A DNA stretch of 64,000 nt from Bradyrhizobium sp. Ash2021. Its GTDB lineage: Bacteria > Pseudomonadota > Alphaproteobacteria > Rhizobiales > Xanthobacteraceae. A program made the translations under genes and the position numbers. Shown piece after piece: positions 1-64,000 of this stretch (positions are counted from its first letter, which is position 1; each line of letters begins with the position of its first letter). The stretch spans positions 8,166,501-8,230,500 of the forward strand of contig NZ_CP100604.1 in assembly GCF_031202265.1 (NCBI RefSeq), read 5' to 3'. The notes under the pieces were generated by a model. It did no database searches. It was given only the letters and a program-made list of their open reading frames with translations, and was not told the origin of the DNA.

Positions 1-243
1 ACGGTGAGTCCGTAGCCTTCGTTCTTGCGAGTCACAGCTTGTCCCGAAGATCACGATCATGCCAACGCATAATTGTCACTGACGATATGAATATGATTCA
101 TCGAAGAATGGCCGGGCCGCGGCTCGAACCCGTTCGAATAACGAGTCAGCAAAGGCGGTCGGACAAACCGAACCAGTTTTCGAACGAAGTCGTGATCTGG
201 GCGCCGCGACCGAGAACCGGTCGCACACGCTCCGGAGGCTTCG

Positions 244-440
244 TCAGCGACGCTTGGCGACAGCTTTGTTTCGACCGCGTCTGCTGCGAGCCGCCGGCTT
301 TTTGGTCTTCATCCGCGCGCCGCCGAACGCGCCGTTGTTCTTCGGCAAACCCTTGGGCTGCGCGCCTTCAAAGTGCAGCTTGACGGCTTCGCGGATGATT
401 GACCTCAGCCCTAGCGAGCCCGGATCGTCGTGAACGCGCC
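244..440 (-). pseudogene. LysR regulator C-terminal fragment
   Basis: Read on the minus strand, this stretch encodes the last ~65 residues of a LysR regulator almost identical to the end of the intact regulator at 4095-5168: both share REAVKLHFE, AQPKGLP and GAFGGARMKTKK in the same order and end shortly after. Upstream of about 440 the similarity stops, so the DNA-binding domain and most of the effector domain are absent. I read it as a relic of a further copy of the LysR module that occurs three more times in this window. Confidence 0.75.
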
Positions 441-471
441 TATGGGTCCACGACGGACCTACTTCGCTTTG

Positions 472-960
472 TCATATTGGCCCGTCCGACCCGGACCAGT
501 TCGTCAACGAGTCGCGTTCAGTGATTTCGAACGCCGACCAGAAAGAATTCGACCGCCGCCTTTCTGTGCCGCTCCTCGGTCTTTGGATCGATCGCCATGC
601 CGTACAACGCCAACCGTCTGGAGTGGCCTCGCTTGCCTGGGCCTCAGCGGCTGCCGATAGAGGAGCAAGCCAGCGTCGTATCCTGCTCCGCAGGACGGCT
701 GCAAACAAATCTCTTTTATCATGGTAGTGCGCGTAAACGGTCGGCTTGCTGACGCCGGCAGCTTCGGCAACAGCATCAATAGAGGTGCCGTCGAAGCCTC
801 GCTCCATAAAGAGGTTTGTCGCGACGTCTAGCAGGCGCGCGTCGCGCCGCTCCGCCTCCTCTCGCGTAGGCCGTCCTCCCGCTCCTCTTCGACCGGTTCG
901 TTCCCGTGCTTCGACTGCTTTACTGGGCAACTCACATTTCTCCTTGTCAGCGGGGGTCAT
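472..960 (-). pseudogene. TetR/AcrR family regulator, C-terminus frameshifted
   Basis: Residues ~30-90 form a clear TetR N-terminal DNA-binding domain: LLDVATNLFMERGFDGTSIDAVA, split by the usual helix-turn-helix AGVSKPTVYAHYHDKRDLFAAV. After about residue 108 (ATPDG) the reading frame changes to Arg/Ser-rich nonsense, while another frame of the same strand continues with plausible residues (LALYGMAIDPKTEERHRKAA) before stopping. The ligand-binding domain is therefore broken, and the protein, at ~160 residues instead of ~200, is probably non-functional or only DNA-binding. A perfect palindrome lies just upstream of the start codon. The target gene is not evident. Family assignment is firm; loss of function is inferred. 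Confidence 0.75.
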
Positions 961-972
961 ACTCGCCTATAT

Positions 973-991
973 AAACTATACAGTATAGTTT
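973..991. promoter_or_regulatory. Perfect 19-bp palindrome, probable TetR operator
   Basis: AAACTATACAGTATAGTTT has two perfect 9-bp arms around one central base and sits 12 bp before the start codon of the TetR gene. TetR-family dimers bind such short inverted repeats and usually repress their own gene. It is AT-rich in a GC-rich setting, as an operator over a -10 region would be. Confidence 0.7.
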
Positions 992-1033
992 TAATTCTGG
1001 CTATGGCATGAGCCCGATTGGTAAAGGCGGCGC

Positions 1034-1636
1034 CTAGCCGTTTCTCGAAGGTGTTCGCCTGTGGAACTGGGTCGCAGTTAGAGCGGACTCGCGCGCCGGA
1101 CGCTCGGACAGATCGCGGCCAAGCTTCGATTGCAGTTCAACCAGATCGGTGAAAACGTCTGCCTGGCGTCGCAATTCGTCGGCGATCATCGGCGGCTGGC
1201 TTGAAATTGTCGAGACCACGGTAACCCGGACGCCTCGGCGCTGCACCGCTTCAACCAGCGACCGAAAATCGCCGTCGCCGGAAAACAGCATGATCTGATC
1301 GACGTGCGCGGCGATTTCCATCGCATCGACTGCAAGCTCGATGTCCATGTTGCCCTTGACCTTGCGGTGTCCACTGGCGTCGATGAATTCCTTGGTGGGC
1401 TTGGTCACGACGGTGTAGCCATTATAGTCCAGCCAATCGAGCAGGGGTCGAATCGACGAGAATTCCTGATCTTCAATGATTGCCGTGTAGTAGAATGCAC
1501 GAACCAGCGTGCCACGGCCCTGAAATTCCTTGAGAAGCCGCTTATAGTCGATATCGAAACCCAGCATCTTGGCGGTCGAATAAAGATTGGCGCCATCGAT
1601 AAAAAGCGCAATTCTGTTTGCTGAAGAAGCTGTCAT
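1034..1636 (-). CDS. NYN-domain (LabA/DUF88-type) PIN-like nuclease, copy 1
   Basis: This 200-residue protein has a NYN domain, the PIN-like fold found in LabA/DUF88 RNases. Visible features are ALFIDGANLYSTAK (first catalytic Asp and Asn), the conserved KGNMDIELAVDAM (Asp pair), LFSGDGDFRSLVEAVQRRG (third acidic cluster) and a closing beta strand VRVTVV. The start chosen matches the paralogue at 21160-21789 and has AAGGAA nine bases upstream; a Met six codons earlier is possible. It is the last gene of a minus-strand group behind the patatin and Cys-rich genes, ~135 bp from the latter. RNase activity is inferred from the family; its target is unknown. Confidence 0.85.
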   Translation of the reverse strand: MTASSANRIALFIDGANLYSTAKMLGFDIDYKRLLKEFQGRGTLVRAFYYTAIIEDQEFSSIRPLLDWLDYNGYTVVTKPTKEFIDASGHRKVKGNMDIELAVDAMEIAAHVDQIMLFSGDGDFRSLVEAVQRRGVRVTVVSTISSQPPMIADELRRQADVFTDLVELQSKLGRDLSERPARESALTATQFHRRTPSRNG

Positions 1637-1771
1637 TTTTTCTTTTTCCTTCATGCCGGGGATCCCGTGGTGACGTCGCCAATCCGGTCTGAAGGCCGAG
1701 ACCGCTTCGCCGACGTGATTCTCGAAAGCGGCTTTTATCCGGAATTCGGCCCGTACTACGTCAGTCGTCCG

Positions 1772-1999
1772 CTATTGGCCGTGGCTGACCAGCACGTTGA
1801 GGCACGCTGAAAATAACTTAGCGCGGTTTTGCTTGAGGCAGGACAGAACGGCGAAATCGCCTTGATCCACTAACTTGCGGCAGAAGCGCTGGACATCGCG
1901 GATGCAAGCCTCTTTGTCCTGGTCGGTGCCAGCGTGCTGGGCAAAGGTTTCGGTCGATAGGCTCGCGAGCAACGCGAGGGCCAGGAGAAATTTATTCAT
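1772..1999 (-). CDS. Small secreted cysteine-rich protein
   Basis: This 75-residue protein begins with a signal peptide (MNKFLLALALLASLSTETFA, cut before QHAG). The mature part has four cysteines in the pattern CIRDVQRFCRK...VLSCLKQNRAKLFSAC, which resembles the cysteine-rich repeat found in Golgi apparatus protein 1 and in many short rhizobial exported proteins. The start is set by GGAAGGAA nine bases upstream and by the signal peptide. It lies between the patatin and NYN genes on the same strand, with 105 bp to patatin. Function is unknown; export and disulfide bonding are inferred. Confidence 0.7.
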   Translation of the reverse strand: MNKFLLALALLASLSTETFAQHAGTDQDKEACIRDVQRFCRKLVDQGDFAVLSCLKQNRAKLFSACLNVLVSHGQ

Positions 2000-2104
2000 T
2001 TGCGATTCCTTCCTTTCGGCCGACTGGCCCAACGGTCTCGGAGGACCGAAATTCGGGATCATTTTCATTCGCGGACGCTGGCAACGTGGAAGGTCCGCCG
2101 ACCA

Positions 2105-3274
2105 CTAGTCGCGACCGTCCTGCTCCAGATCGAACACCGCGACGCCCTCATGATTGGCCGGACGCTTCAGCACATTGGGGTGGCGCAGCGTCCGCACCGT
2201 GTCGTGGTAGCCGGCGCGCCAATGAGTCTCCATGCTCGAGCGCGAGAACTCATAGTCTTTCGAGCTTCCCTCGTAGTTCCTCGCACGATAAATCAGATGA
2301 ACGATGTTGTAGACTTTGCGGTCAGCGACGGAGCTGAGCAGCTTGGCGTTGGGGTCGTTCTTTAAATCGTCGGGCAGGGTTTCGAGCAAGGTCGCGACGG
2401 TATTGCGGACCCGCTGGGCGCGCTTGAACTGGTCCGTATTGGCGCGCGTGCGGCTCGAATACAGGATTTCCTTTTGCCGAGTTTCGACTTCGGCCATATT
2501 GCCTGGAAAATCACCGCGAGCGCTCCATAGATCGACCTGGAAAGCCAGCGTGTCCTGGCGCGGAATGCTATCCATCACCCACTGCAACGGCGTGTTCGAG
2601 ATAAGGCCGCCGTCCCAATAGCGTTCGCCGTCGACCTCGATCGCGGCGAATCCCGGCGGCAGAGCTCCGCTCGCCATAACATGCTCAGGACTGATCGTGT
2701 GCGTCGTCGAATCGAAGTAGACGAAATTGCCGCTCCGCACGTTGACCGCGCCGACGCTGAAGCGCATTTCCTGGGCGTTGATGCGGTCAAAATCGACAAC
2801 GCTTTCCAGAGTATTTCTTAGCGCGGCCGTATCGTAGAAACTGGTCGCCTCGATCGTGCCCGTCGGATGGAGCCAGGGAGACGGAAGCCGAGGCAGGAAA
2901 AAACCAGGCGCGCCATTCAGCAGCGTCAAATTGGCGCTCACCTGGTTCATGAGCCCGCGAACCCAGTCGCCCGTTACCATGGGCGTCAAACAGCTCTTCG
3001 ACCAGCTTGCGAAGACGTCGGTGGTAATGCGCTCCCAGAACTGGCGCAGCTTTTCCACGCGCCTTTCGGGCGGGTTGCCCGCGACAATGGCGCAATTGAT
3101 GGCCCCGATCGAGATGCCTGCTACCCAGTCGGGATGGATGCCGGCCTCCGCCAACGCCTCATAGACGCCGGCTTGATAGGCACCGAGAGCGCCGCCGCCT
3201 TGGAGAAGCAAAGCAGTGCACTCGAAGGGAGGGCGTCCCTGAGCGTTTCGCGTCTTGCTTTGGCTGACTATCAT
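2105..3274 (-). CDS. Patatin-like phospholipase (DUF3734 type), copy 1
   Basis: This 389-residue serine hydrolase shows all patatin signatures: an oxyanion-hole loop LLQGGGALGAYQAG (24-36), the nucleophile elbow GISIG (53-57, Ser55) and the DGG catalytic Asp (221-223). The C-terminal ~100 residues (after RTRANTDQFKRAQRVRNT) match the extension typical of the rhizobial DUF3734 group. No signal peptide is seen, so it should act in the cytosol or at the inner membrane on acyl esters. Its ATG overlaps the TAA of the upstream porin gene by one base (TAATG), so the two are translationally coupled. A close paralogue at 24248-25420 is followed by 3-hydroxybutyrate dehydrogenase, which suggests a link to storage-polymer or lipid turnover (inference). 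Confidence 0.9.
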   Translation of the reverse strand: MIVSQSKTRNAQGRPPFECTALLLQGGGALGAYQAGVYEALAEAGIHPDWVAGISIGAINCAIVAGNPPERRVEKLRQFWERITTDVFASWSKSCLTPMVTGDWVRGLMNQVSANLTLLNGAPGFFLPRLPSPWLHPTGTIEATSFYDTAALRNTLESVVDFDRINAQEMRFSVGAVNVRSGNFVYFDSTTHTISPEHVMASGALPPGFAAIEVDGERYWDGGLISNTPLQWVMDSIPRQDTLAFQVDLWSARGDFPGNMAEVETRQKEILYSSRTRANTDQFKRAQRVRNTVATLLETLPDDLKNDPNAKLLSSVADRKVYNIVHLIYRARNYEGSSKDYEFSRSSMETHWRAGYHDTVRTLRHPNVLKRPANHEGVAVFDLEQDGRD

Positions 3275-3978
3275 TAGTACCGAGCGACGACCGCGCCACT
3301 CCCGTTGAAGCGATAATTGATGCCGACCTTCACAGTGTGCTCGTCGTCGGTGAACCGGGCTCCGACGAGACCGCTCGTGAAGGTGGTGTTGCCAAAATTG
3401 TAATACTGGTATTCGACCTTGGCGGACCAGCTCGGCGCGAACATGTATTCGAGACCGGCACCGACGGTGTAGCCGTCGCGATGGTTACCTTCGGTGGTGA
3501 AGGCCACCGGCACGGCGCCAATGCCTGCATTGAGATTGTCGTTGTTCTTAAAGGCATAACCGCCCTTGGCGTACAGAAGCGCCGGACCCCAGGCATAGCC
3601 GAGCCGGCCGGTGACCGATCCTAGCTGGTCGTTGTTGGAGTTCACGAGAACGCCACCCGGAAGCAGAACGCCGTTGTTGCTGTTGCTCATCCAGCTGTAC
3701 TGAGCTTCGATGCCGATCACCCAGTTGGTCGCGAACTGATAGTCGGCGCCGCCCTGGATGCCGCCGAGGAAGCGGCTGTCGCTGCCCGTCAAGCTATTAT
3801 TGCCCGCGAACGCGCCGCCGATGTGACCGCCGATGTAGAAGCCGGTCCAGTTATAGATCGGCGTCGGCGCATAGGCCGGAGCCTTGGTGTAGGGACGCGC
3901 GGCAAGATCGGCGGCAAGTGCTGGCCCGACCGCGCCGAGCGCAAGAAGGCTAATACTCAGCGACAAGGACTTCCTCAT
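3274..3978 (-). CDS. Omp31/RopB-like outer membrane beta-barrel protein
   Basis: This 234-residue protein has a signal peptide (MRKSLSLSISLLALGAVGPALA) followed by a proline-rich linker and the entry motif YNWTGFYIGGHIGGAF that starts the eight-stranded Omp31/RopB-type barrel of rhizobia. Alternating strands rich in Gly, Tyr and Trp follow, and it ends with VKVGINYRF plus a short tail and a terminal aromatic residue (VVARY). The start codon is the second Met, directly before the signal peptide. It is the first gene of the minus-strand operon, divergent from the LysR gene across a 116-bp regulatory region. An expected role is a surface barrel or small porin; the substrate is unknown. Confidence 0.88.
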   Translation of the reverse strand: MRKSLSLSISLLALGAVGPALAADLAARPYTKAPAYAPTPIYNWTGFYIGGHIGGAFAGNNSLTGSDSRFLGGIQGGADYQFATNWVIGIEAQYSWMSNSNNGVLLPGGVLVNSNNDQLGSVTGRLGYAWGPALLYAKGGYAFKNNDNLNAGIGAVPVAFTTEGNHRDGYTVGAGLEYMFAPSWSAKVEYQYYNFGNTTFTSGLVGARFTDDEHTVKVGINYRFNGSGAVVARY

Positions 3979-4050
3979 GTTATTGTGCTCCACAGCCCGA
4001 TTTCCGACGGCGCGCGTTGGCGCTTCGAAAACAATAGTGGATCAGCCATG

Positions 4051-4067
4051 ATTATGCTAATGCACAT
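4051..4067. promoter_or_regulatory. LysR operator, copy 1
   Basis: ATTATGCTAATGCACAT begins exactly 44 bp before the LysR start codon and is shared with the regions at 19663 and 25487, where the inverted repeat is complete (TATGC-TAAT-GCATA). Here one arm has a single change. The site fits a T-N11-A LysR box lying between the divergent regulator and the porin-patatin operon. A downstream ATCATTA is also conserved in the three copies. Confidence 0.75.
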
Positions 4068-4094
4068 TGGTCAGCATCATCATTAAGCAGGTTC

Positions 4095-5168
4095 ATGATG
4101 GACATCGATTTCAACTTGCTTCGGGTCTTCGAGCTTTTGTACGAGGAAGGCAATATGACGCGGGCCGCCGCCCGTCTCTGTCTTACCCAATCGGCGGTTA
4201 GCCATGCGCTGGCCCGGCTGAGGATCGTATTGGAAGATCCCCTGTTCGTGCGTATCCCGTCAGGTTTGCAGCCCACGGAGCGGGCGCACCAGCTTGCGCC
4301 ACGCCTGCGGGTAGCGCTGGCCGAAATCCGCAGCCTGGTTGCGGCGCCGGTGTTTGATCCGGCCACGACGAGCCGCCGCTTCACGATCTCGGCGAGTTCC
4401 TACTTTTGCACCCTTATCGTCCGTCTGGTCACCCTCGTGCGTAGCTCCGCTCCGGGCGTATCCTTACAGATCGTCAGTATCGGCGCCAACCTCACTCAGG
4501 CCCTTGACCAGCAGCAGGTCGATCTCGTGCTGGGCGGATTCGACAGGGTACCACGCCGTTTCCGCTCGGAACGTTTGTTTCAGGACGAGTTGGCATGGGT
4601 GATCGGCGCCCACCATCCTCCCTGCGAGCAACCGTCCGACCATGAGGCGTTTCTCACGCGGCCGCTCGTCGGCATCGTTTCCACTTCGCTGGGGGAGAGA
4701 TCGCGGGAGCGCTTGACGCATGACGATATCCTCCGTCATGCGATCCTGGACGTCGGCGATATCGCCGATTCGTCGGCGCCCACCGGGCGCCGACCTTCGT
4801 CGTTATTGGTGCATGATGCGTCGATGGCGATGGCGGTCACCTCCGTCACGGACATGGTCGCGCTCGTTCCGCGGCAATATGCCGAAACGTGCGCAAGCTC
4901 AGCAAAGATCAGGATCGTTGATTTGCCAAAGAATCGCGCGGAGAAGATCGAGGTCTCGATGCTTTGGCATAGTCGCGTCCAGCACGATCCGGGCTCGCTA
5001 TGGCTCAGGTCAATCGTCCGCGAAGCCGTCAAGCTGCACTTCGAAGACGCACAGCCAAAAGGCTTGCCGGGTAGCAACGGCGCATTTGGCGGCGCGCGGA
5101 TGAAGACCAAAAAGCAAACGGCTCGCAGCAAGCGCGATCGGAATATACTTGTTGTCAAGCATCGCTAA
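4095..5168 (+). CDS. LysR-family transcriptional regulator, copy 1
   Basis: This 357-residue regulator has an N-terminal winged helix-turn-helix (DIDFNLLRVFELLYEEGNMTR, then AAARLCLTQSAVSHALARLR, residues 3-60) of the NodD/LeuO-like branch, followed by a periplasmic-binding-type effector domain. It has an unusual basic C-terminal tail (GGARMKTKKQTARSKRDR). It is transcribed divergently from the porin-patatin operon, so it probably controls that operon and itself through the operator 44 bp upstream. Intact and broken relatives occur at 19707 (~60 percent alike by eye), 25531 and 244-440. The inducer is unknown. Confidence 0.9.
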   Translation: MMDIDFNLLRVFELLYEEGNMTRAAARLCLTQSAVSHALARLRIVLEDPLFVRIPSGLQPTERAHQLAPRLRVALAEIRSLVAAPVFDPATTSRRFTISASSYFCTLIVRLVTLVRSSAPGVSLQIVSIGANLTQALDQQQVDLVLGGFDRVPRRFRSERLFQDELAWVIGAHHPPCEQPSDHEAFLTRPLVGIVSTSLGERSRERLTHDDILRHAILDVGDIADSSAPTGRRPSSLLVHDASMAMAVTSVTDMVALVPRQYAETCASSAKIRIVDLPKNRAEKIEVSMLWHSRVQHDPGSLWLRSIVREAVKLHFEDAQPKGLPGSNGAFGGARMKTKKQTARSKRDRNILVVKHR

Positions 5169-5413
5169 CGAAGCCTCCTCCGCAGAGGTTCTCGATCGCG
5201 GCGGCGGGCGCCGGCTTCGCTCGGAACTCCGCCTGCCCTGCCGACATGCTATTCCCAGGCTTAGAGCCGAATATGCATTTGATGAATGAAATTAATATCG
5301 CCAGATATTTATGCATTGGCTTGATTGCGATTCCAGGACCAAGTTGCAGTTCGCAAGAACGAGGCTCGGTACCCACCGTTCTTTCGTTCCAATTTTCCGG
5401 AGGAGACCGCGGT

Positions 5414-5722
5414 ATGCCCCAAAACGTGGAAACGACATGCCTCAATGCGACATTGTTCGAGCGGATGCGAGACATGCATCGGTCGTGGCTCGAAGGACTG
5501 CAGGACATACGGCAGATCGAATCTGATTTTGGCAGCCGGCTCCTGAATGCGAAGAACCCGTCGGAAGCGACGACGGTCTGCAAAGAGTGGATGGCGAAAC
5601 GTCTGGAAATCGTCGCAGGCGAGCAGCAAAAATTCACGACCGCTTGGGTCGGGCTGATTTCGAAAGTTGCCACGTCGGCACCAGCGGTGTCCACCACTGA
5701 GCCAGATCAAGCTGCCTCTTGA
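5414..5722 (+). CDS. Phasin-like small protein
   Basis: This 102-residue, largely helical protein (LFERMRDMHRSWLEGLQDIRQIESDFGSRLLN, split here by context, then TVCKEWMAKRLEIVAGEQQKFTTAWVGLISK) has the look of the phasin family that coats polyhydroxyalkanoate granules or acts as a stress chaperone. The start is fixed by GGAGGAG nine bases upstream; upstream codons in frame are not coding-like. It follows LysR copy 1 by 245 bp. A truncated relative lies at 9791-9844. Assignment to phasins rests on pattern only, but the 3-hydroxybutyrate dehydrogenase in module copy 3 supports a storage-polymer theme. Confidence 0.6.
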   Translation: MPQNVETTCLNATLFERMRDMHRSWLEGLQDIRQIESDFGSRLLNAKNPSEATTVCKEWMAKRLEIVAGEQQKFTTAWVGLISKVATSAPAVSTTEPDQAAS

Positions 5723-6263
5723 CTCGCGCAACCGGTCACCAAGACCGCAGATCGTTACGAGGGATGTCCCAATGTGCATAGCGGTGAAAATGCTGGCTCG
5801 CGGTAAGCGCGGTATTGGAGACAACGCCGCTCGCAACTCGGCGAGGTCCCTCAATTTTCGGACTTAAGTTGATAGACACGCCTTCATAAACTTTCCTTAT
5901 AAGGCTGCTGAAATTTAAGCATTATCACGAAGACGACGCACCATCTATTGATGTCCCCACCAAAGACCGTTTAGGCGGTCTCCAACCGTGTTCGCTCCGC
6001 TTCAGGTGCTTTCCATGACGGGAAACCAACGCGACCAAAGGAATGGAACGGCAAGCGCCACAACTGCTCCGTTCTTGCGATTGATTGCCTTAGCGATTGC
6101 GATGGCCGCGTTTCTCTTGGCCTCATCCCTGTCCTGCGAACTCTCGCTTCGCACGGCGACCGGTTTGCCAGCCACCGCGAGATCGCTTGGCCCGAATTGA
6201 TCCGTTATAGGGCGGCCGCCACAAGCCCGAACGACACCTTGACACATATGTGGACTTTACCCA
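5723..6263. other. Intergenic stretch without a convincing gene
   Basis: No reading frame here has a ribosome site and coding-like composition together. A frame at 5988-6200 has one hydrophobic stretch (LRLIALAIAMAAFLLASSL) but lacks a good ribosome site. The section at 5860-5950 is AT-rich and could hold the promoter for the downstream P450 gene. Confidence 0.4.
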
Positions 6264-7457
6264 ATGGAGCTGGACTGCCGAGATGACCGGAAAACGTCTT
6301 TCCATAACGGGGCATACGACCAACCCGCATTTGAACGCATATCGCGCAAAGTCGTCAGGATTCGCGGCATAAACCTTGCGCGGCAAGTGCTTCGCAGCGC
6401 CGGTTTCCGTCAAGCGGGCTTCATGGCGGAACTTGCAAGCCGCTTCACCAGGAGTAGCGGCGCGCCAGTTCTCTTCCAGGAGGGTGAGGCCCATCGGAAG
6501 CAACGGAGCGCCACGGCGCCCTTCTTTGCGCCCAAGATGGTTGCCACGCGTTATCGCCAACTCATTGCGGAGAAAAGCGCGCGTCTAATGAACGATTTGC
6601 GTTCACCTGGCCACGCCGACCTTGATACGATGGGAATGGAGTTGTCGGTCGCTGTGACCGCCGAGATAGTGGGGCCGACCGATAGCAGTCAGTCAGGCTT
6701 GTCGAACCGATTGAACAGCTTTTTGGCAGACAAGGATCGGGAGAGCGTCGGCACGCTCGCAAATTCCGTAAGAATGGCCCTCGCCTTCTATCGGATGCTG
6801 CGGTTCTTTTTTTGCGACGTGATGCCGGCTATTCGATCACGCCGCGCCTTGGGGCGCGACGACATTATTTCTCATCTGATTGATCAAGGTTACAGCACGC
6901 GCGAGATTCTTACCGAGTGCATAACCTACGGCGGTGCGGGCGTCGCCACCACCCGCGAGCTGATCGTTGTCGCGGCTTGGCACCTCTTTGATAGCCCGGA
7001 TCTGCGGAAGCGATTTCTAGATAGTGACGAAACCGGCCGGATCGTTGTACTGGAGGAGGTGCTTAGGCTTGAGCCTGTCGTAGGTGCGCTTTATCGCCGC
7101 GCCGAACAGGATATGGTCCTGAACGACAGCGGACGAACGGAAGGCGTAACCGCCGGCACGCTGCTTGCGATAGACATCCGTGCAGTGAACGCCGATCCCG
7201 CGGCCGCGGGAGTTTGCCCTCACAGACTCGATCCGGATCGACAGATTCAGGATCACAGATTGCCCCGAAGCCTGATGAGCTTTGGCGATGGCCCCCACCG
7301 GTGTCCCGGAGCAGCAGTCGCCCTGCAGGAAAGCGTAATTTTCCTCGAGCAGCTTTTTCGGATTCCCGGGATCCGACTTGCCCGGACACCGACGATCGCA
7401 TCGAATTTGGTCGTCGAAAGCTATGAACTTCGCGGCGCCATCGTTACCTGCATCTGA
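6264..7457 (+). CDS. Cytochrome P450
   Basis: This 397-residue soluble bacterial P450 has the I-helix oxygen-activation segment AGVATT (225-230), the K-helix ExxR in EEVLRLEP (Glu265, Arg268) and the haem-binding loop FGDGPHRCPGA with proximal Cys347. Length and lack of a membrane anchor fit class I P450s that receive electrons from a ferredoxin. No ferredoxin or reductase gene lies nearby, so a redox partner must come from elsewhere. The substrate is unknown. It is flanked by unrelated small genes and may be a stand-alone acquisition. Confidence 0.93.
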   Translation: MELDCRDDRKTSFHNGAYDQPAFERISRKVVRIRGINLARQVLRSAGFRQAGFMAELASRFTRSSGAPVLFQEGEAHRKQRSATAPFFAPKMVATRYRQLIAEKSARLMNDLRSPGHADLDTMGMELSVAVTAEIVGPTDSSQSGLSNRLNSFLADKDRESVGTLANSVRMALAFYRMLRFFFCDVMPAIRSRRALGRDDIISHLIDQGYSTREILTECITYGGAGVATTRELIVVAAWHLFDSPDLRKRFLDSDETGRIVVLEEVLRLEPVVGALYRRAEQDMVLNDSGRTEGVTAGTLLAIDIRAVNADPAAAGVCPHRLDPDRQIQDHRLPRSLMSFGDGPHRCPGAAVALQESVIFLEQLFRIPGIRLARTPTIASNLVVESYELRGAIVTCI

Positions 7458-7600
7458 ATACGCGTCGGCTTTTGGCATTCGTGCGCTTGTGAGGCGCTGG
7501 CCTACGGAACGAACAGTGCTTTCCTCATGAACGGTGTCGATGGCGATCATGACAAATTCGCATTCGCGTAACTCGATCGCAAGCACCATCTCTGCATGGC

Positions 7601-7807
7601 TTGCTCTTGGAGTCGCCCAAGCAAGACAGTTCAAGACGATCCTACACGATCACCACGTGGTTTGATGCGTTGGTCCACTGTTCGGAATGCCGGACATCTC
7701 GCCCGATGGCGATCAAGACAATCAAACCTGGAGTGTTCGGCGGCAGGGACGAGATCATTTATCAGTGCACGAAGTGCGAAGCGGAAACGGCTAAATTTGG
7801 CGAGTAA
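7601..7807 (+). CDS. Small zinc-ribbon protein, copy A
   Basis: This 68-residue protein has two CxxC knuckles, HCSEC and YQCTKCEAET, spaced for a single zinc ribbon. It is ~75 percent identical by eye to the protein at 26489-26680 from the phrase SRRSYKI/T onward. The Met used by that paralogue (next to GGAG) is changed to Lys here, so this copy must start six codons earlier and may be poorly translated. A diverged copy of the leader repeat found at 9853 and 26373 lies upstream (about 7520-7600). Function unknown. Confidence 0.55.
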   Translation: MLLESPKQDSSRRSYTITTWFDALVHCSECRTSRPMAIKTIKPGVFGGRDEIIYQCTKCEAETAKFGE

Positions 7808-8165
7808 GACGTAGCTATCTGGGGGATTGAAATCCAGAGGCGGGCTAATCCATTGAAATCATTTTTTAATCTTGGTTGCGGGGACACGCACCACCCGATT
7901 CTTGCGATTGGTCGAACGGGCGATTCCCCAGTTCGCCGCATAGCAACGCTTACTATGGCTAGGGACGTGGGTTCGAATACCTCTACGTCCGACATTCCAC
8001 CGAATCTGCGATATAGCGCGACATTCTGCGACGCAGCCGCCGACGGGTTCGGAATCACATCACATTGGTCACCGACGCTACGGCGGCTTTCTCGGCCGGG
8101 ATGAAAGCGGCTGCAACGAACTCCCGATGTTCGCACACGCCACCAAAGCATTGATGTCGCGGCTT
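7808..8165. other. Intergenic, with a degenerate tRNA-like arm
   Basis: No gene is convincing here. Around 7968-7998, GACGTGGGTTCGAATACC followed by TCTACGTCCG resembles a T-arm and acceptor end, but the T stem has mismatches and no anticodon arm can be folded in front of it, so it is at best a relic. Confidence 0.3.
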
Positions 8166-9264
8166 CCCTGTGTGTACCGACAACTTAAACGCGGGCGTAG
8201 CGGTGATGAAGTCCGCCCAGGATGGCGCGTGAACTGATCACACCGGTTCGCTGAACCGGGCGAGAAACCGGCGCATCCTTGTTCAAGGATCGATGGTTTC
8301 TGTCGCAATTGTAATAGCCGGCGTAGGATTTCAGAATTCGGCGCAGATGCGCCTCGCCCAAGATAATGATGTTGTCGACACATTCACGCCGGATCGATCC
8401 GATCAGCCGTTCGGCAAAGCCATTCAGCCATGGCGAGGCGGGTGTAATGGGCCTGTCCCGGATCCCCATAGCGCGCAATCGGCGTGTGACGACCGCACCA
8501 TAGATGCGATCCCGGTCGCGGATCATGTAGCGCGGAGCTTCATTCCACGGGAATGCTTCTGTGATCTGGCGCGCAACCCATTCCGCGGTCGGATGTGTTG
8601 TGACGCTGATCCAGACCAGCTCTCTGCGATCGAGCCGCACTATGATGTAGGCGTAGAGCAGGTCGAAGCCAATGGTCGGGATAACGAACAGGTCCATGGC
8701 GGCAATATCTTGAGCATGATTACGCAGAAAGGTGCGCCATCCCTGGCTTGGCGGCCCGGGTCGCTTGACCATGTATTTGGCGACACTCGACTGCGCGACT
8801 TCAAACCCGAGCTTGAGCAGCTCACCGTGAATGCGTGGCGCCCCCCAAAACGGGTTCTCCATGCTCATTAGCCGGATCAGCGCGCGCAGCTCCGCGTCGA
8901 TTTGTGGCCGCCCTCCCCGTCGACGCGATTTCCAACGCCAGTAGCAGCGAAAGCCGGCCCAGTGCCAACGCACGAGCGTCTCGGGCCAAATGATTGTGAG
9001 AACCTGCAGGATTGATGGAAACCAGCGATATAGCTGGATAAAGAACCAGCGATCATTGTTCGTGAGCCGGACGCGACCATGCAGCCTACGCTTCAAGACA
9101 CCCAACTGATGTCGAAGCACCGCGTTCTCAGCTTCAAGCCGCAACTTCGACTTGAATGGCGAGGCCAGGATGGCCAGTACAAAGTAGGCCAGCGCGATCA
9201 TTGCGCCAACTTAGCCGATTCTATCGCTCAAGAACTCGGGATAAGGTTTTCGGTACACACAGGC
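8166..9264 (-). mobile_element. Integrase-core IS element with 14-bp perfect terminal repeats
   Basis: The single transposase gene is enclosed by perfect inverted repeats CCTGTGTGTACCGA (8167-8180) and TCGGTACACACAGG (9250-9263), giving a ~1.1-kb element. A CTT directly outside both ends would be a 3-bp target duplication if one more base is counted in each end. Size, the one-gene layout and the rve-type DDE transposase fit the IS3/IS481 superfamily. Confidence 0.8.
8185..9201 (-). CDS. Integrase-core (rve, DDE) transposase
   Basis: This 338-residue protein has an N-terminal helical DNA-binding part (LEAENAVLRHQLGVLKRR) and a C-terminal rve catalytic core. The DDE residues are likely in AAMDLFVI, MIRDRDRIYG and NGFAERLIGSIRREC, and the strand after the last Glu ends with the typical YNCDRNHRSLNKDAP. 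The gene nearly fills the element defined by the inverted repeats, its stop lying ~20 bp inside the left end. It appears intact, so the element may still move. Confidence 0.88.
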   Translation of the reverse strand: MIALAYFVLAILASPFKSKLRLEAENAVLRHQLGVLKRRLHGRVRLTNNDRWFFIQLYRWFPSILQVLTIIWPETLVRWHWAGFRCYWRWKSRRRGGRPQIDAELRALIRLMSMENPFWGAPRIHGELLKLGFEVAQSSVAKYMVKRPGPPSQGWRTFLRNHAQDIAAMDLFVIPTIGFDLLYAYIIVRLDRRELVWISVTTHPTAEWVARQITEAFPWNEAPRYMIRDRDRIYGAVVTRRLRAMGIRDRPITPASPWLNGFAERLIGSIRRECVDNIIILGEAHLRRILKSYAGYYNCDRNHRSLNKDAPVSRPVQRTGVISSRAILGGLHHRYARV

Positions 9265-9282
9265 CTTGGTGGACAGAACATG

Positions 9283-9496
9283 ACTTGATGATCGCTGATC
9301 GAGTACAACGCGGGCCGTCGCGCTTGCGATCATCGGACCGATTTCGCTGGGACTGGCCCAGATAGCGCGAACCAACTCGGAGGGCCGCCGCTGGATGGCT
9401 GCCAAGGTCGGTGAAGGATCTGGCTTGGGTGTTATGAAGCTCCTTCATGCAGTGGGTGCTGAAAGATCATTTGGCTCAAGCGCTTTCAGGGCCTAG
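9283..9496. repeat. Dispersed ~210-bp repeat, copy 1
   Basis: This segment matches 20794-21000 over its length with scattered changes: both contain TTGATGATCGCTGATCGAGT, GATCATCGGACCGATTTC, AGATAGCGCGAACC, and end with TCAAGCGCTTTCAGGGCCTA. It is not coding in either place. Its copy here starts about 20 bp outside the right end of the IS element at 8166-9264; the second copy follows LysR copy 2. Confidence 0.75.
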
Positions 9497-9790
9497 GTGT
9501 TTCCGAGTTAAGGAGGGCATCTGGAGTTCCGGGTCGAGCCGGAGATTCCCGCGGACGACCGACGAACCGCTACCGGAACGTATAAGCCGAAAAACTCCGA
9601 CAACTTCAGCGACTGAACTGCATGTTGGTCGTTGATGCGTCGAAGCGTCCACTGGCCCGAAGGAGCTTCGACATCCAGCCCGCTCACCGTTACCCGCGGT
9701 GGGCGGGATTCTTTTTGCGAAACCGAACAGCACCTCACCACCGCGCCGATTCGCGTTGAGCGGAGTTTACGGTCCATGGTGGAAGGCAAC

Positions 9791-9844
9791 ATGATCAAAA
9801 ATACGGAAACGACAGGCTTCGACAATGCCTGTTCGAGCGGATGA
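9791..9844 (+). pseudogene. Truncated phasin-like gene
   Basis: A ribosome site (GGAAGG) and ATG precede MIKNTETTGFDNACSSG, which mirrors the start of the phasin-like protein at 5414 (MPQNVETTCLNATLFERM). At the DNA level GTTCGAGCGGATG and GACATGC continue the match in a shifted frame up to ~9852, where a different repeat (9853-9950) takes over. The gene was cut at this junction. Confidence 0.6.
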
Positions 9845-9852
9845 CAGACATG

Positions 9853-9950
9853 CCTTCGGACGGAGATCGCGCTGTCATGAACGATATCGATGACGATCGT
9901 GACGAATTGGCATTCGCAAAACTCGATCTCGCGCGCTATCTCAGCATGCC
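9853..9950. repeat. 98-bp leader repeat, copy B
   Basis: Nearly identical to 26373-26470 (same length, seven or so changes), including CTGTCATGAACGATATCGAT and GACGATCGTGACGAATTG. A weaker version precedes the zinc-ribbon gene at 7601. At 26373 it leads into a zinc-ribbon gene, but here it is joined to the end of a hydrolase gene, so this is a recombination junction. It may be the 5' region of the zinc-ribbon gene rather than an independent element. Confidence 0.7.
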
Positions 9951-10063
9951 GTGCTCTTCTCATCGAAGGCGCCGGCCATTGGGTGCAGCAGGAACAGCCG
10001 CAGCAGGTCAGTCACTTGCTGTTGCAATTCGTGAAGCAGGCCGGAGAGCGCGAGAACCGGTGA
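9950..10063 (+). pseudogene. Alpha/beta-hydrolase C-terminal fragment
   Basis: One frame reads RALLIEGAGHWVQQEQPQQV then SHLLLQFVKQAGERENR and stops. This is the typical end of an alpha/beta hydrolase, with the catalytic His in EGAGHWVQQE, as in epoxide hydrolases and haloalkane dehalogenases. The rest of the gene is missing and the fragment starts exactly where the upstream leader repeat ends. A hairpin terminator overlaps the stop codon, so the original gene end is preserved. Confidence 0.7.
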
Positions 10064-10080
10064 GTTCATCACCGGTTCTT
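10053..10080 (+). terminator. Rho-independent terminator of the lost hydrolase gene
   Basis: AGAACCGGTGA and TCACCGGTTCT form a perfect 11-bp stem around a 5-base loop, followed by a short TTTAT tail. It overlaps the stop codon of the hydrolase remnant. Confidence 0.75.
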
Positions 10081-10182
10081 TATCAGTCTGACATCATGGC
10101 GAGGTTGTCGCAGGAACCATCTTTCGATGGCAGCCTTGCCGAAATCGGGCAATGCGCACTGCAACATCAATTGGAGGAATAA

Positions 10183-10584
<402 letters not shown>

Positions 10585-10614
10585 ACGAGCGTAGTCGCGC
10601 CCATCGGTGATGAA

Positions 10615-10641
10615 CAAACAGGACCTTAGGGGTCCTGTTTG
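10615..10641. terminator. Bidirectional hairpin terminator
   Basis: CAAACAGGACC and GGTCCTGTTTG form an 11-bp perfect stem around a 5-base loop. It lies between the convergent His-rich gene and the gene at 10654-11376 and has T-rich sequence on both sides, so it can serve both. Confidence 0.8.
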
Positions 10642-10653
10642 CTTGTGGGCTGC

Positions 10654-11376
10654 TCAGTCCTGGCGGGCTTTTTCCTTCGCCGCGCGATGAAGATGCCGAT
10701 AGGTGCCGTCGAACACGGTGTCTGTCGAGGAGGTCCATTCGGTCCCGGCCGATAGCGTCGGCCGGCTATGATAGATGCGCCGCGCCTGCAGTTCGCGCTC
10801 GGCCGATTCCTCCTCGCCCATCTTCTCGAGCTCGAAGGAAGCTTCCTCCGGGATCACGATGATCTGCGCCAACGGCTCGTTCGACCTGAAAATGTGGGTG
10901 CGGCCCTCGGCGGGCGCTTTGAAGACGCAAAAGAACATCATCGGCCACCAGTTGCGTATCAGCGCCGGCACCGCGATCGGCACGGTGTCGGTGCGGTCGG
11001 TATAAAACCGCGGGTGAGGTTCGGTCCTGATCGCCATGCCCTTCTCGACCTTGAGATCGAGAAGGATCTGGTAGGTGTAAAAATGGTCGCCGAAGTTGCG
11101 GAACGGCGGCCAGTGCACGCCTCCCTCGGGCGGCGGTCCCCAATCTCCCTCCATGATCAAATGGCCGTCTTTGGTGCTGACGTGCAGTTCGTTGTCATAG
11201 GGATAAAACAATTCGATCCCGTATTGCGCGCCTTCCGAAAACGGAACGCAATGCCACACCTGTTCGCGCGAACCATCGGCGCGTGGTTCGCGCTTGCCTG
11301 CCCATCCGGGAATCTCGAGCTTGGTCCGGCGCGGCGCCAGCCGCGGATCGTTCAAGCGGTATTTGACCTTGTCCAT
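10654..11376 (-). CDS. Conserved hypothetical protein (DUF6065-like)
   Basis: This 240-residue soluble protein starts MDKVKYRLND after GGGAGA. It is rich in Trp, Tyr and Phe (FYPYDNELHV, WPPFRNFGDHFYTYQ, IRNWWPMMFFCVFKAP) and resembles the DUF6065 family of cupin-sized, uncharacterised proteins, often annotated only as hypothetical. No catalytic motif is evident. The C-terminal half is highly charged (EKMGEEESAERELQARRIYHS). It stands alone and converges on the His-rich gene across a shared terminator. Family assignment is from memory and moderate. Confidence 0.7.
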   Translation of the reverse strand: MDKVKYRLNDPRLAPRRTKLEIPGWAGKREPRADGSREQVWHCVPFSEGAQYGIELFYPYDNELHVSTKDGHLIMEGDWGPPPEGGVHWPPFRNFGDHFYTYQILLDLKVEKGMAIRTEPHPRFYTDRTDTVPIAVPALIRNWWPMMFFCVFKAPAEGRTHIFRSNEPLAQIIVIPEEASFELEKMGEEESAERELQARRIYHSRPTLSAGTEWTSSTDTVFDGTYRHLHRAAKEKARQD

Positions 11377-11603
11377 GGAATCTCCCGGTTGATGCTCGGA
11401 GCGATAGGAACTCGAACGGACGCCAGCCGTAACGGTTCCAAATCGCGGGATTTGCAGGGTAATGGAGAAACTATCCGACTTTCTGCCGCAGCGAATTGAC
11501 CCCGCCCCATCGACCCTCTGGGTCGCTCATCTCTCGCATCCCTGAATTTATCTGACAGATAGCCCGCCGGCGTGAACCGGCGGGGTCTTTTCAGGCCAGC
11601 ATA

Positions 11604-12017
11604 TTATCCGCAGATCTGGACCGGTCGAACCCGCCAGCCGTGGCGGGTATGCACGCGGCGACGGACAACGTAGCAACCGCCGTCATCATAGTAGTCGTCA
11701 TCGTATGAGTAAGGATAGTATCCGTCATAGTAGCCGTAGGATCCGAGGCCGAACCCTACAAACGCACGTCGGTGAAATCCGCGGTGAAATCCTCCGCGAA
11801 ACCCTCCACCGTGAAAGCCACGGCTCGCGAAACCTCCATGAAAGCCGCCACCGCGGAAGCCTCCTCCACCACCAAATCCACCGCCATGGAAGCCTCCTCC
11901 GCCAAAGCCGCCTCCGTGACCGCCGCCACCTCCGCCACCACGAGCGAATGCCGCAGTTGGTTGAGCCAAGCCGACCGCTGCCAGTGCGAACAAGGCTATA
12001 ATCGTTCTCCGCATCAT
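11604..12017 (-). CDS. Glycine-rich secreted protein
   Basis: This 137-residue protein has a signal peptide ending ...TAAFA followed by ~60 residues made of GGG, GGFHGG and GGGFRGG units, and a C-terminal part rich in Tyr/Asp (SYGYYDGYYPYSYDDDYYDD) ending with a small Cys pair (GGCYVVRRR and VQICG). The start is supported by GGGAG eight bases upstream. Similar Gly-rich exported proteins are common in Bradyrhizobium and have no firm function; a surface or matrix role is a guess. Confidence 0.75.
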   Translation of the reverse strand: MMRRTIIALFALAAVGLAQPTAAFARGGGGGGGHGGGFGGGGFHGGGFGGGGGFRGGGFHGGFASRGFHGGGFRGGFHRGFHRRAFVGFGLGSYGYYDGYYPYSYDDDYYDDGGCYVVRRRVHTRHGWRVRPVQICG

Positions 12018-12184
12018 GCTTACTCCCTTGGGACGACATCGCTACCCGAGGATAGAACACTTTTGCAGCGGGATTATTCGGCGATCAGACAGCGTTCGCA
12101 GTAAACTGACCGTGAGCCAGCGGCCTACTGATCATCGGCGGCGGCGTAAGAGTGCTGCGACTGATCGACTGACTATTTCCAACA

Positions 12185-12211
12185 AGAAAAAACCGCCGGC
12201 GTGAACCGGCG
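12185..12211 (-). terminator. Hairpin terminator after the 12282-12557 gene
   Basis: On the minus strand CGCCGG-TTCACG-CCGGCG is followed by a run of T residues. It lies ~70 bp after the stop codon of the minus-strand gene. The same stem-loop core (CCGCCGGCGTGAACCGGCGG) recurs at 11563-11584 with a plus-strand T tract. Confidence 0.75.
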
Positions 12212-12281
12212 AATCTGTGCTATGAATGAACCCGATCAAACAACGGGGTTCGATCATGGCGGCATTCATCCTCAACGCGAT

Positions 12282-12557
12282 TTACCGCCAATTTCTCAGA
12301 AGCTCGCGCTGCCCGGAATGCGCAAGCACCAGCTCCTTCGCTGATTGGCAGCCGATGAAACGAGGATCTGGCCCCTCGTGCAGTTCTGTCAAATACGCCA
12401 GGCCGTAGATCGTGAGCTGCTCGGCATCATGCTGGCCAGCAGACGCGAGGTTTTCAATATATCGGCTAATTTTTTGCCTTGAATCCGCAGTTCGCTCGGC
12501 ATCAAGGGGGCGCATCGATTGGTAGGCGTTCAAAATACGTTCAACCACGTCATTCAT
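12282..12557 (-). CDS. Small hypothetical protein
   Basis: This 91-residue protein starts MNDVVERILNAY after GGAG at seven bases. It is mostly helical (ERTADSRQKISRYIENLASAG, split by composition, then AEQLTIYGLAYLTELHEG) and has one Cys. No signal peptide or membrane segment. It has its own terminator. I do not recognise a named family; such short acidic helical proteins are frequent in Bradyrhizobium. Confidence 0.6.
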   Translation of the reverse strand: MNDVVERILNAYQSMRPLDAERTADSRQKISRYIENLASAGQHDAEQLTIYGLAYLTELHEGPDPRFIGCQSAKELVLAHSGQRELLRNWR

Positions 12558-12788
12558 CGCAAAACTCCAAAAAAAACGCACTGCAATAGCCGCAGTGCAT
12601 CATCTCGGATTTTGGCCGTCAACCCCACCGGAACACCGAGGCGCGGACCTGAGCCCGCGCCCCCTTGCTGGCCGTTACAGCTTGAGTCGCCTCGAGCCGA
12701 GGGTGGCCGGCCACGGGTCAGGGCACGCTTGTCGGCGTTCGTCTGCAGCCCGACCAGCTTGATGATCTGGATAGTTAGACAAAGAAGC

Positions 12789-12863
12789 ATGCGCCCGACC
12801 TATCCCGCCCCGAACCCCATCCGCCGCCTGGTCGAGCTCGGGCTGAAGGCGAAGGGAAAATGA
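12789..12863 (+). CDS. Very small basic protein
   Basis: A 24-residue frame, MRPTYPAPNPIRRLVELGLK plus AKGK, follows AAAGAAG at one base. Its Pro-rich start and basic amphipathic end look selected rather than random, but its size makes the call uncertain. The next small frame starts 5 bp after its stop. Confidence 0.35.
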   Translation: MRPTYPAPNPIRRLVELGLKAKGK

Positions 12864-12867
12864 AGCA

Positions 12868-12984
12868 GTGCGCTGGCTTGGCGGCATTTTTGTATTGGCC
12901 GTAATCGCCATAACGTTTGCGATTTATTCGGATATCGCCATGACGCGTTGTGCAGCTGGATCGTTCTTTGCCGTGCTTGGTTAG
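12868..12984 (+). CDS. Putative 38-residue single-pass membrane protein
   Basis: A GTG start gives VRWLGGIFVLAVIAITFAIY followed by SDIAMTRCAAGSFFAVLG. One hydrophobic helix is clear. The ribosome site is weak (GGGA at 11 bases). It lies directly after the previous small frame. Confidence 0.35.
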   Translation: MRWLGGIFVLAVIAITFAIYSDIAMTRCAAGSFFAVLG

Positions 12985-13177
12985 TGCACCGCTTATCGAT
13001 AATGCCCCGCCATGACTCCAGGATCGCCGCTGGTGCGTCTTTGCCCGCAAGGCTGTCCGGCACCGGCCACCGCGAGAAACGAATCCTGAGGGCTGGGCAG
13101 GTGGCAAGGATTGGCCGCGTCACGGGGGAGCGGGCATCGATCGCGCACCGACCAGTTGCTCACGGTCAGGTCGCGCG

Positions 13178-13258
13178 GGCTCTTGATGAGCCACTTTCAT
13201 AATGCTGCTGATAAACGAGCATTATCCGCGACCGTGTTGCGCGCCGTATGTTTGCCGG
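13178..13258. repeat. Dispersed ~80-bp repeat, copy 1
   Basis: TTTCATAATGCTGCTGATAA and ACGAGCATTATCCG with flanking bases match 25969-26050. In both places an ATG opens a peptide beginning MxxFHNAADKRALS and TVLRA, so the repeat may be a coding start shared by two genes or a conserved promoter region. Confidence 0.65.
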
Positions 13259-13440
13259 AAACGCGGGAGGTACACATTTTCAATATCGTAAGGCGCCGGG
13301 ATTTCATGCTCGGGCAAGATGTGCCGACGAAGCAAGAGGCCGAAAAAGCCCGCGACGAATACGGCGGAGAATACGTCGTGGTTCAGGCCCTTGAAGAAGA
13401 TCAGCACCCAGAGTTGCCGCCGGTTCCGGTCGGGAAGTAG
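13186..13440 (+). CDS. Small hypothetical protein
   Basis: This 84-residue frame has a plausible soluble C-terminal half (DVPTKQEAEKARDEYGGEY then VVVQALEEDQHPELPPVPVGK). The N-terminal 25 residues come from the repeat shared with 25969-26050, so the true start could be later, near GGGAGG at ~13264. No family recognised. Confidence 0.45.
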   Translation: MSHFHNAADKRALSATVLRAVCLPETREVHIFNIVRRRDFMLGQDVPTKQEAEKARDEYGGEYVVVQALEEDQHPELPPVPVGK

Positions 13441-13535
13441 CTGTGCGATCCGAGGGTGCCAGCAAGCCCTCACGGGCGGCTTTCGCCCACCCGCAACCTA
13501 CGATAGTCTGCTGCAAAGCTGGCGGGGAGCAGGTT

Positions 13536-13777
13536 ATGGAAGACTGGACAAAGAGATCGGACGAGGAAGTTTTTTCAAAAGTTGAGAGCAGCCCGACTCG
13601 CAAGCATCCTATTGGCGAGACATCGAAATTAAGCGTCGGGTTTATCTGCTCCAAAAGCAACTGCTCCATGCTCAGATTGATGCCGTAGAAACGCAGAAGG
13701 CGGCTACGACCGAGGCCGTGAAACAATCGACCTTTATGCTCTACTCGACGATCGACAATGGGCGCTCCGGCCCGTGA
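13536..13777 (+). pseudogene. Frameshifted small hypothetical gene
   Basis: The first frame reads MEDWTKRSDEEVFSKVESS. After ~13590 coding continues in another frame as QPDSQASYWRDIEIKRRVYL, then LQKQLLHAQIDAVETQKAAT and KQSTFMLYSTI. The second part has the helix-rich, membrane-proximal look of a small rhizobial protein family whose members continue into a membrane segment, which is absent here. One indel and a truncated end make it a probable pseudogene. Confidence 0.55.
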
Positions 13778-13990
13778 AAGAGAACGGCAATTTGAGAGGC
13801 ATCGCGATTTGATCGAACGCATGGCATCCGATGTTTGGGACACCGCCAACGGGGTTAGTCTGGTCAGTATCTCCGTAGAGCACATCCGTTTCGCTTGATT
13901 CTACAAGGGCAATTCTCGTGACAAAAGACGGGACGCACGGCAAGCTGCCTGAATGGCAAAGACGCTCGTCGGTTTGGGCTACAGCAATAT

Positions 13991-14260
13991 TCATGGCTCA
14001 GCCCGCCCTCTTTCGAGGCAGGCGATCATTTTTTGTGTTATCGAGAGCCTGTTGATGCAGGTAACCGCGGAGGTGCAAAGCAATGGCACGCGCACCAAAC
14101 CGACATCGAGCGTTCCCTCCTCAACACTTCGGACGATGCTGATCGAAGTTGCTTCCCGCAAGTCAAGTTCGACACCCGGATATTCAGATCGAAATTGGGA
14201 AAGCAACCTCTGAAGCATTCCATAGGTAGTCGAGCCAACAAAACCGATGTGCAGGATGCC
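13991..14260 (-). pseudogene. LysR effector-domain fragment next to the RND pump
   Basis: Read on the minus strand, ILHIGFVGSTTYGMLQRLL, SQFRSEYPGVELDLREATS and EEGTLDVGLVRVP are the start of a BenM/CatM-type LysR effector-binding domain. The DNA-binding half and the end are missing. It lies just downstream of the RND transporter gene and may be what remains of the pump's regulator. Confidence 0.65.
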
Positions 14261-14309
14261 TCCGGTCCCACAGTGGGCTCCCTTCGCCGGCCTCAGCTAA
14301 AGCTTGAGC

Positions 14310-17300
14310 CTATTCGGCGGGGCTTGAATGACGTTTTTCTTTTCGAGCGAACATCTCTCCCGACCGCTCGTGCAATCTCTGCCAGGTGACATACAGCATC
14401 GGAATCATGAAAACTCCGATAGTGCTTGCCGCGATCATGCCAACGAAGACCGGCGTACTCACATCATGTCGTGCAATTTCGGACGCGCCTTTCGCCCAGA
14501 CGAGCGGCAACAGGCCGAGAATGAATGCGATTGATGTCATCATCACCGCCCGGAAACGCATTCTCGCTCCCAATGCCGCGGCTTCCTCGATACTCACGCC
14601 CTGCTCGCGCTGCTCCTTGGCAAATTCGACGATCAGGATGCCATTCTTTGCCGCGAGCGCAATCAGAACAACCAAGCCAATCTGCGCATAGAGGTCCAGG
14701 GTCAGTTTTGCAGTCATAACGCCTGCAACTGCACCGAGGACGCCGACGACCACCGACAGTAGGACCGGCACGGGAATGATCCAGCTTTCGTACAAAGCGA
14801 CCAGGAACAGAAAGGCGAACAACAGTGCGAGCCCAAGGATTATCCCAGTCTGTCCGGCCGCCCTCTGCTCTTGGAATGCTGTGCCCGTCCACTCATAGGA
14901 GTAACCGGGCGGGAGCGTTTTCGCCGCGACTTCCGCCATTGCAGCAATGGCAGTGCCGGACGCAACGCCCGGAGCAGGTCCGCCGTTAATCGTCACCGAA
15001 CGGTAGTTGTTGTAGCGCGTTAACACTTGAGGCCCCGTGACAGTACGAAGCGCGGCAATGGACTGCAGCGGCACCATCGTGCCTTGAGCATTGCGGATAT
15101 GGATATTCCAGAACGCCGAGTTATCCCGCCTATTCTCCGCTTCACCTTGCAGGTTGACTTGCCAGGTGCGTCCAAACAGATTGAAGTTATTGATGAAGAA
15201 CCCTCCTAGCGTCGCCTGCAAGGTGGTGAAGACGTCGCTAACGTTCAACCCGAGGGATTGAGCTTTCTCGCGATCGATGTCCAGATTAAGCGATGGTGCA
15301 TTTGCGGTGTATGTCGAAAACACCCGCGCGAGACGTGGGTCTCGGTTGGCTGCGGCGAGGAGTCCCTGTACCACGCTTGCCATGGAGGCAGGATCAGCGC
15401 CCTCCAGATTTTCCAACTGGAATTCAAAACCTCCGCTGGTCGATAGGCCTATCACAGGCGGCAGATTGAAGGGAAAGACGATCGCCGTGCGGATCTGCTG
15501 CGCTGCGCTAAACAACTGCGCGATCGACGCCTGCACGGAATCGGCAGTCTTCGTGCGATCCTCGAAGGGTCGCATTTTCGCGACCAAGAATGCATTATTG
15601 CTTGCCGAGTAGCTGTCGAGCAGCGAGTAACCCACGATCGAGATCGTATCCTGTACCTGCGGCATGGTTTTGATCAGGTTCTCGACCTGCTTCACGATTT
15701 CGGTCGTGCGATTGACCGAAGCGCCGTCGGGCAATTGTACATTGACGAAGAACACGCCCTGATCCTCCTCGGGCAGAAATCCCGTCGGAGTCAGTCGCAC
15801 GACACCGAAGATGCCTAGGCCAAAGAAGGCAACAAGGACGAGTGAAAGGGCCGAGAAACGCAACAGCCGGTGCACAATCAAACTGTATCCGTCGCGTACG
15901 TGATCTATGCCCCGGCCGATACGTCCCAGGATACCGCGTCGCGCTCCGGAGTGCCGCAGGAAGACGCCGCACAGGGCCGGAGAGAGCGTCAGCGCATTGA
16001 TGGCCGAGATCACCATTGCCGCACTGATTGTAACCGCAAACTGCCTGAACAACGCGCCCGAAATGCCTGGAATAAAGCCGACCGGAACGAAAACCGACAA
16101 CAACACCAATGTAATCGCGATAATCGGTGCGGTGACCTGCTCCATCGCCTTCTTGGTGGCGTCCGCGACCGGAAGGTCCGGCTCCTCCTCCATCACGCGC
16201 TCGACATTTTCGACAACAACAATCGCGTCATCGACGACAATGCCAATCGCCAGCACCAATGCGAGCAGTGAGACAGTATTAGCCGAATAACCCAACGCCA
16301 ACATGACCGCGAAAGCGCCAACAAGACTGACAGGCACGGCGATGACCGGCACAATGGTGGCGCGAACATTGCCGAGAAAGAGGAACACTACGATTGCAAC
16401 GAGAACGAACGCTTCGAGCAAGGTCTTGATGACTTCACGTATGGTGTCGGTCACGAAAAGAGTCGAGTCGTAAACGGCACGAACCTTCAATCCCTCGGGA
16501 AAGCGCGCACCCACCTTGTTGAGTGTTGCTTCCACGCCATTCGCGGTCTCGATGGCATTTGCCCCGGGAGCCAGGTAGATGCCAATTCCAACGGCCGGCG
16601 AGCCGTTAAGCCGGCTATCGGAATCATCGTTCTGGGCCCCCATCTCGACGCGTGCCACATCCCGCACGCGGAGCACCGAGCCATTCGCGCTGGCACGAAT
16701 CACGATATTGCCGAACTCATCAGGCGTCGTCAGACGTCCCTGTGTCTGCACATTCATCTGGAATTGTTGATCGGCGGGGACCGGGCGCGCACCAATCCGG
16801 CCGACCGCTGCCTGAATATTCTGTGCCTGAACAGCACGGACGACATCCGATGGCGAAAGCCCGAGGCTTGTCAGCCGCGACACGTCAAACCAGATTCGCA
16901 TCGAATAATTTAGGCGTCCAAACAGACTGGCCTGCCCAACGCCTGGTGTCCGCGACAATTCGTCGAGAACATTGATGACGGCATAGTTTGTAATGAACAA
17001 CGGATCGAACTTGCTATCGTCGCCATAAAGCAGCACGAACTGCAGGATCGACGACGATTTCTTTTGGACCGTAAGCCCCTGGGCTTGAACTTCAGGCGGT
17101 AACTGCGCAAGGGCGGTCTGCACCCGGTTATTGACGTTGACGGTGTCGATATTGGGATCGGTTCCGAGCTCAAAGCTAACGGTGAGTGTATAAGTGCCGT
17201 CGGCGCCGCTACTGCTCTTCATGTAGAGCATCTTGTCTACGCCGACGATCTGGGCTTCGAGCGGCTGAGCCACGGTCGCTTCCAACACCGCAGCGGAGGC

Positions 17301-17456
17301 CCCCGGATAATTCGCGGTGACCTGCACCTGAGGCGGTACGATGTCGGGCAATTGTGCGATCGGAATGCGCGACAGTGCCAGCAAACCGGCGAGCGTCGTA
17401 ACGATGGCGATGACGATGGCAAGCCGGGGCCGATCGATAAAAACAGACGAAATCAT
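14310..17456 (-). CDS. RND multidrug efflux permease (HAE1 family)
   Basis: This 1048-residue protein matches AcrB/MexB-type pumps in length and layout: a first helix ([19 protein letters not shown]), a porter domain, helices 2-6 with the proton-relay Asp pair in [20 protein letters not shown], a second porter domain, and the last helix bundle ([20 protein letters not shown]). It exports hydrophobic drugs or solvents from the inner membrane and periplasm in exchange for protons. It is 5 bp downstream of its adaptor gene. No outer-membrane channel gene is adjacent, so the pump must borrow one. Confidence 0.96.
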
Positions 17457-17461
17457 GGATC

Positions 17462-18619
17462 TCAGCTCCGTCCGGGTGCGGGGGCGGCCGGTGCCGGCGC
17501 GACCGCAGCGTTGGGCCGGGCGCGCTGAATTCCGTCGACGATCACTTGCTCCCCCTCTTTGAGGCCATCAGCAACGGCTGCTACTTCCGGTGTCGATTGA
17601 CCAAGGCGCACGCGGCGCTGATGGGCGATGTTTCCGGCGTCGACAACGTAAACATAATCACCTTGCTGATCTGACAAGATCGCTGCCCGCGGCACCGCGA
17701 GAACCTGAAGGGGCTCGACTGCTTCAAGCAGAACGGTGACGAACTCGTCGTTTTGAAGTTCCTGGACTGCGCCGTAGCTACCTGAGCTGGCCGGTATGAC
17801 GGGATTAGGAATGGTTCCTCGCAAAATGATCGTATCTGTATCCTGCGCCACGTTGACATCGACAAAATCCAGCTTGCCTACCTGACCGTACATCTTGCCG
17901 TTTGGCAGACGTATCTGGATCTTCACCGCATCGAATCCACCTTTATCTGCAAAGCGATCACGCAGTTCGAGCACGCGGCGCACAGCGATCGGAAACACCA
18001 CATACATCGGGTCGGTGCCGACAATCGTCGTAAGAACACCGGTCGTGGGGCTGACGACATTTCCGATCGTGACCGCGGTGCGACCGATCCGGCCATCGAT
18101 CGGCGAACGAATTTCGGTGTAGTCGAGATTGATCTGGGATTGATGGAGCTGGGCCCGGGCGGATTGCAACTGAGCGTCAAGCGTACGTTTTGCGGCAAGC
18201 GCGCTATCAACGGCGACCTGCGTGCCTGCGGATTTCTCCAGCAGTTCCTGCGCCCGACTAAGTGTGACGTTGGCGTTTTCAAGTTGCGCCTGGGCCTGGG
18301 CCACCGCGCCCTGCTTGGCCTCCACATCGGCCTCAAAGGGTGCGCGCTCGAGTTTGTAGAGGAGATCGCCGGTCTTAACGTCTGCGCCCTCGGCAAACAG
18401 CCGTTCGTTCATAAAGGCAGTTACGCGTGCCACCACGTTGACGCGTTGGGGCGCCTGAATGCGACCGTTGATTTCCGTGCTTTCCGCCATCGGACGCTTT
18501 TGTGCGGAAATTACGCCGACAGCCGGAGGCGCTCCCGGGCCAGCCTGTCCCATTGCCGGCGAAGCCAACAACAGCGGTAAGCCCAACAACACCATGCTGC
18601 GAAGAGCAGAAACGATCAT
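17462..18619 (-). CDS. RND periplasmic adaptor subunit (AcrA family)
   Basis: This 385-residue protein has a signal sequence ([20 protein letters not shown]), a biotinyl-lipoyl-like half ([30 protein letters not shown], here quoted only in part as [10 protein letters not shown] and [10 protein letters not shown]), a long alpha-hairpin rich in Ala/Gln, and the second lipoyl half ([21 protein letters not shown] in segments). It links the permease to an outer-membrane channel. The start has AAGGAT eight bases upstream. The next gene in the operon is the permease. Confidence 0.94.
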
Positions 18620-18758
18620 CAGCACATCCTTATCGATCGGAACGACGCGAAGGCACCAAATCAAATTCAGTCCCGACACCGTTGCCGACCATCCATATCG
18701 GGCACATCAACGAATCCCCCGCCCGGTCCGCCGACCTGAAGTATGAGTGAGTACATAT

Positions 18759-19283
18759 CTAGCCGGCTCTAGGCGCCCGCCTCCGTACGCATTGCAGCGT
18801 TATGGACTGGGACCGTGCGGAGCCGGGGTGTTCGGACGGATCGTGGCCGAGCTTGGACTGCAGCTCCACAAGATCGGTGAAGACGCCGGCCTGGCGCCGC
18901 AACTCGTCGGCGATCATCGGCGGCTGGCTCGAAATCGCCGAGACCACTGTGACGCAGACGCCGCAACGCTGCACCGCCTCGACCGGCGAACGGAAGTCGC
19001 CGTTGCCGGAGAACAGTACGATCTCATCGACGTGCTCGGCGAGCTCCATCGCATCGACCACGAGCTGGACGTCCATGTGGCCCCTAAATCTTGCGGCAGC
19101 CGCTGGCGTCGATGAATTCCTTGGTGGCTTTTGTGACGACGGTGTACCGGCTTGCGCCAATGCCTCATAGACGCCAGCTTGATAGGCGGCCAGCGCGCCG
19201 CCACCTTGGAGCAGCAACGCAGTGCACTCGAAGGGCGGGCGATGCTGAACGTCGTGGGTCTTCCTTTGATTGACTGTCGGCAT
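18759..19283 (-). pseudogene. In-frame patatin-NYN chimera left by a deletion
   Basis: The first ~45 residues are the patatin start (RPPFECTALLLQGGGALAAY then QAGVYEALAQAG), and from there the frame runs into the second half of the NYN protein (MDVQLVVDAMELAEHVDEIV, LFSGNGDFRSPVEAVQR, VTVVSAISSQPPMIADELRR). A short out-of-frame NYN piece lies at the junction. The patatin Ser and Asp and the first NYN catalytic Asp are lost, and GDGDF is now GNGDF. The order patatin then NYN equals that in copies 1 and 3, so one deletion explains it. Catalytic activity is unlikely. Confidence 0.85.
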
Positions 19284-19425
19284 GATTAGAAGGGCTCTCC
19301 AGGCTGCACTCGCCACGGGCGCGTTTGCCCAGCGTGCCGGCTCTTGAGGGTCGCGAAGTCGAATGATGCTGAACGCCTTTGCCTTTAGGGCCATGCAAGG
19401 TTGTTAATGACCCCAGAGATTTCAG

Positions 19426-19524
19426 TCAGCTCCACGGCGTCTGGAATGGATGTGTGAAAGGCTCCCAGCCGCTCCACCAGTTGATACCGATGGCAACGAG
19501 AAGCAGTACAAGGCATAGGCTCAT
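19426..19524 (-). CDS. 32-residue single-pass membrane protein
   Basis: After a strong ribosome site (GAGGAGAAAG, five bases before ATG) the frame reads MSLCLVLLLVAIGINWWSGW then EPFTHPFQTPWS. It has one helix, a Trp-rich interface and a short polar tail. It lies between LysR copy 2 and the patatin-NYN remnant, where the porin stands in copy 1. Similar 30-40-residue proteins occur at 47177 and 47557. Confidence 0.6.
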   Translation of the reverse strand: MSLCLVLLLVAIGINWWSGWEPFTHPFQTPWS

Positions 19525-19662
19525 TTGGCTTTCTCCTCAGCTTGTTGAGGTAGTCCTTCAGAGTCTGCTGAAAGTCCCGGGCCCAGCTGGCCGATGTCCA
19601 TTTTTGGTGCCGCTTTTCGTCCCCTGCGGGCCTGACTCTAAAAACATAGTGCCGGCAATTTG

Positions 19663-19680
19663 ATTATGCTAATGCATATT
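19663..19680. promoter_or_regulatory. LysR operator, copy 2
   Basis: ATTATGCTAATGCATATT contains the perfect inverted repeat TATGC-TAAT-GCATA and starts 44 bp before the LysR start codon, as in copies 1 and 3. A conserved CATCATTA follows ~10 bases later. Confidence 0.8.
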
Positions 19681-19706
19681 AATCAAGAACATCATTACGT
19701 TGGTTC

Positions 19707-20771
19707 ATGATGGACATCGATCTCAATCTGCTGCGGATTTTTGATATCCTGTGTGACGAGCGCAACGTCACCAGGGCGGCGGCTCGTCTTTTCCTCACGC
19801 AGTCAGCGGTCAGTCATGCGCTCGCGCGGCTCAGGGAGGTGCTGGGAGATCCGCTGTTCATGCGCATTCCCTCAGGCTTGCAGCCGACGGCGCGCGCGCA
19901 CCAGCTTGCGCCACGACTGCGCGTGGCGCTGGCCGAGATCCGCAGCGCGGTCGCAACCCCGATGTTCGACCCGGCCAAGGCCCGCCAGCGCTTTGTCATT
20001 GCGGCTAGTCCCTATTTTTGCATGCTGATCGTTCCCAGCCTGATCGCGCTCGCGCGCAAATCTGCGCCGGGCATCACCTTGCAGATCGTCAACATCAGCG
20101 CTGATGTTGCTCAGGCACTCGACCAGCAGCAGGTCGATCTCGCATTAGGCGCGTTTGACAAAGTTCCGCCCCGCCTCCGATCCGAGGTGCTGTTTCACGA
20201 TGAGAAAGCGTGGGCAATCGGCACCCATCATCCTCTCGCTAAACAACCGTTCGACCATGCCGCCTTCCTCGCCGGGCCCCGTCTTGCCATCGGCCTCGCC
20301 AGGGCGGCCGACAAATCGCGTGAACCACCGTCACGTAACGATCTTGTGTTTCGCGTCATCCTGGAGACTGACCATGAAGCGGATTCACCTCGATCGGCCC
20401 ATCGCACCTCAACGTCGATGATGGTATATGACGCGCAGACCGCAATGGCCGTCGCCGCTGCAACGGACATGGTCGCGCTTGTCCCACGTCGCTACGCCGA
20501 GGCTTGCCCGAGCTCAGGGCAGATCAGGATTATCGACTTTCCTCGGGATCACGCGGAGATGATCGAACTCTCGATGCTGTGGCACAGCCGTGTTCATGGC
20601 GACCCCGGGTCACTATGGCTGAGGGTGCTCATTCGCGAGGCTGTCAAGCTGAGTTCCGATACCCTGCGACCGCGGGGCTCCGTGAACAGGAGGAGCGCAT
20701 CTGCAAGCGCCGGAAAGAAAGCCAAAAAAGTGCCGACTCCCACCAGGCGCGCCAAAGGCTCCCTTACTTAG
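19707..20771 (+). CDS. LysR-family transcriptional regulator, copy 2
   Basis: This 354-residue regulator has the same winged helix (MDIDLNLLRIFDILCDERN, VTRAAARLFLTQSAVSHALA) and effector domain as copy 1, with the strings RIPSGLQPTARAHQLAPRLR and VSMLWHSR/LSMLWHSRVHGDPGSLWLR in the same places. Its C-terminal tail is again basic (SASAGKKAKKVPTPTRRAK). Its divergent partner genes are reduced to a small membrane protein and the patatin-NYN chimera, so it may now control genes elsewhere, for example module copy 3. Confidence 0.9.
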   Translation: MMDIDLNLLRIFDILCDERNVTRAAARLFLTQSAVSHALARLREVLGDPLFMRIPSGLQPTARAHQLAPRLRVALAEIRSAVATPMFDPAKARQRFVIAASPYFCMLIVPSLIALARKSAPGITLQIVNISADVAQALDQQQVDLALGAFDKVPPRLRSEVLFHDEKAWAIGTHHPLAKQPFDHAAFLAGPRLAIGLARAADKSREPPSRNDLVFRVILETDHEADSPRSAHRTSTSMMVYDAQTAMAVAAATDMVALVPRRYAEACPSSGQIRIIDFPRDHAEMIELSMLWHSRVHGDPGSLWLRVLIREAVKLSSDTLRPRGSVNRRSASASAGKKAKKVPTPTRRAKGSLT

Positions 20772-20793
20772 TGGCCTTGCTGGTTAGAGCGCG

Positions 20794-21000
20794 ACTTGAT
20801 GATCGCTGATCGAGTCAACGCAGCCGTCTTACTTACGATCATCGGACCGATTTCTTGGGGTTGGTCTAGATAGCGCGAACCGACTCGCAATGCCCAAGGT
20901 CGGTTAAGGATCAAACTTCAAGGATCTAGCTTTGTTGTTGTGAACCTTGTTCAAGTAGTGGGTGGTGAAAGATCATTGGCTCAAGCGCTTTCAGGGCCTA
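20794..21000. repeat. Dispersed ~210-bp repeat, copy 2
   Basis: Second copy of the repeat at 9283-9496. It begins ~20 bp after the LysR copy 2 stop codon. Nothing coding is seen between 20772 and 21159. Confidence 0.75.
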
Positions 21001-21159
21001 GATGGCGGATCTCCGAGTGATCGAGTCGGATAGGCGGCAATGGCGCCGTTCGCTCCCATGAGGTTGTTAGCCGCGTGACGCGTCCTGCTCGCACGCGGTG
21101 ACAATCGTGCGTCTGACAACTCACAGCGCTTAGCCGGGCTGCAGCGCTTTAGGAATCCG

Positions 21160-21789
21160 TCAACCCTTGAAGGGTCCAGGTGTCGGGTCGCCTTTCAAGG
21201 GCGTCCGCCGGTGGACGTTATGCGTTGAATGCAGACTGGCTTCGCGAGGAGTTGGGCGCTCGAGTGGGCTCCGAGCGATATAGGACTGCAAATCCGTCAG
21301 ATCGGTGAACACGTCGGCCTGGCGGCGAAGTTCGTCGGCGATCAATGGAGGCTGGCTGGAAATCGTGGAGACCACCGTGACGCGAACACCGCGTCGCTGC
21401 ACGGCTTCGACCAACGAGCGAAAATGTCCGTCCCCGGAGAAAAGCACGATGTGATCGAGGCGATCGGCAAGCTCCATCGCATCGACTGTAAGCTCGATGT
21501 CCATGTTGCCCTTGACTTTCCGGTGGCCGTTGGCATCGATAAATTCCTTGGTAGGTTTGGTAACCACGGTGAAGCCGTTGTAATCGAGCCAATCGAGGAG
21601 CGGGCGAACTGAGAACTCCTGATCTTCAATGACTGCGGTGTAGTAAAATGCGCGCACCAGCGTGCCGTGGCTCTGAAATTCCTTTAGAAGCCGTTTGTAG
21701 TCGATATCGAAGCCGAGCGCCTTGGCGGTCGAATAAAGATTGGCCCCGTCGATGAAGAGCGCCGTTCTGTTAGCTGAAGAAACTGTCAT
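21160..21789 (-). CDS. NYN-domain (LabA/DUF88-type) PIN-like nuclease, copy 3
   Basis: This 209-residue protein is ~85 percent identical by eye to that at 1034-1636: ALFIDGANLYSTAKALGFD, KGNMDIELTVDAMEL, LFSGDGHFRSLVEAVQRRG. One acidic residue differs: GDGDF has become GDGHF, so a metal-binding Asp in the third cluster is replaced by His, which may lower activity. The C-terminal tail after ELRRQADVFTDL differs from copy 1. It was once ~105 bp behind the dehydrogenase gene but is now separated from it by an IS256-family element. Confidence 0.85.
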   Translation of the reverse strand: MTVSSANRTALFIDGANLYSTAKALGFDIDYKRLLKEFQSHGTLVRAFYYTAVIEDQEFSVRPLLDWLDYNGFTVVTKPTKEFIDANGHRKVKGNMDIELTVDAMELADRLDHIVLFSGDGHFRSLVEAVQRRGVRVTVVSTISSQPPLIADELRRQADVFTDLTDLQSYIARSPLERPTPREASLHSTHNVHRRTPLKGDPTPGPFKG

Positions 21790-21828
21790 TTGTCGCTCGT
21801 TCGTTTCTGAGCTAATTTCTTTGGCGGC

Positions 21829-23255
21829 GTGCCGTAGCGGAGTTGGTAGGAATTGAGGGTGGCGTAGTCTCCGGGGTGTTCAACCTCGAATCATCCGGCG
21901 TTGAAGCGCTGGACTGGAGACCACGCCATGACGAACAATACTACGAGGCCTGATTCTTTGCAGCCTGTGGCCGAGAAGGCTATTGATTTTTTCGACAACT
22001 GGTTTGATCCGATCGAGACCGAGGTACGGGCTCGGGCGCGTGAGTTCATCGAAGAGTTGCTCCGCGGTGAGCTCGACGCGGCGCTGGCACGGCCGCGTTA
22101 CGGCCGAAGCCAGATGGCCAGCAATGAAGCAAGAGCCAGCGTTGCGGGCCACCGCCACGGTAGCCGGACACGGTCGCTGACGGGCACGTTCGGGCCGATC
22201 GAGATCGCGGTGCCGCGCGCCCGGCTGACCACTTCCGAGGGCAAGACGGCGGAATGGAAGAGCCAGGCGCTGCGGGCCTATCAGCGGCGCACGCTCGCTG
22301 CAGACGCGCTGATCGCCAGCACGTATCTCGCCGGCACCAATACCCGGCGGGTGCGTCGCGCACTGGCAGCCTTGTTCGGCGGGACGGTCGGCAAGGACAC
22401 CGTGAGCCGAACCTGGCGTAAGGTGAAGAGCGACTGGGATGCCTGGAACGCCCGTTCACTGGCCGAGGATCCGATCGTGCGGCTGATCCTCGACGGCACC
22501 GTGGTTCGCGTGCGGCTCGACCGCAAGGCGACCTCGATCTCGCTGCTCGTTGTCCTCGGCGTGCGCGCGGACGGCCTGAAGGTGCTGCTCGCGATCAAGA
22601 GCATGGGCGGCGAGAGCGCCGAGGCTTGGCGCACGGTCCTCGACGATCTCATCAGGCGCGGGCTGCGGCAGCCCGAATTCCTCATCGTCGACGGCGCGCC
22701 GGGGCTCGACAAGGCCATCGCCGCCGTCTGGGACGGCGTGCCAGTCCAACGCTGCACGGTTCACAAGCATAGGAACCTTTTCGCGCACGCCCCCGAGCGC
22801 CTGTATGACGAGATCACCGCCGATTACAACGACATGATCTACGCGGCGACACCTGAGGAGATAGAGGTCCGCCGTAAGGTCTTCATCCGCAAATGGAGGC
22901 TCAAGCATCGCGCTGTTGCCGACAGCCAGGAGGAGGCAGGAGACCGCTTGTTCACCTTCACCCGCCTGCCGCAGAGCCAATGGCGCAGCGTACGCACCAC
23001 CAACGCGATCGAGCGTTTGCACGAGGAATTCAAGCGCCGGATCAAGACCCAAACCGTTTTGCCGTCGTCCGACACCGCCGCCATGTTGTTCTGGGCGCTA
23101 CTCGCATCAGGACAGATCAACATGCGAAAGGTAGATGGCTGGCAGACGCTCTCCACAAAACCCATCGATCAGCCGATTGACCTTGCCGCCTGAAACGATA
23201 CCTTCATGTTCCCGGAATGCGCCACACCAATTCCAACCAAATTCCGGACGGCACC
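21829..23255 (+). mobile_element. IS256-family element with target duplication
   Basis: Imperfect inverted ends (GTGCCGTAGCGGAGTTGG at 21829 and, on the other strand, GTGCCGTCCGGAATTTGG ending at 23255) enclose one transposase gene. The 10 bp CTTTGGCGGC occur directly outside both ends (21819-21828 and 23256-23265); allowing for end ambiguity this gives the 8-10-bp duplication expected for IS256. Size is ~1.43 kb. It sits between the dehydrogenase and NYN genes of module copy 3. Confidence 0.88.
21928..23193 (+). CDS. IS256-family transposase (Mutator superfamily)
   Basis: This 421-residue protein has the Transposase_mut core. DDE residues are likely in LILDGTVVRV (first Asp), FLIVDGAPGLDKAI (second Asp) and NAIERLHEEFKRR (Glu). 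The signature CTVHKHRNLFAHAP between the second Asp and the Glu is typical. The start MTNNTTRPD is preferred to a Met nine codons upstream because it follows the left inverted end at a usual distance. It looks intact. Confidence 0.92.
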   Translation: MTNNTTRPDSLQPVAEKAIDFFDNWFDPIETEVRARAREFIEELLRGELDAALARPRYGRSQMASNEARASVAGHRHGSRTRSLTGTFGPIEIAVPRARLTTSEGKTAEWKSQALRAYQRRTLAADALIASTYLAGTNTRRVRRALAALFGGTVGKDTVSRTWRKVKSDWDAWNARSLAEDPIVRLILDGTVVRVRLDRKATSISLLVVLGVRADGLKVLLAIKSMGGESAEAWRTVLDDLIRRGLRQPEFLIVDGAPGLDKAIAAVWDGVPVQRCTVHKHRNLFAHAPERLYDEITADYNDMIYAATPEEIEVRRKVFIRKWRLKHRAVADSQEEAGDRLFTFTRLPQSQWRSVRTTNAIERLHEEFKRRIKTQTVLPSSDTAAMLFWALLASGQINMRKVDGWQTLSTKPIDQPIDLAA

Positions 23256-23333
23256 TTTGGCGGCGCCGGCGCCAGCTCAATCAAGAGGCTCGAATCCGCA
23301 AAAATCTCCTCTTCGATCCGCACGCACCGGGTC

Positions 23334-24113
23334 TTATTGCATGAACCAGCCGTGAGAAACGACCAGGGACTGGCCTGTTAGCGCATTTGAGCCAAAAGAT
23401 GCGAGGAACTGAACCGCTTCCGCGACATCGGTCAATGTAGTGAATTCGCCATCGACGGTATCCTTCAGCATCACGTCTCGCACAACGTCTGACTCGGAGA
23501 TGCCGAGTACCTTGGCTTGCTCGGGGATTTGCTTTGCAACTAGCGGGGTTCGCACAAAGCCCGGGCAGACGACGTTCGCGCGGACCCCGTGCTTGGCACC
23601 CTCCTTTGCCACCACCTTGGCCAAACCAATCAGGCCATGCTTGGCAGTCACATAAGGCCCCTTAAGCATTGAGGCTTCCTTGGAATGCACCGAACCCATG
23701 TAGATGATGCTGCCGCCGGTGCCTTGGCGATACATCTGCCGCAGCGCGGCGCGGGTAGTCAAGAATGCGCCGTCCAAATGGATCGACAGCAGCTGCTTCC
23801 ACTTGACGAACTCGAACTGGTCGAGCGGTCCCACCGTCTGGATACCGGCGTTGCTGACCAAAATATCGATGCTGCCGAAAGCAGCAACGGCTGCAGCCAT
23901 GCCGGCGTCTACCTGCGTCTCGTCGGTGACGTCCATTCCGACGCCGATAGCGCTGTCCATATCGCCGAGTTCGGCCGCCGCAGCAGCGGCGCCCGCCTGA
24001 TTAAGATCAGCCAAGACAACTTTGGCGCCTGCGCGACAGAAGGTGCGCGCGATTTCCCTACCTATGCCACTCGCCGCGCCGGTAACGACGGCGACCTTGC
24101 CTTTGAGATTCAT
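23334..24113 (-). CDS. bdhA: 3-hydroxybutyrate dehydrogenase (short-chain dehydrogenase)
   Basis: This 259-residue SDR enzyme has the NAD-binding TGAASGIG (12-19), NAG in LVSNAGIQ, catalytic Ser in IYMGSVHSKEAS and YVTAKHG (Tyr-xxx-Lys). The VHSKEAS segment and the C-terminal end LVVSHGWFMQ are typical of D-3-hydroxybutyrate dehydrogenases, which oxidise 3-hydroxybutyrate to acetoacetate with NAD during polyhydroxybutyrate breakdown. It lies 134 bp behind the patatin gene on the same strand. Enzyme class is certain; substrate is likely. Confidence 0.88.
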   Translation of the reverse strand: MNLKGKVAVVTGAASGIGREIARTFCRAGAKVVLADLNQAGAAAAAAELGDMDSAIGVGMDVTDETQVDAGMAAAVAAFGSIDILVSNAGIQTVGPLDQFEFVKWKQLLSIHLDGAFLTTRAALRQMYRQGTGGSIIYMGSVHSKEASMLKGPYVTAKHGLIGLAKVVAKEGAKHGVRANVVCPGFVRTPLVAKQIPEQAKVLGISESDVVRDVMLKDTVDGEFTTLTDVAEAVQFLASFGSNALTGQSLVVSHGWFMQ

Positions 24114-24247
24114 TGGAAGTTTCTTTCATTCGTTTGGCGCGACCGACTTTCGGCGACGTCTCCAAAGCCGGCGCGTCCTGGTGGATGTTTGGTGACGGAC
24201 AGACGGCTTCCTGATTCCACCGACCCAACAACTTGAAATTTCGTCCC

Positions 24248-25420
24248 CTAGTCGCGGCCGTCCTGCTCCAGATCGAAGACCGCGACGCCTTCATGGTTGG
24301 TAGGTCGCTTCAGGACCTCGGGATGGCGCAGCGTTCGCACCGTGTCGTGGTAACCGGCACGCCAATGAGTCTCCATGCTCGAGCGCGAGAACTCATAATC
24401 TTTCGAGTTTCCCTCGTAATTCCTGGCCCGATAAATCAGGTGCACCATGTTGTAGACCTTGCGGTCGGCGATGGAGCCGAGCAGCTTCGCACTGGGTTCG
24501 TCCTTCAGATCGTCGGGCAGGCTCTCAAGCAAGGCGGCGACGGTGTTGCGTATCCGCTGTGCACGCTTGAACTGGTCCGTGTTGGCTCGGGTCCGGCTCG
24601 AATATTGGATCTCTTTTTGTCGCGTTTGGACTTCGGCCATGTCGCCGGGAAAATCTCCCCGGGCGCTCCATAGATCGACTTGGAAAGCCAGCGTGTCCTG
24701 GCGCGGAGTGCTGTCCAGCACCCATTGCAACGGGGTATTTGAGATAAGGCCGCCGTCCCAATAACGCTCGCCGTCGATTTCGACGGCGGCAAAGCCCGGC
24801 GGCAAAGCACCGCTCGCCATCACGTGCTCGGGCCGGATCGTGTGGGTGGTCGAGTCGAAATAAACGAAATTGCCGCTCCGCACGTTGACCGCGCCGACGC
24901 TGAACCTCATTTCCCGGGCATTGATGCGGTCAAAATCGACAAGGCTTTCCAGTGTGCCTCTCAGCCCGGACGCATCGTAGAAGCTGGTCGCTTCGATCGA
25001 TCCCGTCGGATGAAGCCAGGGAGACGGAAGCCGCGGCACGAAAAATCCCGACACGCCGCTCAACATGGCTGAATTAGCGCTCATCTGGTTCATGAGTCCT
25101 CGGACCCAGTCCCCCTTCATCAAAGACGTCAGGAAATCCTGCGTTCCTCTTCCGAAGACGTCGGAGGTAACGCGCTCCCAAAACTCGCGCAGCTTTTCAA
25201 CGCGCCTTTCCGGCGGGTTGCCTGCGATAAGGGCCGAATTGATGGCCCCGATCGAGATGCCCGCCACCCAGTCCGGATGGATGCCGGCTTCCGAGAGCGC
25301 CTCATAGACGCCAGCCTGGTAAGCGCCGAGAGCGCCACCCCCTTGCAGCAGCAATGCGGTGCACTCGAAGGGCGGACGGCGCTCAGCGCAATGGTCTTTT
25401 TTCTGGTCGACCGGCAACAT
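24248..25420 (-). CDS. Patatin-like phospholipase (DUF3734 type), copy 3
   Basis: This 390-residue protein is ~85 percent identical by eye to copy 1 and keeps the oxyanion loop LLQGGGALGAYQAG, the nucleophile GISIG and the DGG motif. The start MLPVDQKKD aligns with that of the other copies; GGAG is 13 bases upstream. It is the first gene of the copy 3 operon, followed by 3-hydroxybutyrate dehydrogenase and (before the IS insertion) NYN. This pairing suggests it releases 3-hydroxyacids or fatty acids from a polymer or lipid, which is inferred from context. Confidence 0.9.
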   Translation of the reverse strand: MLPVDQKKDHCAERRPPFECTALLLQGGGALGAYQAGVYEALSEAGIHPDWVAGISIGAINSALIAGNPPERRVEKLREFWERVTSDVFGRGTQDFLTSLMKGDWVRGLMNQMSANSAMLSGVSGFFVPRLPSPWLHPTGSIEATSFYDASGLRGTLESLVDFDRINAREMRFSVGAVNVRSGNFVYFDSTTHTIRPEHVMASGALPPGFAAVEIDGERYWDGGLISNTPLQWVLDSTPRQDTLAFQVDLWSARGDFPGDMAEVQTRQKEIQYSSRTRANTDQFKRAQRIRNTVAALLESLPDDLKDEPSAKLLGSIADRKVYNMVHLIYRARNYEGNSKDYEFSRSSMETHWRAGYHDTVRTLRHPEVLKRPTNHEGVAVFDLEQDGRD

Positions 25421-25486
25421 GATTGAAATGGTTCTCCAACGTGGCCTTCGGGCGGGCTCCCACAAACAGATAGCGGCCTGGGCCTA

Positions 25487-25504
25487 ATTATGCTAATGCA
25501 TATA
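25487..25504. promoter_or_regulatory. LysR operator, copy 3
   Basis: ATTATGCTAATGCATATA contains TATGC-TAAT-GCATA and starts 44 bp before the ATG of the broken LysR gene. The site is intact although its adjacent regulator is not. Confidence 0.8.
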
Positions 25505-25530
25505 GTTCAGTGCCATCATTAAATTTGTTC

Positions 25531-25964
25531 ATGAGGGACACATCAATCTGCTGCGGGTTTTTGAGATCCTGCATGACGAGCGTAACGTCACCAGGGCGTT
25601 GGCTCGTCTTTTTCTCACGCAGGCGTTCAGCCATGCGCTCGCGCGGCTCAGGGATGTGCTGGACGATCCCTTGTTCGTGCGAATTCCGTCGGGTTTGCAG
25701 CCGACGAACCGCGCGCACCAACTTGCACCACGACTGCGCCTGGCGCTGGCCGAGGTCCGCAGTGCGGTCGCAACCCCGATATTCGACCCGGCCAAGACCC
25801 GCCAGCGTTTCACCATTTCGGCTGGTCACTATTTTTGTACGCTGATCGTCCCCAGTTCGATCGCGCTCGCGCGCAAATCTGCGCCGGGCATAACCCTGCA
25901 GATCGTCAACATCAGCGCTGACCTTGCTCAGGCACTCGACAGCAGCAGGTCGATATCGCGTTAG
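25531..25964 (+). pseudogene. LysR regulator, copy 3, broken
   Basis: The DNA tracks LysR copy 2 closely but has small deletions in the first 20 bases (shifting MDIDLNLLR out of frame), a 3-base change in TQSAVSHAL, and a lost base near 25944 (DQQQ becomes SSRS), after which it stops. The DNA-binding domain (VTRALARLFLTQ) is readable only from ~25560. At 25965 it joins a dispersed repeat, so its end was lost by recombination. Confidence 0.85.
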
Positions 25965-25968
25965 GTCG

Positions 25969-26050
25969 CTCCTCTTGATGAAGCAATTTCATAATGCTGC
26001 TGATAAACGAGCATTATCCGTGACCGTGTTACGCGCCCTATGTTCGGCGG
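25969..26050. repeat. Dispersed ~80-bp repeat, copy 2
   Basis: Second copy of the repeat at 13178-13258; it abuts the cut end of the LysR pseudogene. A frame from 25978 (MKQFHNAADKRALS) runs to 26151 but has no further recognisable content. The stretch 26151-26372 shows no gene. Confidence 0.65.
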
Positions 26051-26372
26051 GTGTCAAAGCAGAGTCGCCCACAGATTTCAGAGAAAAAAACAGACCGCCA
26101 TCAGCAGGGCCGCGTTTAAAAACCTCGCTCGCGATCTTCCCTATGGGCTGATCATATTTGCCCAATTCTCACGGTATTCGGCATCCTAATTGCTCTCTCG
26201 GACGACTGGGCGCCCTAGCAACCATCTCGACGCCAGTCGGACAGCGCAAAGCTTTCTCTTGATGATCGTATAATTACCGCGCCGCCGGACGGCATCGCCG
26301 ACGGCGATCGAAGCAATACGAAAAATCAGCACCGATGCGCCGGAAATATTCCGTCGATGCGATCAGGCCTTT

Positions 26373-26470
26373 CCTTCGGACGGAGATCGCTCTGTCATGA
26401 ACGATATCGATGACGATCGTGACGAATTGCCATTCGCACAACTCGATCTCGCGCGCTATCACAGCATGCC
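26373..26470. repeat. 98-bp leader repeat, copy C
   Basis: Matches 9853-9950 base for base except for a few changes. It ends 19 bp before the start codon of the zinc-ribbon gene at 26489, which makes it likely to carry that gene's promoter or leader. Confidence 0.7.
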
Positions 26471-26488
26471 TTGCTCTTGGAGTCGCCC

Positions 26489-26680
26489 ATGTGCGAAGGC
26501 AGTTCAAGACGGTCCTACAAGATCAACACCTGCTTCGAAGCGTTGGTGCACTGTTCGGAGTGCCAGGCATCGCGCGCGATGGCGATCAAAACGATCCAAC
26601 CGGGAATGTTTGGCAGCAGAGACGAGATAATTTATCAGTGCATGCAATGCGGAGCAGAAACGTCGAAGTTTGCCGAATAA
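26489..26680 (+). CDS. Small zinc-ribbon protein, copy C
   Basis: This 63-residue protein (start MCEGSSRRSYK, GGAG six bases upstream) has two zinc knuckles HCSEC and YQCMQCGAET and ends SKFAE. The spacing of ~28 residues between knuckles fits a treble-clef or ribbon. Copy A at 7601 lacks this start Met. Function unknown; a nucleic-acid or regulatory role is usual for such ribbons. Confidence 0.65.
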   Translation: MCEGSSRRSYKINTCFEALVHCSECQASRAMAIKTIQPGMFGSRDEIIYQCMQCGAETSKFAE

Positions 26681-26849
26681 GACTTAGCCATCTGCCGACC
26701 CAAGCAGGCCCTTGCGGGAAGTCGCGCGATGGGTGATTTGCGATCAGCGCTACACCGTCGCCGGTTCACTACTTCCGCCGTCATTTCATTTGCCATCATC
26801 GTAGCGAGAGACAATTCCAAACCCGACTGAATAGCCACGGAGTTCGCGA

Positions 26850-27409
26850 ATGCGTTTACCCACAATTCCTCCTTCAGATCTTAATGCCGAACAGCAGCCG
26901 CTGTACGAAGATATGAGGCTCGGCATTGCGGCCAATTTTCAAGGGTTCGTCAATGTTCGTGGCGACGGCGCTTTACTGGGGCCGTGGAATCCCTGGATAC
27001 ACGAACCAAAGTTCGGAAAACCCGTCTGGGACCTGACCAAAGCATGGTATCGCAACCATCGCTTCCCGCTGCGGTGAGAGAAGTTGCGATTCTCGTCACT
27101 GGCTCGCACTTTCGGTCGGGCTATGAGCTCTACGCGCACGTGATCGTTGCGGAGCATCGCGGCCTCTCGGACGAGAAATTAGCAACCATCGTCGCTGGCC
27201 AGCGTCCCACGGATCTGTCGCGGCAGGAGGCTGCCGCATATGACTTCGCCTCGGCGCTTGTGAGCGGCGGCGTGTTGCCCGAATTGACTTATCGCGCAGC
27301 CGTCGAACAATTCGGCAAGCACGGCGCGGCCGAACTCTCTTACCTCATTGGTCTCTATTGTCTGGTCTCAGTGACGCTAAACACATTCGATGTCCCGGTG
27401 CCCGACTAA
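26850..27409 (+). pseudogene. Carboxymuconolactone decarboxylase-like gene, frameshifted
   Basis: The first frame (MRLPTIPPSDLNAEQQPLYE, then RLGIAANFQGFVNVR and PWIHEPKFGKPVWDLTKA) and the second (LPAAVREVAILVTGSHFRSG, YELYAHVIVAEHRGLS, AELSYLIGLYCLVSVTLN) together make one AhpD/CMD-fold protein. The frame changes at ~27042, where one base is missing. The family's CxxC redox pair is not present, as in the decarboxylase-like branch. Both halves are otherwise well kept, so decay is recent or a sequencing slip is possible. Confidence 0.75.
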
Positions 27410-27427
27410 ACTTGCGTTGGCGGCGGC

Positions 27428-27690
27428 GTGGAGGTGGCACCCGGGCATTATCCGCTGATCGTCGCGGTGCAGGCAGCATGGTTGGTGTCGCTGTGGGTAT
27501 TCGGACGCGATCAACGGGTGAATTTCGTCGCCTTCGTCGGCTATCTCGTCCTGCAGGGCTTTCGTTTCATCCTAACTATGCGGTGGTTGCCGGCGAGATC
27601 GGAGTACTTCCGCTGGCTCTTGGTCTCCGCACGTGGTCGCCGTCTTCCCGATTCTCAACGCTGCGGTTCTCGCGATCCGTAGCGGCGATT
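27428..27690 (+). pseudogene. Isoprenylcysteine methyltransferase-like gene remnant
   Basis: YPLIVAVQAAWLVSLWVFGR and VNFVAFVGYLVLQGFRF give the first two membrane helices of the ICMT-like family; after ~27560 another frame reads SFHPNYAVVAGEIGVLPLAL, the conserved cofactor-binding part. The middle third and the end are missing. It follows the previous pseudogene by 18 bp. Confidence 0.7.
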
Positions 27691-27853
27691 AATCGCTGCG
27701 GCATTTTTGCGATGCGGCAAATGCCAAGAGAAAGCCGCCACAGCGGCAGACTTCCGACACACGATAACAGCGAAAAGAGTGATCGACATGACGCTTGCGC
27801 TAAGGCAAATACCGTCCGGCTTTGCTGTCGAGCACATATTCAAAGGGGCCTTC

Positions 27854-30196
27854 GTGTCGCACAAACTCTTGCCCTCGATCTTGCTCGCCTGCGCGTTGTT
27901 TGCCTTCCCTGCTTTTGCGCAGACCGGCGCCACGACTAAGATAGCCGCCCCGGCCACGAACAAGGCCGATGTGCTGACGCCCGATCAGGCGAAGCGGGCG
28001 CTCGATACGCTTCAGGACGACAACAAGCGCGCGCAGATGATCGATACGCTGCGTGCCATCGCCAATGCCTCGCCGCAGGCCGCACCACCCGCGCTCGAAT
28101 CGCAATCTGCGATTCCACTCACGGCGGACAGCCTTGGCGCACAGCTCTTGCTGACGGTGTCCGAACAGATCGGCGAGATCTCGCACGAGATCGCCGGTAT
28201 GGCGCGGACGCTGACGAACTTTCCCGCGTTCTATTACTGGATCGTGCGAACCGCTAACGATCCGTCCGTGTATGATCAGTTGCTTGATATCGCTTGGAAA
28301 CTGGCGTTGGTGTTCGGTTGCGCCCTCGCTGCCGAATGGTTGATCTTCCGTGTCATTAAGCGGCCGGTGGCGCTGCTGGAAGCCCGTCTTTTTCAAACGG
28401 CGCGTGCCCCGGCGCAGACGCTGGCCATGGTCGATCCGCCATCCTCCGCGACGGATGTAATCGTTGAGCCCGAACTGCACCAACGGCGCCTGAGCCTGGC
28501 GCGCGCCTGGCAGTCGCTGGTCAGACTGCCGTTCGTGTTGGGACGTCTCGCGCTCGATCTGGTCCCGGTGCTCGTCTTCGTCGGTGCCGCCACGATGTTG
28601 TTGGGTACCGGGATCGGCGATCTCGCAACTACCCGGCTTGCGATCCTGGCGGTCGTGAATGCCTACGCGCTGTCGCGCGGGCTGATCTGTGTCACGCGGG
28701 CGCTGGCGGGGCCGTTCGGTCTGTTTCGCGTTCGCGCCGAGACCGCCGCCTATATCGAGATCTGGGCGCGGCGTATCGTCACCGTCGGCGTATCAGGCAT
28801 CGCCTTTGCGAATGTGGCGCTGCTGCTGGGCTTGCATCGCGCCGGCTACGCGGCGATGCTGCATCTGGTGGTGCTGATCGTGCATCTCTTTATCGCCGTC
28901 ATCATCCTGCAGTGTCGCCGCCAGGTCGCCCGGGCGATTCGCGCGCCGGTCGGCCGCGAGGGCATAGCGGCCAGGTTGCGCGATCGCGTCGCCGACGGGT
29001 GGCACTATCTTGCGATCGCATTGGACCTCGCACTGTGGGCTGTGTGGGCGCTGAATATCCCCAACGGTTACTCGCTGCTGCTGCAGTATTTTGTCGGCAC
29101 CATTGCGGTCGCACTGATCGCACGTCTCGCCACCATCGTGGTGCTGAGCCTGATCGATCGCGGTTTCCGTATCAGCCCGGACGTCCTGCAGCGCTTCCAC
29201 GGCCTGGAAACCCGCGCCAATCGCTATCTACCGCTACTGCGCCAAATCGTCTCGGCCGTCATCGCCTTCATCGGCTTCGTTGCACTGCTTGAAGTCTGGG
29301 GTGTGGATGCCGTCGTCTGGTTCTACGGCGGCCAGATCGGTAGCCGGTTGTTGTCGGCGGTCGTGACGATCGGCATCGCCGCGCTGGCGGCGGCGGCTAT
29401 CTGGGAGTCAAGCAACGCGCTGATGGATCGCCAGCTCAATGTGCTCTCGCGTGACGGTCACTTCGCGCGCGCGGCGCGACTGCGTACCTTTCAGCCGATG
29501 CTGCGAACGGCGCTGCTGTGCCTGATCGTCACGGTGGTCGGTTTGACGGCGCTGAGCGAAATCGGCGTCAACGTCGCCCCCCTGCTGGCCGGCGCCGGGA
29601 TCGTCGGTATCGCCATCGGCTTCGGCTCACAGAAACTGGTGCAGGACCTCATTACCGGGTTGTTTCTCCTGCTGGAAAATACCGTCCAGGTTGGTGACAA
29701 CGTCACCGTGTCCGGCCTGTCAGGGATCGTCGAGAACGTTTCGATCCGCACCATTCGTTTGCGGGCCGCCGACGGCTCGGTGCACATCGTTCCCTTCAGC
29801 GCCGTGACGACGCTGACCAATTCAAGCCGCGGTGCCGGCAATGCCGCCGTCAGCGTCAACGTTTCCTACAAGGAAGACACCGACCGCGCCGGCCAGATAC
29901 TTAAGGACATCGTTGCTGAAATGCGTCACGAGCCCGAATACCGGAGTGCGATCCGCGGCGATCTCGAACTGTGGGGCGTCGACAAGGTGGACGGCTCGAT
30001 GGCGTCGATCGTCGGCCAGATTCGCTGCACCGACAGCGGTCGCTGGCCCGTGCAACGCGAATTCAACCGCCGCATGAAGCGCCGATTCCAGGAGTGCGGA
30101 ATTGAAATCGCATCCGCGAGCCAAACCATTCTGATGCAGGTTCCTCCGCCGGCCGACACAGCCTCGAATTCGATGCCTCGCCGGTCGGCTGGCTAG
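27854..30196 (+). CDS. MscS-family mechanosensitive ion channel, large type
   Basis: This ~780-residue protein has a signal peptide (VSHKLLPSILLACALFAFPA, cut near QTG), a periplasmic helical domain, many membrane helices and the MscS pore and beta domain near residues 560-640: GAGIVGIAIGFGSQKLVQDL lines the pore and VGDNVTVSGLSGIVENVSIR is the beta-domain signature. It releases solutes on hypo-osmotic shock. The GTG start has AAGGGG seven bases upstream and puts the signal peptide first; an ATG at 27788 is a weaker alternative. Single gene, no operon partners. Confidence 0.9.
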   Translation: MSHKLLPSILLACALFAFPAFAQTGATTKIAAPATNKADVLTPDQAKRALDTLQDDNKRAQMIDTLRAIANASPQAAPPALESQSAIPLTADSLGAQLLLTVSEQIGEISHEIAGMARTLTNFPAFYYWIVRTANDPSVYDQLLDIAWKLALVFGCALAAEWLIFRVIKRPVALLEARLFQTARAPAQTLAMVDPPSSATDVIVEPELHQRRLSLARAWQSLVRLPFVLGRLALDLVPVLVFVGAATMLLGTGIGDLATTRLAILAVVNAYALSRGLICVTRALAGPFGLFRVRAETAAYIEIWARRIVTVGVSGIAFANVALLLGLHRAGYAAMLHLVVLIVHLFIAVIILQCRRQVARAIRAPVGREGIAARLRDRVADGWHYLAIALDLALWAVWALNIPNGYSLLLQYFVGTIAVALIARLATIVVLSLIDRGFRISPDVLQRFHGLETRANRYLPLLRQIVSAVIAFIGFVALLEVWGVDAVVWFYGGQIGSRLLSAVVTIGIAALAAAAIWESSNALMDRQLNVLSRDGHFARAARLRTFQPMLRTALLCLIVTVVGLTALSEIGVNVAPLLAGAGIVGIAIGFGSQKLVQDLITGLFLLLENTVQVGDNVTVSGLSGIVENVSIRTIRLRAADGSVHIVPFSAVTTLTNSSRGAGNAAVSVNVSYKEDTDRAGQILKDIVAEMRHEPEYRSAIRGDLELWGVDKVDGSMASIVGQIRCTDSGRWPVQREFNRRMKRRFQECGIEIASASQTILMQVPPPADTASNSMPRRSAG

Positions 30197-30321
30197 TCGC
30201 AAATTGCGCCTTCATGGTGATGAAGCCCATCGGCAGCTCGCTCCCGTGTGCTGTCCGGTGCGCCGTCTCGAACCATGAGCTTTTAGCCTCATCCTTGCGC
30301 GGCAAGCCTGAACTTTTCAAG

Positions 30322-31007
30322 GTCTAAGTAACCACTTCTATATTGGTGAGGTCAAATACAAGAACGAGATCCTGCCCGGCGAGCAGCCTCCGATTATGGA
30401 TCGGGCGATGTTCGACGCAGTCCGGCAGAAATCGCTCGCCCAATGGTCGCACCGCACCGTCGTTCGCAACAAATCTGATCAGCTCCTAACGGGACTGCTG
30501 TATGACGATGCCGGCCATCGAATGATTCCAACCCATGCCACCAAGGCTGGCATCCGCTATCGCTACTACGCGTCGGCCCCTGTCCTGCATGGCGAGGCTA
30601 GAACCGCATCAGCAGGATCGGTCCCCCGCGTTCCTGCTGCTGATATCGAAGACACCATCATAAAATCCATGGAGGCGCATCTTGCCGGCAAACAGAGCGG
30701 TTCGACATCCAGGGCGGTACGACCAGGGGACCGCGAGGCTCTCGCACAGCTAGTCGCGGGGATTGTTGTGCACACGGACAGGCTAGTCGTGCGATTCAAG
30801 TCAGATCACACAGATGAAGCGGCCGATCGCTCGGATGATCCGTCGCTCACGATTGCCTGGCGTAAGCCGCCCTCCAAGAGAGCCCGCCGGATCCTGCTCC
30901 CGCAGAATGCATCCCGAAACGACGTCCGTCCGGAACAGTTCGAACGCCGCGCTCGCCTGGTCAGCGCCATGGAAGCCTTGAAAACACACGGAAATTTTCG
31001 CCAATGA
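30322..31007 (+). pseudogene. Large serine recombinase, C-terminal fragment
   Basis: The frame begins without a start as LSNHFYIGEVKYKNEILPGE and continues MFDAVRQKSLAQW, LLTGLLYDDAGHRMIPTHAT and RYRYYAS. This is the Recombinase domain end plus the zinc beta-ribbon region (its Cys residues are replaced) and coiled tail of a large serine recombinase. The catalytic resolvase domain is absent, so the gene is a relic of a mobile element. Confidence 0.75.
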
Positions 31008-31610
31008 AAAACGCCCGTAAGCGATGGAAATTCCTCGTATTTTCGGTGCTAGGTGATTGATTTGCCCAGATAAATCCTGGCTGGGGCGGGAGGGTACTCA
31101 CCCCTAAACCAAAACGTCAAAAACAACTGAAATCACTATATAATTCAGCGCAGCACGGTCATTGTGTAGCAGCTCAGTGAAGCAGGCCGCAAGAGCAACC
31201 ATTCCCGACATATCGGTGACAGGTGGATGAACAGGCGCGCCCGCGAGGCCGGCCGGGCTCTCGTGAACTAGACCAAAAAGTCTCGGCTTTCGGTCCCGCG
31301 CGATACGCCAAGCACTATTGATTGACCGTTTGCCGCGGGCAGTCGATCCCGCGGGCGGCGCCGGATGACGTGCGCCTCAAAGAGCCAATCCCAGAAACCG
31401 GATGCTGCGGAGCGATTCACGAAACTCGCAAACGCCGAGATCTTGACGAAGTCCTACGGCGAGCCAAGTCAGCTTGAATATGTAGGATTATCGGTTCCAG
31501 CCGCCATGAAGGTATCCGCTGGAAAAACCAGGCGCTTGCCAGCAATGTCTGCTTCAGTGAGCAGATAGCAGTCTTTCGAAATAACCTCTCCTCCAACCCT
31601 GTGCATCTTC
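31008..31610. other. Intergenic stretch without a convincing gene
   Basis: About 600 bp with no supported gene. A 67-residue frame at 31365-31568 lacks a ribosome site. AT-rich sequence near 31130 (ACTATATAATTCAG) could be a promoter. Probably the decayed end of the element that carried the recombinase. Confidence 0.4.
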
Positions 31611-32804
31611 TCAGAAGGCCGGGATACGCAGCGTATTGTTTAGGCGCTCAAGCGTGAGCTGTAAGGAAGTACTCGCCACATTCGGGTTCTGGTCGGCTTG
31701 CAGCGGCGTAGGTGCGCGCACGGTGCGCTGGACGACGGTGGTTGAAGCGGGATGATTGATCGTATCGAGAACCTGTCCCTTCTTGGCGTCCAGGCTTTGC
31801 TGAGCCTGATTTGTTTCGGCTTGAATTCTTCTGAGCGTCGTCAGTCTATCCGCATTCGTCGCAAAGAACTCGCGCGCTTCCGACTGCTTCCTGAGCAATT
31901 CCGACCTGGCCTCAGGTCGGAGTTCCTGAATGGTCGCATCAGGCGCGGGCACGCTGAAACTCTGCAACTGATCGGCTCGTTGCAAAAATACATTATTCTC
32001 TGCAAGCGTCCTTTTGTTAGCACCTATCTTATCTGAAAGGTCCTTAATTTCCTTTTCCAGAGCCTGAAGAGCTTCAAGCTGAAGCTTGGCGTAGTTCGCG
32101 GTCGTTTTCGTTTGCGAGGCGGTTCCGGCCGCGGCCTTGCCGAGGGACACCTCGACGATATTGTCCTCTAGACGATCGATAGTGCCCGTCGGGGTAATGG
32201 TTGTGGCAGGAGCCGGCATAATCACAAATGAAGGTGACGCGTTTGCGTTCAGATCGATACTGAACTCAAACGAATGGCCAATGCTCGCGAGGTCCGATGT
32301 TTTTGCGGATATCGTGGATTCAGACAAGGCGCCGTCAAATGCGCGGTCCATCCAATTCTCGAACCCGATCCTTCCCTTGAGAAGCGGATGAGCGACGTAA
32401 GCCGGCGCCGGCTCGCAGCGGGGGCCGTCCTTCACCGTCGCGAAGTCGAGGTTAAATTTAAGGATCGCAATTCTGTTAGCGGTCGTCGTGCCGCCGCCGC
32501 CAACACCCAGGTTGAGGGTCGAGCCTCTTGGAAGAAGGATAGGATTGGTGCTGGAAGCAAGCTTGACGCCTCCCGTTTCGTTACCCTTGAGGGTGACCGT
32601 ATATTGACCCTGCCAAGTTCTGAGCCATTGCCGCCCGGGCCGATGATAGATCTGGGTTCGGACCGCGTCCTGAAACTCGCAATCGATGCTTGCGACCAGC
32701 GCCTCAATCGGCAAGACCTGCTCGCTCACTAGCTCGGGAACGTGCGTTCCGCATCCCGCAAGTATGAAAGCTCCCAACAAACACAAAAACAATTGCGCAC
32801 GCAT
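31611..32804 (-). CDS. Lipoprotein with C-terminal coiled coil
   Basis: This 397-residue protein has a lipoprotein signal (LCLLGAFILAGC, lipid on Cys18), a beta-rich middle with a low-complexity GVGGGGTTTANR loop, and a long charged helix (LEALQALEKEIKDLSDKIGA, NNVFLQRADQLQ) likely to form a coiled coil. It should be membrane-anchored and face the periplasm. I do not recognise a family. It is divergent from the three-gene motif cluster across ~400 bp and may or may not belong with it; its lower GC is like that cluster. Confidence 0.75.
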   Translation of the reverse strand: MRAQLFLCLLGAFILAGCGTHVPELVSEQVLPIEALVASIDCEFQDAVRTQIYHRPGRQWLRTWQGQYTVTLKGNETGGVKLASSTNPILLPRGSTLNLGVGGGGTTTANRIAILKFNLDFATVKDGPRCEPAPAYVAHPLLKGRIGFENWMDRAFDGALSESTISAKTSDLASIGHSFEFSIDLNANASPSFVIMPAPATTITPTGTIDRLEDNIVEVSLGKAAAGTASQTKTTANYAKLQLEALQALEKEIKDLSDKIGANKRTLAENNVFLQRADQLQSFSVPAPDATIQELRPEARSELLRKQSEAREFFATNADRLTTLRRIQAETNQAQQSLDAKKGQVLDTINHPASTTVVQRTVRAPTPLQADQNPNVASTSLQLTLERLNNTLRIPAF

Positions 32805-33207
32805 GGACGCCCCCAGAGGCCCATTACTAACTTGCTCTTATAAAGCGATGCGAACTTATACTATGCAACTAGCGGGCGATAGTGCCCATTCCCTCCCGCG
32901 CAAGGCTCTTTACGCGTGGTTGGCGCAACCGTCCGATGTTTAGCATGTGCCAAGCAGGTAGCTGGCGACACGGGTGACAGTCGTCTCCGACCACAGGCGG
33001 GGCGTCCGTCCATCAAATACGGCCGAGGAGACGAACTGCATGGAATCCAGCTTTGACAACGAGGCTCCACCGTTTGCATAACGGGGCCAGTAGTCGCGAG
33101 CCGTGTCACCTGCTGAAAACTTCGTCTGTCATAGGGCTATTTAGCGCCGAGGACTACGGTTATACTCCCACAGATTTTATGACCCCGGCATTGCAACGGA
33201 GGATAAC
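32805..33207. promoter_or_regulatory. Divergent regulatory region
   Basis: No gene is seen in these 400 bp between the divergent lipoprotein and the motif cluster. GGAGG five bases before the ATG at 33208 is a strong ribosome site. No clear operator was found. Confidence 0.4.
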
Positions 33208-33672
33208 ATGGAGAGGAAGCCTAAGGCAAAGAAAGCCAAGAAGGCCAGCTCAGGAAAGCAGTCAGGCGGGGTTAGTGTCTCCGGGAGAATTGGTAGTGTC
33301 GGTGGTGACGTCATCGGCCGCGACAAAAACACCGTCAACATCTCAAAGATCGATGAAGCATTCGGCTCTCTCTCCAAAAAGATAGAAGCCTCGGATGCGC
33401 ACGTGAGCCCAGAGGCCAATGAAACGCTTGAAGCACTGAAGAAAGAAGTAGCCAAGGGAAGCAAATCCAAAGATAGCGTCATGGCCACTCTACTGCAAAA
33501 GCTGGTGAAGCTGGTCCCGGAAGCGACAGGCTCCATTGTGAGCGCCTTCGCCACGCCACTGCTTGGCAAGATTGTGGGGCCACTTACGGGGCTTATTCTC
33601 AAGAAGTTTGAAGGCGCTGGCGATGCGCCGGCAACAAAGGACGCCGAAGAAGACGATACGACCTCCGTCTGA
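33208..33672 (+). CDS. Motif-cluster protein 1: short, hydrophobic C-terminal half
   Basis: This 154-residue protein has a Lys-rich start (KPKAKKAKKASSGK), the shared motif GVSVSGRIGSVGGDVIGRD (21-39), a charged helix (PEANETLEALKKEVAKGSKS) and a C-terminal segment of hydrophobic, Gly/Ala/Pro-containing helices (KLVPEATGSIVSAF, PLLGKIVGPLTGLIL). The last part looks able to insert into or lie on membranes. The arrangement recalls stand-alone proteins found beside STAND NTPases in which a Gly/Asp motif precedes a helical domain. A role as a membrane-acting effector is a hypothesis. Confidence 0.75.
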   Translation: MERKPKAKKAKKASSGKQSGGVSVSGRIGSVGGDVIGRDKNTVNISKIDEAFGSLSKKIEASDAHVSPEANETLEALKKEVAKGSKSKDSVMATLLQKLVKLVPEATGSIVSAFATPLLGKIVGPLTGLILKKFEGAGDAPATKDAEEDDTTSV

Positions 33673-33736
33673 ATTGCTTCGTCGGGCTACGTTCGCCTCC
33701 AACAGAACGCTGCAAGATGTCGAACAGGACGATATC

Positions 33737-34636
33737 ATGATAAAACGGGACAGACGGAACGGAGTTACCATATCCGGAACGATGGGCGACGTAGACGGTG
33801 ACGTTGTTGGTCGCGACAAAATTGAGCTTAACCTCACGCTTATTGAAAATCCCGAGACCTCCGAGACGCTGAGAACAGCGCTGGAATTCATGCAACGTGC
33901 ATCCTCACTTCTCGAGGACGCTTCAGCCAAGAGACGCCTTTATGCTCCAGTCGGGGAGCGATCCCCCACTTTGTCCTTCTGGATCAGAGAAGCTCTCGAT
34001 CCGCTACATGGCGCCATGAAATCGGTGCACAGCATTTATCTGACGACCTTCGGCGACGTTGAGAGATTGTTAGACGATAACGATCCGACTTCCCTAAATG
34101 TCGCCTTACAGCTTCTTTCCAGGCGCCACCTCGAAACGCGCGAAACCCGGATGGAGCTTCAAGCATTCCGAATTTCAATTCGGGAATTAGACGGCATACC
34201 AGTGGAGATACAGAAATATCTCGACGCCTGCGAAACCTATTTCTTGCATGCCACGGTCATAGCCGTGTCAAGCCCAATGCGCGCTCTCCTTGAGCAGTTG
34301 TCACGTCTTGACGTTTCAGCGCTAAGTGATCAGCAACTGAAGGCCATGGACCCCTACGAGGGATCGCGGCTTCCAACCGCGGCCCGCACGAGCGTGTGCG
34401 GCGTCATACACCATCTGGAAGAAAACTGGCCGCATGTCTTGTCGCGATATTACAGCGGCAGGCTTCAATTCCTGCAACGAGGCGAGCTGAAAAACGACGT
34501 AGAAGGTCTCCTTGAACAATTGAGCCTTCTGACTCGCGAACGGCGGTTAGGGTCAATACGCAGAGCCAGTACGTCCAACGCATCGGAGGAATTAGGCGGC
34601 ATAGAAGCAGAACTCGACAGCTTGACCAGCGAATGA
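33737..34636 (+). CDS. Motif-cluster protein 2: helical
   Basis: This 299-residue protein starts MIKRDRRN and carries the shared motif GVTISGTMGDVDGDVVGRD at 9-27, then IELNLTLIENPETS and ~260 residues of predicted helices (TLRTALEFMQRASSLLEDAS, VALQLLSRRHLETRETR, ALLEQLSRLDVSALSDQQL). No membrane segment, P-loop or catalytic motif is visible. It starts 64 bp after protein 1 and its stop overlaps the start of protein 3 (ATGA). A short string IYLTTFGDV resembles LYITTGQRV in protein 3, so the two helical domains may be distantly related. Confidence 0.75.
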   Translation: MIKRDRRNGVTISGTMGDVDGDVVGRDKIELNLTLIENPETSETLRTALEFMQRASSLLEDASAKRRLYAPVGERSPTLSFWIREALDPLHGAMKSVHSIYLTTFGDVERLLDDNDPTSLNVALQLLSRRHLETRETRMELQAFRISIRELDGIPVEIQKYLDACETYFLHATVIAVSSPMRALLEQLSRLDVSALSDQQLKAMDPYEGSRLPTAARTSVCGVIHHLEENWPHVLSRYYSGRLQFLQRGELKNDVEGLLEQLSLLTRERRLGSIRRASTSNASEELGGIEAELDSLTSE

Positions 34637-35487
34637 GCCCGCAAGGTAGCCCAACCATGAGTGACCGCGCGAACATGGACGGCGCCGGCGCGGATAGCGG
34701 AACCGGCAATACCTTCAATGGCGTCCTTGTCTCCGGTAACATCGGGAGAATCGTCGGAGATCTGATTGGCGGCGATAATACGGTCATCAACAATTTTGGA
34801 AATCCCGCTTTTGAAGCCAAAGTGCTCGGCCTCTTTGAATCCTGGAGCGCATCGAACGCCGAGCGATCCGCGCTCGCCGCGAATTTGATAGCCCTAAAGC
34901 TCGCAACGGTCTTTGTCGATCAGATGCGCCTTCTTTATATAACGACCGGTCAGCGCGTCAGAACGGCCAATGCTCATCTTCTTGCTCATTTCATTGAACG
35001 CGCCGATAACGATGCGAAGCAATTAGACATTTACATGCAACGATATTCGCTAGCACAACTCGACGCGGCATTCTTGAAGGACGTTTATGCCGTAGAACAA
35101 TACTGCGCTAAGACATTCAAGAAGTTTGGCAGCGCTCATCCCCTTCCCCGCGACCAAAAGGACTTATTTCGCGACATGGCGAGCGCGACGCTGCCGATGC
35201 GCCGGATTTTGCATGCGGCGGATACGAAGGTTATCGCATCAACAGTCGCCGTCGTGAACGACATCGCGACAGGTTTGCGGCGCGCCTATTCCTATCCGGC
35301 GGGATTTGCGAAGGCGGACGAAATCGCCATGCTGCGATTTGAGATTCAGACAGAGGCTCTCAAACGCCTGCAAAGCGACGCGTCTATCCAAATCCGCACC
35401 ATTGACGACGACGCGGAAGGCCGTTTCGCGCCCCTTTACTTCATTATCGATCACTGGCTACTGGATGAGTGCAAACCTTCGCTTTAA
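34633..35487 (+). CDS. Motif-cluster protein 3: helical
   Basis: This 284-residue protein has the shared motif GVLVSGNIGRIVGDLIGGD at 30-48, an Asn-rich continuation (NTVINNFGNPAF) and a helical body (LAANLIALKLATVFVDQMRL, AHFIERADNDAKQLDIYMQR, KDVYAVEQYCAKTFKKFG). It ends in HWLLDECKPSL. Its ATG overlaps the stop of gene 2 by four bases, so translation is coupled; an in-frame ATG at 34657 is an alternative start. Function unknown. Confidence 0.75.
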   Translation: MSPQGSPTMSDRANMDGAGADSGTGNTFNGVLVSGNIGRIVGDLIGGDNTVINNFGNPAFEAKVLGLFESWSASNAERSALAANLIALKLATVFVDQMRLLYITTGQRVRTANAHLLAHFIERADNDAKQLDIYMQRYSLAQLDAAFLKDVYAVEQYCAKTFKKFGSAHPLPRDQKDLFRDMASATLPMRRILHAADTKVIASTVAVVNDIATGLRRAYSYPAGFAKADEIAMLRFEIQTEALKRLQSDASIQIRTIDDDAEGRFAPLYFIIDHWLLDECKPSL

Positions 35488-36235
35488 CCGCTCGTACATC
35501 TAGGCTGATTTGAAGCCATATTGACAGTTTGCATGCTTAAGAGGGTGGATAGTGATCAGGCCGGTATCCCAAATCTCAAACACGCTCGACTCGGAAAGCC
35601 GGCAGCGGCTTTGTTGAAACAATCTTTGCGCGCGACAGCACATAAGTGGCAGCGCATAATGCACCATCGCGCGACGCGGCTTTAGCCTCATCTAAGATGA
35701 TCCCAAGCGTGTCATATTTCGTTGGGCTCCGCCCACCCCTGATTTGGGCTTTGATTGATCAGGATCGCCCCCACAACCGTATGTATAAACTTGGATCGCG
35801 CCAAGATTGGCCAGCGCGTTATCGTCGTAAACGTTGAGTTCGCCGAAGAGGCCATCAATTCGCGTCAGCACAACGGAATCACCGTTCGAGGTCTTACTCA
35901 ACCGACTTTTGCAACAAAATCGGCCCTATCCCGACATCAATCTAACAGTCGCCCTCGTCAGCTTTTGACCCAGGCTGTGTGAAAACTCAAAATCTCGAAG
36001 CGCGACGAGAATGATATTCTTGAGTTCGACCTCGAAATTGAATGGGCTTGCAATGTGGGCACTTGAAACGGTCTTGAACGACTAACTTGTTCTATCGCGA
36101 TCGAGCTTCCTCGCGTTTTCACGCAGCCTGGACCCGAAGCCGAACCATCGCAACAAACACGGGATGTCCGATATGCGGCGCGTCAAACTAGCAGAAACAT
36201 TAACTTACGTTAAACCGCTGCGGCGGCGACAGTGC
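35488..36235. other. Intergenic stretch without a convincing gene
   Basis: About 750 bp without a supported gene on either strand. Short frames at 35692-35982 lack ribosome sites. Composition is intermediate between the motif cluster and the downstream GC-rich Hsp70 operon. Confidence 0.4.
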
Positions 36236-36236
36236 T

Positions 36237-36303
36237 TGCGACTTCATCACGCTTCTCGGCGGCGCGGCGGCGGCATGGCCGCTAGCGGCGCGGGCCTCGC
36301 GCA
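36237..36303 (+). pseudogene. Signal-peptide remnant of a substrate-binding protein
   Basis: The plus strand encodes [20 protein letters not shown], the signal peptide typical of the binding proteins seen intact at 44322 and 47843. Nothing of the mature protein follows. It is cut by the end of the Hsp70 gene region. Confidence 0.65.
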
Positions 36304-36306
36304 TGT

Positions 36307-39120
36307 CTATTCGATCAAGATCAGACCGGGAGGGAGTGAATCGTCGTGTAGACTGGCCCGGTCGGATCGTCCGATCGGAACGAACCCTTTGATTTTTGCG
36401 GTCTGCAGCGCAGGGACGCCGGATTTCTCCAGCTTGCTGGCAATCAGGCCGCGCAAAGGCATGGGTAGATCCAGGCTCCGATCGTCGACGACGCGCGCGG
36501 CCCGGAGGAACAGAATCTGCAGGTCGAGCAACTCCGGCGTAGTCCAATCGAAGCGCTGGAAAGCCTGATACGCGTGCTCGACGAGATCGGGCGAGACGAC
36601 AGTCTCCGGCCCTGCGTAGAGCGGAGTTCGGTTGAGCAGGAGTCCGAGCGCCGCAAGATAAGGAGCGCAGTGCCGCTTGGCCCGTGCAAGCGTCACCGCG
36701 ATGTCGCAGAAGCGACGCACCAGTTCCGCCTTGGTGTCGTGGTGGATCAGTTCCAGGGATCCAGCCAGGCGCACGAGTTCGTCGGGCGCCCTGCCGCTGC
36801 GGATCCTGTCGATCTCTCCGGCCATAAGCCTGGTCTGGCGTTCGCGCGTGAGCCCGCCCGCCACCCGGCGCCAGAGGATGTATTCCTGGCTCTTGATGCG
36901 CCGACCGGGAAAACACGAGCCATCATCGTGCACCCGCCACAGGGCATCGATACGAAGGTCGTCCCGGACAACGCCGAAGCCCGGGCGCAACAGAAATCCA
37001 GCCATGATGAGCCATGCCTCTTCGTGGTCCGCCGAACGTCGTCTGTCGTCCCGCCGCTCCTCGAGCGCAGGCCAAAGGGCGCGCAGCAGGGGCCCGTTCC
37101 ATTCACTTCTGGCAGACGCGAGGATGCGCTCCATACCCTTGAGGATCGTGGCAGCAGTAATCTTGTTCTTTTTGCTGTTATTGGCAGGCTGGGTGAACAC
37201 GATCCCGATCTGCCTGCGTGCCGTTTCCAGCGCGTCCGCTGAAGCGTTCGGTTCAATCGGAGCGTTTGCCTCCAGCGCCCGCCCCGCACCGGGCGCGCCC
37301 GCGACGCCTTGGACGTGCTCGCGCATGTTGAATTCCAGCGGCCAGGACTGCTGGACGGCGGGGTCGGCGCTGACGCACGAGATGTGGAGCAGCCCCAGTG
37401 CGTTCATCCGCGCCGTCAGACCGACGGGCAACATCCCGCCCGCTTCCGGACCGGATAGCTCAGCCGTCCTGACGACGGTCTGGAGCGGGGGCAACGGGTG
37501 AAATTCGCCTTCGGACCAGGAAACGATGTCTCCGGCCCGGCTGACGCTCTTCCGGGTTGAGGAATAAGCCTGGAAGCGCACCAGCTGATCGGTGCGGAGC
37601 TTAAGCCCAAGATCAGCGATCTCAAAAAGCTGCGACGGCGCTGCACCCTGAGGAAGAACGCATACGAGGGGTGGACGCACAGTCTCGCGATCCGTTGCCT
37701 GTATCCCCTCCACTTCGAGAAAGATCGCAGCGGCGGCCCCAGCGGCGATGCGGCCCGAACGGTGGTGGAGAAGGGCACCAAATCGCGCGGCTCCGCGCGC
37801 CACCGCCAGATCCGGCTCCTCGTTCTCCAGAACCTGCGGTACGTAGCCGTCCTGCCAGCCTCCGATCTGCTCGCGGAGTCTTTGGCGCAGGAGCGGCGGT
37901 CGGACGGATCCGCCGTTGAACAGGACGGCATCAATGCGCGGGCGATCGTTGAGGAATTCGGCAAGGTGTCGGGTTATCGCGCTGTCGGGAGGATAAGGAA
38001 GCCCCCATTCCCTCAGTGCCGCGTGCGTCCGGTACGGCCGCGCCGCCGCGTCGCAGAAGGGAAAAAATCCGTCCAGCAATAGGCTCTCGATTTCCGCCCG
38101 CATCACCGTCGCCGCCTGCGAGCCGCCGACCATCCCCGACCCGCGACCGGCCAGTGCAACAACGAACCGCTCATCCGGCGGCCCCGTAGTGGCCAGCGCG
38201 TGCTCTTTCAGATGACGGCAGGCGGCGACGAGCTGATCCCATTGCGGGCCGGAAAGCTGGCCGCCCGCCCCGGCAAGCCGCGGCTCCAGGAAATGGGCGA
38301 CGGCAAGGTCGATATTGTCGCCGCCGAGCAGCGTGTGCTCGCTCACCGCGACACGCCTGATGTCAGGCTCCGGCGTTGGCTCGTTGAGGCGAACTTCAAA
38401 AATGCTGAAATCCGAGGTGCCGCCGCCGATATCGATGACCAACACGTGTCGCAGCCCGACATCGCCGTTGTCCGGCCGCTGCCATAATTCGCGCGCTGGG
38501 TCGTGGCTTTCCAGCCAGCAATAGAACGCAGCCTGCGGCTCTTCGAGCAGTCGCACATCGCCGGGGAAGCCCGCTTCCTCGGCGGCGGTAATCGTCAGCC
38601 GCTGCGCCGCCGCATCGAAGGAAGCCGGGACGGTAACCGTGATGTCCTGATCATCGAACGCAAACCCGGCCTGGGCAAACCGGCTGTTCCAGATCCCCCG
38701 CAGATAGTTCAGAATCAGTGCCGAGGCGCGTACCGGTGAGATTTTCTGCTCACGTGCCAGAACCGTCGATCCCCATGGCAGAAAGGGTGCCGACCGGTCG
38801 GCGGCGTGATGGCAAAGCCACGACTTCGCGGAATGGACGACCCGTCCGGGCGCTTCGCTTGCCTTCATGCGTGCAAAAAGGCCGACGATCCATTGCCCGG
38901 CTCCGACCTCCTCACCGCGCAAGTGTGCTGCGACCGCTTCCTCTGGCAGGTACAGGAAAGAAGGTAGCGTTGGCTTCTCGGTCAGACTCGCCAGGCCTTC
39001 CCATTGCGGGACGAGAAGGACCTCTGGCGTCCCCTCGCCGACCAGTGGCGCGAATGCGAGTGCGGAGTTGGTCGTGCCGAGATCAATACCAATGGCGAAG
39101 CGGGCGCGGTCTTTCGTCAA
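36307..39120 (-). CDS. Hsp70-family protein with long C-terminal extension
   Basis: This 937-residue protein has an actin-like Hsp70 ATPase domain: phosphate 1 GIDLGTTNSALAF (12-24), connect/phosphate 2 VLVIDIGGGTSDFSIFEV, and adenosine-type AVLFNGGSVRPPLL. In place of a DnaK substrate lid it has a ~400-residue helical extension (from EARR..IGIVFTQ onward) of the DUF3731 type. It is the last gene of the operon, 27 bp after the disrupted Hsp70 gene. These non-canonical Hsp70s have no known client. Confidence 0.9.
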   Translation of the reverse strand: MTKDRARFAIGIDLGTTNSALAFAPLVGEGTPEVLLVPQWEGLASLTEKPTLPSFLYLPEEAVAAHLRGEEVGAGQWIVGLFARMKASEAPGRVVHSAKSWLCHHAADRSAPFLPWGSTVLAREQKISPVRASALILNYLRGIWNSRFAQAGFAFDDQDITVTVPASFDAAAQRLTITAAEEAGFPGDVRLLEEPQAAFYCWLESHDPARELWQRPDNGDVGLRHVLVIDIGGGTSDFSIFEVRLNEPTPEPDIRRVAVSEHTLLGGDNIDLAVAHFLEPRLAGAGGQLSGPQWDQLVAACRHLKEHALATTGPPDERFVVALAGRGSGMVGGSQAATVMRAEIESLLLDGFFPFCDAAARPYRTHAALREWGLPYPPDSAITRHLAEFLNDRPRIDAVLFNGGSVRPPLLRQRLREQIGGWQDGYVPQVLENEEPDLAVARGAARFGALLHHRSGRIAAGAAAAIFLEVEGIQATDRETVRPPLVCVLPQGAAPSQLFEIADLGLKLRTDQLVRFQAYSSTRKSVSRAGDIVSWSEGEFHPLPPLQTVVRTAELSGPEAGGMLPVGLTARMNALGLLHISCVSADPAVQQSWPLEFNMREHVQGVAGAPGAGRALEANAPIEPNASADALETARRQIGIVFTQPANNSKKNKITAATILKGMERILASARSEWNGPLLRALWPALEERRDDRRRSADHEEAWLIMAGFLLRPGFGVVRDDLRIDALWRVHDDGSCFPGRRIKSQEYILWRRVAGGLTRERQTRLMAGEIDRIRSGRAPDELVRLAGSLELIHHDTKAELVRRFCDIAVTLARAKRHCAPYLAALGLLLNRTPLYAGPETVVSPDLVEHAYQAFQRFDWTTPELLDLQILFLRAARVVDDRSLDLPMPLRGLIASKLEKSGVPALQTAKIKGFVPIGRSDRASLHDDSLPPGLILIE

Positions 39121-40218
39121 GAATTACCTCCAGAGGCGGTCCGGCTCCTATTCCGTGCGGACCTGGAACTCAACCTTCCATCGGCGATCGGAGTTCGTGT
39201 GCCTCATCCAAAGCTCAAGGATGCCAAGTTCGGTGACGACGGGGCTGACGCGGACCGGCACCACCTGCCCCACCGGGACGTCCAGTGCCGGGATCGCGAC
39301 TTCGAGCAGGCCAGCGTCATCAAGCTCACGCTCGGCGTCGGGGAGTATCTGTCCCGGCGTATCGCCGCTTCGTACCGAGGAGGAGAAAAACCGAAACTCC
39401 GCCGTGCGGCCGGTGACAAGGCCGAACTCGCGTCCTTCGATCAGCAGTTCCGTGCCTTCCTGCATCCCCTGCGGGACAACACACAATGCCTTCAGCGGCG
39501 GCTTGTAGCCCGGAATGGCGGGCATCGACGTTTCCAGGCCGATGTAATAGGAGCGCGCCGCGCCGGCCTTAATGCGCATGCCCTTGCCAGTGGCGCGGAG
39601 ACGTCCGTAGATCGCGCCGCCGCGTGCGACGGCGAGGTCTGGTTCGAAACCCTGTAATTCGCGGACTGGCTGGCCCCCATTCCAGGACGCCAGCAGATCA
39701 AGCACCCGGGTGCGGATTGGCGCGGCCTTGAAAACGCCCCCATTGAACAAGACCGCGGTCGGCATCAGCATCTGCGCGCCAGCCGATGCTCCCACCAGAG
39801 CGGCAAGCTTTTCGCTTGCCTTCACGTTCTGCAGGCTCTGAGCGAGAAACCGGGCGATATGCTTGCTGACGACCGGATCGGAAGCATAGGGCAGACCGAA
39901 TTCCTGCAGCCCTGCCATACCGCTCTCGCGCGGCAGGTCGTCAAGGCAGGTTCTGGCGAAAAAACCGTCGACAACAACTTGCTCCAGCATCTCGCGATCG
40001 AGAGTCGTTGAGACAGTCTTGGCAAGCAGGCTGGAGCCGCGCGAGGGGACCGCGATTGGCGCCTGCGCCAGCCCGCCATCATCAATCAGGACGATCTTGG
40101 CTTTGGAGGCGGCATGCACGAGCGCCAGGAACTGCCAGGAGTCCAGCCGTTTGCCCGCGGCCTCAAGCTTGGCGTTCAGCGCATATGCGAGCGCCAAATC
40201 CATATTGTCGCCACCTAG

Positions 40219-41671
40219 GAGCCTGTCCGAATAGTGGCTGTTCAATTCTGAGCGAGTCTGATTCAACCTTGGGCGATGAGCAAGTATTTTCGCCCCTGGA
40301 ATATCGATCAGACGCTGCTTCTGCCGCCGAATGTGCAGGACTTCGTGCCGAAAGGCCATGTCTCGCGGTTTATCGTTGAACTGGTGCGGGAGAGCCTCGA
40401 TCTCAAGGAGATCACGGGCAGCTATGTGAGCGGGCTCGGGCAGCCGCCGTTCGACCCGCGCATGATGGTGGCGCTTGTGCTGCACGGCTATGCGAGTGGG
40501 CTGTATTCATCGCGGCGGATCGCGAAGGCCTGCCGCGAACGGAATGATTTTGTAATGATTGTCGCGCTCGATCCGCCGGATTTTCGCACGATCAGCGACT
40601 TCCGCAAGCGGCATTTGAAGGCGCTCGGCGCACTGTTCCTGCAGGTTCTGAAGTTGTGCGAGACGGCAGGGCTGGTCAAACTCGGCCATGTCGCGCTTGA
40701 TGGCACGAAGATCAAAGCGAACGCGTCGAAACATAAAGCGATGAGTTATGAGCGCATGAAGAAACGCGAGGCGGAATTGAAAGCCGAGGTCGCTCGCATG
40801 CTGGCGGCCGCTGAGGCGGCGGATGCTCAGGAGGACGAGACTTTCGGCAAAGACAAACGCGGCGACGAGCTGCCGGATTGGGCTGGCGACAAGGAGAAGC
40901 GGCTGGCGAAGATCCAGCAGGCGATGGCGGCGCTGGAGGCCGACGCCAGGCTGGCCGCGGAGGAAGAGCGTCGCATCGAGGCCGAAAAGGAACAGCAGCG
41001 CCAAGCCGAAGGCCGCAAGAAGCCGGGCAAACCGGCGGCGCCGGCATCGGACCAGCCTGATCCCAAGTCGCAACGCAACTTCACCGATCCGGAAAGCCGC
41101 ATCATGAAGTCGAAGGATGGCTTCGTTCAGGCCTATAATGCACAGGCCGCCGTCGACGCAGGCGCCCAGATCATTGTCGCGCACGAACTGACGCAGTGCG
41201 GCAACGATCAGGGCCAGCTGGTGCCCCTGATCGAGGCCATCGAGAACAATCTCGGCCGCACGCCGGAGCAGGCCTCAGCGGACTCCGGCTACTGCAGCGA
41301 ATCCAATCTCGAAGCGCTCGAAGCACATCGCGTTGACGGCTATGTCGCGCCTGGACGCGCCAAGCACCCGACAGCCGCGAACGGAAAAATCGGCGGACCG
41401 CTGACCCAACGGATGCGAAAGAAGATCGACGATGGCGGCTTCGAAACGCCCTACCGATTGAGAAAGCAAGTGGTCGAACCGGTCTTCGGACAGATCAAAC
41501 AGGCGCGCGGCTTCCGCCAGTTCCTGTTGCGGGGTGTCGAAAAAGTGCGTGCCGAGTGGGCCATGATCTGCACCGCCCACAACCTCCTGAAGCTGTTCAC
41601 CCTCGCAAAGGCTGCCTGAGCCGGCTAACATGCCAATAAATGCCCGTCGCAGCACCTATCTGGACGGACTC
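40219..41671 (+). mobile_element. IS1182-family element, 1453 bp, CTAG duplication
   Basis: Ends are inverted repeats GAGCCTGTCCGAATAGTGGC (left) and GAGTCCGTCCAGATAGGTGC (right, other strand). CTAG flanks both ends (40215-40218 and 41672-41675) and one copy is needed to restore the Hsp70 frame, so the boundaries are exact. The target CTAG is palindromic. Confidence 0.92.
40276..41619 (+). CDS. IS1182-family transposase
   Basis: This 447-residue DDE transposase has the family start (FRPWNIDQTLLLPPNVQDFV), the DUF772-like helical domain (PPFDPRMMVALVLHGYASGL), the first Asp in VALDGTKIKANAS, a long charged insertion (~160-260), the second Asp in ASADSGYCSE and the Glu in VVEPVFGQIKQARGFRQFLL. 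It is intact. Confidence 0.93.
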   Translation: MSKYFRPWNIDQTLLLPPNVQDFVPKGHVSRFIVELVRESLDLKEITGSYVSGLGQPPFDPRMMVALVLHGYASGLYSSRRIAKACRERNDFVMIVALDPPDFRTISDFRKRHLKALGALFLQVLKLCETAGLVKLGHVALDGTKIKANASKHKAMSYERMKKREAELKAEVARMLAAAEAADAQEDETFGKDKRGDELPDWAGDKEKRLAKIQQAMAALEADARLAAEEERRIEAEKEQQRQAEGRKKPGKPAAPASDQPDPKSQRNFTDPESRIMKSKDGFVQAYNAQAAVDAGAQIIVAHELTQCGNDQGQLVPLIEAIENNLGRTPEQASADSGYCSESNLEALEAHRVDGYVAPGRAKHPTAANGKIGGPLTQRMRKKIDDGGFETPYRLRKQVVEPVFGQIKQARGFRQFLLRGVEKVRAEWAMICTAHNLLKLFTLAKAA

Positions 41672-42554
41672 CTAGCAGAATGTGCTCGCCGACGCTGACA
41701 CGCTCAAGTTCCAGGCGGCCTTCGACATCTGTGACCGCGATCAAGCTGAAATCGGCTGTCCCGCCACCGACATCGCAGACCAGCACGATATCGCCATCAG
41801 CAATCAGGTTTCGCCATTCTCTGCGCGTCTGCGCCATCCAGGCGTAGAATGCAGCCTGCGGCTCCTCCAGCAATGTGACGTCCTCAAGCCCCGCAGCCTT
41901 GGCGGCCTCGGCGGTGAGGCTTCTTGCGACCTCATCGAACGAGGCAGGAACGGTTACAACGATCTCGCCTTCCGAGAGGTCCCAATCCCGCCCCTGCGCC
42001 CGTTCGGTATGCAGGAACGCGTCCCTGAGATGTTGGAGGTAAAGGCGTGAGCATTCGAATGGCGAGAGCTTCTCTTCCGCGATGTCGGATCGCCAAGGCA
42101 GGATCCGCTGCTTCGGGTCGATATGCGGGTTGGACAGCCAGGATTTGGCGGAGGTCGCGAGGCGATCAGGCACGAGCGCCCCCCGCTCGCGCGCGAACTG
42201 GCCAATGATCGCGCGCTCCCCGGCATCGTTCCAGGGCAGAGGAAACGAACTCTCCGGGAACTCCTCGGAGTGCGGAATATAAATGGCGGACGGCAGTGTC
42301 GGCATCTCGCCGATCTGATTTGGTCCTAGGGTCTGCGCGATTTCGATAATCCTGGTCTCACCACTCTCGAGATCGGCGATCGCGATTGCGCTGTTGCTGG
42401 TGCCGAGGTCGATAGCAAGACTGAAACGAGCGCTCATGAGAGGGTTGTCCTGGTTGTCGTGCTGTCAATTCGCGTCAATAGCAGCGCGTGATGGAAAGCA
42501 CCGGTTGTACGTGATCCGACTCGGGCGTCCGGCAGCCGGCCGATGCGAGCCCGC

Positions 42555-43205
42555 TTATCTCAGTTCCACCTCCGCCGGAGCGATTGCTGGAAGTCGATCG
42601 GTCGAGCTCCGCAAAACGCGCGGTAGATTCACCGCATCCGTTTTCCAGCCGTGGTGGACAAGCACTCCCGAGAACGGCGCTGGGCCGCTGATCTTGCCCA
42701 GCAGTCGGTACTCGTCCGGCGAATAGCCAGCGGCGACCTGCACCGTCGATCCCTCGCTCTCTGCACGCAGGGGGGAGATTCGGAAGTGCTCCAGCAGGGC
42801 GGTCTTGCATCCGGCATGGACCACGCGCGCGGCTGCCCCAACCTGGGCGTCATCATGCGCGTTGATGTCGTCCATCAGGAAATCGACCAGCCGGCCCCTT
42901 GCCTGTAGCATCGCCAAAAAGTTGACGATCTCGGCGTCTGCCTGGTTTGCGCGAGTCGTAACAGGCATCGGTCGGGCCGCCTCAGCGCCAGCACTTCGGT
43001 TATCCCGTGACGGGCCGCGCCCGACCAGGATCGCTATCAGCGCGACAAGGCTCAGCGCCACCGCCCCACCCGATAGATACATTTGGAATGCGCTCGCTGC
43101 CGGCAGCAATTCCAGAGCGTTCACCACGACCAGGAGCAGGAGCACTATGATGGCGATCGCTTTCATCGCATGCATGTTTAGCCGCAGCTCCCTTTTGAGA
43201 CGCAT
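42555..43205 (-). CDS. DUF2760-like membrane protein of the Hsp70 operon
   Basis: This ~216-residue protein has two membrane helices near the start (AIAIIVLLLLVVVNALELL, LSGGAVALSLVALIAILVG) and a cytosolic C-terminal domain (NFLAMLQARGRLVDFLMDDI, HFRISPLRAESEGSTVQV, PFSGVLVHHGW) typical of DUF2760, a family regularly encoded beside such Hsp70 proteins. It is the first gene of the operon, 117 bp before the disrupted Hsp70. The exact start is uncertain: GTG at 43223, ATG at 43205 or ATG at 43175 (GGGAG upstream). Confidence 0.8.
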   Translation of the reverse strand: MRLKRELRLNMHAMKAIAIIVLLLLVVVNALELLPAASAFQMYLSGGAVALSLVALIAILVGRGPSRDNRSAGAEAARPMPVTTRANQADAEIVNFLAMLQARGRLVDFLMDDINAHDDAQVGAAARVVHAGCKTALLEHFRISPLRAESEGSTVQVAAGYSPDEYRLLGKISGPAPFSGVLVHHGWKTDAVNLPRVLRSSTDRLPAIAPAEVELR

Positions 43206-43223
43206 CAGCGTTGATTGACGCAC

Positions 43224-44321
43224 GAAGAATACAGAATATCGACGGTTGTGGAAACCTAACCGGGTCCGCGCCCGCGCTTGTCGATTATGCCGTTAAAAAG
43301 TCGGACGCCGTGAAGGCTATGGGCCACGTCGAACGGGCAACTGGGTGCTGCATTCAACTTCACTCTCCCTATGTGCCGCAATAGACTGCGTCACAATCAG
43401 CCCTCGCATGCTCCGTCGCGCTTGCAATTCCGGGATAAGTTCTATCCGTCGCATATTGAGGTAAGCAAATCACACTTTGCTGCGGTGCATGAGTCCGGTA
43501 ATGTGCAGGTTTTCGGATGCCGGCTTGACGAGGCTATCGACGCGCTCCGACGACCGGCGTCCGAAAAGCGCCAAGGCACGAAATCGCGGGAAGTGGGGCA
43601 CCGGCGGTGCCGCGGGCGCTATGGAGATTTAACCGCGGTACGTGATTTGAGTGCCGGGTAATTTTTCGAAGGGTGTACTGGCCTCGAAGGGATGCACAAC
43701 TTTGGCGTTATGGCACGAGTGTTGCACAAGTGGGGAAAGCTCCTTTTGCCTCTTATGTGATTTCAAAGAGTTAGGCGTTGTAAAAAGGTCACGTTCGACA
43801 ACTTCTGCGCGATCAGCCTTGCGACAGCCATGGAGCATCATAGGGCGAACCAATTTTTGAAGACTGCAACAAACCTCAATTTTGTCCAACCGAAACTGTT
43901 TCAACCTACTCGTCAAGATGATCACTGCTTCTCCGATTGCACGGTGTTCGTCATTCAAATTCTTGACGATGCAGATGTGGTCTTCCGCATCTCGGACGCG
44001 GAATTTGCGGACGTTCTACGTTTCTACCCGCGGCCACCATGCTCGCAGGCAAGCCGCACCGCCTCAACGGGCGAACTATCGCGCAGCGATTTAGTGCGTT
44101 GGCCCTTCGCGTCATTTCGCGGCGATGCAGCGCTTCGGTCGCTTTCGGACCGGAGCGGACATCAGATGGCAGGCAGGCCCGGCTGGATCGGTCGCGAATG
44201 ACCCAACTGAGACATGGGCGGCTCAAGACTTCGCAGCGCAAAAGCATTGTTCGTTCCTTCGCTAAAGCGTGGTATTGTCCCTTCTATTGGGATGCACACG
44301 ATCTCCGGCGAGAGGGATCGC
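43224..44321. other. Intergenic stretch without a convincing gene
   Basis: About 1.1 kb without a supported gene. Frames of 70-120 residues occur on both strands (for example 43629-43958 minus) but lack ribosome sites and recognisable content. Confidence 0.4.
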
Positions 44322-45299
44322 ATGGCAATCCACATCCGACGGCGAGAATTCATATTCACACTGGGCGGCGCGGCGGTCGCGTGGCCGCTCGCGGCGCGCG
44401 CGCAGCAGCCGAAGGTGCCAACCATCGGCGCGCTGGTTATTGGCAATATAAGCCCGGAAGAATTCTGGCGGGAGTTTCGGCAGGGACTACGCGATCTGGG
44501 GTATATCGAGGGGCAGAACATTCGATTTGAGTTTCGGTCGGCGGAAGGACGGATCGATCGGCTTCCCGAACTGGCAGCTGAGCTGGTTCGTCTCAAGGTC
44601 GATGTCATTGTCACTTGGTTCACGCCTACCGCTGTGGCGGCAAAGCAAGCGACGCGGGAAATCCCGATCGTGATGGCCGAGACCGGAGATCCGATCGGCA
44701 CGGGCTTGGTCATGAGCCTTCACCGACCGGGTGGAAATGTCACCGGCATCGCGAGCGTAACCGCCGAACTGGCCGGCAAGAGCGTCCAATTGATCCGCGA
44801 CCTGCTACCGTCGGCGCGCCGGGTCACCGCTCTGGCCAACGCGACCGATCCCTTCTCCAAACCTTTCCTCGAACAGATCCAGCTTGGCGGCGAAGCCACC
44901 GGAACCGCAATCAAACCAATCAGGATTAGCAACAATGAGGAGTTCGAGAGCGCTTTCGCCGCGATGGAGAAAGACCGGCCCGACGCCATCATCGTTCAGC
45001 CCAGCCTGCCGAGCAAGCGCACCGCCGAGCTGGCACTGCAACACCGCGTGCCGGCGGTTTCCGTGCCGCGCTGGTTCGTCGACCAAGGCGGGCTGATGTC
45101 GTACTCCCCGGTATATGCGGACCTTTTTCGCAAAGCTGCCGTGTACGTCGACAAAATCCTCAAAGGCGCCCAGCCCGCCGATTTGCCGGTCGAGCAGCCA
45201 ACTCGCTTCCAACTGGTCATCAATATGAAAACCGCCAAGGCGCTTGGCATTACTGTGCCAGCGACGCTGCTCGCCCGCGCCGACGAGTTGATCGAATAG
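44322..45299 (+). CDS. ABC-type substrate-binding protein (PF04392 type)
   Basis: This 325-residue protein has a twin-Arg-like signal (IRRREFIFTLGGAAVAWPLA, cut after ARAQQ) and two lobes typical of the TrpX-like binding proteins: PTIGALVIGNISPEEF, LRDLGYIEGQNIRFEFR, VDVIVTWFTPTAVAAKQAT, and the end [19 protein letters not shown]. The start has GAGGG five bases before ATG. No permease or ATPase gene is adjacent, as is usual for these orphan rhizobial copies. The ligand is unknown. Confidence 0.88.
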   Translation: MAIHIRRREFIFTLGGAAVAWPLAARAQQPKVPTIGALVIGNISPEEFWREFRQGLRDLGYIEGQNIRFEFRSAEGRIDRLPELAAELVRLKVDVIVTWFTPTAVAAKQATREIPIVMAETGDPIGTGLVMSLHRPGGNVTGIASVTAELAGKSVQLIRDLLPSARRVTALANATDPFSKPFLEQIQLGGEATGTAIKPIRISNNEEFESAFAAMEKDRPDAIIVQPSLPSKRTAELALQHRVPAVSVPRWFVDQGGLMSYSPVYADLFRKAAVYVDKILKGAQPADLPVEQPTRFQLVINMKTAKALGITVPATLLARADELIE

Positions 45300-45653
45300 C
45301 CCATTGGCGCACGTTCGTTTGCTGCATCTGCTCACGACCGGTTATGGCCCAGACAGGCCTCGATTGGGCCATCTGGGTCACCAGTGTTCGCACGCGCTCG
45401 GAAGACCGAACCTCCATCTCGTCTCATCCTCTCGCAGACCTCGGCTGGAAACTGTTGATAGGGTTACGTCATCGCTTGCTCCTCATGTCGCGCAGTTCCT
45501 TTGTTCGAGCCAAGGGCCGTTCCTTCGTCCCGGCCCGCAGAACGTCGATCGCGTCGCGCGCAGGGGCGGTCAAGGCCGGCCGTCGCGCTTGGCTTGCGGC
45601 GGGCGCCGGCGTTGCCAGGCTGCGCCTTGACCGCGCCGAGCACGGCGCGAGGA
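45300..45653. other. IS110 flank, no gene
   Basis: About 350 bp between the binding protein and the IS110 transposase stop codon. It probably includes the right non-coding end of the IS110 element; IS110 elements lack long inverted repeats, so the edge cannot be placed by eye. Confidence 0.45.
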
Positions 45654-46721
45654 TCAAGCGGGTCGGACGCCTGCATCGTCGGTCCTCGTCAGCTCGAAGG
45701 CGCGTCCTTTGGCCAGCACCGCCCAGGCGATGCGGGCAAGTTTGTTGGCGAGCGCGGTCGCGAGCACGTTGTGATGCAGCCGCTTCTTGGCCGCCTCGAT
45801 CCATCGCTTGAGCCCATAGCCCCACCTGGTGGGCTTCACCTTCACAAGCACAACCCATGCCGCCTGCACGAACAGAACGCGCAGGTAGCGATTGCCGCGC
45901 CTGGAGATTTTGCCGAGGATCGTGCGGTCTCCCGTCGAGATCTGCTTGGGCACCAGTCCGAGCCAGGCGCCGAAGTCGCGGCCTTTGGAGAATACGTCTC
46001 CAGTGCCGATCGCGGCCACCATGGCGCTCGAAATGATCGGCCCGATGCCGGGCACCGTCATCAGGCGCGAACATGCCTGATCTTGACGGGCCAGGGCTTC
46101 GATCTCGCCGGAGAGGCCATCGATACGCTGATTCAGTCGGCGCCAGTCGCCTGCCAACTCCTCGATGACACGCAACATGCGTGGCGACAGGGCATCGGTG
46201 CGCGTCGCAAGGATGGTGGGCAGTTCCGTGCGCAGGAAGCCGATACCTTGGCGCACGGCGATCCCGCGTTCCAACATGAAGGCGCGAATCTGGTTGATGA
46301 TGCCGGTGCGTTGCGACACCAGTCGCTCGCGCACCCGATGCAGCGCCTGCAGATCCAGTTGCTCCGCGGTCTTGGTCGCCACGAACTTCATCGTCGGGCG
46401 CTGCACGGCTTCGGCAATCGCTTCGGCATCATTGAAGTCGTTCTTCTGTCCCTTGCTATAGGGGCGGACATATTTGGCCGGCATCAATCTGGCATCGTGA
46501 CCCAGCGATGCGAGTTTGCGGCTCAGGTGATGGGCGCCGACGCAGGCTTCCATGCCGATCAGGCAAGGCGGTATATTGGCGAGCCGCGCCTCCACTTGGC
46601 CACGCGACCACTTTTGCCGCAGTGCGATGGCGCCGCGCGCATCGTGGCCCACAACGTGGAACGAGTTCTTGCCGATATCGATGCCGATCACGGCGATCGC
46701 GGTATTGGGTGTCTGAGACAT
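45654..46721 (-). CDS. IS110-family transposase
   Basis: This 355-residue protein has the N-terminal DEDD RuvC-like domain (IGIDIGKNSFHVVGHD, CLIGMEACVGAHHLSR, KNDFNDAEAIAEAV) and the C-terminal Transposase_20 part with the HhH-like LMTVPGIGPIISSAMVAAIG and the SKGRDFGAWLGLVPKQISTG segment holding the catalytic Ser. The start MSQTPNTAI is preferred over a Met 20 codons upstream. Known IS110 elements carry a bridge RNA in a non-coding end; here that would lie in 46722-46870 or downstream. Confidence 0.92.
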   Translation of the reverse strand: MSQTPNTAIAVIGIDIGKNSFHVVGHDARGAIALRQKWSRGQVEARLANIPPCLIGMEACVGAHHLSRKLASLGHDARLMPAKYVRPYSKGQKNDFNDAEAIAEAVQRPTMKFVATKTAEQLDLQALHRVRERLVSQRTGIINQIRAFMLERGIAVRQGIGFLRTELPTILATRTDALSPRMLRVIEELAGDWRRLNQRIDGLSGEIEALARQDQACSRLMTVPGIGPIISSAMVAAIGTGDVFSKGRDFGAWLGLVPKQISTGDRTILGKISRRGNRYLRVLFVQAAWVVLVKVKPTRWGYGLKRWIEAAKKRLHHNVLATALANKLARIAWAVLAKGRAFELTRTDDAGVRPA

Positions 46722-46911
46722 GGCGTGCTCCTTGTCTTTGGCGCCCCTTGCCAGCTTCGCTTGCTGGCGGGGCAGGAGCACGGCCGGACCATCCCATTAA
46801 CGGAAGTCGGCGGCTTCCAAACTAATTCTGTCGATAGGTCTCTCACGTCCTCCGCGTGCCAAGTTTAGGCAGCTATAGTTCCACATTCTAATTAATTGGT
46901 GGAATCGGCGG

Positions 46912-47085
46912 ATGAACGAAGCCATTGTCCGCTTTGCGACGCAACACGATTTGCCCGAGGTGTTGAACCTCTATCGGCACCTTCATCCGCATGAGCCTCA
47001 GCTGGAGACTGCTACCAGCCGTCGAGGGAGACCTTGGCGGCTTTTTGCGTGTGGCCAGAATGCGAGGCCATGGCCGCAACGGTAA
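46912..47085 (+). pseudogene. GNAT acetyltransferase, N-terminal fragment
   Basis: MNEAIVRFATQHDLPEVLNL then YRHLHPHEPQLE is the first strand and helix of a GNAT acetyltransferase. After residue ~33 the sequence turns Arg-rich and stops at 57; the acetyl-CoA-binding core is missing. Confidence 0.6.
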
Positions 47086-47176
47086 CCGAGCGGCTTTGGG
47101 AAATCGGTGATATCGTCGGGGTGTTGAAGGCGTGGGAGGCCGCCCAAGTGAGGCGGTCTTAGCTGGGAGGAAGGCC

Positions 47177-47287
47177 ATGGAATGGTTTAGCCGGAAAACA
47201 TCGATAGCGGGTACCCAAATTTCCAATTGGATACTCGTTCTGGCGGCTCTCGTCGTAATCTGGATTATCTATCGCTCTGCAACGTGA
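47177..47287 (+). CDS. 36-residue single-pass membrane protein
   Basis: A strong ribosome site (GGAGGAAGG) precedes MEWFSRKTSIAGTQISNW then ILVLAALVVIWIIYRSAT. One C-terminal hydrophobic helix follows a basic cytosolic start. Position and ribosome site support expression; function unknown. Confidence 0.6.
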   Translation: MEWFSRKTSIAGTQISNWILVLAALVVIWIIYRSAT

Positions 47288-47556
47288 CGGTGGCTGCTTC
47301 CCCCTACGCTGTTGCTCACAGCGCTCCAGCCATGCGAAAATCTCGCTGTTAACGCAATGGATCTTGGAGGCGAGGTGCTTGTCAGTGAGCTTCGCTCGAC
47401 CGTAGTAGACGATGACATCGCAATCGGCAGCGCAGCTGACCGATGTCTGCTTTCGGGAGAAAAACAGACATCCCATTTTAAGGGCGTCAGGACCGTTTTT
47501 GACCCGACTATTAAGGTCTTGCGTGCTTAACATGTGGCCGATGCTAAGGAAGTGAG

Positions 47557-47667
47557 ATGTCGCCCCTCTTGATCCTACTTGCCATTGCATTCATCGGCGT
47601 TGCCGGATGGGGTTTCCAGTCCGTCATGGCGGAGCTGGCACCTTTGAGACATGCCGACAGAGTCTAA
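47557..47667 (+). CDS. 36-residue single-pass membrane protein
   Basis: AAGGAAGTGAG directly precedes the ATG. The product, MSPLLILLAIAFIGVAGWGF then QSVMAELAPLRHADRV, has an N-terminal hydrophobic helix and a charged tail. No family recognised. Confidence 0.55.
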   Translation: MSPLLILLAIAFIGVAGWGFQSVMAELAPLRHADRV

Positions 47668-47670
47668 AAA

Positions 47671-47699
47671 GGTCTGCTAACAGGGGTAGACCGGAAGTG
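47671..47699. repeat. Short intergenic repeat, copy 1
   Basis: GGTCTGCTAACAGGGGTAGA followed by CCGGAAGTG matches the repeat at 48878-48907 with a few changes. Related pieces beginning ATGTCCG lie at 51221 and 51901, and ATGTCTGCTTTCGGG at 47442. Confidence 0.5.
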
Positions 47700-47842
47700 T
47701 TTGGCGGGTAGTCAGAACGACGCGAACGGACCCAATCCGGACGTGGGTCATCAGCGTTTTGGGATCGGGCGTGCCATTTCTCGCTCGCGGCCCGGTCGCA
47801 AAGTGCTAGGCTTACGCAACTGCAAAATCGCGTTTTACGTTC

Positions 47843-48823
47843 ATGAAGCGACGCGAGTTCATTACGCTCCTCGGCGGCACGGTGGCATGGCCGCTTGCAG
47901 CGCGTGCGCAACAGCCAGCACTGCCTGTCATTGGTTTCCTCAATAGCGGGTCAGCCGACACCTACTCAGATCGCGTTGTAGCGTTCCGCGAGGGCTTGAG
48001 CGAACTCGGCTATGTTGAAGGCCAGACAGTAACCGTCGAGTACCGCTGGGCGCTTGGCCAGTATGACCGACTAGCCGGGCTGGCGGCAGAACTCGTTCGG
48101 CGGCCTGTGTCCGTCTTGGTCGCGACAGGAGGCGAACCAGCGGCACTAGCGGCGAAAGTGGCGACCTCAACTATTCCGATCGTCTTTGCCATCGGCGGTG
48201 ATCCGATCAAGCTCGGCCTCGTGGCGAGCTACAATCGGCTGGGCGGTAACGCCACCGGCACAAATATCTTGGCTGGCACCCTAGAAGCCAAGCGGCTCGG
48301 ACTATTGCACGAACTGGTGCCACAAACTTCAGCGATCGGCGTGCTCCTTAATCCGAACTATCAACTCTATGACAGCCAACTAAGCGACGTGCAGGAGGCA
48401 GCGCGGACCATTCGTCTCCAGCTGCACGTTTTGCGCGCTAACACGGATCGGGAGATCGAGGCGGCATTTGAAACCCTTGCCCAACAGCGCATTGGAGCGT
48501 TGGCAGTTGCCGCCTCTCCATTCTTCGACACGCGCCGGGAAACGCTCGTTTCATTAAGCGCACGATACAGTATACCAACAATGTATCAATTTCGGGAGTT
48601 TGCTGTCGCCGGCGGCCTGATGAGCTATGGCGTCAGCATTCGGCATGTCTATCGTCAAATCGGTGTCTATACCGGCCGCATTCTAAAGGGAGCGCGTCCG
48701 GCCGACCTGCCGGTCGTACAACCGACTAAGTTTGAACTTGTGATTAATCTCAAGACTGCAAGAACGCTCGACCTCGAAATACCGGCGACGCTGCTCGCTC
48801 GTGCTGACGAGGTTATCGAATGA
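47843..48823 (+). CDS. ABC-type substrate-binding protein (PF04392 type)
   Basis: This 326-residue protein starts [20 protein letters not shown] (signal, cut after AQQ) and has the same two-lobe pattern as the one at 44322: [52 protein letters not shown], ending [17 protein letters not shown]. The two share ~40 percent by eye. No transporter genes adjacent. The ligand is unknown. Confidence 0.88.
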
Positions 48824-48877
48824 AGTCCACTGACTTCGGATAATGGCACCAAACGGACCGGTCGTGCCGGTTTGCTA

Positions 48878-48907
48878 ATGTCCGTTGATCGGGGTGGACC
48901 GGAAGTG
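48878..48907. repeat. Short intergenic repeat, copy 2
   Basis: ATGTCCGTTGATCGGGGTGG then ACCGGAAGTG. Followed by TTTTGACCCACCTCAGAC, whose relatives (TTTGACCCATTTCAGAC) occur at ~51278 and in part at ~51958. It belongs to a family of repeats that fill intergenic spaces in this part of the window. Confidence 0.5.
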
Positions 48908-49059
48908 ACCGCCGGACCTCCAAGGCGACGCTTTTGACCCACCTCAGACATTAGGGTGGGTCGGAATCTGGCCCGCTGCAATACCTTGACATAGATCAAC
49001 GTCCCTCCAACGAGCAATTGCATTAAGCGCCAACGAGTTGGATTTCAGGGGCTTGGACA

Positions 49060-51147
49060 ATGAGAAACATCCGGCGCCCGCTGGCGGTTCTCGGCAGCCT
49101 TTTCTTTTTTGGTCAGGCCGTTCAGGCCGCTGATCCTGCACCTGGACCTGCCAATGCCGATGCGAGCGCGCTGGCAGCTTCCGCGCCAGGCACAACGCTG
49201 GTTACGCGCGGTGAATACGTCGCAAGACTGGGCGACTGCGTTGCCTGCCACACGTCCGAGAAAGGGCCGCCGTTGGCGGGTGGACGCGAACTCGCGACGC
49301 CGTTCGGCAAAGTGTTTTCGACCAACATCACTCCCGACAAGCAAACCGGCATCGGGCAATATTCGTTTGCGCAATTCGATCACGCGATGCGCAATGGCGT
49401 GGCCGCCGACGGGCACAATCTATATCCCGCGATGCCCTATCCGTCCTACGCCAAAGTAAGCGACGACGACATGCGCGCGCTATACGCTTACCTTCAGGAC
49501 GGTGTAGCACCGATCAAGAGGCCAAATCAGCCGGCGGAGATGCGTTGGCCTTTCAGCATGCGCTGGGGCTTGATGTTTTGGAATTGGGCGTTTCTGGATG
49601 GCATGCGGTTCAAGCCGGACGCAGGAAGGGATGCTGCCTGGAATCGGGGCGCGTACCTCGTACAGGGCCTTGGGCATTGCGGCTCCTGCCACACGCCGCG
49701 TGGCATCGGCTTCCAAGAGAAGGCGATGAGCGATGCAGGTTCCAATGGCAAATACTATCTCGCGGGCGCAACGGTCGAGGCGTGGCGCGCCCTCAGCTTG
49801 CGCCATCTGTGGACCGTGGAAGATACGGCTCTGCTGCTGAAAACGGGACAAAACCGTTTTAGCACGGTTTCCGGAAGCATGGCGGAGGTCATTCATTTAA
49901 GCAGCCAGCACTTCAGCGATGACGACCTGATCGCCATAGCCACCTACCTGAAATCCCTGCCACCGGGCCAAGATGAACAGCCGGTGCCGTCGGTGCCAGA
50001 GCGTGTTCAACCATCGAAACTATCCGACGCTCTATTTTCGACACGTGGCGGATTGGCATATGTCCAGTTCTGCTCGAACTGCCATCGCGAGGATGGCGGC
50101 GGAGTTGAAAGCATCTTCCCCCCGCTTGTACAGAACCCGACGGTCTCGTCCGCCGATCCGGTCACACTGGTACACATCATGCTGACAGGCTCGCAAACCG
50201 CTCAAACCGCTACCCATCCGCGTGTCTGGACGATGCCGGCTTTTGCCCGCCTCTCTGATCGGGAAGTGGCGGAAATTCTGAGCTTCTTGCGCAGCAGTTG
50301 GGGCAACAATGCCAAGCCGGTGACGCCGTATGACGTGGCGAAGATACGTGCAGAACTTGATCCCAAGACCACAGATTCCTCCAAATTTGAAACGCCGCGC
50401 CTCGCGGATCTGCTTGCCGCTCCCAATGCAGCTGAAGTTGTCCGTGGCATGCGACTGCATCTTGAGACCCGGACGCTGCTGCCGCAGCACGTCGGCGGTG
50501 ACTTGACTTGTAACAGCTGTCATCTAAACGCCGGCACTGTGGCGGACGGCTCACCTTTCGTCGGCCTCTCCGCCTTCTTTCCTAGCTACGCCCCGCGCGT
50601 AGGCAAGGTGATAACGCTCGAAGAGCGCATCAACGGATGCTTCCGGCGATCCATGAATGGCGTCGTGTTGCCTATAGATGGGGCGGATTTGAAAGCCATG
50701 GTGGCCTATTTCGACTGGATGAAGGGCGAGTTTAAGCCGGAAGACAAGGTCCCCGGACGCGGCACTGGCAAGGTGGACAGAACGATCAAGCCAAATGTGG
50801 AGAATGGAAAGCGTGTGTATGTGGAGCAGTGTGCAGCTTGCCATGGCAATAACGGCGAGGGCTTGAGGCGGGCCGATGGTAGCGTCGTGTTTCCACCGCT
50901 TTGGGGCGTCCGCTCATTCAATGTCGGCGCTGGCATGGCGCGGACGTACACAGCGGCCGCGTTCGTGAAACGCAACATGCCGATCAGCTTCAGTGAGAAA
51001 TTCCCGCTGGGGCAAGGCGGACTTTCGGATCAGGACGCCGTCGACGTTGCCGAGTATTTCTCGCATATGCCGCGCCCGGACTTCCCCGACAAGGTAAAGG
51101 ATTGGCCCAAGGATCCCAAGCCGTCGGATGCACGTATTGAGAATTAG
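49060..51147 (+). CDS. Five-haem cytochrome c: alcohol-dehydrogenase-type triheme fused to TsdA-like diheme
   Basis: This 695-residue exported protein has five CxxCH sites: CVACH (60-64), CGSCH (207-211), CSNCH (338-342), CNSCH (484-488) and CAACH (591-595). The first 430 residues match the membrane-bound triheme subunit of quinoprotein alcohol/gluconate dehydrogenases (ADLGDC-type start GEYVARLGDCVACHTS, TNITPD, SNITPDK-like segment FSTNITPDKQTGIG). The last 260 match thiosulfate dehydrogenase TsdA, including LEERINGCFRRSMNG with the Cys (527) that ligates a haem there. It has a signal peptide (LGSLFFFGQAVQA). It would move electrons in the periplasm; no dehydrogenase gene is adjacent. Confidence 0.88.
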   Translation: MRNIRRPLAVLGSLFFFGQAVQAADPAPGPANADASALAASAPGTTLVTRGEYVARLGDCVACHTSEKGPPLAGGRELATPFGKVFSTNITPDKQTGIGQYSFAQFDHAMRNGVAADGHNLYPAMPYPSYAKVSDDDMRALYAYLQDGVAPIKRPNQPAEMRWPFSMRWGLMFWNWAFLDGMRFKPDAGRDAAWNRGAYLVQGLGHCGSCHTPRGIGFQEKAMSDAGSNGKYYLAGATVEAWRALSLRHLWTVEDTALLLKTGQNRFSTVSGSMAEVIHLSSQHFSDDDLIAIATYLKSLPPGQDEQPVPSVPERVQPSKLSDALFSTRGGLAYVQFCSNCHREDGGGVESIFPPLVQNPTVSSADPVTLVHIMLTGSQTAQTATHPRVWTMPAFARLSDREVAEILSFLRSSWGNNAKPVTPYDVAKIRAELDPKTTDSSKFETPRLADLLAAPNAAEVVRGMRLHLETRTLLPQHVGGDLTCNSCHLNAGTVADGSPFVGLSAFFPSYAPRVGKVITLEERINGCFRRSMNGVVLPIDGADLKAMVAYFDWMKGEFKPEDKVPGRGTGKVDRTIKPNVENGKRVYVEQCAACHGNNGEGLRRADGSVVFPPLWGVRSFNVGAGMARTYTAAAFVKRNMPISFSEKFPLGQGGLSDQDAVDVAEYFSHMPRPDFPDKVKDWPKDPKPSDARIEN

Positions 51148-51220
51148 CAGTCTGCGCGCCGGAATCTCCGTGCTGACGTCTCCTAATGGCCCTTTTCGGA
51201 CCTGACACGCTTGGCTGACG

Positions 51221-51300
51221 ATGTCCGTTATTGAGGGCAAAGCCGACCTCCGGGTTGAGCATCCGGACTTCTGAGTTTGACCCATTTCAGACTAAAGCTG
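51221..51300. repeat. Short intergenic repeat, copy 3
   Basis: ATGTCCGTTATTGAGGGCAA, then a diverged middle, then GAGTTTGACCCATTTCAGAC. It lies between the cytochrome and OsmC genes. A shorter version is at 51901-51965. Confidence 0.45.
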
Positions 51301-51374
51301 CCTCACTTATATGGTTCGACAGAACTGTCGAAACGCTAAGGCCCCGTTCGGCGACCGCGGTTTAGGAGGTTTGC

Positions 51375-51833
51375 ATGGCGACAAAGACAGCTTACAAATC
51401 TTTTCGCTACAAGGCCAACACAGCCTGGAGCTCCGCCCGACGGGGTACGCTTTCTGCGTCGGGAAAAGCGAACATCAATGTTGGTAGTCCGCCTGAGTTT
51501 AAAGGCGAGCCAGACATCTGGGCACCTGAAGAGCTACTCGTGGGCTCAGTCAATACATGCATGATGCTGACCTTCCTCACGCTCGCCCAAGCGAAAGGCC
51601 TGACTCCGGTACGATATGAAAGTGAAGCCGAGGGCCTGCTCGAAGATATCGAAGGCAAGTACAGCATCACAGAGGTTATGGTTCGACCGCGCGTAAGCCT
51701 CAAAGACAACGCCGAACTCGAACGTGCCCGCGAAATCATGGAAAGCGTCGAAGCACAGTGCTTCATCTCGAATTCCATAAAATCGAAAGTCTCGCTCGCT
51801 GCTGAGCTTGTCGTTGCTCCCTCGCCAAAGTGA
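51375..51833 (+). CDS. OsmC/Ohr-family protein
   Basis: This 152-residue protein has the OsmC fold with its two redox cysteines in VNTCMMLTFL and EAQCFISNSI, and the usual PEELLVGS turn before the first. These thiol peroxidases reduce organic hydroperoxides. GGAGG is 5-6 bases before the ATG. It is a single gene between repeat-rich spacers. Confidence 0.92.
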   Translation: MATKTAYKSFRYKANTAWSSARRGTLSASGKANINVGSPPEFKGEPDIWAPEELLVGSVNTCMMLTFLTLAQAKGLTPVRYESEAEGLLEDIEGKYSITEVMVRPRVSLKDNAELERAREIMESVEAQCFISNSIKSKVSLAAELVVAPSPK

Positions 51834-52036
51834 AAGCGAATTGCGTTGGCTGTGCGAGTCCGGTTCTGGCACGCAACGCACATCCCAGCCCGCACGTCGG
51901 ATGTCCGCTTTCGGGGGTGAAGTGGAAAACATCTGCTCCTGGCGAGTATTTCCGAGTTTGACCCGAAGGCGACCTTGAACTCGCAACCAGCGAGAGGCTG
52001 ATCGCAGCTTAGCAGAGTCCTCGGTGAGGCCGGCCG

Positions 52037-53542
52037 TTAGCCGCTGATCGTCTTGGTGCAGCGCTCCTTGACGTAAACGCCACCCACCGGCTGGTCTCCC
52101 GGGCCCGGCTGGCCTTCGGTAGCGGCAATTTCATATGGACCGCTATCCAGGCGGCGGAGCAACACGGGCGAGCCGGTTGCCTTGGCGACCTTCGCGAGCG
52201 GTACGAGGACTCTGCTCCGATCTTGAAGCGCAGATGATTGCAACTCAGCGAGTGATACCCCAGCGAGAGCCTCGGCGACATCCGCCGGGCCCTGCCCAGC
52301 GGGTTGGAACGCCCGCTTCTCGCCGGTAAGCGTAGTGATCGCAGCGGGATCGAGGCCAGACAAACCTGAGACGAAGTTTGTGGCCGAGTCGGCATCCGAG
52401 AAGGATGCGCTAGTCGCAATGAATATCACGCGCGACGAAGGCAGCCCGATCCGATCGAGGAGGCGTCGAATCAGATAGGCGACCTCGGTGCCGTTGGCGC
52501 CGCGATAGAGATGCGACTCGTCGAGGATCAGGAAAAATTTTTCATCCTGATGTTCCTCGAAGAACGCGCGCGTCTCAGCGAATATCTCGCGCTCGATTGG
52601 CCTGAGTAGCATGTATTCGAGCATAGAGTAGTTGGTGACCAGCAGATCCGGGCACGCTCCTTGGATCTCATGACGCGTGAGCAATTCGGAATCCTGATCA
52701 CGCTCATTTGCACGGAGTGCATCTCCGTTGGTGTCTTCCCAGTGCTGACCGGGTTTGCCGTACCACTCACGCAGGCCGTCGAATGCACCGACGAGACTGT
52801 CCGGCTTGGCCGGCCAGCGACCCTTCTCCTGCAACGTACGGACGAGGTCCTGGTCCTTCTTATTGCCGTTACGGGCGCTATCTTCGATCTTGAGATAGTA
52901 TTCGAGCGTCTTGAGACGTGTCTGGTCGCGTTTTCCATCTCTAACACCGGGATAGAGTGTACGGCCCGTGTATCTGCCAAATTTAACTGGCCGGTTCGCG
53001 GCCGTCGTGAAGGCATTGCGGACGGCCGACGATCCAAAGAGCGTACGCAGTCGACCCAGTTGGTCGTTAACCAGAGCGTTCATTGGATAGAGAAGCAACG
53101 CTCGAACTGCTCTCTTTGCAAAATGGTTCGGGCGGTAGATTGCCTCATCGGCGAGCCGTGCCAGGATTGGGAGCAAGAAAGCCTCGGTTTTGCCCGACCC
53201 CGTACCGGTGGTGACGACAATTCCAGTGCCGGCGGCTTTGTCGCCCATAGTCAATTCGAGCGCCTTGGCTTGATGCTCATACGGCGGGTCGAAAAGGAGT
53301 TGGCCCGCCTCTTTGGATGCCAACTGGGTCAGCAGGTCACGGATCCCTGGAGAGAGCGCGAGAGTGGCGAACTTGCGCTCTCCAACGTAAGCGGGCGTAC
53401 TCTCGATGTAGGGCGTTTGCGCAATACCACCCTCCATAAGCAATCGGCGGCGGAGATCGACGACCTTTGCGTTTGAGAGGTGGTAAGTTGCTTCAATATA
53501 GGAGGCGAGCGCCTCCCGCATGTGTTCAATTTCGGTACGCAT
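52037..53542 (-). pseudogene. DEAD/DEAH-box helicase, truncated after the first RecA domain
   Basis: The 501 residues hold motif Q-like PYEHQAKALEL, Walker A TTGTGSGKTEAFLLP, motif Ib/II region ending LLVTNYSMLEYMLLRP and FFLILDESHLYRG (DESH box), and IFIATSASFSDADS (motif III). The second RecA domain is absent; the gene ends abruptly after YVKERCTKTISG. The start and spacing resemble very long (over 1500-residue) helicases with a DUF1998 end, several of which belong to defence loci. I read it as the 5' third of such a gene, cut at ~52040. Confidence 0.8.
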
Positions 53543-53651
53543 AGCCCCCCTAGGACTCTCTCAAGCCAGCAAATCTTATGCGCCATACTCGAGCGTTCCG
53601 AGTTGCAAGATACTCGCTTAGCACAGTTCAACCACCGCTTGCACCCAGGAG

Positions 53652-53927
53652 ATGACAGCCGCGATTTATTTCGACTCTGGCGCCGGCCGCCTCACGCTTC
53701 GGGCGGCTCTCGTTCATCGTCGCGAACGGCTGCTCGAAGCTGAACTGAGCGAGGTCCATGCCGCGACCTCAAAGGGCTACGCGCGAGGCAAAATCAAATT
53801 CAAGGCTAATACATGTGAGGAAGGACGCCGCGAACTATACCAGAACGTAGAAGTTCCGCTCGCGTATTCTTTCGCTTCACGATCAACGGATTTGTTCGGT
53901 ACCCGAAGAACGCCGGATAAACAATAG
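53652..53927 (+). CDS. Hypothetical protein, possibly truncated
   Basis: This 91-residue frame (MTAAIYFDSGAGRLTLRAAL, then RRERLLEAELSEVHAATSKG and AYSFASRSTDLFG) has coding-like composition, divergent from the helicase fragment by 110 bp. A GGAG touches the ATG, which is unusual. No family recognised; it could be another cut defence-locus gene. Confidence 0.4.
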   Translation: MTAAIYFDSGAGRLTLRAALVHRRERLLEAELSEVHAATSKGYARGKIKFKANTCEEGRRELYQNVEVPLAYSFASRSTDLFGTRRTPDKQ

Positions 53928-54131
53928 GCGCCAACCAACACGCGACCATGGCTGCTCTTGCGGAAGCGCGTCGAGTCGGACGTCGGCCATTCGCGGGCCG
54001 TCCTCGTTGAGGCAACGCACGTCGCACGTCACATGGCCGTCGGCGAGCCATTCTGCGGGGCTGCCGGATGGAAAGCGGCCTAACCATTCGTCTATCGACG
54101 CATGCCGCCTGTTCGCGCCGGAAGCCATCAT
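53883..54131 (-). CDS. Hypothetical protein
   Basis: An 82-residue frame (ASIDEWLGRFPSGSPAEWLA, then DGHVTCDVRCLNEDGPRMAD and QPWSRVGWRLLFIRRSS) with two Cys and coding-like composition but no ribosome site. It overlaps the end of the opposite frame at 53652-53927, so one of the two calls may be wrong. Confidence 0.35.
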   Translation of the reverse strand: MMASGANRRHASIDEWLGRFPSGSPAEWLADGHVTCDVRCLNEDGPRMADVRLDALPQEQPWSRVGWRLLFIRRSSGTEQIR

Positions 54132-54206
54132 GAAGCAGCTAGGGTTGGTGGCTGGCGGCGCGCCAAGTGCTGTCGGGTGATTCAATGGCGACCAATACAG
54201 ACATCG

Positions 54207-54233
54207 GGCCCGCCGGCATCGGCGGGCCTTTTT
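54207..54233 (+). terminator. Strong hairpin terminator
   Basis: GGCCCGCCG-GCAT-CGGCGGGCC followed by TTTTT is a textbook plus-strand terminator. No plus-strand gene is recognised before it, so it may end a small RNA or a lost gene. Confidence 0.8.
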
Positions 54234-54328
54234 CGATTGCGGCTTAGCAGCGGATTGAACGCTACCCCAGCAGTTACCCCAGACGGTCATCGCCAAGTAG
54301 ATATCGATGTAAACCATTGATTTATAGG

Positions 54329-54368
54329 TACAGTTGGGTGGGCTCGAACCACCGACCTCCTGTTCCAC
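54329..54368 (-). tRNA. tRNA 3' fragment, likely attachment site of the island
   Basis: On the minus strand GTGGAACAGGAGGTC is followed by GGTGGTTCGAGCCCACC, a perfect five-pair T-arm, then CAACTGTACC. The D-arm and 5' acceptor half are absent, so only the 3' part of a tRNA-like gene is present. Tyrosine integrases commonly target such 3' ends, and an integrase gene starts 320 bp away. The amino acid cannot be assigned. Confidence 0.55.
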
Positions 54369-54686
54369 AGTCAGTTATATTGAATTTCTACCGGTTCCCA
54401 TGCTATGCGATGGGATACGAATTTTCGTTATTTTACGGGCAGTACTTCCACCATGGGCTTCGTTGGGACACGCCGGGTTTCGCTGCTTCCTGCTTGCACA
54501 GTGCTTGCACGGAAGGTGCCGTCTCTCCGACGTCGGCCGGCGCTGGCGGGCGCAATTGGTCTATATAGGCCGCGTGAAGCCGTAGAGCCGTCCGGACCGT
54601 CCGCCATACAACAACCACGGGCGTTAGTTGCACGACGGCTTGCCAATCGCAGCCGTCCGGCGCTCGTCGAGCCGTCGAGATGAGCC

Positions 54687-55973
54687 ATGCAAGTTAATAG
54701 CCGCGCGCTGACGAAGCGCTACGTCGATAGCCTCAAGCCCGCTGCGAAAGCGATCCTGGCATTCGACGCCAGCCTGGCGGGGTTCGGCGTACGGGTCATG
54801 CCGAGCGGGCACCGCTCCTATTTCGTGCAGTACCGGAACAAGCACGGCCGCTCGCGATGGTTCACGATCGGCGCGCACGGGCCGATGACGGTGGATAAGG
54901 CGCGCAAGATTGCCAAGGACGTGCTGCACGCAGTGGCCGAGGGCAAAGACCCGGCCGACGCGCGCAAAGCATTCCGCAACGCTCCGGACATGGGCCAATT
55001 GCTCGATCGATACGTCGCGGAGCATGTCCGCAAGCATAACAAGACCACGATCCGCGCCGAATTGGAGCGGGTCGTCGAGCGCTATATCCGACCGGCGCTC
55101 AAGGCATTGAAGGTTGCCGCGGTGACCAGGGGCGATATCGAAAAGCTCCACCGGTCGCTGGCGGGAACGCCCCGGCAGGCCAACGTGGTGCGTGCCGTCT
55201 GTTCCAAGGTTTTTAGCCTAGCCGAGGTGTGGGAAATGCGCCCCGAGGGAACCAATCCCTGTCGGCGCATCCCGCGCCACCCCGAGCAGCATCGCGAGCG
55301 CTTCCTTTCCGGGGACGAACTGGCCCGCCTCGGCGCGGTCCTAAGGCTGGCTGCCAGTGACGGCTTGCCGTGGATAGTGAAGGCGTCGAAGGCCACGGCG
55401 AAGCATCTGCCGGCCGAGCACCACCGCAGAACGGTCTATCCACGGGTCACCACCGCCACGGTCGAGCTTCTGCTCTATACCGGGTGCCGCCTTTCCGAGG
55501 TGTTGAACCTGCGGTGGGAACATATCGATCTCGACGCTGGCACCATCCTGTTGCCGACGACGAAATCGGGGCGTGCGCAAACGGTGACGATCAACGCCCC
55601 GGCGCGTCAAATTCTTCTCAACCTTAGGCCTGACGACGACGCTGAATGGGTACTGCCCGGCAAACTCGATTCGTCAAAGCCCTTGAAAAAGGATGCCATG
55701 GAGGCGGCGTGGCAGAAAATCCGCGCGGCGGCCGACCTCGCGGACGTTCATCTGCATGATCTGCGACACACGGTGGGCACCTATGCCGGCCAATCCGGTG
55801 CAAACGCCTTCTTGGTGCGCGATCTTCTGCGGCATAGCGATCTATCGATGACGGGCCGCTATGTGAACAAGTCGGATGATCCGGTCCGGACCCTTAACGA
55901 TCTTGTCGGCGAGCGCATCGCAGCCGGACTTGAAGGCCGGCCGCCGGCCGTTGTCGTTCCCCTTCGGCGATAA
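54687..55973 (+). CDS. Tyrosine-type site-specific integrase
   Basis: This 428-residue integrase has an N-terminal DUF4102-like arm-binding part (LAGFGVRVMPSGHRSYFVQY), a core-binding domain and the catalytic domain: Arg in LLYTGCRLSEVLNLRW, Lys in LLPTTKSGRAQTV, HDLRH (His, Arg), His in LLRHSDLSMTGRY and Tyr in the same string. All six catalytic positions are present, so it should be active. It belongs to the P4-type integrases that use tRNA ends. Confidence 0.95.
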   Translation: MQVNSRALTKRYVDSLKPAAKAILAFDASLAGFGVRVMPSGHRSYFVQYRNKHGRSRWFTIGAHGPMTVDKARKIAKDVLHAVAEGKDPADARKAFRNAPDMGQLLDRYVAEHVRKHNKTTIRAELERVVERYIRPALKALKVAAVTRGDIEKLHRSLAGTPRQANVVRAVCSKVFSLAEVWEMRPEGTNPCRRIPRHPEQHRERFLSGDELARLGAVLRLAASDGLPWIVKASKATAKHLPAEHHRRTVYPRVTTATVELLLYTGCRLSEVLNLRWEHIDLDAGTILLPTTKSGRAQTVTINAPARQILLNLRPDDDAEWVLPGKLDSSKPLKKDAMEAAWQKIRAAADLADVHLHDLRHTVGTYAGQSGANAFLVRDLLRHSDLSMTGRYVNKSDDPVRTLNDLVGERIAAGLEGRPPAVVVPLRR

Positions 55974-56133
55974 TCAATAGAGCAAGCTTTTCGCGCTCGT
56001 GATCTATTCGCGCGCCGCCCGCGCGGAGATTTTGAATCTGCCCGCTAACGTTCTAGGATTACGAATCTCAGCGGGACCTCGCTGAGATACTCCTCAAACT
56101 TATCCGGCGACCTGCGAAAGTGACTCGATCATT

Positions 56134-59100
56134 ATGACTGACACGCCAGCTGTTCCGCGTTCCATTGAGCGGTCCTTCCGCGATCTTTCCGATGCCGAAG
56201 TCGCCGATATCGAACAAGCCTCCCTGCTTGCTCAGGCGGGCTGGAGGGGTAGTTTCGAGTGGGACGAGCTACTGCGCTCACAGCGTATACTCATTGTTTC
56301 AGAGGCAGGGGCAGGAAAGACGTACGAGTGCCGGACGCAACAGGAACGTTTATGGCGCGCTGGTGACGCCGCTTTCTTCCTCGACCTCGCCACTTTAGCG
56401 ACTAGTTCCGTCCGCGACATGCTAAGCGCGGAAGAGGAGCAGCGACTCGATGAATGGCTACGTTCGCAGTCTGAGTTAGCGACCTTTTTCTTGGATTCGA
56501 TTGATGAACTGAACCTGACACTTGGGAAGTTTGATCAATCCCTAAAGCGGCTCAATAAATCGCTTGAAGGGCAGCTTGGGCGCGTGCGCGTGGTCATAAC
56601 GACACGGCCGGTGCCGGTTGATCGAGCTCTGATCGAGCAATATTTGGCGATCCCGAGTACATCCGAAACGGAGCCGACGGCCGAAGCGTTTGCCGACGCG
56701 GTCATGGATCGAAAAGCGAAATCAGACAATGAGCCGAAGACGAAGGCTTGGCGTAGCGTTGGGTTGATGCCGCTATCGACCACGCAAATGCGCGAATTCG
56801 CTTTGCTACAAAATGTATCCGATCCCGACGCGCTTCTGGACGATATCAGGCTTCGGGATGCGGAAGAGTTTGCACAACGTCCACAAGACTTAATTGAGCT
56901 ATGTTCGGATTGGCGCGAGCATCAGCGTATTCGCACGCACCGTGAGCAGGTCGAAACCAATATCGCCACCAAACTGAAATCGAGAACAGATCGGAAAGAA
57001 CGAGCGCAGCTTTCGCAAGAGAAAGCCATCGAAAATGCAAGCCGTCTTGCCTTGGCGGCCATGTTGACGAGGAAGCTCACATTGCGGCACAGCGCAGAGG
57101 CCGATTCCGTGGAGGCGAGCGAAGCCGCTCTCGACGTATCCAGAATTTTGTCCGACATGAATGAAGACGAAAGAGCGACGTTGCTCGAACGCCCTCTTTT
57201 CGGTTTTGCCAGCTACGGCCGCGTTCGTTTCCACCATCGTTCCGTCGTCGAGTATCTCGCCGCAAGGCGACTAGAATCCCTGCGCGCGCGAGGAACACCG
57301 GTCAAGGCCATTAAACGGCTCATCTTCACCAAAACCGCTCAAGGAACACGAACTGTGCGCCCGTCAATGCGCCCGGTCGCGGCGTGGCTAGCACTATCGC
57401 ATGATACCATATTCGACGACATCATCGCCGTTGATCCCGCTGTCGTCCTGGATCACGGGGACCCTCAGAACCTGACACCGCCACAACGCATCAAGGCACT
57501 GGAAGCTTATGTTGGCCGGCATGGGGGTGGCGGCTGGCGCGGGTTGAACACACCGAGAATTCAGGTGCACCGTTTCGCAACGCCGGAGCTAGCCGATGCA
57601 GTGAGCCGTCTATGGCGATGCGATATTGAGAACCCGGAAGTGCGCCAACTGCTGCTCAAAATGATGGGCGCCGGAAAACTCTCGGCGTGTGCCGATATTG
57701 CGTACAAAGTGGCGATGGAAGGCGAACGAGACCCCTACGAGAGAAATCTTGCGATCGAAGCACTGTTACAACTTAACGACCCGCGCGTTGAGACATTGGC
57801 TCGTTCACTCGAGACGGAAGCAGTACGATGGCCCGACGCCGTGGCTCGCCGCGCGATGCTCGACCTCTTCCCCAAGCATCTGCCGATTTCACGACTTGCT
57901 AAAATACTTGGCCGAGTGAAGGAAGCCGCCCGAACGGTCGGCGAACTGAATTACCAATTTCCGCGCGTGATCGAAAGCGCCGACATGTCGCGGGACTACC
58001 TCGATGAATTGCGCCAAACCCTTTTCGATTTAATGGTTGACGGGGCGACGTGGAAAAAGGACAAATTTCCGCATCTCGGGATAAATCGGCCCCATCTCAT
58101 GCCGGCGCATATCGCCGCTTGTCAGCGACAATGCATCAAAGGCATCAGAACCGATCAATGGATCGCGTCCGCACTATTAGCCATCCGCCTCTCTAAGGAT
58201 GATCACACAGAACAAGGTGCCTTAAAGGATCTTCGGAGTGCGCTCGCCGAACTTTCTTCGCATGCGCGCGAGGCAGCGTTTTGGGCAGAAGATGCGTTTC
58301 TGTCGGGTTTTTATCAGATCAAAAATGCCTGGGACCGACTATTTGAGATTTCTCACCGTGGCGGCATTCAGCTTAACAACGAAAAAGATAGTGAGTGGAT
58401 TAGAAGGCGCCTCTCTGACCCGGCGGAGTCCATAGATCGTCGAGAAATGATGTTATGGGCTGAGATGGTTTTGCTTCATCGGGATGAGCCGGACTATCGA
58501 AAGTTCCTCGAAAGCCTCAAGCCCTTCGTCGTGGACGCCGCAAACCTCACGGAGATCATCGACAATCGGACGAAACCCCAGGAAGGCGCTGCCGACTTCC
58601 AGAAAATGCAAGCCCAGCATGAGAAACGCGTCAAGCAGGAGGAGCGTAAGGCGGCAAAGGCGCACGCTAGCTGGGTGGCATTCTGGCGAGAGATTGAAAA
58701 GGCACCGAGTACGGTATTCGCCGCCGACCGTGCCGAGAACACTGCGTGGAATCTTTGGCAAGCGGTTGAACGCTCGGGCAATGAAAGCCGTGCGTCGGGG
58801 TGGAACAGAAGATTCATTGAGGCGCAATTTGGCAAGGACGTGGCGGATCGCCTGCGCGAAACGATGATGACAATCTGGCGCAAGGACAAACCCACCCTTC
58901 GCAGCGAGCGGCCCGATAATGAGAAGGGCACATTTTTGGTCAAATGGCAGTTTGGCCTCGCGGCTATTTCTGCTGAAGCAGAAGACCCAAAGTGGGCCAA
59001 GCGTTTGTCTGAGGAGGAAGCTGAACTCGCCTGCCGGTATGCGCCTCTTGAACTAAATGGCTTTCCGTCATGGCTTGAGAGTCTCGCGATCGTGCATCCG

Positions 59101-60474
59101 ACCGCAGTTGATCGGATTCTCGGTGAGGAATTGACAATCTCATTGCGTGAGGGTGACGACGATTCCAACTACTCTATGTTTCTTCAGAATGTCAGCCACG
59201 CTTCCGCCGTCGTGGCTGCGTTATTTATTCCCCGCATTCGTGCGTGGTTGAAGGATGTGGCAAAAATCGACGCCACGCCAAATAATCAGTTCGCGAAACA
59301 GAATCTTCAACAAGGCATCGAAATCCTGATAAAGGCCGGAAATAACGATGATCGTCGATTTATTCAGACTGTCGCCGCCGCACGTTTGAGCAAGGGGCTA
59401 TCAGTTCCGTTCGCCGCCGTTTGGCTCCCAGCACTCCTTCAACTGAATCCCGCCGCCGGCGTTGAGGTTCTGGAAGTGGGCCTGGCGGAAAGCGCTGTCA
59501 CTACAGAAGGCTCGGGGGCGCAGCTTTTCGCAAGCCTTTTTGACAGCGACCGCATGGGCGTGAATTTAAGCGCGGCAGGGTTCACGCCGCAACTGTTGCT
59601 TCGCCTCGCTCGCATCGCGTACCGGCACGTCCAGATTGACGACGACATTCATCATGAGGGGGCGCGCATGCTTGGTATGCGCGACAACGCGGAGAGAGGT
59701 AGAAACGCTATCCTGAACGCTTTGCTCGCCACAACCGGAACAGAGGGATGGGCGACAAAGCTTGAAATGGCAAACGATCCCTTGTTCGCGCATTTTAAAG
59801 ATCGCGCCATTGCGCTCGCCCAAGAAAAAGCTGCCGAAGAGGCAGACAGCGTTGCTCTTTCGGAAGCCGAGTTTACGGTCTTAGACAGGAGCGGCGAAGC
59901 ACCGCCCTCGACAAGCGCCGCCATGTTTGCCCTCATGCGCGACCGGCTCGATGACATCGATGACTTGTTGCTTCAGGACGAATCTCCAAGAGAAGCGTGG
60001 GCTAATATCACCGACGAGCATGTTATGCGCAGAGAGATCGCGCGGGAGCTGAGGAATGCCGCGAAACAAACCTACGTTGTCGATCAGGAATCGGTGACCG
60101 CCGACGAGAAGGAGACCGACATTCGGTTAAGATCGACTTCGTCCAAGCAGATCGGGACAATCGAACTGAAGCTTGGTGACGGGCGGTCTGGGAGGGACCT
60201 ATTCAATACGATCAAGGATCAACTTCTGACGAAGTATATGGCCGCCGACGAGTGCCGCGCAGGGTGTCTTCTTGTGACGATTGCAAAAGAGCGCAATTGG
60301 GACCATCCCAAGTCTGGCAAGCAAATCAACTTTGACCAATTGATGATAGTATTGAGCGAAGAGTGTGAGCGCCTCTCGCTAGAACTCGGCGGAGAGGTTA
60401 AACTCATGGCGAAAGGTCTAAATCTCTGTCCGCGCCTTAAGACCGAAAGGCAAACGCGGTCGAAAGGCAAGTAG
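56134..60474 (+). CDS. NACHT-like STAND NTPase with C-terminal nuclease-like domain
   Basis: This 1446-residue protein has a P-loop ILIVSEAGAGKT (52-63), Walker B FFLDSIDELN (118-127) and sensor VVITTRP (153-159), the hallmarks of a NACHT-type NTPase, then a short winged-helix-like region ending in HHRSVVEYLAARRL. A long helical repeat region (~430-1250) would be the sensor. The last ~120 residues contain ETDIRL (1327-1332) followed by GTIELKL (1341-1347), the D...ExK pattern of a PD-(D/E)XK nuclease, with helices after it. Codon use is less GC-rich than neighbours. By analogy with Avs/NLR-type defence proteins it may sense a phage component and cut DNA; the effector sits at the C-terminus, not the usual N-terminus. 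Confidence 0.82.
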   Translation: MTDTPAVPRSIERSFRDLSDAEVADIEQASLLAQAGWRGSFEWDELLRSQRILIVSEAGAGKTYECRTQQERLWRAGDAAFFLDLATLATSSVRDMLSAEEEQRLDEWLRSQSELATFFLDSIDELNLTLGKFDQSLKRLNKSLEGQLGRVRVVITTRPVPVDRALIEQYLAIPSTSETEPTAEAFADAVMDRKAKSDNEPKTKAWRSVGLMPLSTTQMREFALLQNVSDPDALLDDIRLRDAEEFAQRPQDLIELCSDWREHQRIRTHREQVETNIATKLKSRTDRKERAQLSQEKAIENASRLALAAMLTRKLTLRHSAEADSVEASEAALDVSRILSDMNEDERATLLERPLFGFASYGRVRFHHRSVVEYLAARRLESLRARGTPVKAIKRLIFTKTAQGTRTVRPSMRPVAAWLALSHDTIFDDIIAVDPAVVLDHGDPQNLTPPQRIKALEAYVGRHGGGGWRGLNTPRIQVHRFATPELADAVSRLWRCDIENPEVRQLLLKMMGAGKLSACADIAYKVAMEGERDPYERNLAIEALLQLNDPRVETLARSLETEAVRWPDAVARRAMLDLFPKHLPISRLAKILGRVKEAARTVGELNYQFPRVIESADMSRDYLDELRQTLFDLMVDGATWKKDKFPHLGINRPHLMPAHIAACQRQCIKGIRTDQWIASALLAIRLSKDDHTEQGALKDLRSALAELSSHAREAAFWAEDAFLSGFYQIKNAWDRLFEISHRGGIQLNNEKDSEWIRRRLSDPAESIDRREMMLWAEMVLLHRDEPDYRKFLESLKPFVVDAANLTEIIDNRTKPQEGAADFQKMQAQHEKRVKQEERKAAKAHASWVAFWREIEKAPSTVFAADRAENTAWNLWQAVERSGNESRASGWNRRFIEAQFGKDVADRLRETMMTIWRKDKPTLRSERPDNEKGTFLVKWQFGLAAISAEAEDPKWAKRLSEEEAELACRYAPLELNGFPSWLESLAIVHPTAVDRILGEELTISLREGDDDSNYSMFLQNVSHASAVVAALFIPRIRAWLKDVAKIDATPNNQFAKQNLQQGIEILIKAGNNDDRRFIQTVAAARLSKGLSVPFAAVWLPALLQLNPAAGVEVLEVGLAESAVTTEGSGAQLFASLFDSDRMGVNLSAAGFTPQLLLRLARIAYRHVQIDDDIHHEGARMLGMRDNAERGRNAILNALLATTGTEGWATKLEMANDPLFAHFKDRAIALAQEKAAEEADSVALSEAEFTVLDRSGEAPPSTSAAMFALMRDRLDDIDDLLLQDESPREAWANITDEHVMRREIARELRNAAKQTYVVDQESVTADEKETDIRLRSTSSKQIGTIELKLGDGRSGRDLFNTIKDQLLTKYMAADECRAGCLLVTIAKERNWDHPKSGKQINFDQLMIVLSEECERLSLELGGEVKLMAKGLNLCPRLKTERQTRSKGK

Positions 60475-60622
60475 TTGCGGCATTGTACAAAGACGACGCC
60501 CGTCGTTGAATGCCGCGCATGATAGGGCGCGCTTACCGCACAATTTGCGGAACGGCAGAAGCCTGCATAGCGTGGCCCCTGTTGCGGAGAATTATGATTC
60601 GCAGTCAATAAAGGAAATTGGA

Positions 60623-60869
60623 TTGTTCACCGGGGCGCAACTGCGCATGGCGCGCGGCTATTTGGGATGGTCGGTGAGGGTGCTTGCGGACAGAGCGGGC
60701 ATAGCATCAACGATCAAACGGATGGAAGCCGTCGATGGACCACCGCCGTCTCGCGACGTAAATATCGAAGCGGTTTACAAAACGCTCAGCACTTGGTGTC
60801 GTCTTCATTCCAGAAAACGGCGATGGAGCGGGTATTCGACTGCGAAAGCCTACGAGAAGGCGACCATAG
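60623..60869 (+). pseudogene. XRE-family regulator with a frameshift
   Basis: A TTG start with AGGAA upstream gives FTGAQLRMARGYLGWSVRVL, ADRAGIASTIKRMEAVDGP and IEAVYKTLS, a typical short XRE helix-turn-helix protein. At ~60787 the frame changes, and the normal end of this family (LGVVFIPENGDGAGIRLRK) is read in another frame to 60869. Either one base is lost or expression needs a frameshift. The DNA-binding part itself is intact. Confidence 0.65.
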
Positions 60870-60870
60870 A

Positions 60871-61857
60871 TTGATCAAGCCTCGGCGCGAAGATGTTAAT
60901 AGGTCGGACGGTATCGCTTTGGCAGCGGTCGGCAGCCTGTTGGTTCCGGCGCCGCACGGGGGCGTTGCGTTCTATCTCAGCGCGGGCGATTTGGTCGGCT
61001 ACGGCATTCGACATGGCGGTTATCAGCCGGAGATGATTCGTCCCGAGCTTTGGCATGGCTTCAAAATCGATTTAGCGAAGTCTCGCGTTGCCGATGATGC
61101 CGGTCGGCAGTTCGATGGTGTGACGATCTTCCCGGTAGTGTCGGCGCCTGACGCGCCGAGCCTGATCGCGGGGAAGTCCTTGCGCGACGTTTTTCATCGC
61201 TTTGTGCGTCTCGATCCGATCGTCGCTGCTCGTGGTGACGATGCGGTTGCGGTTCTACCGGGCTGGGGAGCGGTGTTGCGCGGACTTTCTGCAGACGGCT
61301 TTACATTTTGGCCGGTTCGCTATGAGGATTGGGATTTCCTTCGGCGGCCCGATCCGGTGCGCTGGGCGGGAGCGGAGTTTCGCGATCGCTACCGTTCTCT
61401 GATCAATTTATTTCGTTCCGGTCGTATCGTTGTGACTGGTCTCGCGCGCAATGGAGCCAATGTCCAAATTCCGGCCGCATGTTGGGACGATGCGCTTGCG
61501 CGGGTAGATTTTAATAGTTGCCTTCTGTTTTTCAATCCCTTTGTGGTCTCGGATGCGGTCAATTCCTTGACGGCAAATTTGCCGGATCAGGTGGCAAATC
61601 TTCCATTCTACACGCCGCCGCCAGTGGCAGTGCCACCGTCGAAAAGTTCCGACGCCCGATCGGCAGAGCTTTGGTTGCGCGAACAGGCAGAGGCGTCTAG
61701 CGGGGCAAAGCCCGGCGTGAGCGACAAAATGTACCAACGCGTGAAAAAGGAGCTTCTTCCTGACTTGTCTCGACGAGCGTTCGATCGAGCTTGGAATTCG
61801 GTTGCCAAGGATTATCCGCAGTTGAGCGCGCGCGGCGCTCCGAAAAAGAAGCGATGA
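60871..61857 (+). CDS. Hypothetical protein of the island
   Basis: This ~328-residue protein starts near a TTG one base after the previous stop, with GAAGG upstream; an ATG at 60823 is an alternative. Recognisable pieces are SLLVPAPHGGVAFYLSAGDL, a Trp-rich middle (GFTFWPVRYEDWDFLRRPDP) and a basic C-terminal helix-turn-helix-like end (LLPDLSRRAFDRAWNSVAKD, GAPKKKR). Its C-terminus suggests DNA binding. No family recognised. Confidence 0.65.
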   Translation: MIKPRREDVNRSDGIALAAVGSLLVPAPHGGVAFYLSAGDLVGYGIRHGGYQPEMIRPELWHGFKIDLAKSRVADDAGRQFDGVTIFPVVSAPDAPSLIAGKSLRDVFHRFVRLDPIVAARGDDAVAVLPGWGAVLRGLSADGFTFWPVRYEDWDFLRRPDPVRWAGAEFRDRYRSLINLFRSGRIVVTGLARNGANVQIPAACWDDALARVDFNSCLLFFNPFVVSDAVNSLTANLPDQVANLPFYTPPPVAVPPSKSSDARSAELWLREQAEASSGAKPGVSDKMYQRVKKELLPDLSRRAFDRAWNSVAKDYPQLSARGAPKKKR

Positions 61858-62031
61858 GCCAACTTCTCCCTGCGCCGCAGGGCTAACAATTAGAGCGCCC
61901 CGCAATTGCTGCGGCAAAACAATCGCGCCGGCATTTTATTAGCGATACCACCGCGTAGGTTAGCCCCATCGTAATCGATGCGGCGGCGGACATCATCTAG
62001 TCGCCTCATCCCAACTCAAGGAACGTCGGGG

Positions 62032-62253
62032 ATGACGGAAGATACCGATTTAATCACGGAAATCGAGGCGGCGCGGATGCGCTGCCAAAGCGTTCGGACG
62101 CTGCAAATGGAGCGGCTGCGCGGGTCGGGCTGTCGTTATGTGAAGATGGGCCGATCGGTTCGCTATCGGCGCAGCGATGTGCTCGCCTTCATCGCTTCTC
62201 GCGTGGTGTCTTCGACCACCGAGGCAGACGCGCTGCAGGTGGCCCATGGATAA
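62032..62253 (+). CDS. AlpA/excisionase-type helix-turn-helix protein
   Basis: This 73-residue protein has the MerR-like fold of excisionases (ITEIEAARMRCQSVRTLQME, then YVKMGRSVRYRRSDVLAFIA). It probably controls excision or early gene expression. Its stop overlaps the start of the next gene by 8 bp. Confidence 0.8.
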   Translation: MTEDTDLITEIEAARMRCQSVRTLQMERLRGSGCRYVKMGRSVRYRRSDVLAFIASRVVSSTTEADALQVAHG

Positions 62254-62608
62254 GCGGCCACGGCGAAAACGCTCCGATCGCGAAACGCAAAAGACCGGGC
62301 GGGAGGCACGGCGATCAACGCTGTTCGCGCGGCCTTCCATCCGGCTCACCAGGCGCCATTACTTCGACACGCGCGACGGTTCGCTGATCACCAAAGGTCT
62401 CGTCGAGGTCCAACTCGACGTTCGCGGCAGCACCGGCTTCGTCTGTCCGCGCGATGGCGGGCTCCGGCACGTCAAACGCGGCTGCGGTCGCGGATGCATC
62501 TGCCTGCAATGTGATGCTGCGCCCCGGCGTGACGGCAAGCCGCCCAAAGCGACCGTCGCCACATGCAGCTGCATCCTGTGCCGGCAGCGGCGGGAGCGGC
62601 GCCAATGA
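62246..62608 (+). CDS. Basic cysteine-rich hypothetical protein
   Basis: This 120-residue protein has a very basic start (MDKRPRRKRSDRETQK) and a Cys cluster GCGRGCICLQCDAAP...ATCSCILCRQRRE able to bind zinc. Its start overlaps the excisionase gene and its stop overlaps the next start (ATGA), showing coupled translation. Function unknown. Confidence 0.6.
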   Translation: MDKRPRRKRSDRETQKTGREARRSTLFARPSIRLTRRHYFDTRDGSLITKGLVEVQLDVRGSTGFVCPRDGGLRHVKRGCGRGCICLQCDAAPRRDGKPPKATVATCSCILCRQRRERRQ

Positions 62609-62877
62609 CCAAAATCACGAGTGAACAGCTTGCGTTCGCGCGGAGCATGTCAGCGCGTCAATGGGCCGTCCTGGCGCGGTTGGCCGATGGCGTCTGGCCG
62701 TTGTCCGCGTCAGAGCGAAGCGACCCCGAACTTTACCGCCTTGTGCAGTACCGGCTTGCGGCTTGCGGCAGCATGGCGCCGCCGTCGGCAAGTCGCGGTT
62801 TGATACTGCCGACTTGGGAAGCGAGCGCGGCTGGTCGCGCGATGCTTAAGCGGCGTGCCGAAGGGAAACTCGCATAA
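62605..62877 (+). CDS. Small hypothetical protein
   Basis: This 90-residue helical protein (SEQLAFARSMSARQWAVLAR, ELYRLVQYRLAACGS, WEASAAGRAMLKRRAEG) overlaps both neighbours (ATGA before, TAATG after). Such winged-helix-sized proteins occur in replication blocks of satellites; no family recognised. Confidence 0.6.
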   Translation: MTKITSEQLAFARSMSARQWAVLARLADGVWPLSASERSDPELYRLVQYRLAACGSMAPPSASRGLILPTWEASAAGRAMLKRRAEGKLA

Positions 62878-63185
62878 TGCAAAACCGCAAGATCGCGTTC
62901 CAGCGCATCGCGAGTGCGACGCTTTCGAACGCCGATGCCGTCGTGCACCGCTGGCTTCCGAACGGCCGCCGCGAAGGGGTGGAGTGGATCGCGCTCAATC
63001 CGACGCGCGGCGATTCAAAGCCGGGAAGCTTCAAGATCAACCTGCGCACAGGTTCATGGGCCGATTTCGCCACCGGCGATCGCGGCGGTGACCTCGTGAG
63101 CCTCGCCGCATATCTCCACCGCCTCAAGCAGGTCGAGGCCGCGTTGCGGTGCGCCGCCATGATTGGAATCAATCCTTATGAGTGA
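62877..63185 (+). CDS. Primase-associated small protein
   Basis: This 102-residue protein (WLPNGRREGVEWIALNPTRG, FKINLRTGSWADFATGDRGG, DLVSLAAYLHRL) corresponds to the N-terminal, CHC2-like part of phage and plasmid primases, where FKINLxTGxWxDFATGDxGGD is a standard string (zinc Cys absent). The next gene carries the Toprim part, so the two are a split primase. Overlap is 1 bp before and 8 bp after. Confidence 0.75.
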   Translation: MQNRKIAFQRIASATLSNADAVVHRWLPNGRREGVEWIALNPTRGDSKPGSFKINLRTGSWADFATGDRGGDLVSLAAYLHRLKQVEAALRCAAMIGINPYE

Positions 63186-64000
63186 TGAAGCCTTCGCGCC
63201 GCTCCGGGGTGCATCCGCGCCCGAGCCGGCCGAAAAAACGCGCAAGCTTATTCCCGTTCTACCGGTACCGGCCGATGCGCCGCGCCCACCGGCGCATTCG
63301 CTCGGGGTCGCCGCCCAGACCTGGCGCTACCTCAATGCCTCCGGCGCGCTCTTGGGCTTCGTGCATCGTTTCGATGGTGCCGCTGGCGACAAGCAATTCC
63401 GGCCGCAGACGCTTTGGCGCAACCGGCACAGCGGCGATCTCGAATGGCGGTTCGAATCGTGGCCGGCGCCGAGGCCGCTGTACAGTCTCGATCATCTTGC
63501 CGCGCGATCATCCGCTCCCGTGGTGATAGTCGAGGGTGAAAAGGCCTGTGACGCCGCCCGCCGGCTTCTGCCCGGCCACGTCCTCGTCACGAGCCCGAAT
63601 GGATCAAAAAGCGCCAAGAAGGCCGACTGGACCCCGCTTAAAGGTCGCCACGTGACTATTTGGCCCGACGCCGACGCGGCCGGGCTGGCCTACGCGCAGG
63701 CGGTAGCGGATTCTCTGAGCGGGTTGGCGGCATCGGCGCGCATCGCGTCGCCGCCGGCTAACTGCGCCGTTGGCTGGGATGCCGCCGATGCCGAGGCCGA
63801 GGGCTGGACGGAGCGCCAAACCGCCGCTTTTCTCGACGGCGCGGCGGCGGTAAATAATCCTACGCCGGATGAGGCGCCGGCTGCGGGACGCAAGCGCGAG
63901 ACTCGCAGCGATGCGTTGATGGCCGCCTGCGGCGCCCTCGATCTGTGGCACGACGCGGCCTTGGCGCCTTACGCTTCGATCGAGATCAAAAATCACGTTG
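63178..64000 (+). CDS. Toprim/DnaG-like primase protein, partial
   Basis: The frame is open from ATG at 63178 to the window end (274 residues shown). It has an OB-like start, then WRNRHSGDLEWRFESWPAPR, PLYSLDHLAARSSAPVVIVE with EGEKACDAARRLLPG (Toprim Glu), and VTIWPDADAAGLAYA (Toprim Asp pair). The end (TRSDALMAACGALDLWHDAA) likely leads into a helicase (DUF927/D5-like) domain. It overlaps the preceding gene by 8 bp, so the primase halves are made together. Confidence 0.85.
   Translation, partial: MSDEAFAPLRGASAPEPAEKTRKLIPVLPVPADAPRPPAHSLGVAAQTWRYLNASGALLGFVHRFDGAAGDKQFRPQTLWRNRHSGDLEWRFESWPAPRPLYSLDHLAARSSAPVVIVEGEKACDAARRLLPGHVLVTSPNGSKSAKKADWTPLKGRHVTIWPDADAAGLAYAQAVADSLSGLAASARIASPPANCAVGWDAADAEAEGWTERQTAAFLDGAAAVNNPTPDEAPAAGRKRETRSDALMAACGALDLWHDAALAPYASIEIKNHV

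Follow-up and report, generated by a model that had tools for sequence, protein, structure and literature searches.

A short Gly/Asp-rich motif shared by three adjacent genes of Bradyrhizobium sp. Ash2021 as a candidate assembly tag for a TCAD2-like protein and two helical partners

Introduction

Bacterial amyloid signalling sequences (BASS) 1-10 were reportedly defined by Dyrka et al. in 2020. BASS are described as motifs of 20-40 residues that Bell-domain effectors share with NLRs; the two proteins, an effector-like one and an NLR, are encoded by neighbouring genes, and CHAT and TIR domains are also reported (PMC7889193, PMC8086366). EADs and the TRADD-N/Death-like adaptors are described as terminal elements with several copies per genome that link effectors to STAND-type cores (PMC7159879, PMC8195603; Kaur et al. 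2020, 2021). In fungal HET-S/NWD2 and HELLP/PP and in animal RHIM systems, a receptor templates an effector via a shared motif and the genes are clustered (PMC7889193); the likeness of these systems to the locus described here lies in this idea.

The window analyzed here is a stretch of 64,000 nucleotides from Bradyrhizobium sp. Ash2021, whose genome has 9.7 Mb in 2 contigs. Three consecutive genes in it, P1, P2 and P3 (the trio), encode proteins that share one short motif, and the first-pass annotation had proposed a self-assembling three-part system with P1 as the membrane effector. The logic of the trio is that of BASS/Bell-NLR signalosomes and EAD systems, and it differs from them by the N-terminal effector tag, the TCAD2-like effector and the non-NTPase partners. 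The same short motif lies in adjacent gene products, as with BASS, and relatives of the window motif are likewise found with CHAT and TIR domains. Whereas the BASS effector motif is C-terminal on a Bell domain, that of P1 is N-terminal (residues 21-39 of 154) on a TCAD2-like domain, a comparison made by motif position. The BASS partner is an NLR with an N-terminal motif, whereas P2 and P3 are not NLRs; NB-ARC-TPR partners occur in 3 of 5 P1-family loci elsewhere. The terminal position and the sharing between partners resemble EADs, and some motif proteins also carry an EAD7 or TRADD-like domain; EADs, however, are globular and mostly alpha-helical, whereas the tag in the window is short, apparently disordered and strand-like (PMC7159879, PMC8195603). 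In the literature searched, we found no paper that contains the exact motif strings, and BASS was compared by description.

Results

Three consecutive genes carry one motif

The features of the trio are as follows.

33208..33672, plus strand: P1, 154 aa; N-terminal motif and helical C-terminal domain, predicted distant TCAD2 relative; proposed effector
33268..33324, plus strand: motif copy 1 (GVSVSGRIGSVGGDVIGRD), P1 residues 21-39; profile match
33325..33621 (limits approximate), plus strand: TCAD2-like helical domain of P1, terminating in the conserved hydrophobic SAFATPLLG
33737..34636, plus strand: P2, 299 aa; motif at residues 9-27 and a body without known family; proposed sensor/regulator
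33761..33817, plus strand: motif copy 2 (GVTISGTMGDVDGDVVGRD), P2 residues 9-27; profile match
34633 or 34657..35487, plus strand: P3; motif, then an all-helical body; proposed sensor/regulator
34720..34776, plus strand: motif copy 3 (GVLVSGNIGRIVGDLIGGD), degenerate, P3 residues 30-48; family-level scores
34804..35469, plus strand: helical body of P3, residues 58-279 of the long form; AlphaFold2 model and Variovorax plasmid homolog

Each protein has one motif copy of about 20 residues near its N-terminus, with the consensus [S/N]GGV-x-[I/V]-x-G-x(4,6)-[V/I]-G-G-D-[V/I/L]-[V/I]-G-[R/G]-D-K. We built a motif profile from 80 instances outside the window; the iteration that gathered them started from 27 seed sequences including the three window copies, and the final training set was without window sequences. 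Among the 385 window ORFs with 60 aa or more, the profile ranked P1 first (E 1.6e-8, 28.6 bits) and P2 second (E 4.3e-8, 27.2 bits), with the next ORF at E 4.5; the best score among the control sequences (20 shuffles per ORF) was 9.0 bits. The copy of P3 itself was missed by the profile in this set (-1.0 bit). The seven database homologs of P3 scored 9.5, 12.4, 14.4, 16.1, 17.4, 19.7 and 25.7 bits, and 1050 shuffles of 21 family members scored at most 8.1 bits.

Comparison of the P2 and P3 family profiles aligned the motif region alone (columns 26-61 with 29-63, probability 80.8), and without the motif the probability was 0.1%, which rules out P2 and P3 as homologous bodies. The motif DNA is identical at 37 of 57 positions between P1 and P2, 37 of 57 between P1 and P3 and 31 of 57 between P2 and P3 (54-65%), and identical motif residues are written with different codons at 6, 9 and 8 places, respectively. 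Because of the profile and shuffle scores, the unrelated bodies of P2 and P3 and this divergence of the motif DNA, the shared motif is, judged by sequence comparison, neither chance nor a fresh duplication. The first-pass annotation had reported three 19-residue stretches in consecutive genes, with widely differing DNA and with proteins that otherwise differ, and a 64-bp gap between genes 1 and 2; the stretches are present as quoted and beyond chance, and the rest of this description is correct, including the gap by coordinates.

Its claim that genes 2 and 3 overlap by ATGA depends on the first of two possible P3 start codons. P3 has 284 aa from the first ATG (34633) and 276 aa from the second (34657), which is preceded by AAGGT; for P1, a GGAGG stands 10 nt ahead of the start codon. 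The second ATG is the start in the database copy (P0014) and in 4 of 7 P3 homologs, the remaining 3 have shorter N-termini, and none starts before the 34657 position, these starts being gene-caller predictions themselves. Since P0014 and the homologs start there and none earlier, 34657 is the more likely start, with genes 2 and 3 separated by 20 bp rather than overlapping.

The motif lies below pLDDT 50 in both AlphaFold monomer models, those of P1 (residues 20-41) and P3. Such low values would fit a tag that becomes ordered solely on assembly, and they are also expected from the shallow alignments (8 and 11 sequences).

The motif occurs on STAND NTPases and effector proteins in other genomes

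A P1-family scan with one genome per species yielded 20 loci from 150 candidate stretches, located in Roseomonas, two Acidobacteriota MAGs, many Chloroflexota MAGs and one Thorarchaeota MAG (MAGs may be misassigned). By phylum, the motif is spread over Chloroflexota, Acidobacteriota, Pseudomonadota and the one Thorarchaeota MAG. The 14 genomes of those loci, picked for having a match, contain 1-27 matches each, and four Chloroflexota genomes contain 14, 16, 17 and 27. We fetched 80 stretches and searched 4419 mechanical ORFs for the motif. Domain scans of 60 motif proteins (E up to 0.001) showed NACHT in 16, nSTAND1 in 13, NB-ARC in 10, FGE-sulfatase in 7, TCAD2 in 5 and EAD7 in 4, and one protein can match several STAND models. 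Single proteins combine the motif with TIR (L091, L129), SIR2 (L120), SIR2 and CHAT (L084), CHAT and TCAD2 (L077, L063), a PNP-type phosphorylase (L085), or a TRADD-like domain and EAD7 (L012). Of 63 motif ORFs with 250 aa or more, 28 have a Walker A motif, compared with 30 of 301 neighbour ORFs, which are non-overlapping and contain some spurious frames (Fisher p 1e-9).

In 74 of 87 ORFs, the motif begins no more than 130 residues from the N-terminus; in 4 its end is no more than 40 residues from the C-terminus, and in the remaining 9 it is internal (these ORF position and Walker A counts exclude the window, L009, which is the same place as L114, and L022). It thus lies near a terminus in 78 of 87 ORFs, as EADs do, and this position, together with the disorder in the monomer models, is as in adaptor tags. 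Two or three motif copies, or runs of GD-x-x-x-G-[D/N]-K, were found in five proteins (L072, L111, L112, L128, L131). These resemble solenoid turns, and the core of the motif is rich in Gly and Asp, so that the motif might instead be one turn of a beta-solenoid scaffold or a glycine loop that binds a ligand, retained by many signalling proteins for folding or binding and joining no different proteins. We consider this unlikely, since the motif is mostly a single terminal copy that is disordered in monomer models, and a private fold element would leave its recurrence on unrelated bodies in adjacent genes unexplained.

P1-family genes are paired with tagged partners

Outside the window, five P1-family loci are clear (A1 score above 150 bits, 151-217): G507, G508, G509, G1037 and G1127. 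In 5 of 5, the next same-strand gene downstream is motif-bearing, at distances of 13, 9, 13, 9 and 86 bp, respectively. The three NB-ARC-TPR partners all come from Acidobacteriota searches. The other two (G507, G1037) are TPR-type proteins without a Pfam NTPase, which are homologs of each other (39% identity in 570 columns once the motif is left out); Pfam TPR models match the G1037 partner only, not that of G507. The partner motif of G1127 is weak (E 0.04, two degenerate copies). Among four weaker P1-like loci (49-65 bits: G510, G511, G513, G514), two have a motif neighbour within the fetched stretch. In the window, P2 and P3 occupy the downstream partner place of P1.

More generally, in 12 of the 81 loci fetched outside the window, two motif ORFs lie on the same strand no more than 2 kb apart, and of these 12, L062 (gap 1481 bp) and L111 (67-aa ORF) are doubtful; at the density of the richest genome (27 matches in 7.7 Mb), about 1 of 81 would be expected. 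Most Chloroflexota motif genes (69 of 81 loci) have no adjoining motif gene. L009 and L022 are excluded from this pair count.

In 9 loci, adjacent genes have motifs that on average resemble each other more closely than motifs from different loci do (mean identity 0.61 vs 0.53; permutation p 0.004, BLOSUM p 0.002), in a test that is confounded by whole-operon relatedness and in which 2 of the 9 loci are near-copies. The 6 P1-family loci gave the same tendency (p 0.0125 and 0.0056, all 720 permutations). The window row itself lends it no support: the P1 motif has a mean identity of 0.57 to those of P2 and P3, and some foreign partners reach up to 0.68. This co-variation would fit matched partners, or equally operons that descend together.

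The first-pass annotation had placed such motifs near STAND NTPases, and we found this motif on both STAND NTPases and small partner proteins, whose genes are often neighbours. For this reason, a shared co-assembly motif is the best reading.

P1 has a TCAD2-like C-terminal domain

Through profile-profile comparison, we found that the part of P1 after the motif matches TCAD2 proteins with a probability of 97.1% over 95 columns, and that without the intermediate protein L114 the P1 body still reaches 91.9% over 90 columns. The controls (P2 body, P3 body and five column-shuffled versions of P1) gave 0.1-0.3%. The comparison identifies the second half of P1 as a distant relative of TCAD2 (PF19971, 'Ternary complex associated domain 2'). 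Chloroflexota TCAD2 proteins bear the motif of the window; P1 differs in having no direct match to the Pfam model at E up to 1 and in the greater hydrophobicity of its SAFATPLLG segment.

VSAFATPLL (V111-L119) is invariant in 11 sequences. The most hydrophobic 19-residue segment of P1 has a mean hydropathy of 1.52, and the corresponding values in its 10 database relatives are 1.37-1.91, which is borderline for a membrane helix. The term membrane-type in the first-pass annotation was too strong. An effector role for P1 would fit its pairing with NLR-like proteins elsewhere. In its own genome, the only motif proteins recognized by the P1 profile at E up to 10 were P1 and P2, and no motif-bearing NTPase was among the matches.

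P2 and P3 are tagged proteins without an NTPase domain

P2 and P3 have no NTPase family match and no Walker A motif. The body of P3 is predicted to be all-helical (AlphaFold2 model m24da85155cdf, mean pLDDT 73). From these comparisons, the usual motif-bearing partner of P1 is replaced in the window by two apparently helical proteins without an NTPase. Profile comparison gave no support to a descent of P2 or P3 from the TPR proteins that accompany P1-family genes elsewhere.

Pfam EAD models gave no match to P1, P2 or P3 at E up to 1, none of the PADLOC models matches any of them, and neither do toxin or defence models. No known defence system was recognized among 7 further window genes scanned, and a patatin-type phospholipase 8 kb from the trio matches effector models weakly. 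These results would suit three proteins that assemble via the motif for a purpose other than defence or cell death, e.g., as a stress or regulatory scaffold. Such a purpose seems distinctly unlikely to us, as the company of the motif elsewhere (TIR, SIR2, CHAT, NACHT, NB-ARC, EAD7) is that of conflict systems.

The trio is rare and lies in a variable region

A search of about 5.8 billion proteins found, besides the window's own, 10 relatives of P1, 1 of P2 and 7 of P3, and the motif is recognizable in 18 of 18 (lowest 9.5 bits). The P3 homologs keep motif and body at 47-85% identity. The P3 family was found in the own genome and as one marginal fragment (G069, 77 aa with a stop, E 4e-4) among 265 genomes of the genus, and in the own genome only among 385 of the class. 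P2 was restricted to the own genome among 257 genomes of the genus, and P1 likewise among 249 of the order (plus the motif of P2). For the Roseomonas genome, the P1 profile matched in 2 of 150 genomes of its family and 3 of 200 of its order, and for the Sulfotelmatobacter genome in 3 of 250 of its class. We set aside G1293 (E 4e-4; no motif found in its stretch by the motif profile) and G1417 (E 5e-4; match within a reductase-like ORF).

From these distributions, the trio as a unit was seen only in its own genome among the genus, class and order genomes searched. Absence of the three genes together elsewhere is half of what the first-pass annotation had named as evidence against its proposal. 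Its three-part system fared unevenly, in that P1 with a different motif-bearing partner recurs, but the trio itself was found nowhere else. A phage or plasmid origin of the trio was rejected: the viral contigs searched contain no P1 or P3 relatives, and the plasmids searched contain no P1 or P2 relatives and one P3 relative.

The surroundings of the trio are as follows.

31000..36284, no strand: low-GC stretch around the trio, about 53-58% vs 60-65% GC in the flanking blocks
21901-23193 and 40276-41619: transposase genes
54687-55973: integrase

Among 98 genomes of the genus that were searched, one sister genome (G109) shares the HSP70-DUF3731 block downstream of the trio at 94.6% identity; the DNA match stops at 36285, and the 13.9 kb upstream in G109 has no match to the window. 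The natural reading is that the trio region is variable and probably acquired. Although the low GC, the absence of this DNA from G109, the absence of the trio from every other genome searched, the degenerate P3 motif and the missing NTPase would all suit a recent by-product of domain shuffling, in which recombination spread the tag and the trio is what is left, non-functional or degenerating, of an island-borne NLR operon, we regard this as very unlikely in view of three open frames with intact homologs, the conservation of P3 motif and body in 7 homologs and of P1 in 10, and motif codons that have diverged while the residues are kept.

Discussion

The genomic evidence for a shared assembly tag is fairly strong. 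On balance, we favour as likely a homotypic tag that would recruit the effector P1 to the sensor/regulators P2 and P3, as in an amyloid- or EAD-type NLR signalosome, and the products of the trio probably come together in a single complex for alarm or self-destruction. P1 would be the effector, in which a small, hydrophobic and helical TCAD2-like domain comes after a disordered tag, while P2 and P3 would be sensor/regulators that present the same tag on unrelated helical bodies in the place of the NB-ARC-TPR receptor. A trigger, which may be phage or another stress, would be sensed or transmitted by P2 and P3, whose tags would then become exposed or clustered. Tags from several molecules would stack through homotypic binding, probably as a beta-arch or beta-solenoid and perhaps as an amyloid, and P1 would join the stack through its own tag, so that signalling would run from P2 and P3 to P1. 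The clustered P1 domains may then act, most likely on the membrane, and the cell would be stopped or killed, possibly in defence. The degenerate P3 copy, the weaker P1-like loci of which only 2 of 4 have a motif neighbour, the many Chloroflexota motif genes that stand alone, the absence of a Pfam TCAD2 match, the borderline hydropathy of P1 and the absence of a defence-model match speak against this tag-mediated recruitment of P1.

It is possible, and we suggest it tentatively, that the SGGV-x-I-x-G...V-x-V-GGD-V-V-GRDK tag represents a separate, undescribed class of assembly motif that extends across STAND, TIR, SIR2, CHAT, PNP and TCAD2 proteins of several phyla and one archaeal MAG. The window would then hold a form of this system that lacks an NTPase: two tagged helical proteins would stand in for the NLR and act as the switch by which a tagged TCAD2-like effector is recruited. 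With one short tag on receptors and effectors of one network, new effectors could be found by sequence alone, and the tag offers a ready experiment on how the sensor passes it on to the effector. Should the trio work without an NTPase, the tag-templating step would be separated from the NTPase switch that is usually thought to control it. P1, P2, P3 and TCAD2, a domain that is not known to have an assigned function, would gain a testable role.

A P3-like protein encoded on a Variovorax plasmid matches P3 residues 61-279 at 29% identity, and the GGD motif is not recognizable in it. It sits after a 149-aa protein without known family, and the two share a SIGI-x-G stretch. This neighbour presumably resembles the helical membrane-type domains that head such effectors. 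Although a single example, the Variovorax pair would be compatible with P3 being a regulator that changes its tag along with its effector.

Arrangement of the motif in proteins from other genomes

The P1 body is the helical part after the motif and a distant relative of TCAD2. At locus L114 (9356-10153), we found one protein in which EAD7 and a pair of motif-like segments are joined to a body resembling that of P1; it is intermediate between P1 and the TCAD2 proteins. The 179-aa protein of L134 (362-901), which has no Pfam family, carries the motif at its extreme C-terminus, preceded by a second glycine-rich strand pattern, and its N-terminal part is helical; this arrangement is that of Bell-type effectors. 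In L072, L112, L128 and L131, the motif occurs two or three times within a single protein, or GD-type units follow one another in runs, as if the tag were a single solenoid turn.

On a Variovorax plasmid (L139, NZ_LR594691.1, 7498-8666), a P3-like ORF lacking the GGD motif immediately follows the gene of a 149-aa protein that matches no known family. A SIGI-x-G stretch is common to both proteins and is perhaps a different tag.

Genes surrounding the trio

Other features of the window are as follows.

24248-25465 (-): DUF3734 phospholipase of the patatin-like type, which PADLOC effector models match weakly
36285-40221: HSP70-related protein with DUF3731, in a block common to sister genome G109
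54687-55973: tyrosine integrase, preceding the 1446-aa ORF
56134-60474: 1446-aa ORF after the integrase, belonging to neither a Pfam nor a PADLOC family

A 203-aa ORF (30396-31007) had no Pfam match at E 0.001 and looks like the final part of a recombinase of the large serine type. A lipoprotein-like ORF of 397 aa (31611-32804, -), of no known family, shares the low-GC stretch with the trio and is oriented divergently from it. The block common to the window and G109 starts at 36285, and its HSP70-DUF3731 region shows 94.6% DNA identity to G109 (1 of 98 genus genomes searched).
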